Shown: positions 1 through 35,417 of the stretch, piece after piece | Numbering within the stretch: position 1 is the first letter of the stretch | How the letters are laid out: each line of letters starts with the position of its first letter | DNA from: Gammaproteobacteria bacterium TMED78 | GTDB taxonomy: Bacteria > Pseudomonadota > Gammaproteobacteria > Steroidobacterales > Rariloculaceae | Assembly (NCBI GenBank): GCA_002171615.1 | Contig: NHEF01000022.1 | Span: 1 to 35,417, forward strand | Length of the DNA stretch: 35,417 bases | Reading direction: 5' to 3' | Notes under the pieces: generated by a model | Told to the model about the DNA's origin: nothing | Seen by the model: the letters and a program-made list of their open reading frames with translations, nothing else | Databases searched by the model: none | Position numbers and translations under genes: made by a program

Positions 1-1
1 T

Positions 2-409
2 CAACAAGGTCAACAAGGTCAACAAGGTCAACAAGGCCAGCAAGGTCAACAAGGCATGCAAGGTCAACAAGGTCAACAAGGTCAACAAGGTCAACAAGGC
101 CAGCAAGGTCAACAAGGCATGCAAGGTCAACAAGGTCAACAAGGCCAACAAGGTCAACAAGGCATGCAAGGTCAACAAGGCCAACAAGGTCAACAAGGCA
201 TGCAAGGTCAACAAGGCCAGCAAGGTCAACAAGGCATGCAAGGCCAGCAGGGTCAACAAGGCATGCAAGGTCAACAAGGTCAACAAGGTCAACAAGGCAT
301 GCAAGGTCAACAAGGCATGCAAGGCCAGCAGGGTCAACAAGGCATGCAAGGTCAACAAGGCATGCAAGGTCAACAAGGTCAACAAGGCCAGCAAGGTCAA
401 CAAGGCCAG
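2..409 (+). repeat. In-frame 9-bp tandem repeat array
   Basis: About 45 copies of a 9-base unit close to CAACAAGGT, interspersed with GGCATGCAA-type variants, run from the window edge to about base 409. Variants differ mostly by silent changes (CAA/CAG, GGT/GGC), and methionine units recur at irregular spacing, giving a higher-order pattern. The array is clearly richer in G+C than the flanking DNA. It continues off the left edge, so its total length is unknown. Arrays like this tend to change copy number by slippage or recombination in whole codon units, so length could vary between strains. Confidence 0.95.
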
Positions 410-889
410 AGCCAGAATGGAAATTCATTACCTTCTCCAGATTCCAATATATTTGGAGAAGAAAGAGATGGATTATCTTCTTCAGGGCCTAGCTCAGAAG
501 ATGCTTTTGAGAGGTCATTAGAAGAGTTTGATTCTGTTGTGGGGGCAGAGAGAGAAGCAATAGCTCGTTCAGGAGTTGGCAGTGCTGCAGATGAAGCTTT
601 TGGAGCAGCTAGTTCAATAGGTAGTTCATCGGAGCCAGCTCAAGTACCAGTTGGAGTAGGAATGCCGGGAGTTAATCAAAGCACAAGAAGCGAATCAGAT
701 AACTCGCCTTCAGTAATTAGTAGTGGCATAAATGAAGAAAATAATATTGATTCCGTTGAAGGATGTGAGGATAAAGATGTAGTCGCTAGACAGCTATGTG
801 AGGCTGCCTCTCAAGAGGATGATCCATTTTTGAGAGCAGCTTTGTGGGATGAGTATAATGAATATAAGAAGATAATTTTAAGGCAGTAG
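2..889 (+). CDS. Collagen-like Gly-X-Y repeat protein, 5' partial
   Basis: The reading frame is open through the left edge of the window, so the N-terminus is missing. The first ~135 visible residues are an unbroken run of Gly-Gln-Gln and Gly-Met-Gln triplets, so glycine falls at every third position as in collagen-like proteins, but with no proline. A Ser/Glu-rich low-complexity linker follows, and then a compact C-terminal segment of about 40 residues with two cysteines, including VVARQLCEAA and LRAALWDEYNEYK. I recall similar 'VARQLREAA...LWDEY' tails in other proteobacterial proteins of unknown function, but cannot check this. The stop overlaps the next gene's GTG by one base (TAGTG), so it belongs to the same operon. 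Whether a signal peptide exists cannot be seen. The function is unknown; a fibrous or spacer role is inference. Confidence 0.75.
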   Translation, partial: QQGQQGQQGQQGQQGQQGMQGQQGQQGQQGQQGQQGQQGMQGQQGQQGQQGQQGMQGQQGQQGQQGMQGQQGQQGQQGMQGQQGQQGMQGQQGQQGQQGMQGQQGMQGQQGQQGMQGQQGMQGQQGQQGQQGQQGQSQNGNSLPSPDSNIFGEERDGLSSSGPSSEDAFERSLEEFDSVVGAEREAIARSGVGSAADEAFGAASSIGSSSEPAQVPVGVGMPGVNQSTRSESDNSPSVISSGINEENNIDSVEGCEDKDVVARQLCEAASQEDDPFLRAALWDEYNEYKKIILRQ

Positions 890-2130
890 TGGAAATGTTA
901 AAAAAAATAGTATTAATCAGTTTTGCTTTATTTTTATTTGCATGTGGGTCAAATGAGGTTCGAATGCCTCATCAAGTATCCTTAAGCTCTTCTACAAAAA
1001 CTATAAATGAAGTAGATTTATTAGATATTGCAGTTGTGTTATTTGATCCCGGTGTGCCCGAAGGAGAAATTGATAAAGATGTATTAGAAGACCTTATTAA
1101 TGATGGCACATTTGTTCACATCAGAAGAACAGAGTCTAGATATATGGCTATCCATTTAAGAGATACACTTCAGGATAGTGGTTTTTGGGGATCAGTTTGG
1201 GTTACACCTAATAGATCGTTAGTAGCAGATCTTGAAATAATGGGTCAGATATTACATTCAGATGGAGATAGTTTAAGTTTAGATATTCATGTTTTGGATG
1301 CCTCTGGTGAAACTTGGCTTGATAGAAATTATAAGATGTCAACAGCAGCAGGCTCATTCAATAGAAATCTTTATCCTAACAAAGATCCATATCAAGATGT
1401 GTTTAACAGGATTGCAAATGATCTAGCAAATATACAATCTAGACTTGATCCTGGGGAAGGACAAGAGCTTAGAACAATTTCTAAATTAAAATATGCCGAA
1501 GATATTAGCCCTGAGTCTTTCGATGGTTATTTAATTAGAAATAGAGATAGGATATCTCTAAATAGACTGCCAGCTGAAGATGATCCACAGTTTAGTAGAA
1601 CTCAGAGAGCTAGAGATAGGGAACATACATTTATTGAGGCTTTAAATGAACACTATGTTAATTTTTATAATCAATCTTCTGAGTCTTATGATGGATGGAG
1701 AGAATACTCTAGAGAGGAGTCAATAGCTATAAGAGAGCTAGAATCTTCAAGCAGATGGAGAACTGGCATTGGGGTGGCAACTATTATTGCTTCTATAGTT
1801 TATGATTCTAATAGCAATGGTGATTTTAATAGTAGAGTGGTAAGAGATACCATGATGTATACTGGTGTTGAGATGATTAAATCAGCAGGTGTCAGAAGAG
1901 AAGAGAAGCGTTTACATACTCAGTCTCTCGAAGAACTTTCGTTGAGTTTTGATGATGAGGTGATGCCAATGGTAGTAAATATAGAAGGAACTCAGCATCG
2001 TTTGACTGGAACTGCTGATGCTCAATATCTTGAATGGAAGGATATACTATTAGATTTGTATAGAACTGAGACTGGTTTCGTATCAGAGGTTGATATATTT
2101 ATTGATCCCCTAGAAGATTTTGAAGAATAA
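889..2130 (+). CDS. Outer-membrane-type lipoprotein of unknown family
   Basis: The 413-residue product starts with a lysine-containing n-region, a hydrophobic core and the lipobox LFAC, with lipidated Cys at residue 19 followed by Gly. There is no Asp at +2, which favours sorting to the outer membrane. An alpha/beta region of ~170 residues begins around DIAVVLFDPGVPEG, followed by a charged helical region and a short stretch rich in small and hydrophobic residues (GIGVATIIASIVYDS). I do not recognise the family. The GTG at 889 overlaps the previous stop; ATG at 895 is an alternative that keeps the signal peptide. The 3' end overlaps the next start by 11 bases, implying coupled translation. 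From its place in the operon, it is probably the outer-membrane partner of the ExbB/vWA apparatus; this is inference. Confidence 0.7.
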   Translation: MEMLKKIVLISFALFLFACGSNEVRMPHQVSLSSSTKTINEVDLLDIAVVLFDPGVPEGEIDKDVLEDLINDGTFVHIRRTESRYMAIHLRDTLQDSGFWGSVWVTPNRSLVADLEIMGQILHSDGDSLSLDIHVLDASGETWLDRNYKMSTAAGSFNRNLYPNKDPYQDVFNRIANDLANIQSRLDPGEGQELRTISKLKYAEDISPESFDGYLIRNRDRISLNRLPAEDDPQFSRTQRARDREHTFIEALNEHYVNFYNQSSESYDGWREYSREESIAIRELESSSRWRTGIGVATIIASIVYDSNSNGDFNSRVVRDTMMYTGVEMIKSAGVRREEKRLHTQSLEELSLSFDDEVMPMVVNIEGTQHRLTGTADAQYLEWKDILLDLYRTETGFVSEVDIFIDPLEDFEE

Positions 2131-3637
2131 ATCTGAAAAAAAAAACCTTCGTAATAAATCTATAATCGAAGTCAAGCCAAGTATAAGTAAAAATAATACC
2201 TCTATAGATGAAAATATTACTAATAAAAAAAATAACTATAATTTATTTTTATTTGCTTGCTTGATAGGTCTATTATTATTTGTTTTTTTCTTTTTACCTA
2301 GTTTTGTATCCCAAGAAAATTTTGTAGAAGAAACAAGCGCGGATCAAAGCGAGTTATATATTGGGCCAATAGAAAGTTCTGAGTATGATAATATCAGTCA
2401 AGAAGAGATTTCAGCGTTAAGATCAACCTCAGAGGATCTGCTTTCAGAAATTTTAACTCAACAAAGTCAAATTAATAATCTATCACCAAATATCTGGGCT
2501 AATGATAAGTGGCTAGTTTATCTTGATCAGATAAATTTCGGTGACGATGCATTCTTAAGTGAATCTTTCAAAGATTCTATTCGTTTCTATCAAGATGCTA
2601 TATTTCTAGGTAAGGAATTATTAGATATTTCAACTAGTATTGTTGAAGTATCTAATGACTATGGTAACAGGGCTTTAGCTACAGGCGATTACTTAGCAGC
2701 TATAGATCAATTTAATTTAGTTTTACAAATTGAGAAAGATAATGCTATTGCCATAGAGGGTTTGGGTAGGGCAGAGAATCTACCCGAAGTAATTAATATT
2801 ATGAGTGAAGCAAGAAGTAAGCAGCTAAGTCAGGAATATGAATTATCTATAAAGCTATATAGTCAAGTTCTTGAAATTGATCCTAAGTGGCAGGATGCAA
2901 AGAATGAGTTGAATCTTGTTATTGCAATTGTTGAAAAAAATAGCTTTGATAATTTTTTATCTAATGCATATACATCTTTAGGAGCTGGTGATTTTAATGA
3001 AGCAAATAATTTTTTTAATCAAGCTCTTTTATTGAGACCAGAGTCTGAAGAAGTAAAAAATGGTATTTTACAAGCTGAGCAGGGAGCAAAGTTTGATGCA
3101 GTTAGATTGTTTGAAGCTCGCGCTTTGGCGTTCGAGAAGAGAGAGTTATGGGAGCGTGTAATTGAGATTTATGAGGAAATTTTGACTACTGATCCTAATT
3201 TAGAGTTTGCAAAAGATGGGTTGCAGAGATCAAGATTAAGAGATGATCTTGATAAAAAAATTAATAATCTTATTGATAATCCAAGACTTCTTTTTGATGA
3301 TAACGTCTTAGATGATTCAGGATATATTTTATTACAAGCTCTAGAAATAGATCAGCCAGGTCCTAGGATTACTGAGCAACAAGAAAAATTAGAGAATATA
3401 ATTAGATTAGCATCTACACCAATAAATATAGTAATAAATTCTGATAATTTAACTGATATTGTTCTGTATCGTAAAGGATCTTTAGGTAAGTTTGATACTA
3501 AGACTATTGAGTTAAGGCCGGGTAATTATACTATTGTTGGTAATCGAAATGGATATAGAGATGTTAGATTAAATTTTGAAATATTGCCTGGTTTAGAAAA
3601 TATGAATATTGCAGTAGAGTGCAAGGAAAAAATTTAG
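2120..3637 (+). CDS. Membrane-anchored TPR protein with PEGA-like C-terminus
   Basis: The 505-residue product has a lysine- and asparagine-rich cytoplasmic N-terminus, one transmembrane helix at about residues 41-63, and a large region expected in the periplasm. That region has at least three TPR-like helical pairs, for example around YLAAIDQFNLVLQIEKDNA, YELSIKLYSQVLEIDP and FNEANNFFNQALLLRP. The last ~70 residues (from TPINIVINSDN to the end) are beta-rich, with LRPGNYTIVGNRNGYRDV resembling the 'G.Y.v...GY' signature of PEGA domains. The start is TTG inside the previous gene; no later start precedes the membrane helix, so I keep it. TPRs suggest a protein-binding scaffold. The family is not recognised beyond these domains. 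Confidence 0.75.
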   Translation: MKNKSEKKNLRNKSIIEVKPSISKNNTSIDENITNKKNNYNLFLFACLIGLLLFVFFFLPSFVSQENFVEETSADQSELYIGPIESSEYDNISQEEISALRSTSEDLLSEILTQQSQINNLSPNIWANDKWLVYLDQINFGDDAFLSESFKDSIRFYQDAIFLGKELLDISTSIVEVSNDYGNRALATGDYLAAIDQFNLVLQIEKDNAIAIEGLGRAENLPEVINIMSEARSKQLSQEYELSIKLYSQVLEIDPKWQDAKNELNLVIAIVEKNSFDNFLSNAYTSLGAGDFNEANNFFNQALLLRPESEEVKNGILQAEQGAKFDAVRLFEARALAFEKRELWERVIEIYEEILTTDPNLEFAKDGLQRSRLRDDLDKKINNLIDNPRLLFDDNVLDDSGYILLQALEIDQPGPRITEQQEKLENIIRLASTPINIVINSDNLTDIVLYRKGSLGKFDTKTIELRPGNYTIVGNRNGYRDVRLNFEILPGLENMNIAVECKEKI

Positions 3638-3646
3638 TTATTAATA

Positions 3647-6067
3647 ATGAATAATCAAATAGAAAAAAAATTAATATTACTCTATAAAGGAAAGACACTA
3701 AATTTTGATATTAATGATCTCCCAATTGAGATAGGAGATAAAAAATCTCATGATATTTATCTTCAAAATGTTATTGGGTTCTTTCAGATTGGCTTTATTG
3801 AAAATAAATTTTTTATACAGCCAAATAGTGAAACAAAGAATCTTTTTATTGGTGATGATGATATTCTAGAAACTAGATCTATTAAAGATAGGGATATATT
3901 TGTTTTTGGAAAAAATAAATTTTATGCATCGCTAGATAAAAATAATTTATATTTAGACTTAAGTACACCTAATTTTTATAAAAATACGATTAAAGAAGAA
4001 GAGAGTAAAAATAAAGTAGATGATATTGTAGTTGAGCCTATTAGTTTTAATTCAAGGATTGCTCAAATTAGTAATTCTAAAGATAGTAAAATTAATAAAT
4101 CTACTATTCCTATTTATTTTTCTTTTTTCGTCTTAGGCTGTTTGGCGTGGTTTGCGTTTACATCTAAGTCTATTGAGATAATTGTAGAGCCAGAAACAGA
4201 TTCTGTATCTATACCTGATACTTTTCTTAAATTAAAAATAGGTGATAGATATTTAGTTCAGCCTGGTATGCATAGGATTAAGGCTTCATTAGAAGAGTAT
4301 TATGATCTAGATACAGAAATACTTGTTAGTCAATCTCAGGACCAATCATTTTCTTTAAAATTGGATAGACTTCCTAATTTTATAAATTTTAGAACAAATC
4401 CAGAAATAGATTCAGTTATTAGTATAGATGGAAGCTTAATCGGTAATTCTCCTCTTACTGATATTGAAGTATCAATAGGTAAACATACTATAGAGATTAT
4501 TTCTCCAAGATATCTTACTAAGATCGAAGAGATACAAGTAGAAGGTGGTGGCTATAAACAAAATCTCACTTTTGATTTAGTACCTAACTGGTCAGAAATT
4601 CAGATAACAAGTGAGCCTAATGGTGCTAATGTAAACTTAGATGGCCAATCTATTGGCTTTACACCAATGGTTGCAGAGATCATTGCAGGTGAACATTCTC
4701 TTTCATTAAACTTAAATGGATATAATCAGTGGAGTAGTAAAATAATTGTGTCTGCTAATGATCCTCAGTCACTTCCACTAATTGAGCTAGAAGAGAGTGA
4801 TGGGGTGATGGAAATTACTTCTATACCTAGCGATGTTGCGATAAATTTAAATCAAAACTTTGTTGGGAGGTCCCCCTTAGTGCTTAATTTACCTCCAGAT
4901 AATAATTATGAAATATCACTAACTAAGCCAGGCTATAAAACTATTATTGATTCGGTATCTATTATTAGAGATGTTAATTCGAAATTATCTTATCAGTTAG
5001 AGCCTTTACTGGGAGTAGTATCAATTACTAGTTCACCTTCAGGTTCTCAAGTATGGATAAACGGTCTTAACGTAGGTGACACTCCAATAGAAATTGAATT
5101 GATGTCAATAGAGCAAAAAATTGAGGTAAGGAAAGAAGGATTTAGGTACGAGTTTATGGACTTAATACCAGTACCAAGCTATAAAAGTGATATTAACTTT
5201 AATCTTGAGGAGCTAAATCCTATTACTGGTTCTGGCTATGATAAACTCCTTACTACATCATTAGGACAAGAGTTAATTTTAATTCCTCCCCTAGAGTTTC
5301 AAATGGGTTCCTCAAGGAGAGAGCAAGGAAGAAGGTCAAATGAAGTTCTCCGCTCTGTTAAGGTCAGCAAGGCATTCTATTTAGGAACAAAAGAAGTTAC
5401 TAATTTTCAATATAGGCAATTTAGAGAAAACCATGACTCAGGCAATTTTTCAGATATTTCGTTAGATGAAGATAATTATCCAGTTGTTAGAATTACTTGG
5501 GAAGAGGCTGTAGAATTTCTTAATTGGTTAAGTATTAAGGATAATTTACAACCTGTTTATGAAGAGATGAATGGAATGTGGAAGGCAGTCATACCTTTAC
5601 GAAATGGTTATCGTCTCCCAACTGAAGCGGAATGGGCTTTAGCTGCAAAATTTTCTCAGTCTAATTCTGCTATTGTTTTTCCATGGGGGAATGATCTCCC
5701 TCCACCAGATAGATCTGGTAATTATGCGGATATTAGCGCCAATAAGCTTATTACACCTTTCTTAGTTACATATAATGATAGTTTTCAGGTTACAGCACCA
5801 TCTGGCAGTTTTCCTGCAAATAATTTTGGTATTTTTGATTTAGGAGGAAATGTTAGTGAGTGGATTCATGACTATTGGGAGATACCCGTCGCAAATAGTG
5901 AAAATGTTTATATTGACCCATTAGGCCCAGAAGAAGGACGTTTTCATGTTATAAGAGGATCTAGCTGGAAGAGCTCAACATTGACTGATTTAAGGCTTTC
6001 ATATAGATATTATGAAAATAATGATAGGGAAGATCTTGGTTTTAGGATAGCTCGTAATTTAGAATAA
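3647..6067 (+). CDS. FHA-like / TM / PEGA repeats / FGE-sulfatase-like domain protein
   Basis: The 806-residue product has an N-terminal ~110-residue beta-rich domain resembling FHA (weak), a membrane helix at about 154-172, then a series of PEGA-type repeats at about 244-313, 316-382, 387-452 and 456-520, with a degenerate one before them. Repeat signatures include NLDGQSIGFTP and WINGLNVGDTP. Residues ~535-805 form a formylglycine-generating-enzyme/SUMF1-like domain with FQMGSS, KEVTNFQYRQF, RLPTEAEWALAA, DLGGNVSEW, VIRGSSW and LGFRIAR. The two active-site cysteines of true formylglycine-generating enzymes are absent; the only cysteine in the whole protein is in the membrane helix. It is therefore probably a binding or structural domain. 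Topology places PEGA and the FGE-like domain in the periplasm. It lies 9 bases after the TPR gene. Confidence 0.85.
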   Translation: MNNQIEKKLILLYKGKTLNFDINDLPIEIGDKKSHDIYLQNVIGFFQIGFIENKFFIQPNSETKNLFIGDDDILETRSIKDRDIFVFGKNKFYASLDKNNLYLDLSTPNFYKNTIKEEESKNKVDDIVVEPISFNSRIAQISNSKDSKINKSTIPIYFSFFVLGCLAWFAFTSKSIEIIVEPETDSVSIPDTFLKLKIGDRYLVQPGMHRIKASLEEYYDLDTEILVSQSQDQSFSLKLDRLPNFINFRTNPEIDSVISIDGSLIGNSPLTDIEVSIGKHTIEIISPRYLTKIEEIQVEGGGYKQNLTFDLVPNWSEIQITSEPNGANVNLDGQSIGFTPMVAEIIAGEHSLSLNLNGYNQWSSKIIVSANDPQSLPLIELEESDGVMEITSIPSDVAINLNQNFVGRSPLVLNLPPDNNYEISLTKPGYKTIIDSVSIIRDVNSKLSYQLEPLLGVVSITSSPSGSQVWINGLNVGDTPIEIELMSIEQKIEVRKEGFRYEFMDLIPVPSYKSDINFNLEELNPITGSGYDKLLTTSLGQELILIPPLEFQMGSSRREQGRRSNEVLRSVKVSKAFYLGTKEVTNFQYRQFRENHDSGNFSDISLDEDNYPVVRITWEEAVEFLNWLSIKDNLQPVYEEMNGMWKAVIPLRNGYRLPTEAEWALAAKFSQSNSAIVFPWGNDLPPPDRSGNYADISANKLITPFLVTYNDSFQVTAPSGSFPANNFGIFDLGGNVSEWIHDYWEIPVANSENVYIDPLGPEEGRFHVIRGSSWKSSTLTDLRLSYRYYENNDREDLGFRIARNLE

Positions 6068-6100
6068 TAGATATAGATGGTTTATTCGAGGTATTGATAA

Positions 6101-6292
6101 ATGATTTTTAGATTTTATATATGTATTAGTTTTCTGACTTTATTTGTATCAGTATCATTTGGCCAAGATGATACAGATGACAGCCAGAAGATAGACTCTA
6201 CAGAAGTTGATACTAGACCTCTTGATGAAATTTTTATTCCTAGTGATGAAATAGCAGCTGATGAAGAAATTACTTTCCCTGTAAATATTTAG
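6101..6292 (+). CDS. Small secreted acidic peptide
   Basis: The 63-residue product has a clear signal peptide (MIFRFYICISFLTLFVSVSFG, cleavage near residues 21-22), leaving about 41 residues rich in Asp and Glu. The C-terminus (PSDEIAADEEITFPVNI) is distinctive; I recall short proteobacterial secreted proteins ending in a similar 'PSEEI..D....FPVDI' pattern, but cannot verify this. The gene sits between the FGE-like and ExbB-like genes with gaps of 33 and 16 bases, so it is very likely translated as part of the operon. There are no cysteines in the mature part. The function is unknown; a small periplasmic subunit or peptide ligand of the apparatus is possible. Confidence 0.7.
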   Translation: MIFRFYICISFLTLFVSVSFGQDDTDDSQKIDSTEVDTRPLDEIFIPSDEIAADEEITFPVNI

Positions 6293-6308
6293 ATTATTTG
6301 GAGATAAC

Positions 6309-7112
6309 ATGAAATTAAGATTACCAAATGAGTTTCTTTACCAAGTTTTTGCGCTAATAATTTCTATTATTATTATTCATGCCATATATGTCACTAATGT
6401 TAGGCCAAGGGCAGCTGATGCTTTATCAGAACAGGCTTTAGCTATACAGGAAGACCAAAATTATACTGTAGAGAGATCTGTTTGGGTTCTAATCAGAGAT
6501 TTTGAGCAGGAGGCATGCTTTATTTTGATGTTTTGGGCTTTTTCTATAATGGGCTATAAGACAGCTAGGCTTCTTAATGAGAAAAATATTTTAAGAGAAA
6601 GCTTGATTCCAATTAAGGATGGAGAAAGGATTTTGCCTGAAGATACTAGACAGTATTCAAGAATAATTGAATCATTACCAGATCAATCAAAAAATATGCT
6701 TTTACCCAGAGTTCTATTGTCATCTTTAGAGCGCTTTGGATCAACTAAGAATGTTCAAGATGTTTCATCTGTAGCTAATACCTTGTGTGAGTCTGAGGGT
6801 GAAAAGTTAGAATCTGAATTATCAATGATTAGATATATTGCTTGGGCTATCCCTTCTGTAGGATTTATTGGAACCGTAAGAGGAATAGGAGAGGCTCTTG
6901 GTCAGGCACATAGAGCAGTTGATGGTGATATTGCCGGAGTTACTCAGAGTCTAGGGACTGCCTTTAATTCAACCTTTATTGCTTTATTGATTTCGATAGT
7001 AGTAATGTTTTTAGTACATCAATTACAGTCTTTACAAGAGCGGCTTATTTTTGATACCCAGTCTTATATTGATCATAAGGTAATACGACATATGCATTCC
7101 CAAAATAATTAA
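6309..7112 (+). CDS. ExbB/TolQ/MotA-like proton channel subunit
   Basis: The 267-residue inner membrane protein has four predicted membrane segments: about 10-29, 68-84, 175-197 and 219-238. Between segments 2 and 3 lies a cytoplasmic domain. The third helix carries the family pattern AIPSVGFIGTVRGIGEAL (compare 'P.LGLLGTV.G' in ExbB/TolQ) and the fourth has LGTAFNSTFIALLISI (compare the 'L..AL..T..GL..AIP' signature). ExbB, TolQ and MotA form pentamers around a dimer of ExbD, TolR or MotB and convert proton (or sodium) flow into mechanical work. No separate exbD or tolR gene follows; the partners are probably the two vWA proteins downstream, whose N-terminal helix is ExbD-like. An upstream sequence TTGGAGATAACATG gives a good ribosome binding site. 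Confidence 0.88.
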   Translation: MKLRLPNEFLYQVFALIISIIIIHAIYVTNVRPRAADALSEQALAIQEDQNYTVERSVWVLIRDFEQEACFILMFWAFSIMGYKTARLLNEKNILRESLIPIKDGERILPEDTRQYSRIIESLPDQSKNMLLPRVLLSSLERFGSTKNVQDVSSVANTLCESEGEKLESELSMIRYIAWAIPSVGFIGTVRGIGEALGQAHRAVDGDIAGVTQSLGTAFNSTFIALLISIVVMFLVHQLQSLQERLIFDTQSYIDHKVIRHMHSQNN

Positions 7113-7121
7113 AGTATAGAT

Positions 7122-8168
7122 GTGAAAAACATAGCTATTCATATAAATGACTCAAATATTATAGTTGCTGATAATACTAAAATTATTGGGAATGAGCCTG
7201 GATATGCTCTATTGGATCATGACAAAGTTATTACTGGATTAGATGCTTATAGAAAGAAAAGCTTTTCTTCTCATCTTATTTTTAATACTTATTGGGAAAA
7301 TTTAAGCTTAGATAAAGACTCAAGTTTAGAGAGGCTAGGGAGCGTTTCTAGTTTTGCTGAAATAGCTTATATGCAATTAAATAATATATGCAGAAAATAT
7401 ATTAATTCGGGGGAAAGCGTTATTCTTATTCCTCCTACTAGTTATGACAGTCATAAATTAGGATTGTTATTAGGTATAGCAAATGAATGTAAAATTAATA
7501 TAGTCGGTATGGTAAATCCTGCATTGATGATATCTAGGGAACTGTATAAAGAAAATCAGTTATTTTATTTAGATATTGGATTAAATCATTTTTCTATATC
7601 ATCAGTGATTGATAGTTATTTAAAAAGAGATGTGATAGAAAGTAAATCTATTCAGGCGCTTGGAACAGATGACTTAGAAAAAGCTTGGTGTAACAGGATA
7701 GCAGAGATATTTATATTAAAGACGCGTTTCGATCCATTACATTCAGCTAATAGCGAGTTTGATCTTCAAAAAGCCTTGCCTAATTGGCTTAAGTTATTAG
7801 ATGAAGATGATTATTTAGAGCTAGAGTTGCCTCATGGTGGACAAAAATTATCTATCGAAATACATAGGGATCAGCTATTGAATGCAGCTTCTAATTTTTA
7901 TAGCTCAATTACAGATCTATTAAATAGTTTTTTTATGAAGTCTTCTAAGAAAAAACAAATATTTATTTCAAGTAGTTTATCTAGCGTCCCAGGTCTCTAT
8001 AGGTTGCTAGAAAATATAGACGATATTTTTATTAATACCGGTAACTTTGGTTATGAAGCTTTAAGTTCTTTACATTTCTTCGAACAAGGTTTATTTGATT
8101 TTTCTGACAATGATGTAAAGCTATTAAATATGATTGATTTTAATAAAAAAATTAAATTAAAGGGATAA
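7122..8168 (+). CDS. Actin/Hsp70-like ATPase-fold protein (putative)
   Basis: This 348-residue soluble protein has no signal peptide or membrane helix. The N-terminus (IAIHINDSNIIVADNTKIIG) fits the first phosphate strand-turn-strand of the actin/Hsp70 fold with the usual Asp replaced. YLDIGLNHFSISSV fits the second phosphate motif, and IFISSSLSSVPGLYRLLENI fits the adenosine motif near the C-terminus. The GTG start at 7122 lies 9 bases after the ExbB-like gene, and the stop is 3 bases before the next start. A cytoplasmic actin-like protein inside a channel/vWA operon suggests ATP-dependent control or assembly of the machine, by inference. The assignment rests on motif spacing only, and nucleotide binding may be degenerate. 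Confidence 0.6.
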   Translation: MKNIAIHINDSNIIVADNTKIIGNEPGYALLDHDKVITGLDAYRKKSFSSHLIFNTYWENLSLDKDSSLERLGSVSSFAEIAYMQLNNICRKYINSGESVILIPPTSYDSHKLGLLLGIANECKINIVGMVNPALMISRELYKENQLFYLDIGLNHFSISSVIDSYLKRDVIESKSIQALGTDDLEKAWCNRIAEIFILKTRFDPLHSANSEFDLQKALPNWLKLLDEDDYLELELPHGGQKLSIEIHRDQLLNAASNFYSSITDLLNSFFMKSSKKKQIFISSSLSSVPGLYRLLENIDDIFINTGNFGYEALSSLHFFEQGLFDFSDNDVKLLNMIDFNKKIKLKG

Positions 8169-8171
8169 GTT

Positions 8172-9263
8172 TTGCCAAGAAAGAGATTGAATGTTTTTTC
8201 ATTATCATTTCTAGATGCCATGACATGTGGCTTTGGTGCCGTCATTCTTTTTTTTATGATTATAAACGCTAATGTTGATCTAAGAAGCGAAACCCTTTTA
8301 AATGATAGAGCAAGTGAAGTTGATAGAATGGAGCTAAGAGTTTTAACTGGAAAGAATAATTTGCTCGAGATAAGGCAAGATCTCTCAAGACTTATTGAAG
8401 AGTGGGCAGTACTTAGAGGCTTGAAAGAAGAGATTGTTTCTGAGGTTAATATTACACAAGAAGAGTTTGCTAAGTTAACTCTAGAGAGTTCTAGCCAAGA
8501 AGATTTAATTAGTGATTTAAATATAGAACTTGAAGTACTAGAAGAAGAATCTAAAAGACTTTCTGCTTCAAGTATTAGCCCAACAGAGGCTGGTAATAGA
8601 ATAAGAAGCTTTGATGGAAATGGTAATAGACAATATCTTACTGGGCTTAGAATGGGTGGTGATAGGATTGTAATTTTAGTTGATGCTTCTACAAGTATGC
8701 TTGATAGGACAATAGTTAATATCTTGAGAAGACGAAATATGACTAAAGATCAGCAATTAGTTGCACCAAAGTGGCAGCAGGTAGTTCAAACTCTTAACTG
8801 GCTGACAACACAAATACCTCCCGGAACAAAATTTCAAATTTTTGCTTTTAATGATAAAGGCTGGTCTTTAATTGAGGACACTGATACCGAATGGCTAACC
8901 GTTACCGATGGAAGCAAATTAGAAGAGGCAGTGAATAGGTTATCTTTAACAGTGCCAGAAGGGCCTACAAGCTTACATGCAGCTTTTTCTATGATTCGAC
9001 CTCTAGAACCAAAGCCAGATAATATCTATCTTTTGGTAGATGGATTGCCAACTATGGGGGAAATTGAGCCTACTCGCGCAGGCGTTACTGGCAGGGAGAG
9101 GCAGAGCCATTTTAATCGTGCTGCAAGACAATTGCCATTCAACGTACCTGTTAATGTAATACTTTATGCTATGGAAGGAGATCCTCAGGCAGCTCCAGCT
9201 TACTGGTGGATGGCACTAAATACTGGTGGATCATTGATTGCACCATCTGAGGATTGGCCATGA
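8172..9263 (+). CDS. ExbD-like helix fused to coiled coil and vWA domain (paralogue 1)
   Basis: The 363-residue product has a short basic N-terminus, one membrane helix at about 10-32 (SLSFLDAMTCGFGAVILFFM), a charged coiled coil at about 40-135, and a von Willebrand factor A domain from about 165. The MIDAS motif is present as DASTS at 171-175, with a later Thr in GPTSLHAAF and an Asp in YLLVDGLP. Asp15 occupies the place held by the proton-carrying Asp of ExbD and TolR ('TPFIDV...' followed by hydrophobics). The start must be TTG at 8172, since the conserved SLSFLD motif begins only nine residues later and no ATG precedes it. It pairs with the next gene, which shares the same layout, and the ends overlap by 4 bases (ATGA). 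Confidence 0.85.
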   Translation: MPRKRLNVFSLSFLDAMTCGFGAVILFFMIINANVDLRSETLLNDRASEVDRMELRVLTGKNNLLEIRQDLSRLIEEWAVLRGLKEEIVSEVNITQEEFAKLTLESSSQEDLISDLNIELEVLEEESKRLSASSISPTEAGNRIRSFDGNGNRQYLTGLRMGGDRIVILVDASTSMLDRTIVNILRRRNMTKDQQLVAPKWQQVVQTLNWLTTQIPPGTKFQIFAFNDKGWSLIEDTDTEWLTVTDGSKLEEAVNRLSLTVPEGPTSLHAAFSMIRPLEPKPDNIYLLVDGLPTMGEIEPTRAGVTGRERQSHFNRAARQLPFNVPVNVILYAMEGDPQAAPAYWWMALNTGGSLIAPSEDWP

Positions 9264-10267
9264 AAAAGAAGCAGAAAAGAGAAGTTGATTCTGGTAGCTT
9301 GTCGTTCCTAGATGTAATTTGTTGTGGCTTTGGTGCTGTTATTCTTTTGTTGGTTTTAACTAAGATATTTGAGCCAATTAGGTTGGAAGAGAGTCATTTT
9401 GAACTAGAAGGACTTATATCAAGGTATGAACAAGAGCTAGAGGAGGTTATTGAGGAAATAGAACTTGTGCAACAAGAAATAATAGATACCACTAATAAAG
9501 TTGAGTTAGATCAACTTCAAATAACCGAACTTCAAGATCAATTGGTCCGCATAAGAGCAGATTTTTTAGCTACTCAGGATGATGCAGAAGAGTCTTCAGA
9601 TCTTGCTGGAAAACTTGCCCTTGCTAAACAAAGGCTAACCGAAGAAATGCAAAGACTTCTTTCAGATTACAAGCCAGATCCAGAGGATTATGTTGTTGGA
9701 GGAATTCCCGTTGATAGTGAATATATTATTTTTATAATTGATACTTCTGGAAGCATGCAAAGATATGCTTGGCCAAGAGTGCAACAGCAAATAAGAGAGA
9801 CGCTTGAGGTTTATCCAGAGGTGAAGGGAATACAAGTCTTTAATGACATGGGCGAATATATGTTTAAGAGTTATAGAAATGAATGGATTCCAGATTCTCA
9901 GGCTAGGCGTGAAGCTATAATAGATGGATTAAAAAATTGGACTGCTTTTTCAAACTCAAGCCCAAGGGAAGGAATTATTGAGGCTATTAGATCTTATTAT
10001 GATCCCGATAAAAAAATTAGTCTATATGTGTATAGTGATGATTTTGCCTCAGGGTCGATTAATGCCGTAGTTAGAGAGGTAGACAGGAGGAATAAGTTAG
10101 ATGAGGATGGACAGAGAAGAGTAAGGATTCATGCTGTTGCGTTTCCTGTTTATTATGAGGTTACTAATGGTGAGCTTTTATCATCAGCAAGATTTGCTAT
10201 TTTGATGAGAGCTCTATGCCAAAGGAATGGAGGAACATTTGTTGCCCTTCCTTCTTTGAGAGGATAA
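9260..10267 (+). CDS. ExbD-like helix fused to coiled coil and vWA domain (paralogue 2)
   Basis: The 335-residue product is a paralogue of the preceding protein. It has basic residues 1-8, a membrane helix at about 13-36 (SLSFLDVICCGFGAVILLLVL) with Asp18 in the ExbD/TolR position, a long acidic coiled coil at about 40-135, and a vWA domain from about 155 with MIDAS DTSGS at 161-165. The third metal-ligand region is SDDFASGS. The MIDAS Thr is less obvious than in paralogue 1 (SNSSPREG at that place). I choose ATG at 9260, which overlaps the upstream TGA, over an in-frame TTG two codons earlier. Two different ExbD-like subunits fit the dimer needed inside an ExbB-type pentamer. It is the last gene of the operon; the next gene is on the opposite strand 7 bases away. 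Confidence 0.87.
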   Translation: MKKKQKREVDSGSLSFLDVICCGFGAVILLLVLTKIFEPIRLEESHFELEGLISRYEQELEEVIEEIELVQQEIIDTTNKVELDQLQITELQDQLVRIRADFLATQDDAEESSDLAGKLALAKQRLTEEMQRLLSDYKPDPEDYVVGGIPVDSEYIIFIIDTSGSMQRYAWPRVQQQIRETLEVYPEVKGIQVFNDMGEYMFKSYRNEWIPDSQARREAIIDGLKNWTAFSNSSPREGIIEAIRSYYDPDKKISLYVYSDDFASGSINAVVREVDRRNKLDEDGQRRVRIHAVAFPVYYEVTNGELLSSARFAILMRALCQRNGGTFVALPSLRG

Positions 10268-10274
10268 ATTTATT

Positions 10275-10946
10275 TTAAATATAATCTTTAATAAGTGGAA
10301 TTAAATTTGGCATTTTTTTATTATCCACGATCCGTGGGATAGTGGTTATAGGAATTGATCCTGTTAATTCTGAAATTGTCTTTGCAGTTTTTTCTTTAGA
10401 CATAGGTTGTGAATAAGATTCATTAACTACTATTCCAATTATTTTGATATTTTTTGATTTAAGGCATTTAATAGCTGTTAATGAATGACTTAGTGAACCT
10501 AAGTAAGTTCCTACTACTAATATTATAGGTATCTCTATAGCTTTGATCCAATCAATTACAGTAATTTTATTGTTTATTGGCACCATAACGCCACCAATGC
10601 CTTCTATAAGAGTGAGATCTTCATCTGTTCCTGATAGACTAAAGTCAATGAGCTCATTAAACAATATAGGTTTATTTTCTAATTCAGCTGCAATATTTGG
10701 CGATAAGGGCTCTTTATATCTCCAAGGTGTTATTTTACTTATATTTTCAATGCTTACCTCTAATCCCATTGCCTCTAAGAGTAGAGCGCTATCAGATTTA
10801 GATACTTCTTTTTCATTAAAACCCGTAAGTATTGGCTTAAGTGCACTAACAGTATAATTTTCTTTTTTTAGATCTTTAATTAGAGATGTTGTTATAAAAG
10901 TTTTGCCTATTTCTGTTCCTGAAGATGTTATAAATATTTTATTCAT
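10275..10946 (-). CDS. bioD: Dethiobiotin synthetase BioD
   Basis: The 223-residue cytoplasmic enzyme makes the ureido ring of dethiobiotin from 7,8-diaminopelargonate, CO2 and ATP. The N-terminal MNKIFITSSGTEIGKTFIT contains the family P-loop (GTEIGKTF at 10-17), and LIEGIGGVMVPI matches the 'EGAGG...P' motif of BioD. Length is normal for the family (about 220-225). The ATG overlaps the bioF stop by 4 bases (ATGA), so the two are translationally coupled in the order bioF-bioD. The 3' end is 7 bases from the end of the convergent vWA gene. Confidence 0.93.
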   Translation of the reverse strand: MNKIFITSSGTEIGKTFITTSLIKDLKKENYTVSALKPILTGFNEKEVSKSDSALLLEAMGLEVSIENISKITPWRYKEPLSPNIAAELENKPILFNELIDFSLSGTDEDLTLIEGIGGVMVPINNKITVIDWIKAIEIPIILVVGTYLGSLSHSLTAIKCLKSKNIKIIGIVVNESYSQPMSKEKTAKTISELTGSIPITTIPRIVDNKKMPNLIPLIKDYI

Positions 10947-12091
10947 ATATTACTTTTAATTATTTCTGATAATTTCTCGATATCCTTCATTTTATGATCA
11001 GCTGTAAAAGAACATCTTATTCTAGAAGTGCCAACTGGAATAGTAGGTGGTCTAATCGCCCCTACCAAAAAACCATTTTCCATAAGCTGTTCATTTAGCT
11101 TTAATACTTTTTTTTCCGAGCCTAAAATTATTGGAATTATAGCGCTATTAGGTTTTTTAAGATTAAGTAATTTAGAAAAATATTCTGAAGCTTGCATTGG
11201 TTTTTGGACAAGCTCAGTGTCTTTTTCAATTATATCAAGCGATTTTATAGATGATGCAATTACACCTGGAGGAAGACCAGTAGTATATATAAAGCTTCTA
11301 GCTTTATTTTTAATTAAATTAATAACAGGTTTAGAGGAACATACATAGCCACCATATGTTCCAACAGCCTTAGATAAGGTTCCCATTTGTATTGGAATAG
11401 GTAAAAATTTATTACTAATAAAGCTAGATCCCTTACCTTTGTTTATTACACCAAAGCCATGTGCATCATCAACCATCATCCAGGTATCAAAATTATTAGC
11501 TAATTCTAGTAATTCCTGTAAAGGTGCATTATCCCCTTCCATGCTAAAGACACCTTCAGTGATTAGAAGACATTTTTTATAATTTAATCTATTTTTGTTA
11601 AGTATTATTTTTACTTCTTTAATATTATTGTGATTAAATTTTAATACTTTACCTTTTGATAGATATGCTCCAGAAAAAAGACAAGAATGTGCTAATTCAT
11701 CAATAATTATTAGATCGTCTTGTCCCATTAGAGCTGGAATTGTTCCAATATTTGCTAAATAACCACTCCCAAAGACTACTGCATCTTCAGTATTTTTCAT
11801 CTTAGCTAATTTAAGCTCAAGCTTTCTATAAAGTGAATTATTACCTGATACAAGTCTTGAGCTACCAGCACCTACACCATATTTTATAGTCATTTTATTA
11901 TTTTCTTCTATTAGTTCTGGATGATGTGATAGACCAAGATAATCATTACATGCAAATGATATAAAATTATTTTTTTTTATTTCTATTTTAGAATTATTTA
12001 ATCTATTTGTATGTATTAGCTTTCTTAATAACATACTTTCTTCTAATAGAAGTAATTTTTCATTTGCATATTTTTTTAAAGAGTTGCTCAA
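10943..12091 (-). CDS. bioF: 8-amino-7-oxononanoate synthase BioF
   Basis: The 382-residue PLP enzyme condenses pimeloyl-ACP (or CoA) with alanine, the first committed step of biotin ring synthesis. Visible motifs are FACNDYLGLSHHPEL near residue 47, GAGSSRLVSGN near 75, the PLP-ring contact VDDAHGFG at 207-214, and the Schiff-base lysine in GTLSKAVGTYGG (Lys241). Length matches the family. The only start that covers the usual N-terminus is TTG at 12091. It is followed by bioD with a 4-base overlap and lies 12 bases after the phosphomannomutase gene, so the three may share a transcript. Confidence 0.93.
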   Translation of the reverse strand: MSNSLKKYANEKLLLLEESMLLRKLIHTNRLNNSKIEIKKNNFISFACNDYLGLSHHPELIEENNKMTIKYGVGAGSSRLVSGNNSLYRKLELKLAKMKNTEDAVVFGSGYLANIGTIPALMGQDDLIIIDELAHSCLFSGAYLSKGKVLKFNHNNIKEVKIILNKNRLNYKKCLLITEGVFSMEGDNAPLQELLELANNFDTWMMVDDAHGFGVINKGKGSSFISNKFLPIPIQMGTLSKAVGTYGGYVCSSKPVINLIKNKARSFIYTTGLPPGVIASSIKSLDIIEKDTELVQKPMQASEYFSKLLNLKKPNSAIIPIILGSEKKVLKLNEQLMENGFLVGAIRPPTIPVGTSRIRCSFTADHKMKDIEKLSEIIKSNI

Positions 12092-12103
12092 TTTCTTTTA
12101 CTA

Positions 12104-13451
12104 TCAAATAATATCATTTAAGAGTTGCTTATATTTCTGATGTAGCATATCTAAGTTTTTTTTAGTTTCAATATTAAGTCTAATGAGAGGCTCTGTATTT
12201 GATGATCTTAAATTGAACCTCCAGTCTTTAAACTCTAAACTTAATCCATCAATTTTATTAATAGATAAAGCATCAGATGAGTATTTTTTTTCTATAAAAT
12301 TAAACACTCTTGATGTATCTTCAACTTTAAGGTTTATTTCTCCACTAGTAGGATATAAATTTATTCTTTCTTTTACTAGTTCAGAAAGTTTTTTTCCATT
12401 AGAGCTCATTATTTGTGCAATAATTAACCAAGGTATCATACCACTATCACAATAATAAAAGTCTTTGAAATAGTGATGAGCACTGATTTCACCACCATAA
12501 ATAGCATCACAGTCTCTCATTTTTTGCTTTATAAATGCATGGCCGGACTTACATTGAATTGCCTTCCCTTTATTTTTTTTAATAATTTCCAATGTATTCC
12601 ATATTAATCTAGGATCATAGATAATATTACTATCAGGTTTTTTGTTTAAAAAAAATTCTGACAATAGTCCAACAATATAGTAGCTATCAATAAATTTCCC
12701 ATTTTCATCAAAGAAAAAACATCGATCATGATCTGCATCCCATGCAATACCAAGATCTGCCTTTGATTGAAGTACTGCATTAGATGTAGGAAGCCTATTC
12801 TTTTCTATCATCGGATTAGGCACATCATTTGGAAAATTTCCATCAGGATTATGATTGATTTTAATAAATTCAAAGGGCAAGCTACCTTCTAGAATATCAA
12901 CTATTGGTCCTGCTACTCCATTTCCAGCGTTAACAACTATCTTAATTGGTTTTAGTAAGTCAATATCTATGAAGGATAAAACTTTATTAATATATTGATT
13001 TTTATAATTAGCTTTATAAACGACACCTTTTTTGCTTTTGTGAGGAAATATTTTTTTTTCTGCGATTTTTTTTTATTTCTTTTAAGCCTGTATCTTCACT
13101 TATTGGCTTCGATTGCTTTATTAAAAGTTTCATCCCATTATAATCTTTGGGATTGTGACTTGCTGTTACCATAATGCCACCATCAAAGTTTCCATAACTA
13201 GTTGAGAAGCTTACAACCTCAGTACCTACGATACCTATATCAGTTACATCTGATTCAGAGTCAGTAATTCCCTGTATGACTGCATCTTTAATTTTTTGGC
13301 TTGAGAGCCTTATATCCATTCCTATGACCACATTTTTAGCTCTTGAAAATTCTATAAATCCTCTAGATATAAAATATGCAATTTCTTCATTAAGCTCATC
13401 TGGAAAAGAGCCTCTAATATCATAAGCCTTAAAACAATTTATTTTTAGCAT
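12104..13451 (-). pseudogene. manB: Phosphomannomutase (CpsG/ManB type), frameshifted
   Basis: This is an alpha-D-phosphohexomutase converting mannose 6-phosphate to mannose 1-phosphate for GDP-mannose supply. The catalytic serine motif TASHNP (Ser98), metal loop DADHDRCF, sugar loop GGEISAHH and phosphate loop RSSNTEPLIRLN are all present, and the order matches E. coli CpsG closely. The frame breaks after GLKEIKK: an A9 run (plus-strand T9 at 13066-13074) is one base too long. Removing one base gives GLKEIKKIAEKKIFP, matching CpsG 'SGLRDIQRLAEANDFP', and restores about 448 residues (CpsG is 456). The pieces are 13014-13451 and the frame ending at 12104. With no other lesion, this may be an assembly error, a very recent mutation, or slippage during expression. 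Confidence 0.88.
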
Positions 13452-13513
13452 ATATTTTTATTCCCTATATTTGATAGTATAGCTTCTAATAGAAATTATA
13501 GGATCTTTTTTCA

Positions 13514-14755
13514 ATGCATTCATCAAATCTTTGGTTGCCATATTCTCAAATGCAAAATTTACCACCTCAGCTAGAGGTTGTAAAAACAGAGGGCTGCCTT
13601 ATTTACTTGAAAGATGGCCGTACTCTAATAGATGGCATTTCTTCTTGGTGGTCATCGTGCCATGGCTATAATCACCCTTATATTATAGAAAAAATCAATA
13701 AACAGCTTAACAAGATGCCACACGTTATGCTTGGAGGTTTAGTACATAAGCCTGTTTTAGAGCTAAGCGAGAGAATAGCAAACCTTCTTCCGGAAAAACT
13801 TAATCATGTGTTTTTTTCTGAATCAGGGTCAGTATCAATAGAAATAGCTCTAAAAATAGCTACTCAGTATTGGAAAAATAAAAAAATTGAAGATAAAAAA
13901 TATTTTTTAGGCTTTAGAAATGGATACCATGGAGATACGTTAGCTGCAATGTCTATATGTGATAGGCAAGATGGTACAAAGAATACGTATAAAAATATTC
14001 TAACTAACCATATGGTTGAGAAATTTCCTAAAAATCATAAAGAATTAGAATATTTTGAAAATAAGCTAAGAAAGAATCACAAAGAAATAATTGGTGTAGT
14101 TCTAGAGCCTTTAGTTCAAGCTGCAGGCGGCTTTAAGTTTCATAGCGCAAGCATATTAAGAGAATTAACTAAAATTATAAAAAAATATGATTTAATTGTT
14201 ATTTTTGATGAAATAGCGACTGGATTTGGAAGAACTGGAACAATGTTTGCATTTGAGCAATCAGAGGTGGTCCCAGATATAATTACTTTATCAAAGGCTT
14301 TAACTGGGGGCACTATACCTCTTGCCGCTACGGTATCAAGTAAAGAAATATACGATACTTTTCTGTCAGAAAGTATATATAATGCCTTGCCTCATGGTCC
14401 TACCTATTGTGGAAATCCTTTAGCATGCCAAGCAGCTAACGCCTCTTTGGATTTATTTGAGTCAGAGCCAAGATTAGAACAAGTACTAAGAATTGAAGCT
14501 CAATTAATAGATGAACTAGAGTCTCTAGCTAGCTTAAGTTCAGTTTATAACATCAGAGTAAAGGGAGCTATAGGTGTTGTAGAAATGAAAAAACAAATAG
14601 ACCTAAAATATATTAGAGAGAGGCTAGTAGAAGAAGGCGTTTGGTTGAGGCCATTTGGAAAAGTTATCTATATTATGCCTCCTTTTATAATTAAAAAACA
14701 TGAGTTAACTAAGCTAACTGATGCGATTAAAAATGTATTAGAAGATATTTTTTAG
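13514..14755 (+). CDS. bioA: Adenosylmethionine-8-amino-7-oxononanoate aminotransferase BioA
   Basis: The 413-residue class III PLP aminotransferase converts 8-amino-7-oxononanoate to 7,8-diaminopelargonate using S-adenosylmethionine as amino donor. The BioA-typical WLPYSQMQ and SSWWSSCHGYNHP at the N-terminus separate it from other class III enzymes. FDEIATGFGRTG (Asp232) and the PLP lysine in TLSKALTGG (Lys261) complete the active site. It starts at ATG 13514, 62 bases from the divergent phosphomannomutase start. Together with bioF and bioD it gives three of the ring-forming steps; bioB and the pimelate-supply genes are not in the window. Confidence 0.94.
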   Translation: MHSSNLWLPYSQMQNLPPQLEVVKTEGCLIYLKDGRTLIDGISSWWSSCHGYNHPYIIEKINKQLNKMPHVMLGGLVHKPVLELSERIANLLPEKLNHVFFSESGSVSIEIALKIATQYWKNKKIEDKKYFLGFRNGYHGDTLAAMSICDRQDGTKNTYKNILTNHMVEKFPKNHKELEYFENKLRKNHKEIIGVVLEPLVQAAGGFKFHSASILRELTKIIKKYDLIVIFDEIATGFGRTGTMFAFEQSEVVPDIITLSKALTGGTIPLAATVSSKEIYDTFLSESIYNALPHGPTYCGNPLACQAANASLDLFESEPRLEQVLRIEAQLIDELESLASLSSVYNIRVKGAIGVVEMKKQIDLKYIRERLVEEGVWLRPFGKVIYIMPPFIIKKHELTKLTDAIKNVLEDIF

Positions 14756-14766
14756 AAGCTTTATAC

Positions 14767-16605
14767 TCAAAACATCTCTGACTCATTAGGAGATGATTTT
14801 TTATTTTTTATATATCTATTAGGAATAAAATCTCCAGTAACTATTTCTTTATAAGAAAGCCCTGGAGGGACCATAGGGTAAACACTTGCTTCTGGGTCAA
14901 TGATTACTTCTAAAAAAGCAGGGCCCTTGAAGCTAAGAAATTCCTTGAGTGTCTTTTTTACCTCACTATTTTTATCAAGTGTTTTGGCATATTTAAATCC
15001 ATCAGCTATTGCAGACTTTACAAAATTCTTTTTTCTCAGTGATTTATCACTTCCTGATAAGCGACCCTTAAAGAACATTCTTTGCCACTGCATAACCATT
15101 CCATCGCCAAAATTATTCAAAACTATAACCTTTATTGGTAAATTGTATGAAGTTAACGTTTCCATTTCTCCAATATTCATTCTTATACTAGCATCCCCAT
15201 CAAGATCAATTACAAGCTTATCAGGGCATGCAAATTGAGCTCCTATAGCAGCTGGCAAACCAAATCCCATTGTTCCCATACTTCCAGATGTTAGCCATAG
15301 CCTTGGTTTACAAAAATCAAAATATTGTGCAGCCCACATTTGATGCTGACCTACTCCAGTTGTTATGATTGCTTGACCTTTAGTAATTTTATTTATCTCT
15401 TCTATAACATAGTAAGGCTGAACTGATTCACTTTTTTTATTATAATTTAAGGCATATTTTTTCTTTGATGATTTTGTTTCTTCATGCCAAGTAGAAAAAT
15501 TAGTATTTATTGAGTTTGATAAACTGTATTCATTTATTTGTTTAATCCCTTTTTTAAGAGGGCCAATATAATGCCAATTAGCCATTTTAACTTTATGAAT
15601 TTCCGATGGATCAACATCAAAATGAATTATATTTTTTGCATTTTCAGCAAATTTTTTTGCATCACCAGCTACCCTATCATCAAACCTTGCCCCAAAGGCT
15701 ATTAGTAGATCACAATCATCAATAGCATAGTTTGCATAGGCTGTGCCATGCATGCCTAGCATATGCATAGCTAATTCATGTTTTGTATCAAAGCACCCTA
15801 TGCCCATAAGAGTTGTTACTACTGGTATTTTATGGGAAATAGCAAAATCAGTTAATTCCTTACTAGAGTTACTATTAATTACCCCTCCTCCTGCATAGAT
15901 TAAAGGCCTCTTGCTTTTCTGTAAAATATCAAAAAACCTTTTACAATCTTCTTTATCTATTGAGTTAGAATCAATTTTTTTTATCCTTGATTCATAGCCA
16001 GGCATAGAAAGTAAGCCCTTGCCTTTAAACTTACCTTTCCAGTTTTGGATATCTTTAGGTATATCAATTACAACTGGTCCTGGTCTTCCAGTTCGCGCTA
16101 TCTTGAAGGCAGACCTAACTGTATCTTCGAGGAGTTTAGGGTTTGTAACTAAGTAAACATGTTTAGCTACTGCGCCCATAATGCTAGAAACTGGAGCTTC
16201 TTGAAAAGCATCTGTTCCAATTGCGCTTGTTGCTACTTGTCCGCAAATAACAATAATAGGAATAGAGTCGGCCATACAATCACGAACAGCTGTAACACAG
16301 TTAGTAGCACCAGGTCCAGATGTAACAATAGCTACACCAACATTACCACTAGATCTAGAATACCCGGATGCCATAAAACTAGCTCCTTGTTCATTAGCTG
16401 GAACCACTAGAGGCATCTTATTATTTTTTTTATCACTGTTATAGCGGAATACAGCATCATAAGTAGGTAGAATTGCTCCACCGCTATATCCAAAAATAGT
16501 GCTGATATTCTCATCAGCAATAACCTGGACAATTATGTCTGCGCCTGTCATTTCTTTGCCAGATTTAGGATGAAGTACCATATTTTTCTTAACTTTATTT
16601 TCCAT
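14767..16605 (-). CDS. ilvI: Acetolactate synthase large (catalytic) subunit
   Basis: The 612-residue thiamine-diphosphate enzyme forms acetolactate or acetohydroxybutyrate in branched-chain amino acid synthesis. It shows the N-terminal GADIIVQVI and FGYSGGAILPTYDA, the catalytic glutamate in VPANEQGASFMASGYSR, the central FAD/nucleotide-type domain (LLIAFGARFDDRVAGD), and the C-terminal ThDP motif DLDGDASIRMNIGE ending in VIVLNN. Length is usual for IlvB/IlvI/IlvG; ilvI is the closest name because the partner is IlvH-like, but ilvB is equally usable. Unusually, the small-subunit gene is not downstream but divergent, across a 162-base gap. The 3' end faces bioA with only 11 bases between. Confidence 0.93.
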   Translation of the reverse strand: MENKVKKNMVLHPKSGKEMTGADIIVQVIADENISTIFGYSGGAILPTYDAVFRYNSDKKNNKMPLVVPANEQGASFMASGYSRSSGNVGVAIVTSGPGATNCVTAVRDCMADSIPIIVICGQVATSAIGTDAFQEAPVSSIMGAVAKHVYLVTNPKLLEDTVRSAFKIARTGRPGPVVIDIPKDIQNWKGKFKGKGLLSMPGYESRIKKIDSNSIDKEDCKRFFDILQKSKRPLIYAGGGVINSNSSKELTDFAISHKIPVVTTLMGIGCFDTKHELAMHMLGMHGTAYANYAIDDCDLLIAFGARFDDRVAGDAKKFAENAKNIIHFDVDPSEIHKVKMANWHYIGPLKKGIKQINEYSLSNSINTNFSTWHEETKSSKKKYALNYNKKSESVQPYYVIEEINKITKGQAIITTGVGQHQMWAAQYFDFCKPRLWLTSGSMGTMGFGLPAAIGAQFACPDKLVIDLDGDASIRMNIGEMETLTSYNLPIKVIVLNNFGDGMVMQWQRMFFKGRLSGSDKSLRKKNFVKSAIADGFKYAKTLDKNSEVKKTLKEFLSFKGPAFLEVIIDPEASVYPMVPPGLSYKEIVTGDFIPNRYIKNKKSSPNESEMF

Positions 16606-16767
16606 ACTAGTTATATTAAATAATAATTTATGAATGTGCTAATGCTTGTGTTAAGAATTTTACTTTTATAAGTTTTTTTGATCAATATATTACTCATTGC
16701 AATAGTAATTATTATGAGACAACATGAGTTTAACAGACATATTTTTTAGATTATTAGGGGAAAGATT
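16606..16767. promoter_or_regulatory. Divergent control region between acetolactate synthase subunit genes
   Basis: This 162-base AT-rich gap is the longest non-coding stretch in the biosynthetic part of the window, and both ilv genes must be transcribed from it. No confident -10/-35 pair, terminator or attenuator hairpin was found. A short upstream ORF ending on the ilvH start is noted separately. Confidence 0.5.
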
Positions 16768-16771
16768 ATGA
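16724..16771 (+). other. Possible 15-codon upstream ORF overlapping ilvH start
   Basis: ATG at 16724 opens a frame encoding MSLTDIFFRLLGERL, whose TGA overlaps the ilvH ATG (ATGA). It contains four Leu and one Ile but no Val, and has only a weak purine stretch (GAGACAAC) before it. It could couple ilvH translation or act as a leader peptide. No terminator/antiterminator pair is visible, so a classic attenuator is not supported. It may be chance. Confidence 0.2.
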
Positions 16772-17268
16772 AACATATTATTTCAATTTTACTACAAAAT
16801 GAAGCAGGCGCACTAGCACGTGTTTCTAATATGTTTTCTTCAAGGGGGTATAATATTGAAAGTTTAAATGTAGCTCCAACTAATAATTCGCTTGTTTCTA
16901 GGGTAACTCTTGTTACATCAGGCTCTGAAGATATTATCGAACAAATAATTAAACAGTTAGGTAAATTAGTAGATGTAGTTAATATTATTGATATGACTGA
17001 TGGAGATTATATTGAGAGAGAGCTCTCAATGTTAAAGTTAAGCGATAATTATACTGACGAAGAAGCTTTATTTGAGTTAGTTAATAATTATGATGCTAAA
17101 ATAATTGACGATTCAGATGGTTATTTAACTATTCAAATTATCGATGAGAGCAGCCATATTGATAAGTTTATTGATTGTTTATCTAAAATTTCTACCATTT
17201 TATCAGTTGTAAGAAGTGGATCTATGGCTGTTGCTAAAGGCAAGCCGGTATTATTTTTTACCTCTTAA
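16768..17268 (+). CDS. ilvH: Acetolactate synthase small (regulatory) subunit
   Basis: The 166-residue regulatory subunit stimulates the catalytic subunit and confers valine feedback. The N-terminal ACT domain is obvious: HIISILLQNEAGALARVSNMFSSRGYNIESLNV, followed by the second half ending in GKLVDVVNIIDM. The C-terminal ~80 residues match the second ACT-like domain (ERELSMLKL..., VRSGSMAVAKG). Length is close to E. coli IlvH (163). AGGGGAAAGATT before the ATG is a good ribosome binding site. The gene is divergent from the large subunit and lies 27 bases before proB. Confidence 0.93.
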   Translation: MKHIISILLQNEAGALARVSNMFSSRGYNIESLNVAPTNNSLVSRVTLVTSGSEDIIEQIIKQLGKLVDVVNIIDMTDGDYIERELSMLKLSDNYTDEEALFELVNNYDAKIIDDSDGYLTIQIIDESSHIDKFIDCLSKISTILSVVRSGSMAVAKGKPVLFFTS

Positions 17269-17295
17269 TTATCTATTATAAAGAGTATTATAAAT

Positions 17296-18420
17296 ATGCA
17301 GTCAAAAAATAAAAAAAATATAGAGGGAGCAAAAAGAATTATCCTAAAAATTGGCTCTTCTTTATTAATTAATAAAGATAGCGGATGTATTAATCATGTT
17401 TGGTTAGAGAGCCTATGCGAAGATATTAAATCCTTAAAAGCTAAGGGAAAGGAAATAGTAATTGTCTCTTCGGGGGCGATTGCTTTAGGTGTTAAAAGTA
17501 TGGAGTTGTCTTCCACAGTTCGCTTAGAGGATAGCCAAGCTGCTGCTGCTATAGGACAAGTTCAGCTTGCTCATACATATCAAGATAAGCTAGCTAGCAA
17601 AGGCCTAGTTGTTGCTCAGGTACTTCTAACTATTGATGATAGTAATAATAGAAGAAGATATCTTAATGCTACTAATACTCTTAACTCTCTAATCAAAAGA
17701 GGTGTTATACCTGTAATTAATGAAAATGATACGGTTGCAACACAGGAGATAAGGTATGGTGATAACGATAGGCTAGCCGCTAGGGTGGCACAGATGATTA
17801 GTGCCGATTGCCTTATTTTATTTTCGGATATTGATGGACTTTATACTTCGGACCCAAATAAAGATGTTAAGGCTAAATTTATAGATGAGGTTAGTGAATT
17901 AAATAAATCCTACTTTGATATGGCGGAGGGACCGGGCTCTAGGCATGGTTCAGGGGGTATGATTACTAAGCTTGATGCCGCAAAAATGGCTATGTCTGCA
18001 GGATGTAAGATGCTTATTACTTCGGGGCTATTAAATAACCCATTATCTTCAATTATTGAAAATGATAAAGGTACTTGGTTTTTGCCTAAATTAGGCCCGA
18101 AAGCTGCTAGAAAGCAATGGATTTCAGGCAGTCTAGAAATTCAAGGATCAATTGTGATCGATAATGGAGCAAAGAAAGCATTAAGTAAAGGAGGTAGTCT
18201 TTTGCCAATAGGTGTCATTAAAGTAAAGGGCTATTTTGGAAAAGGCGATGCTATAAAAATAAATGATCATGATGGGAACTATATAGGTTGTGGTTTAGTT
18301 GCCTATGATTCAGTTGAGACTAGTAAAATTTTAGGTTGTCATTCTGATAATATAAAAGATAAGCTAGGATATTTAGGAAGAAATGAGATAATTCATAGAG
18401 ATGATCTTGTTATAACTTGA
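17296..18420 (+). CDS. proB: Glutamate 5-kinase ProB
   Basis: The 374-residue enzyme phosphorylates glutamate, the first step of proline synthesis. It has an amino-acid-kinase domain (IILKIGSSLLI near residue 15, VSSGAIALGVK, VIPVINENDTVAT, GDNDRLAARVA, LFSDIDGLYT) and a C-terminal PUA domain (about 280-365, with KGGSLLPIGV and GYFGKGDAI), the normal two-domain bacterial layout. The stop overlaps the region just before proA, giving a proB-proA operon. In this family proline feedback acts on the kinase domain. Confidence 0.95.
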   Translation: MQSKNKKNIEGAKRIILKIGSSLLINKDSGCINHVWLESLCEDIKSLKAKGKEIVIVSSGAIALGVKSMELSSTVRLEDSQAAAAIGQVQLAHTYQDKLASKGLVVAQVLLTIDDSNNRRRYLNATNTLNSLIKRGVIPVINENDTVATQEIRYGDNDRLAARVAQMISADCLILFSDIDGLYTSDPNKDVKAKFIDEVSELNKSYFDMAEGPGSRHGSGGMITKLDAAKMAMSAGCKMLITSGLLNNPLSSIIENDKGTWFLPKLGPKAARKQWISGSLEIQGSIVIDNGAKKALSKGGSLLPIGVIKVKGYFGKGDAIKINDHDGNYIGCGLVAYDSVETSKILGCHSDNIKDKLGYLGRNEIIHRDDLVIT

Positions 18421-18428
18421 GAGATTTT

Positions 18429-19682
18429 ATGAAACAAGAAATGTTAGAAATAGGTAGGTTAGCAAAAGAGGCAAGTAGTATTCTTGGAAGAACCTCAACG
18501 AAATTGAAAAATCAGGCCTTGAGGGATTCAGCAAGTATAATAAGAGGGTCTAAAGGTGAAATATTAGAATCAAATAATATAGATATTGATCAAGCAAGAA
18601 AGAACAAGCTTTCTGAAGCAATGATTGATAGATTGGTTCTTGATGATGATAGAGTTGAAGGTATAGCTTCTAGTTTGGAACAAATATCAAATTTTGAAGA
18701 TCCAATTGGTAAAATAATCAATGAAATAGAGAGGCCAAATGGTTTATTGATACAAAAAGTTAAAGTTCCATTAGGGGTGATAGGTATTATTTATGAAAGT
18801 CGACCAAATGTTACCGCTGATGCTGGTGCGTTATGTCTTAAAAGTGGAAATGCAGTAATATTAAGAGGCGGGACAGAATCAGTTAACTCAAATAAAATTA
18901 TTCATTCTTGTCTAATTAAGGGGCTTCAAAATACCGGGTTACCACACACTTCTATTCAGATGGTTCCTACTCAAGATCGCAAAGCAGTAGGGATTCTTCT
19001 CCGTGATATGACTAGTTATGTAGATATTATAATACCAAGAGGAGGAAAAAATCTTATAGCTCGTATTCAAGAAGATGCAAGAGTTCCAGTTATTGGGCAT
19101 CTTGAGGGCATATGTCATACATATGTTCATCAGAATGCAGACCTAAATATGGCAAAAAAAATTATATTAAACGCTAAGATGAGACGAACTGGTATATGTG
19201 GTGCTACTGAGACTATTTTGATTGATAAATCTATAGCTTCTAAATTTGTAACTCCTATTCTAGATATTCTTATTAGCAACGGATGTGAAGTAAGAGGCAG
19301 TAAAGATATCATAAACTTAGATGCTCGAGCCATTATTGCAAAGGATTCAGATTGGGGAAAAGAGTTTTTGGATGCGATAATTGCAATTAGGCTTGTTGAG
19401 GATATCGATGAAGCTTTAAGTTATATTAGGGAATATGGATCTGGACATACCGAATCAATTGTAAGTAATGACCAGCAAGCAGCAGATAAATTTTTAGCAG
19501 AGTTAGATAGTTCAATTGTAATGCACAATACTTCTACACAGTTCGCTGATGGAGGTGAATTTGGAATGGGAGCAGAAATAGGTATAGCTACTGGAAGGAT
19601 TCACGCTCGAGGCCCAGTTGGTTCAGAAGAGCTTACAAGCTATAAATATATCGTTAGGGGAAAAGGCCAGATAAGAGCTTAG
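18429..19682 (+). CDS. proA: Gamma-glutamyl phosphate reductase ProA
   Basis: The 417-residue NADPH-dependent aldehyde-dehydrogenase-fold enzyme reduces glutamyl 5-phosphate to the semialdehyde. Motifs include VPLGVIGIIYESRPNVTADAGALCLKSGNA, the nucleotide region PRGGKNLI, the catalytic cysteine in RRTGICGATET, and the C-terminal RIHARGPVGSEELTSYKY. I use ATG at 18429, which aligns with the usual N-terminus (MKQEMLEIGRLAKEAS); an in-frame TTG at 18417 overlapping the proB stop is possible. The 3' end overlaps the convergent neighbour's stop by 4 bases. Confidence 0.95.
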   Translation: MKQEMLEIGRLAKEASSILGRTSTKLKNQALRDSASIIRGSKGEILESNNIDIDQARKNKLSEAMIDRLVLDDDRVEGIASSLEQISNFEDPIGKIINEIERPNGLLIQKVKVPLGVIGIIYESRPNVTADAGALCLKSGNAVILRGGTESVNSNKIIHSCLIKGLQNTGLPHTSIQMVPTQDRKAVGILLRDMTSYVDIIIPRGGKNLIARIQEDARVPVIGHLEGICHTYVHQNADLNMAKKIILNAKMRRTGICGATETILIDKSIASKFVTPILDILISNGCEVRGSKDIINLDARAIIAKDSDWGKEFLDAIIAIRLVEDIDEALSYIREYGSGHTESIVSNDQQAADKFLAELDSSIVMHNTSTQFADGGEFGMGAEIGIATGRIHARGPVGSEELTSYKYIVRGKGQIRA

Positions 19683-21070
19683 TTTTCCCCCCAAGGTCTA
19701 ATAGCCTGTTTTAGCTTCTTATAGCCATCTAAAAAGTTAGGTCTATTCGCAGAATATATATTGTCAAATGTATTTATAGCGTTATCAAACCATTTGCGAA
19801 GCTCTTCATTACCAGGGTTAGCATCAATATAGGCATCTCTAATTAATACAAAGTGAATGCGAGGGTCATATGGTTGCTTGGTTCCGCCAAGTGATTCATC
19901 ACCATCTAGAAGCCTAAGCAGCATAGCATCAGCAGAACCAAGCGTTTGCTCATGGATAGGAGGGCCTTCCATTCTATACATGACAGAGGTCATATCTCTA
20001 CCGTTACCTGTTACATAACCCATTTCGCTCCAAATATAGTTCATTTTAGCTTCAGAAGTAATTTTATGCTTCTTATCCATATGATCGATTACTTTTTGGC
20101 CAAATGCTCTTAGCGGGTCAGAGACGTCTGCTAGAAGGTCTGTTAATCTATCGCCATCTAAATCAGTAGCAAGAACAATAACATCATTTTTTTCAATTAG
20201 GTCCCAAAGAAGCAAACCATAGTTTGTATCTGCAATATGTTGCTCGATCTTGCCACCCCAGTTTTCCATACCATCTTTAAAATTAGTAGGGAGGAGTGCG
20301 ATTACTCTATTAACAAGCTCTTTGTGTTCTTTATAACCATCAACTGCATATTTTCTACCTACTTCAAATTTTGTTCCTTCTAGCATCCATGAGAGTATTC
20401 CAGAGTTAATTCCATCCTCCATTGCCTGAGTTGGTTTGAATGCCACTCTACCTAGTTTACCTGTTTCATGAACCATTTTTAAAAACCTTCTATTCGCATA
20501 TGCCATTTGAAGTGCTGGAGTATTCATTTCTGAGTGGATGATCCCACTATTTTTATCAACATTAAAAACTGTTTTATCTTGAGAATAAGGAAGGCATGGC
20601 ATACATCGAACTACTGTAATTGGACCATATGGCCTAACGTTACAATACACCCCAGCTTGAGTCCTTAATGGGGCATTACCAGATTTACCCATGACTACAA
20701 CTTTTTCTCCACTATCATCTTTTACGTATGCATCACCCGCTGTTGACCATTTAATTGATGTGCAAGGCATATTGCCAAACCATGAAAGTGATTTGAGCTT
20801 AGTATCATGTCTATATTGCGACCACATCGGTACTGCATAGTATGGAAGATTTAGTATATCAATAGCTGCAATAGTACCCAATAAAGCGTAGGCGTCAGTA
20901 AGTGAGTGTGCAACTGGATTTATTTTTTTCTCATGATTGCCACCCATCCATACAACTGCATCAGGGCATCCATCTGGTTTTATATCTGCATCTCTAAATA
21001 GTTGTTTTAGCTCGGAAAAAAGGTCTCCATTGGTAGCTTCAGTTTGAGCAATTTTCAAAAGATCTATCAT
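19679..21070 (-). CDS. Conserved-looking 463-residue protein of unknown family
   Basis: I do not recognise this family. The protein appears soluble: no signal peptide or membrane helix is evident. It has well-formed alternating hydrophobic and charged segments, and several motif-like stretches: GCPDAVVWMGGNHEKKINP near residue 34, a Trp-rich MWSQYRHDTKLKSLSWFGNMPC, VVRCMPCLPYSQD with a CxxC, and VIVLATDLDGDRLTDLLADV. The CxxC and additional Cys (GCPD, MPC, VYC) could bind metal or form a redox site; this is speculation. Start at ATG 21070 is preceded by AGTGGGGAT. The coding region looks richer in G+C than its neighbours, which could mean high expression or a different origin. It is monocistronic, with a possible promoter upstream and convergent overlap with proA. 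Confidence 0.75.
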   Translation of the reverse strand: MIDLLKIAQTEATNGDLFSELKQLFRDADIKPDGCPDAVVWMGGNHEKKINPVAHSLTDAYALLGTIAAIDILNLPYYAVPMWSQYRHDTKLKSLSWFGNMPCTSIKWSTAGDAYVKDDSGEKVVVMGKSGNAPLRTQAGVYCNVRPYGPITVVRCMPCLPYSQDKTVFNVDKNSGIIHSEMNTPALQMAYANRRFLKMVHETGKLGRVAFKPTQAMEDGINSGILSWMLEGTKFEVGRKYAVDGYKEHKELVNRVIALLPTNFKDGMENWGGKIEQHIADTNYGLLLWDLIEKNDVIVLATDLDGDRLTDLLADVSDPLRAFGQKVIDHMDKKHKITSEAKMNYIWSEMGYVTGNGRDMTSVMYRMEGPPIHEQTLGSADAMLLRLLDGDESLGGTKQPYDPRIHFVLIRDAYIDANPGNEELRKWFDNAINTFDNIYSANRPNFLDGYKKLKQAIRPWGEN

Positions 21071-21123
21071 GTAATATCCCCACTATTTAAGTTTATTTTA
21101 GTAGCTTTATAAAGAAAGCGATT

Positions 21124-21153
21124 ATTATACTGTTGCTTATAAGTTTTTCCGAA
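21124..21153 (-). promoter_or_regulatory. Candidate sigma-70 promoter for the 463-residue protein
   Basis: On the minus strand a perfect TATAAT (21124-21129) lies about 54 bases upstream of the ATG. A weak -35-like TTCGGA sits at 21148-21153, 18 bases away. Only the -10 is strong, and in such AT-rich DNA it could be chance. Confidence 0.35.
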
Positions 21154-21156
21154 TTT

Positions 21157-21843
21157 TTATTTTTTGTAATAATTTTTTTTAAGCCTCTTTTTGGCTTTAG
21201 CTAGTATATAGATGACCAATAATAGAGTTACAGTAACTCCCAAAAAGAGGAAAATATTTTGACTCATAGGATTTAGCAAAATTTCACTAATATTTTTCAG
21301 GTTGTCTGCTAGAGCTCCTAGATAAACATAAAGAATGGTAATTGGGAGCATACCTATCCAAGAAGATAGAATAAATATTTTTAAACTTATATTTGTAATT
21401 GAGAGCGAGTAATTAAGCATACCAAATGGTATAGCTGGTATTAATCTTAATAATAAAATAGTTATAAAATCTTGTTTATTCATAATTTGATTAATTATTT
21501 TATGTTTATTAATAATTTTTTTTTGCACCCAGCTCTTAACTAGATATCTTCCTAGCAAGAAAGAAATTGTTGCACCTAGAGTACTAGAAATTGAAGCTAA
21601 GATAATCCCTTGAAAAAGCCCAAAAATAAAACCACCTGCTAACGTAATAATAGATACTGGTACTAAAAATATACATGAAAATAAATAAATTAAAATATAT
21701 ATGATTGAAGACAGTTTATGATTCTGGTTGATCCATAGGAGTAGTGAATCAATCCATATAGAGATGGGAAAAAATATAATAAAAAACAAGCTTATTATGA
21801 TCAAGGTAATAATTATCAATAATTTTATATTTCTTTTGTTCAT
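21157..21843 (-). CDS. TVP38/TMEM64 family inner membrane protein
   Basis: The 228-residue polytopic membrane protein has an N-terminal helix (LLIIITLIIISLFFIIFF), then the family core: CIFLVPVSIITLAGGFIFGLFQGIILASISSTLGATISFLLGRYLV, followed by FITILLLRLIPAIPFGMLNYSLSITNISLKIFILSSWIGMLPI and a C-terminal helix before a lysine-rich tail. The 'P....L..AGG.FG...G' and 'R..P..PF....Y' signatures are those of the VTT/SNARE-associated group related to DedA. Members of this group have been linked to lipid movement between membrane leaflets; the substrate here is unknown. It is transcribed away from the porin gene. Confidence 0.88.
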   Translation of the reverse strand: MNKRNIKLLIIITLIIISLFFIIFFPISIWIDSLLLWINQNHKLSSIIYILIYLFSCIFLVPVSIITLAGGFIFGLFQGIILASISSTLGATISFLLGRYLVKSWVQKKIINKHKIINQIMNKQDFITILLLRLIPAIPFGMLNYSLSITNISLKIFILSSWIGMLPITILYVYLGALADNLKNISEILLNPMSQNIFLFLGVTVTLLLVIYILAKAKKRLKKNYYKK

Positions 21844-21941
21844 TATTTTCTATGGTAATTAGAAGTAATTAATGCACTATAGCAGTGCAGGCCCTTCAAC
21901 TAGATTTTTATAAATATCTGTTTTATAAGGAAAAAAATAAA

Positions 21942-21957
21942 TGGCACAGATTATGCA
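21942..21957 (+). promoter_or_regulatory. Candidate sigma-54 (-24/-12) promoter
   Basis: TGGCACAGATTATGCA matches the sigma-54 consensus TGGCACGNNNNTTGCW at all but two consensus positions, with the exact GG-to-GC spacing. It lies 42 bases before the porin ATG, which would give a leader of about 30 bases. No enhancer-binding site was identified, and the sigma-54 gene is not in the window. Confidence 0.45.
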
Positions 21958-21998
21958 TAATAATAGTTGTTAATTTTTAAATATTAAAAGGAGCTACA

Positions 21999-22664
21999 AT
22001 GAAATTTTATAATAAAGTAATTCTCTCAGCATTGGTATTTATACCTTCAATTTCTTTAGCTGAGCTATCAGGAAATATTGGTTATGTAAGTGATTATGTA
22101 TATCGAGGAATATATCAAGAAGAGTCCTCAGCTTCTTTTGGTGTAGATTATGAATCTGAGGCTGGGCTATATGTAGGAACCTGGATGGCTGATGTAGGGG
22201 ATGGTATTGAGTCAGATTTTTATGCTGGCTTTAGCGGTTCATCTGGTGATTTTAATTACGGTCTTGGAGTCACTGGCTATTACTATAGTGACGGATGGGA
22301 TAATGCTTATGAAGAGGCAAATTTGAGTTTAGGTTATGGCTTTATAACTCTTGATTATGCAGATGGTAAGTATAAAGCTCCTACTGAAACAAGCTATACA
22401 GTCACATCTATAACTATAGATACTCCAGTTGGCCTTTATATTACTTCTGGCAGTTTTGGAGCAGATTCTAGTGGTGACTGGACAGAGATAGGTTATGGTG
22501 TTGAGCTTGATTCTGGTGTTGGCATGTCAATTGCTTTAATAAGTAGCGATAATCTTGGAGTAACACAAGATAATTCAAGTGCTGTACATATTAATAATAG
22601 CGCAATAAATACTACACCATCTAATCAGCTTGTTTTTGGTGTTAGCTATGGATTTGGTTTGTAG
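21999..22664 (+). CDS. TorF-family putative porin
   Basis: The 221-residue outer membrane protein has a signal peptide cleaved after SISLA (residue 21). The mature N-terminus (ELSGNIGYVSDYVYRGIYQEESSASFGVDYE) has the 'G....SdYvfRG.sqs...p...gg.dy' signature of the TorF/Gcw_chp family, and the rest alternates short amphipathic beta strands ending in LVFGVSYGFGL with an aromatic-poor terminus. AAAGGAGC upstream is the strongest ribosome binding site in the neighbourhood. A candidate sigma-54 promoter precedes it and tandem hairpins follow, so it is a single-gene unit. I recall such porins lying next to glnK-amtB in other gammaproteobacteria, which would fit nitrogen control. The transported solute is unknown. 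Confidence 0.85.
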   Translation: MKFYNKVILSALVFIPSISLAELSGNIGYVSDYVYRGIYQEESSASFGVDYESEAGLYVGTWMADVGDGIESDFYAGFSGSSGDFNYGLGVTGYYYSDGWDNAYEEANLSLGYGFITLDYADGKYKAPTETSYTVTSITIDTPVGLYITSGSFGADSSGDWTEIGYGVELDSGVGMSIALISSDNLGVTQDNSSAVHINNSAINTTPSNQLVFGVSYGFGL

Positions 22665-22680
22665 CCAAAAATATTTTCCA

Positions 22681-22710
22681 ACACCCTAGTATGTTCCCCT
22701 ACTAAGGTGT
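22681..22710 (+). terminator. Stem-loop downstream of the porin gene
   Basis: ACACCCTAGTA and TACTAAGGTGT form an 11-pair stem with one mismatch and the 8-base loop TGTTCCCC, followed by TTTCTTT. It may assist termination or stabilise the porin mRNA 3' end. Confidence 0.55.
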
Positions 22711-22718
22711 TTCTTTGG

Positions 22719-22753
22719 CCGGCTCATTTTGTATTATGAGCCGGTCTTTTTTT
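22719..22753 (+). terminator. Rho-independent terminator of the porin gene
   Basis: A perfect 9-bp stem, CCGGCTCAT / ATGAGCCGG, encloses an 8-base loop and is followed by TCTTTTTTT. The T run reaches into the stop codon of the convergent reductase gene, so the two genes share this boundary. Confidence 0.9.
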
Positions 22754-23510
22754 ATCTAGGACCACCATCTATTTCTATTACTGAACCATCTAAATATTCA
22801 TTTTCAAAAATATAGATAGCGGTATGAGCAATTTCATCCGGTGTGCATAATCTTTTTAGAGGCACTTTTTCGATTCCTTTCTTTAAGACTTCAGGATTCA
22901 TATTTGCAACCATCTCTGTATTTACAAAACCCGGAGCTATTGCATTAACCCGGATATTATATCTAGCTAATTCTTTAGCCCAGACAGATGTAAGTGCTAC
23001 TACTCCAGCTTTTGCTGCTGAGTAATTACTTTGTCCAAAGTTTCCTTTCTTTGAAATACTTGACATATTTATAATACAGCCTTCTAAACCAAGCTCTATC
23101 ATTTTTTCAGCAGCCTCTCTTCCGCATAAGAAAACTCCAGTAAGATTTACATCAATAACTGATTGCCAATCATGAAGAGACATCTTACTAATAATTTTTT
23201 TGTCCTTAGTCTTTATTAGTAGGCCATCTTTTAAAATTCCTGCATTATTAACTAATCCATCTATTTGACCAAAGTCATTAATTATTTTATCAAATAGTTT
23301 AATTACATCTTCTTCAACTGATACATTAGCTTGATAAGCTTTTATTTCTGATTTATGGTTTTTATAAGATTTAAGGGATTTATCTAATAATTCTTTATTT
23401 TGATCTACTAGTGCAAGATTGGCTCCTTTAGATGCTAAGCCTTTCGAAATAGCCGCACCTAATCCTCTTGCTGCACCAGTAACTACAAAAACTTTATTAT
23501 GTATATCCAA
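22752..23510 (-). CDS. FabG-like short-chain dehydrogenase/reductase
   Basis: The 252-residue Rossmann-fold oxidoreductase has the cofactor motif TGAARGLG (11-18), NNAG at about 88-91, and the catalytic triad Ser151, Tyr163 and Lys167 in [20 protein letters not shown]. The C-terminus ([34 protein letters not shown]) is standard for 3-oxoacyl-ACP or acetoacetyl-CoA reductases. Exact substrate and cofactor cannot be read from sequence; the acidic residue in LVDQNKE after the second strand hints at NAD(H). The gene lies 10 bases downstream of the ModF-like ATPase gene, with no functional link evident. Confidence 0.85.
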
Positions 23511-23520
23511 TGAAATTCTC

Positions 23521-24981
23521 CTAATTACTTATTCGACCATTATTTAATTCAATTTTGAGTTTAAAATTTTCGTTATGAGAATCTATATGAGTTGCACAGA
23601 TTAGTTGGGTACCACTATCGATTATCTCATTAAGTATTTTATTTATTAGATTGTGATTTTCAGGATCAAGCCCTTCCCAAGGTTCATCTAGTAAAAGAAT
23701 TTTTGGTTTATGAACAATTGCTCGTGCAATTAGAACTCTTCTAAACTGCCCATAAGATAGGCTTTTTACATCACGTAATTTAAGTGATTCTAATTTAAAT
23801 ATATCCATAAGATTTTCAATTATTTCTATTTCATGGTCATTTAGCTTTCGAATTAAACCAATACTGGAATCAAAACCAGAACCAATACATTCAAAAACAT
23901 TAGCTTTGTAATTATAGTTAGCTTGGAGCTCAGGGGAAACCCATGAAATTTTTTTTCTCAGAGACCAAACATTTTCTGGTTTTGTGAAACCTAGAAACTT
24001 AATATAGCCACCTTTTGCTGGTCTTATCTGACCATGAAGCAGCCTTATTAGTGTGCTTTTTCCTGACCCATTAGGACCAGTGATTTGCCAATGCTGATTT
24101 TTGTATATTTTCCAATTTATCTTAGAGAGTATCCTAGACTTATCGAACCAAATACTAGCATTATGGATATCAATCATAATATCTTTATCTATATTAGATG
24201 GAGGATCGTGATTTTGTAAAGATTTCTTTTCTAGCTTGCCGTATTTATTTTTTATTATATTGACTTTTTCTTTTTTAATTATTCTACCATCTGATAAATA
24301 TAATAAATTATTAGTATTAACTGGGAGCCCTTCTGCCTTATGGAATGAGCATATAGTAAGTATTTTGGAGCTAATTAATTCTATAGTATTTATAAGCGAC
24401 TCTCTTGCTTCTTTATCTAGTCCAGCTAATGGCTCATCTAATATTAAAACCATAGGCTTGAAGGCTAAGGATCTTGCAATTAGAACTCTTCTTTGTTGCC
24501 CTCTAGATAGCTTAAGGAAAGATTTTTCGCCTAATTTAGCCAAGCCTAGTGTTCTTAGATATGATCTAGCCCTAATAAGATCAGCTGGCTCAGAGTCAAG
24601 TCTTGGTACATTAGTTTTTTTTATACCCGATAAAACTATATCTATAGCTGTGAATCCCCACCCAAGCTTAGTATAGCTATCTTGGAGTTCATGACTTACA
24701 ACTGAAATTTTTTTTAAAGCCTCTACTGCATCAGTTTGAGCTGTGCCATGAAAATTATATTTTCTTATTCCTGATCCTGGTTTTGGCCAAAGAATCCCAG
24801 CAAGTAATCTTAATAAGGTTGATTTACCACTTCCATTTGCTCCGATAATTGCCCAGTGATCATTAGTATTGAGCTCCCAGTTAATAGATTTTAAGATTGT
24901 GTTATTTTTTATCTCAACATCAACATTTTTAAGCTCTATTATTGGTTTTTGCATTCCATATATTTTTTCTTCTTTATTCAT
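23521..24981 (-). CDS. Tandem ABC ATPase, ModF-like
   Basis: This 486-residue soluble protein has two ABC ATPase domains and no membrane part. Domain 1 has Walker [10 protein letters not shown] (about 48-56), signature LSRGQQRR and Walker [12 protein letters not shown]. Domain 2 has [14 protein letters not shown], signature LSYGQFRR and [11 protein letters not shown]. Length and the 'HWQI.GPNG.GKSTL' start of domain 2 resemble E. coli ModF (490 residues). ModF is associated with molybdate genes in E. coli, but no modABC is present here, so the role stays open. The start overlaps the stop of the DmeF-like gene by one base. Confidence 0.8.
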
Positions 24982-25886
24982 TAATGCTTATAGATTTCAA
25001 TTGTTGTGTGAACAATAGAAGGTTCGATTGATAAAATATCTTTATAATAATCTGGTGTGTTAGATTTTTCTGTTGATAGCGAAATAACTAAAGAATATAT
25101 GCCAGGCCCAATTGACCAAACGCGTAAATCATGGATAGTACAATCTTTTTCTAATAGTTTTTTTATTTTATCTTTAAGTTCATTTTTTTCTTGATAATCA
25201 ACTAGGACCTTTGAACTAGTTTTAATTAAGCTAAACGCCCATCTAGCAATGACTATTGAGCCGATTATTCCTATTGCTGGATCAAACCATATAATTCCAA
25301 AATACTTTCCTACTAATAGAGCAAATATAGCTAGCAAGGAAATCATGGCATCTGCTAATACATGAAGATAGGCAGAAGCTAGATTGTGGTCATGATTATG
25401 AGATGTTCCTGATAGACCATTTTTTTCATGTGTATGACCTAAGATTAGAACAGACACTCCATTAACTATTAGTCCTAATATCGAGATAATAATTGCCTGA
25501 TTGAAAATAATTTCAACAGGTGATAATAATCTTTCAATACTCTCCCATATCATGAATATAGCAACAGAAAGGAGAAGTAGGGCACTAGTGTAGCCAGCTA
25601 AAGTATTTATTTTTCCAGTTCCAAAACTAAACTTTTCATTGCGTGAAAATTTTCGAGTATAAACATACGCCAATACATTTATAGTAAGTACTGCTACATG
25701 AGCTGCCATATGCAATCCATCAGCTAAGAGCGCCATAGATCTAAATACTATACCTCCAGATATTTCAATCATCATCGTGATTCCAGTCAGGATTATCACA
25801 ATTATTGTTCTGATCTCACCAGGTTTTTTAAGATCTTGACCAAAAGTTTGCGATTGTATTTTTGTATTATTAGCATTCATAGGCAT
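24981..25886 (-). CDS. dmeF: Cation diffusion facilitator, DmeF-like metal exporter
   Basis: The ~301-residue inner membrane antiporter has about six membrane helices. The first metal site region reads ALLADGLHMAAHVAVL and the second AYLHVLADAMISLLAI (HxxxD). Between them is a His-rich loop (GHTHEKNGLSGTSHNHDHN). The C-terminal cytoplasmic domain includes DLRVWSIGPGIYSLVISL. The 'DGLHM..H', 'HNLASAYLHVLADA' and 'DLRVW.IGPG' patterns point to the DmeF (Co/Ni) subgroup of CDF proteins; Zn is possible. I choose ATG at 25886; an in-frame GTG at 25916 would add ten residues. Confidence 0.85.
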   Translation of the reverse strand: MPMNANNTKIQSQTFGQDLKKPGEIRTIIVIILTGITMMIEISGGIVFRSMALLADGLHMAAHVAVLTINVLAYVYTRKFSRNEKFSFGTGKINTLAGYTSALLLLSVAIFMIWESIERLLSPVEIIFNQAIIISILGLIVNGVSVLILGHTHEKNGLSGTSHNHDHNLASAYLHVLADAMISLLAIFALLVGKYFGIIWFDPAIGIIGSIVIARWAFSLIKTSSKVLVDYQEKNELKDKIKKLLEKDCTIHDLRVWSIGPGIYSLVISLSTEKSNTPDYYKDILSIEPSIVHTTIEIYKH

Positions 25887-25959
25887 AATTGTCTCAGTCT
25901 TGAGTATAATTTTCACTAAACTATTTCAATAATTTATAATATGGATAATATAATTTAAT

Positions 25960-27042
25960 ATGAATAGGATAAGGGTTTTAGTAATCGCTGAATATGCTGA
26001 TAGATCAGAGACGGGCATGTTTATTGGTCTTTATAAGAGCGGCATAGATTTAAATGTTATTTTAAATGGCGATTCCAGATATATACATTGGTTAAAAGAT
26101 GCTGGAGTCCCTTACCAAGTCATTAATTTTTCAGGTAAATGGGATAATAGTAGTAGAGAAGTTATCAGAAAAGCCTTAGTTACTCATAAGACCCAAATTC
26201 TTCATCTCCTTCATAGACGCGCTATTTTTAATGGATTATCAGCTAGTAAAGGACTTGGTGTTAAAAATCTTATTTATAGGGGAGTAGTAGGTGGAGTAAG
26301 TTATTTTAATCCGATAGATTGGATGAGTACTCTTAATCCTCGAGTTGATAAAATTATATGTGTTGCTAATGAGGTAAAAAGTAGCTTAATAAAGAAAAGC
26401 GTTAGTCCAAATAAATTGATTACTATTTATAAAGGCCATAAATTAAATTGGTATAAAGATCCTCCTATAAATCTTAAAGAGCTATCTATTCACAAGGAAA
26501 GCTTTATTATATGTTGCGTAGCTAATGTTAGGCCAAGGAAGGGTATTCCTGTATTTATAAAAGCTACAAGCATGCTCCCAAATGACGGCTCTATTCATTT
26601 TCTTTTAATTGGCGAAGGTATGGATAAGCCTGAAATAAAGGAACTTGTTTCAAAATCACCTCAGAAAGATAATTTTAGAATATTAGGCTTTAGAGAGGAT
26701 ATTTCAGCTTTTCTAGGCGTATCACATTGTTCTGTTCTTCCGTGTCTTAGGGGTGAAGGGTTGCCAAGATCTATTATTGAATCTATGGCATATGGAGCTA
26801 CTCCAATTGTAACAAGAGTAGGAGGCAATCCCGAGCTTGTAAAGCATGATTATTCTGGATTAGTGGTTGAGCCAGGAAACACTAAAGAATTAGGAGCTGC
26901 GATGTTAACTTTATATAAGGACAGGGCTAAATGTAAGAGTTTTTCCAAGAATGCATATAGTACAATCAAAAAAGATTTTTCACTAGAAGACACTATAAAG
27001 AAAACAAGTAAGCTTTATAGTGATATTTTTTCTAATCGCTAG
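25960..27042 (+). CDS. Family 4 (GT-B) glycosyltransferase
   Basis: The 360-residue GT-B fold enzyme starts with RIRVLVIAEYADRSETGMFIGLYKSGI. The N-terminal acceptor domain includes LHLLHRRAIFNGL. The donor domain contains IICCVANVRPRKGI and the family signature GEGLPRSIIESMAYGATPIVTRVGGNPEL, with the two glutamates of the E-x7-E motif, then DYSGLVVEPGN. It probably adds a sugar to a lipid or polysaccharide at the cytoplasmic face; donor and acceptor are unknown. It stands alone, divergent from dmeF, and its 3' end overlaps the convergent MerR-TPR gene by 11 bases. Confidence 0.88.
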   Translation: MNRIRVLVIAEYADRSETGMFIGLYKSGIDLNVILNGDSRYIHWLKDAGVPYQVINFSGKWDNSSREVIRKALVTHKTQILHLLHRRAIFNGLSASKGLGVKNLIYRGVVGGVSYFNPIDWMSTLNPRVDKIICVANEVKSSLIKKSVSPNKLITIYKGHKLNWYKDPPINLKELSIHKESFIICCVANVRPRKGIPVFIKATSMLPNDGSIHFLLIGEGMDKPEIKELVSKSPQKDNFRILGFREDISAFLGVSHCSVLPCLRGEGLPRSIIESMAYGATPIVTRVGGNPELVKHDYSGLVVEPGNTKELGAAMLTLYKDRAKCKSFSKNAYSTIKKDFSLEDTIKKTSKLYSDIFSNR

Positions 27043-27862
27043 TAATTAGATTTTGAAATTTTGAGAAATGCTTAAGTGAATTTCTTTCGTCTCCTTCCTT
27101 TTTATAAAGCAAGGCTAAGTTATAATGAGCATCAATCATATTTGGCTTTATATCAAGTGATATTTTATAGGCCTGTATTGCATCTTTAGGAGACCCTTTA
27201 TCTTCAAGGATTACACCTAAGTTGAAAGCGGCTATAGAGTTATTAGGATCAATTGAGAGTGCTTGCAAATAAAGCTCTTCAGCCTCATTATAACTTTCTT
27301 TTTTGTGAAGTATTCTTCCTAGGTTAATAAGCGAGCTAGTGTGTTTGGGATCAATTTTAAGTGCTTCTCTATAGGCTGAACATGCATCATCTTTTCCACC
27401 AATTTGGTCAAACTCTAGAGCTAACGAAAACCACTCATCTGCTGTGCTTACTTCACCAATATACTTTTCTATTGATGCATAAAGAGAAGGAGCTACTTTT
27501 TGTTTCATATCCTCTACTGAAAAGTTCATTATTACTTGACCAGATTCTATCTCCCACGAATTATTTTTCTCAGAAACTATTATTTTTTCATCTTCCAATA
27601 CGACTCGAATAGAACTTAAGGGCCTATCAGAGGGAAGATGGTTACGAAGTGATCTTAATGATCTCCAAACATTATTTTTTTTATTAGAAGATAAGAAAAG
27701 ATTTTTTGCTGCTTTTAGTAGTACCAAATCTTGAAACGAAAAGCGAAAATGCCCAGAAGAGGTTTTTTTAATTTTAGGAATACAAGCTCTTGCAAAAGCA
27801 CGAATTTTTTTTGGATTTTCGTCTAACAGGTTTGCAACTTCCTGAGTTGAGTAAGCATGCAT
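27032..27862 (-). CDS. MerR-type helix-turn-helix plus TPR protein
   Basis: The 276-residue product has an N-terminal winged-helix domain of MerR type (YSTQEVANLLDENPKKIRAFAR, then SGHFRFSFQDLVLLKAAKNL) and, after an ~70-residue linker domain, three TPR units at about 140-270 (DDACSAYREALKIDPKHTSS, YNEAEELYLQALSIDPNNSI, PKDAIQAYKISLDIKPNMID). This is not a classic MerR metal or drug sensor because the effector region is replaced by TPRs. It probably acts as a DNA-binding regulator with a protein-interaction tail. It lies 41 bases downstream of ispA, on the same strand. The target genes are unknown. Confidence 0.8.
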   Translation of the reverse strand: MHAYSTQEVANLLDENPKKIRAFARACIPKIKKTSSGHFRFSFQDLVLLKAAKNLFLSSNKKNNVWRSLRSLRNHLPSDRPLSSIRVVLEDEKIIVSEKNNSWEIESGQVIMNFSVEDMKQKVAPSLYASIEKYIGEVSTADEWFSLALEFDQIGGKDDACSAYREALKIDPKHTSSLINLGRILHKKESYNEAEELYLQALSIDPNNSIAAFNLGVILEDKGSPKDAIQAYKISLDIKPNMIDAHYNLALLYKKEGDERNSLKHFSKFQNLITSD

Positions 27863-27903
27863 ATAATTATTATGAACTATTTTTATAAATATTGGAAGTA
27901 CGC

Positions 27904-28812
27904 CTACTTCTCTCTTTCAATGATTAGTTGGGACAGTGATTTTAAGAATAAACCTTTTTCTCCAAATTTAGAAATAGCATCAAGTGCAATTCTATTATAT
28001 TTTGCTAGACAATTTTTTGATTGCTCTATTCCAATAACAGAAGGGAAGGTATTTTTTTTATTTTTTTTATCGGAGTTAATATTTTTTCCAATCATTTCTG
28101 TCGTATGCTCTACTTCTAGTAAGTCATCTTTAATTTGATATGCTAGGCCAATATTAGTAGAAAAAATTTCTAATTTTTCAATGTCATTTTTCTTTAATTC
28201 TGAAAAAAAACTAGGCATTATTATAGATGCTCGGATTAGAGATCCTGTTTTTTTTGTATAAATATCTATTAGATCATTTTCTTTTATATCTATATTTTCT
28301 AAATTTAGATCTAGATATTGCCCTCCAGTCATTCCTTCTAGTCCAATTGAATGTGCTAATTCTCTAAGCAGTTGTATTCTTTGATTAGGAAAGTTTAAGT
28401 ACTCTTTACTATTTATCACTATATCAAATGCAATTGTTTGAAGTATGTCCCCAGTAAGAATAGCCGTTCCTTCGTCAAAAGCTCTGTGAAGAGAAGGCTT
28501 TCCTCTTCTTAAATCGTCATCATCCATACTTGGTAAGTCATCATGGATTAGAGAGAAGCTATGGATTAATTCAACTGCTACCGCAATTGGATCAAGTAGC
28601 TTTTTATCTATAGATAACAATTCTCCTGAGGCATAAACTAAAATAGCACGTAATCTTTTTCCACCATCTAGCGAAGAGTATCTTATAGCATCTATTAGTC
28701 TAGGAGGATTTAATGGATATTTTTTTAGGAAAGATTCTATATTCTTATTGATATATTTTTTATAAAAATCAAACTTTTCATCAAAACTATACTTTTGTTT
28801 ATATGTTAACAT
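27904..28812 (-). CDS. ispA: Farnesyl diphosphate synthase (polyprenyl synthetase) IspA
   Basis: The 302-residue enzyme elongates dimethylallyl and geranyl diphosphate with isopentenyl diphosphate. GGKRLRAILVYASGE, the first Asp-rich motif DDLPSMD (91-97), MTGGQYLDL and the second motif KDDLLE (228-233) are present. The final residue of the second motif is Glu rather than Asp. Phe86, five residues before the first motif, and the length favour farnesyl (C15) product. The gene is divergent from the mevalonate genes, with only about 30 bases between its ATG and that of mvaD, and supplies their end use. Confidence 0.92.
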   Translation of the reverse strand: MLTYKQKYSFDEKFDFYKKYINKNIESFLKKYPLNPPRLIDAIRYSSLDGGKRLRAILVYASGELLSIDKKLLDPIAVAVELIHSFSLIHDDLPSMDDDDLRRGKPSLHRAFDEGTAILTGDILQTIAFDIVINSKEYLNFPNQRIQLLRELAHSIGLEGMTGGQYLDLNLENIDIKENDLIDIYTKKTGSLIRASIIMPSFFSELKKNDIEKLEIFSTNIGLAYQIKDDLLEVEHTTEMIGKNINSDKKNKKNTFPSVIGIEQSKNCLAKYNRIALDAISKFGEKGLFLKSLSQLIIEREK

Positions 28813-28842
28813 TAGGTGTTTATATCACTTAAGAAGTTAAAT

Positions 28843-29808
28843 ATGAAGGCATCTTTTAAGGCCAAAGCAAATATTGCACTAATAAAGTATTGGGGGAAGA
28901 CAAATAGAGAGCTTAATTTACCAGCAGTAGGATCAATTTCTATAACTTTAGATTCTTTATGGTCTGATACCGAAGTAGTTTTTGATGAAAGTCTAGAAAG
29001 AGATTTTTTATATATCAATGGAGAGGATTTTTCTAATCCTATAGATAGGATTAAGAGCTGTTTAGATTTAATTAGGAAAGAGGCAAAGGTAGATTTTTTT
29101 GCTAAGATTATAAGCAAGAATAATTTTCCTACAGCTTCAGGTCTAGCTTCTTCTGCATCAGGATTAGCTGCAATTGTTTTAGCGGCATCTAAAGCTCTTA
29201 ATCTTGAACTTAGCCCAAGGAAGCTAAGTATAATTGCTAGGCATGGCTCAGGATCGGCAGCCAGATCAATTTACAGTGGGTTTGTTGAAATGTTTGTAGG
29301 TAAAAACTCTGATGGGAGCGATAGCTTTGCAAAGCAAATTGCACCAGCATCTCATTGGCCCTTAGAAGTTGTTATTGCTGTTACTGATACAAAAAAGAAA
29401 GAAATAGGTTCTAGAGCTGCAATGGAGTTATCAGCCTTAACTTCTCCTTTTTATAATGAATGGATAAAAAGTAGTGTATCTGATCTTGCTATTGCAAGAG
29501 ATGCTATTATGAATAAAGATTTTGAGAGCTTATCTTCAATTACTCAAAGTAATTGTATAAAAATGCATTCTGTAATCATGACTAGTAACCCACCAGTACT
29601 TTATTGGAATCAGGCAACATTGGCCTGTATAAAAATGATTATGGATTTACAAAAATCAGGAGTACCTGTCTTTTTTACAGTAGATGCAGGTCCTCAGGTT
29701 AAGGCAATATGTAAACCAGAGAGTACTGTTATGATTTCTGATCTATTAAAAAAAATCCCAGGAGTTAAAAAAATGATTATTTCTACAATTGATAACTCTT
29801 TAGTTTAG
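28843..29808 (+). CDS. mvaD: Diphosphomevalonate decarboxylase MvaD
   Basis: The 321-residue GHMP-fold enzyme converts mevalonate 5-diphosphate to isopentenyl diphosphate with ATP. Evidence is the family N-terminus KANIALIKYWGK (residues 8-19), the phosphate loop ASGLASSASGLAA (98-110), GSGSAARSIYSGFVEM, and the catalytic Asp region FTVDAGPQVKAIC. I choose ATG at 28843, which gives the usual 'MKA..KA.ANIALIKYWGK' start; a GTG at 28816 would add nine residues without family support. It is first of four co-directional mevalonate genes and is 6 bases from the next. Confidence 0.95.
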   Translation: MKASFKAKANIALIKYWGKTNRELNLPAVGSISITLDSLWSDTEVVFDESLERDFLYINGEDFSNPIDRIKSCLDLIRKEAKVDFFAKIISKNNFPTASGLASSASGLAAIVLAASKALNLELSPRKLSIIARHGSGSAARSIYSGFVEMFVGKNSDGSDSFAKQIAPASHWPLEVVIAVTDTKKKEIGSRAAMELSALTSPFYNEWIKSSVSDLAIARDAIMNKDFESLSSITQSNCIKMHSVIMTSNPPVLYWNQATLACIKMIMDLQKSGVPVFFTVDAGPQVKAICKPESTVMISDLLKKIPGVKKMIISTIDNSLV

Positions 29809-29814
29809 GTACGT

Positions 29815-30783
29815 ATGAAATATATTTCCTCGGCACCTGGAAAAGTAATTGTATTAGGAGAGTATGCTGTATTGGCAGGAAAGCCAGCAATAGCTTTTGC
29901 AGTAAATAGGAGAGTAATTGCAGAGGCTAGTTTCATAGAAGGCAATAATTGCTATCTAGAAACTGTTATGCCTAATTTAGATAACAATAGTTTTAAATTA
30001 GGAGATAGGTCAGGCTTAGCATTAGTTGATCTAGTTATTAGTCAGTTTTGGCAGAGTAAAAAACAAGCTTGGAGCGGTAAGATAGATTCGTCAGAGTTAT
30101 ATTTTCATGAAAATAAACTAGGGCTAGGATCAAGTTCAGCAGTATTGCTAGCTTGGGCTAAAATTTTTTTAAATGAATTATCTTTAAGAGAATTAATAAC
30201 TATACATAGGAACTTCCAAAATAATTTAGGTAGTGGAATAGATTTAGCTGTTAGTAAGTATGGAGGCATTATAGTATTTAAAAATTGTCAAGATAATGAA
30301 GCTGAAGTTGATTCAGTCAAGTTTCCATCGGGTATCTTCTTTAGTATTATTTATACTGGAGTCCCAGTATTAACAAAATCTTTTATAATCAATTTTAATC
30401 AATGGAAGGCTAATAATAAAAAAAAATACAGTGAAAGAATTACTTCTTTAGGTGATATAATTGAAAAATGCTGTTCGGCAATTAGAGAGAATGACGTAAA
30501 AAATTTTCTTCAAGCAATAAGTTTGTACAATTCTGAATTAGACAATCTTGGGAGTGAGGCAGGAATAAATATTGTTAGTAAAGAGCATCGCGATATACTT
30601 GTTACTGCTAAGAAATATGATTTAGATTATAAGGTTAGTGGAAGTGGTGGTGGAGATATAGGTATAGTTTTTTCTGATGATAAAGAGGCTTTAGAGAAAT
30701 TTAATTTAGATGTTGGAGAGAAGTATAAAATAATTAATCTAGAAGTAGATTATAAAGGGCTTGATTATATGGAGCATGATTAG
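29815..30783 (+). CDS. mvaK2: Phosphomevalonate kinase (GHMP family)
   Basis: The 322-residue GHMP kinase starts SSAPGKVIVLGEYAVLAGKPAIAFAV, the hallmark of phosphomevalonate kinases, and has the ATP loop LGLGSSSAVLLAW (102-114), GSGIDLAVSKYGG and the C-terminal motif KVSGSGGGDIGIVF. It phosphorylates mevalonate 5-phosphate to the diphosphate. Assignment between mevalonate kinase and phosphomevalonate kinase is supported by the presence of a separate mevalonate kinase domain in the next gene and of MvaD. The stop overlaps the next GTG by one base. Confidence 0.88.
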   Translation: MKYISSAPGKVIVLGEYAVLAGKPAIAFAVNRRVIAEASFIEGNNCYLETVMPNLDNNSFKLGDRSGLALVDLVISQFWQSKKQAWSGKIDSSELYFHENKLGLGSSSAVLLAWAKIFLNELSLRELITIHRNFQNNLGSGIDLAVSKYGGIIVFKNCQDNEAEVDSVKFPSGIFFSIIYTGVPVLTKSFIINFNQWKANNKKKYSERITSLGDIIEKCCSAIRENDVKNFLQAISLYNSELDNLGSEAGINIVSKEHRDILVTAKKYDLDYKVSGSGGGDIGIVFSDDKEALEKFNLDVGEKYKIINLEVDYKGLDYMEHD

Positions 30784-33050
30784 TGAATAAGAAGCGTTTA
30801 CAACTTTCAGAATTTTATAAATTAGATATTCGCGATCGTATTGAAGCCGTTTACGAGCAAGGGCTTATTTCAGAGAGTGATCTTTTTTCTATGTTGTCTA
30901 ACAATCATACATTAGATTTATCTTCGGCTGATCAAATGATTGAGAATGTTATTGGAGTGATAGGCCTGCCGTTAGGTTTAGCAGTTAATCTTGTTGTTAA
31001 TGATAAAGATTATATTGTACCAATGGCTATAGAAGAGCCCTCTGTTGTTGCTGCTCTTAGTTCGGCCTCTAAATTAGTTCGTAATTCAGGTGGGTTTCAA
31101 GCAAAGGCTGATGACCAACTTATGATTGGTCAGATACAGATCATTGATGTTGAGAATGTCGAAAGTTGCAAATCTTTATTAATAACTAAAAAACAAGAAA
31201 TATTAAATTTAGCTAATAGCTTTCATCCTAATATGGTAGCAAGAGGTGGTGGCGCAAAAGATATAGAGATTTTTACCCATCCCTTGCCTTCAAGAAAGCA
31301 GAGAATGCTCGTTCTTCATTTATTAGTAGATACCTGTGATGCAATGGGAGCAAATTTAGTAAATAGTATGTGCGAAGGTGTTGCCTCGCTTATAGAATCT
31401 ATAGCGGGAGCTAAAGTTTTTTTAAGAATATTATCAAATTTAGCTGATCGTTCACTAGTTAGGGCAAGTTGCGAAATCTCTACTAAATATTTAAGAAGTA
31501 ACAATTATTCTGGCGAGGAAATAAGGGATGCAATTATTTTAGCTAGCGAATTTGCTGAGATAGACCCTTATAGAGCAACAACTCATAATAAGGGGATAAT
31601 GAATGGAATAGATCCGATAGCAATTGCTACTGGTAATGATTGGAGAGCGATAGAGGCCGGGGTTCATTCTTATGCCTCAATTAGTGGAAGGTACAAATCT
31701 TTAACAAGTTGGACTAAGGGAAGCAATGGAAGCCTCTGTGGTGAAATTGAGATTCCATTGCAGGTCGGTATAGTAGGCCCAAATGTTTCTACAAATCCTA
31801 CAGTTTCTCTGAATTTGAGACTGCTTAATGTGAACTCTTCATTAGAGCTAGCTAAAGTAATGGCATCAGTTGGGTTAGCACAAAACTTATCTGCTCTTAA
31901 AGCATTAGCAACAGAAGGGATACAAAAAGGCCATATGAATTTACATGCTAGGAGTGTAGTGAGAGCAGCTGGAGCCAGCGAGGATATTTTTGATGAGGTT
32001 TTAGATAGGTTAGTCCTTAGTGGGGAGGTGAAAATCTGGAAAGCAAAAGAACTAGTTTCTGATTTAACTGGTGCTGTTGAATCTAAAAATAATATCAATA
32101 GAAAAAATAATGATGACTCTTTAGGCATAGGGTATGGGAAAGTAATTATTCTTGGAGAGCATGCTGTCGTCTATGGTAAGCATGCTATAGCAGCTCCGTT
32201 GCCTCTAAAAATAAAAGCTCATTTAGGAGATTATGATGATGGAGTTTGCATTTTTATTCCAAAATGGGGCGTTGAATATAAACTAAAGCAGGATCCAGCA
32301 AAGCAACATTCTTTTGAAAAAGCTGCTTCAGTTATACTTAATGAATTAGATTTACAATCAAGATCAATGAAGATTGAAGTTTTTCCTGATGTACCTAGAG
32401 GTATGGGATTGGGTGGTTCTGCAGCTATGGCTGTTGCAATAATTAGAGCGCTAGACAAGCATTTCAATCTTAAATTATCAGATGAGCAGGTTAATAGTTT
32501 AGCTTTCTTATCTGAAAAGGTAGCACATGGAAATCCTAGTGGAATAGATAATACCTTGGCGTGCTATGGAAAACCATTAGTTTATAGGAACTCAGAGCCG
32601 CCACTGGTAGAGTTACTGGATATAAAGAAGCCAATTTATATGGTTATAGCTTTTACAAAGAATGAAGGGCTTACTGCTAGAACTGTTAACAAAGTAAGAG
32701 AAGCCTGGAAAAAGAATCCTATTTTATATCAGAGAATTTTTGACCAAATAGATTCTATAGTTCTTAAAGGTATTGAAGCAATTCAATCTAAAGACTATAA
32801 CGAATTAGGACAGCTAATGAATATTTGTCATGGGATGTTAAATGCACTTCAAGTATCAACACCTGAAATAGAGCATTTAGTTGATCTGTCAAGAGTAAAT
32901 GGCGCTTTAGGAGCAAAATTAACAGGAAGCGGGGGAGGCGGTTCAGTTGTTGCTATTTGTCAGGATATTGATAGTCAAAGTAACCTAATCTCTTCAATTA
33001 AAAATGAGGGTTTTAGTGCAGTTCCAGTAATGATTGGAGGAGCAGATTGA
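30783..33050 (+). CDS. HMG-CoA reductase (class II) fused to mevalonate kinase
   Basis: The 755-residue bifunctional protein would carry out HMG-CoA to mevalonate and mevalonate to mevalonate 5-phosphate. Residues ~1-430 are class II HMG-CoA reductase: IENVIGVIGLPLG, the catalytic Glu in AIEEPSVVAA (84/85), Lys270 in THNKGIMNGID, Asp286 in TGNDWRA, and His388 in NLHARSVVRAAGA. A polar Asn/Lys linker (about 434-446) leads to mevalonate kinase at ~448-755: YGKVIILGEHAVVYGKHAIA, PRGMGLGGSAAMA (538-550), NPSGIDNTLA (Asp589) and LTGSGGGGSVVAI. Translation starts at GTG overlapping the upstream stop, and its own stop overlaps the idi start by 4 bases. There is no frameshift or stop at the junction, so this is a true fusion. 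Confidence 0.93.
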   Translation: MNKKRLQLSEFYKLDIRDRIEAVYEQGLISESDLFSMLSNNHTLDLSSADQMIENVIGVIGLPLGLAVNLVVNDKDYIVPMAIEEPSVVAALSSASKLVRNSGGFQAKADDQLMIGQIQIIDVENVESCKSLLITKKQEILNLANSFHPNMVARGGGAKDIEIFTHPLPSRKQRMLVLHLLVDTCDAMGANLVNSMCEGVASLIESIAGAKVFLRILSNLADRSLVRASCEISTKYLRSNNYSGEEIRDAIILASEFAEIDPYRATTHNKGIMNGIDPIAIATGNDWRAIEAGVHSYASISGRYKSLTSWTKGSNGSLCGEIEIPLQVGIVGPNVSTNPTVSLNLRLLNVNSSLELAKVMASVGLAQNLSALKALATEGIQKGHMNLHARSVVRAAGASEDIFDEVLDRLVLSGEVKIWKAKELVSDLTGAVESKNNINRKNNDDSLGIGYGKVIILGEHAVVYGKHAIAAPLPLKIKAHLGDYDDGVCIFIPKWGVEYKLKQDPAKQHSFEKAASVILNELDLQSRSMKIEVFPDVPRGMGLGGSAAMAVAIIRALDKHFNLKLSDEQVNSLAFLSEKVAHGNPSGIDNTLACYGKPLVYRNSEPPLVELLDIKKPIYMVIAFTKNEGLTARTVNKVREAWKKNPILYQRIFDQIDSIVLKGIEAIQSKDYNELGQLMNICHGMLNALQVSTPEIEHLVDLSRVNGALGAKLTGSGGGGSVVAICQDIDSQSNLISSIKNEGFSAVPVMIGGAD

Positions 33051-33607
33051 GTTCTCATAAATCTCATCTTGAGGGTTCAAAAAAGCTCATCTTAGTAGAT
33101 GATTCTGATAATAAGATTGGCTCAAATTTTAAAGATAGTTGTCATCTTGGGGAGGGCTTGCTTCATAGAGCCTTTTCTGTATTTATTTTCAATAAGAATA
33201 GTGAGGTTCTTATCCAAAAGAGGAGTAATAAAAAGATGTTATGGCCAAATTATTGGTCTAATTCATGTTGTTCACATCCAAGTGTCGGTGAAGAGGTTGG
33301 TGAAGCCGCTAATAGAAGAATTTATGAAGAATTAGGAATAAAAACTCAGTTATTTTTTTTGTATAAGTTTAAATACCACGCTTCTTATAAGAATATAGGT
33401 TCTGAAAATGAGTACTGTTATGTCTACTATGGTATTTATGATGGAGATATTAGGTCAAATAAACAAGAAATTGCTGAATGTAAATATATAAGTTTTGAAG
33501 AATTAATTTCTGATATAAATACTAACCCTGGAATTTTTACACCTTGGTTTAAAATGGAAGTAGATAGTATATTCAGAAATTATTTTACAAAAATATTTAA
33601 CCAATAA
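33047..33607 (+). CDS. idi: Isopentenyl-diphosphate isomerase, type 1
   Basis: The 186-residue Nudix-fold enzyme interconverts isopentenyl and dimethylallyl diphosphate. It has HLGEGLLHRAFSVFIF, WPNYWSNSCCSHP with the catalytic cysteine (Cys75 by alignment to E. coli NSVCGHP), the Nudix-like helix EAANRRIYEELG, and the metal/catalytic glutamates in SENEYC (120, 122). The type 1 enzyme needs divalent metal and no flavin. The start is TTG within the preceding stop, well supported by GGAGG about 5 bases upstream. The last 11 bases overlap the 3' end of the convergent mvaS gene. Confidence 0.94.
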   Translation: MSSHKSHLEGSKKLILVDDSDNKIGSNFKDSCHLGEGLLHRAFSVFIFNKNSEVLIQKRSNKKMLWPNYWSNSCCSHPSVGEEVGEAANRRIYEELGIKTQLFFLYKFKYHASYKNIGSENEYCYVYYGIYDGDIRSNKQEIAECKYISFEELISDINTNPGIFTPWFKMEVDSIFRNYFTKIFNQ

Positions 33608-35060
33608 ATCGATAATATTCTATACCTTCATCGCTATACATAGAGTTAGCATTTGAGCCAATAGAATCAATAACAAATCCCGTATTAGGAGGGCTTAAGT
33701 TTTTTGCATGTCCATTTTCATGAAGATCATTATATTGCTCTTTAGAGAGATCTTGATATGATTGAAGTGATTCTTCAAAGCATATCTTTAACGCCTCATT
33801 TTTCCATCCTTTTGCAACTTTCATTGGGATAGACTCAGCAGCATCCCCACTACCATAACCTAATACAAGTATTGTTTTGTTTTCAAGCTCAATACCTTTT
33901 TTTGCTGCTTCCTCTAGTCCAGCTGCTAGCCATGCTGGTAATGCTGCGCAATAAACATTACCTATATCTTTCATAAGTTTAGAGCCTAATGTAATTTTTT
34001 CTTTTATTAAATTTTTAAAAAAAGGCATCTCTCGAAATTTTTTTAATAAATTAATAGTTTTAGGATAGATTGTTTGATCAATATTACCAGTTTTTGCAGC
34101 AGTTAAAAAATCAGGGGTAGAGCTCATCTCATCTATAATTTCATTAAAGTTAACATTAGCTTCTTCGCAAAATTCTTTTAACCTTATATGACTATTTTTA
34201 TTCCAGCTAAGACTAAACAAGTAGCTCATAGCTAATGATGTAATTGGCATAAAGTGATAAGGCCTATGCATAAAAATAGCTCCGACTTCTTTAAAATAAT
34301 CTTCTGGATTATAATTACACTTCATGAGCATATCTTTTAATGCATAAACTGTTTCATCTAGATAGCATGCATTTGTATACTTACCGTTAAATACTGGAAT
34401 GTCCTGAAAATGACCATTAACTTTTCCTTTAATTAAATTTCTTAATAATGGCTTCCTAAAGTCTATTTCTCTATAAGAAGATGCGCTTCCAATATTATTT
34501 AAGTCAACTTCTAGAAGTTTAGGGTTTTTTTCTAATAAGATTGCTACTGCTCCAGCACCTTGAGTAGCTTCTCCAGAACTACCTATTGCATATGTAGCTA
34601 TATCAGCACTAACGACTATCGCACAACTTTTTCTAGAATCTAATGCTAAAGATCTTAATGCATTTTTCAAAGCATATATCCCACCCAAGCATGCATGTTT
34701 AAATTCCGGAACTTCACAATTTCTATTTATTAGGTTTAAGCCTTTTTGTTTTAAGGCTTTATCAACTATTCCCTTTATAATAATAGCTCCAGCAGAATTA
34801 TCAGTACTAGATTCTGTACCTAGGCCAAGAAAACTGATAGATGATGGATCAATATTATACTGATCGATTAATTTCAAAACAGCAGATGCAGCTAAGGTAT
34901 AGATACTCTGATCAGGCCCTTTCATTCTAAAGCTATTTCCTACGACATGGCTAATTTTTTCCCAATTAATATTTGACCAGTCAGACCAGTTCTCGAGGTT
35001 TATTTTGTATGGAGGAAAGTAGGTCGATAGACCACTTATGCCTACTTTTGTATTTTTCAT
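33597..35060 (-). CDS. mvaS: Hydroxymethylglutaryl-CoA synthase MvaS
   Basis: The 487-residue thiolase-fold enzyme condenses acetyl-CoA and acetoacetyl-CoA, the first committed step of the mevalonate pathway. It contains GISGLSTYFPPYKI, the catalytic Glu in GLGTESSTDNS (Glu83), nucleophile Cys124 in FKHACLGGIYAL, the His region FMHRPYHFMP and the C-terminal LGYGSGDAAES. It is longer than the ~390-residue bacterial type, nearer in length to eukaryotic-like forms. I choose ATG at 35060, with AAGGAA just upstream; an in-frame TTG at 35078 adds six residues. It is on the opposite strand from the other mevalonate genes, convergent with idi. Confidence 0.9.
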   Translation of the reverse strand: MKNTKVGISGLSTYFPPYKINLENWSDWSNINWEKISHVVGNSFRMKGPDQSIYTLAASAVLKLIDQYNIDPSSISFLGLGTESSTDNSAGAIIIKGIVDKALKQKGLNLINRNCEVPEFKHACLGGIYALKNALRSLALDSRKSCAIVVSADIATYAIGSSGEATQGAGAVAILLEKNPKLLEVDLNNIGSASSYREIDFRKPLLRNLIKGKVNGHFQDIPVFNGKYTNACYLDETVYALKDMLMKCNYNPEDYFKEVGAIFMHRPYHFMPITSLAMSYLFSLSWNKNSHIRLKEFCEEANVNFNEIIDEMSSTPDFLTAAKTGNIDQTIYPKTINLLKKFREMPFFKNLIKEKITLGSKLMKDIGNVYCAALPAWLAAGLEEAAKKGIELENKTILVLGYGSGDAAESIPMKVAKGWKNEALKICFEESLQSYQDLSKEQYNDLHENGHAKNLSPPNTGFVIDSIGSNANSMYSDEGIEYYRFIG

Positions 35061-35148
35061 ATTTTCCTTATAAGTCAATTGTGTTCATTTTATATCTTTT
35101 CAATTGATTCTGGTATTATTTTTATTTCTTAGTAGATTACAACTCTTT

Positions 35149-35417
35149 ATGACTAAAATAAAAAACAAAAATTTTGAAAAATATGTAAATGAACTAGCTA
35201 TTGAGTATTCAGAGATAAGTGAAGTTCTAAAGCTATGGGGGATGCCTAAGTATTGGCACCGAGAACCTTCTTTTAGGTCAATAATCTTGATAATCATTGA
35301 ACAGCAAATATCAACTTTAGCAGCATCTACTATATTCAAAAATTTAGAGAAAAATATTCATGAGGTAACCGCTGATAGAGTGATTGCCCTAGGTATAGAA
35401 GGGCTTAGAAAGCAAGG
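35149..35417 (+). CDS. HhH-GPD DNA glycosylase, 3' partial (AlkA-like)
   Basis: The frame from ATG 35149 runs open to the right edge, giving 89 residues. After a charged N-terminal helix it reads YWHREPSFRSIILIIIEQQISTLAA, which matches the start of the HhH-GPD fold in AlkA-type 3-methyladenine glycosylases ('F..L...I..QQ.S..AA'), and VIALGIEGLRKQ matches the 'L..LG.s..K' element that leads into the helix-hairpin-helix. It would excise alkylated bases. The catalytic Asp and hairpin lie beyond the window. It is divergent from mvaS across about 88 bases that must hold both promoters. Confidence 0.75.
   Translation, partial: MTKIKNKNFEKYVNELAIEYSEISEVLKLWGMPKYWHREPSFRSIILIIIEQQISTLAASTIFKNLEKNIHEVTADRVIALGIEGLRKQ

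Follow-up and report, generated by a model that had tools for sequence, protein, structure and literature searches.

A conserved nine-gene operon of a gammaproteobacterium probably encoding a trans-envelope machine with an ExbB-like channel and two ExbD-like vWA proteins

Nine genes at the beginning of a contig of Gammaproteobacteria bacterium TMED78 form a real, widely conserved operon, and their products probably make up a single ion-driven machine across the envelope, in which a vWA heterodimer, as the inner part of a 5:2 motor, would act on an FHA-PEGA-FGE protein, a TPR protein and two lipoproteins. With slightly less assurance, we also regard it as likely that this machine is a system in its own right, equal in rank to Tol-Pal or the T9SS motor, whose rotor is a vWA heterodimer, with fixed partners, optional control through pseudo-actin, FHA, kinase or phosphatase, and a distribution over several phyla. 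The DNA analyzed, called the window here, is a stretch of 35,417 bases at the start of contig C4, from a genome of 1.57 Mb that is 98.8% complete. Nine plus-strand open reading frames fill positions 2-10267 (Table 1), neighbours overlapping by at most 11 bases or standing at most 33 bases apart, and the co-directional, mostly overlapping or touching genes of a preliminary description of this DNA were confirmed for all nine frames; bioD follows in convergent orientation. Gene 2 probably starts with the ATG at 895 rather than the GTG at 889, and gene 9 probably with the ATG at 9260. Matches above the Pfam cut-offs among the window proteins were to collagen-like repeats (3.8e-24), TPR (6.4e-10), PEGA (5.2e-47), FGE (6.5e-39) and MotA_ExbB (1.8e-14), while the gene 2 lipoprotein and the gene 7 actin-like protein matched no Pfam model.

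Table 1. Genes of the operon, with positions in the window
Gene	Predicted product	Position	Strand	Remarks
1	Lipoprotein with collagen-like linker	2..889	+	5' end on contig C8 (L090:1222-1893, MYKNIYLVLFICLFVILGC)
2	Lipoprotein, lipobox FACG	889..2130	+	Weak TolB-N/LptE-like domain, then long helical hairpin, ~residues 233-356
3	Inner-membrane-anchored TPR protein	2120..3637	+	Single N-terminal TM, 42-60
4	Degenerate FHA-like (cytoplasmic) - TM (153-171) - PEGA x5 - non-catalytic FGE/SUMF1-like	3647..6067	+	
5	63-aa secreted peptide, conserved C-terminal tail (FxPSxxIxADxxVxFPVDI-type)	6101..6292	+	
6	ExbB/TolQ/MotA-family channel subunit, four hydrophobic segments	6309..7112	+	Thr189, Thr222 invariant
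7	Hsp70/actin-fold (ASKHA) protein, degenerate nucleotide motifs, no FHA domain	7122..8168	+	
8	vWA1: ExbD-like transpore helix (SFLDxxxCGFGA) - coiled coil - vWA, DxSxS MIDAS start	8172..9263	+	
9	vWA2: ExbD-like transpore helix - coiled coil - vWA, DxSxS MIDAS start	9254..10267	+	

Conservation of the operon was assessed in two ways. A scan of public genomes with the ExbB-like protein gave 276 relatives, 80 of which were kept; in the majority of these 80, family models pick up the operon, and the gene order recurs in Gammaproteobacteria, Desulfobacterota, Kiritimatiellia and others. Gene presence was counted in 30 uncut related loci with enough flank, in each of which all genes lie on the same strand. 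The ExbB, FGE and small-peptide genes were present in all 30, the TPR gene in 29, the two vWA genes in 28, the gene 2 lipoprotein and gene 1 (the "collagen" gene) in 27 each, and the actin-like gene in 20. Not all nine genes are core: roughly one locus in three lacks an actin-like gene, and a second group, outside the class, has the arrangement coll-lipo-TPR-FGE-ExbB-vWA1-vWA2, likewise without one, which marks out these seven as the core. For co-occurrence, an even draw of 229 genomes from the class was used; the lipoprotein was found in 15 of them, the ExbB-type protein in 16 and vWA2 in 14. Both lipoprotein and ExbB were present in 14 genomes, and every vWA2 genome (14/14) also had ExbB (hypergeometric p 2e-19 and 1e-20, respectively). 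About 6% of the genomes in this even draw carry the operon, which is present in other phyla as well.

The preliminary description had proposed co-conservation as a check on the operon, and the shared order, strand and co-occurrence across phyla bear it out. They already contradict the idea that there is no single machine, i.e. that the neighbourhood arose by chance and the ExbB-like protein serves an ordinary ExbD or TolR. We give this idea almost no credence, also because the other three ExbB/TolQ-family genes of the genome have neighbouring ExbD-type partners of their own, although it could draw on the ExbB gene detached from the cluster in G213 and on a decaying cluster copy (G185/L096) with broken lipoprotein frames and no ExbB. 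A further positional exception is G091, where ExbB stands at the end of the cluster. The displacement of ExbB in G213 and G091, the frequent absence of the actin-like gene and the weak fold match of the gene 2 lipoprotein were counted against the reading as one machine. An ExbB-actin fusion, suggested by long frames in some loci, was rejected: in L010 the cause is a run of N, in L077 a change of frame within exbB, and in L011 and L014 open frames that extend upstream.

The evidence for a motor lies in genes 6, 8 and 9. Gene 6 matched PF01618 with 54.0 bits (55.9 bits in the genome-wide search) against a cut-off of 22.9, and its Thr189 and Thr222, unchanged across 32 sequences, align with GTVWG and IATAM, which hold the pore threonines of TolQ from the same genome; the family profile found no sequence match among solved structures at E 1e-3. 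The vWA domains of genes 8 and 9 are weak yet recognisable in Pfam. Both proteins open with an SFLDxxxCGFGA helix and keep the start of the MIDAS, DxSxS, and the Asp of this helix occupies the place of the proton-binding Asp in ExbD, TolR and MotB. Conservation of the Asp in the vWA alignment is partly by construction, because the rows were chosen by a motif that includes it; F[LI]D nonetheless occurs at the corresponding position in vWA1 proteins skipped by that motif and in a divergent pair (L134). PF01618 has four matches in the genome and ExbD three, the latter in a tolQ-tolR locus (contig C28) and an exbB-exbB-exbD-exbD locus (contig C25), and gene 6 is the only ExbB/TolQ-family gene without an ExbD neighbour, there being no syntenic tolR or exbD. 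As all three ExbD/TolR genes adjoin other ExbB/TolQ genes, the vWA pair is the natural partner of gene 6, and the pairing with a conventional exbD or tolR elsewhere that the preliminary description had named as contrary evidence was not encountered in this genome. Its picture of an ExbB-like channel with two ExbD-like vWA proteins as the likely inner dimer agrees with both the PF01618 match above cut-off and the Asp-bearing helices.

This motor core has already been predicted in print, since a pair of this type, TolQ with TPH-vWA, was published by Williams-Jones et al. in 2025 (PMC12204202). The relevant section and figure legend of that paper describe TolQ homologues with heterologous TPH-vWA pairs and no tolR or exbD, a type wide in Proteobacteria for which an Idiomarina loihiensis example is given, and TPH-vWA proteins with an Asp-bearing transpore helix that were modelled with AF3 as direct rotors (Fig. 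4c-d). The present operon is like these in having a TolQ-like gene, two different Asp-helix vWA genes and no adjacent tolR or exbD; the likeness is one of gene set and helix features as described, and what is added here are the partner genes. The same section text and legend name no lipoprotein, FGE/PEGA, TPR, peptide, pseudo-actin-FHA, kinase or phosphatase partners, and a literature search covering few subscription papers and no preprints found nothing on the partner set beyond PMC12204202. The operon had been called undescribed, which holds for the full partner set as far as this search goes, but not for the TolQ-like and TPH-vWA core described and modelled in 2025. It is a fuller version of the motor class predicted then rather than something wholly unknown, and that fuller version is apparently undescribed.

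The partners on the outer side of the inner membrane include two lipoproteins and a secreted peptide. The window begins at the contig end, inside gene 1, the 5' part of which is missing from the window; contig C8, overlapping window positions 302-2107 at 99.4% identity, carries the missing start, and the number of GQQ repeats differs between the two contigs. Gene 1 is a lipoprotein because the start supplied by contig C8 has a lipoprotein signal with the lipobox VILGC. Its conserved part is a C-terminal motif, VARQLxEAAxxExDPxLRxxLWxEYxxYK, and the GQQ/GMQ linker varies in length, with distant relatives not being collagen-like. The gene had been listed as a collagen-like repeat protein, of which the repeats stand by the Pfam match given above and the collagen feature does not, as it belongs to a variable, unconserved linker of a lipoprotein. 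A collagen adhesin was rejected on the same ground, as distant relatives retain only the C-terminal and FD motifs. The structure model of the gene 2 lipoprotein has a long helical hairpin and a weak TolB-N/LptE resemblance (best E 1.3e-3, TM about 0.2), and this fold match was left out of the evidence for the operon reading. Both lipoproteins probably sit in the outer membrane. Relatives of the gene 5 peptide keep a C-terminus resembling the tail given in Table 1.

Gene 4 was described beforehand as an FHA-like/PEGA/FGE protein, and this composition held up, PEGA and FGE by Pfam and the FHA-like part by profile comparison, in which the N-terminal domain matched the FHA domain of the actin-like family (hhalign E 5e-5, probability 67%). 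The C-terminal FGE active-site region contains no cysteine in the 12 sequences shown, and among 62 aligned FGE domains 52 have 0 or 1 cysteine and 10 have 3 or 4. A role as sulfatase-modifying enzyme was rejected, the catalytic cysteine pair of the active site being missing, and judged by its residues the FGE domain of gene 4 is non-catalytic. In T9SS, a GldLM motor works with a ring of FGE-like GldK, and by analogy the motor here could drive energised export or assembly, displaying the Gly/Gln-rich gene 1 lipoprotein or the FPVDI-tailed peptide. The best NCBIfam match of gene 4 is indeed GldK (2.1e-32), genes 1 and 5 have conserved C-terminal motifs that might serve in targeting, and there are two lipoproteins. 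However, the GldK score of 112.9 bits is below the cut-off of 350, no Pfam or NCBIfam match to GldL, GldM or GldN was found among the window proteins, and the operon has no outer-membrane beta-barrel or translocon, so that export as the main task appears improbable. A further difference from T9SS is that the FGE protein here is an inner-membrane PEGA protein rather than a lipoprotein.

The actin-like protein of the preliminary description stands as to its fold, with degenerate nucleotide motifs. The AlphaFold2 model of gene 7 (pLDDT 92.7) matches Hsp70 nucleotide-binding domains (Foldseek E 9.6e-17, probability 1.00), and the family profile matches Ssb1 at E 1.6e-4. In the family alignment, inspected by eye, INDAG, GLHR and LSxRL replace DLGTT, GGGT and GG, leaving the phosphate-1, phosphate-2 and adenosine glycine motifs degenerate. 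An actin-like filament or ATPase was rejected for this reason even though the fold holds, and the degenerate motifs make a scaffold role more likely. PilM and GspL contain actin-like domains, and by analogy with these gene 7 is probably a nucleotide-independent scaffold. A C-terminal FHA domain is recognisable in 26 of 42 aligned family members; within the order nearly all full-length matches extend through the FHA region, while the window copy ends at model position 332 of 454, and from this comparison its lineage has lost the FHA domain. In about a dozen close relatives, the lipoprotein and TPR genes are separated by a gene for a Ser/Thr kinase (L006: PF00069 8e-27). Two other close relatives, L004 and L012, have no room for one, and in L012 the FHA motif is degenerate too. 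Few lineages show loss of both together, and the link between kinase and FHA is therefore suggestive only. A PP2C phosphatase gene lies upstream of the operon in one more distant locus, an OmpA protein gene has been added in some relatives' loci, and the genome analyzed here has no Pkinase match.

These control genes recall the T6SS Tag/PpkA/Fha pathway, which likewise brings together kinase, PP2C phosphatase, FHA, vWA and FGE-like TagR, and differs in that no T6SS genes are present here and the vWA domains are on motor proteins, not on the kinase. A functional contact between FGE and vWA has precedent, in that TagR interacts with PpkA at the latter's C-terminal part, which bears an extracellular vWA domain (PMC3224232). 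Following the example of TagR, which acts on PpkA in a step upstream of the P. aeruginosa H1-T6SS, the operon could be an envelope sensor. Its vWA and FGE domains would then bind either ligands or one another, its channel would sense membrane energisation, and output would pass through FHA, kinase and PP2C. FHA domains, the kinase or PP2C genes in relatives and the retained MIDAS starts are consistent with this. Nevertheless, kinase and phosphatase occur in some lineages only, the present genome, which has no Pkinase match, has kept the motor genes, and residues of the ExbB pore and the vWA helix rank among the most conserved positions; we consider a sensor unlikely, if less so than export.

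Other known systems resemble the operon in part. Tol-Pal shares a TolQ-family motor and the weak match of gene 2 to the TolB N-terminal domain, but the operon has no TolA, TolR or Pal, and a separate tolQ-tolR-TolA-like-TolB-like locus is on contig C28. Zorya ZorAB also has a MotA/ExbB-family channel with an Asp-bearing partner, although the partner here has a vWA domain; the ZorA matches in the window are marginal (PADLOC E 0.0019, NCBIfam E 0.01), and none of the other Zorya models matched a window protein. T9SS and gliding systems (GldKLMN, GldJ, PorE) share the combination of a motor with an FGE/SUMF1-like protein; there an FGE/SUMF1-like protein without active site is found with TPR and carboxypeptidase-regulatory-like domains, and inactive FGE-like proteins work in the machinery (PMC9127263). 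Membership in Zorya, T9SS, Tol-Pal or TonB systems was rejected, in line with the earlier remark that no TonB, Pal, flagellar or Zorya module is present.

In the machine that we favour, five ExbB-like subunits would surround one vWA1 and one vWA2 helix, proton passage would rotate the vWA heterodimer, and this motion would travel along the coiled coils into the vWA heads. These may act mechanically on the TPR protein, both lipoproteins and the PEGA/FGE protein of the periplasm, so that force would reach the outer membrane in the manner of Tol-Pal or the T9SS/gliding motor. On the cytoplasmic side, a scaffold would be formed by the FHA-like domain of gene 4 together with the pseudo-actin, which in most relatives that possess it carries an FHA domain too, and this scaffold is plausibly switched by phosphorylation in loci with an adjacent Ser/Thr kinase or PP2C gene. 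In the window lineage, with no detectable Ser/Thr kinase and the FHA domain lost, this scaffold is probably constitutive. By analogy with Tol, stabilisation is the most likely task at the outer membrane, adhesion or surface-protein export being possible.

The best-known uses of this motor family are Ton, Tol, Mot, Gld and Zorya. If the proposed reading is true, an operon with its own partner set adds another envelope process driven by proton flow, and the partner list turns a published prediction of a motor of unknown function into a concrete set of proteins. The optional kinase and FHA layer suggests regulated assembly, and a streamlined genome without a detectable Ser/Thr kinase or a pseudo-actin FHA domain suggests that this regulatory layer is dispensable.

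The secreted protein encoded next to gene 1 on contig C8 of the same genome, where locus L090 supplies the 5′ end of that gene, runs in the same direction as gene 1, gave no match in the Pfam search and was not seen as a recurrent neighbour among relatives. For the Gly-zipper OmpA protein of the related locus L004, PdsO was the top NCBIfam match (2.4e-36, under the cut-off), and no protein of this type is found in the window. In one family (loci L092 and L135; genomes G091 and G213) the position of ExbB is shifted, to the end of the operon in G091 and to a different contig from the operon in G213, where a search for a lipoprotein match found none.

Features of the window and of related loci
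Feature	Location	Strand	Remark
Secreted 210-aa protein	L090 1960-2589	-	immediately 5′ of gene 1, contig C8
Gly-zipper OmpA protein	L004 10851-11582		equivalents in close relatives; 3′ of vWA2
Phosphomannomutase/phosphoglucomutase	window 12104-13451	-	two frames
Domain II-IV frame	window 12107-12880	-	
Domain I frame	window 13017-13451	-	
463-aa protein	window 19679-21070	-	adjoins proline-biosynthesis genes
Mevalonate-pathway cluster	window 28816-35078		
HMG-CoA reductase + GHMP (mevalonate-type) kinase	window 30783-33050	+	one frame; PF00368, 1.2e-109

Phosphomannomutase/phosphoglucomutase is a single 465-aa frame in relatives, e.g. at locus L012, as opposed to two in the window, and this split is a frameshift or assembly error. 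The 463-aa protein had no Pfam match at 1e-3. Within the mevalonate cluster one 755-aa frame joins the reductase, the part matching PF00368, to the kinase; the cluster further includes diphosphomevalonate decarboxylase, HMG-CoA synthase and a NUDIX protein that is likely IDI.
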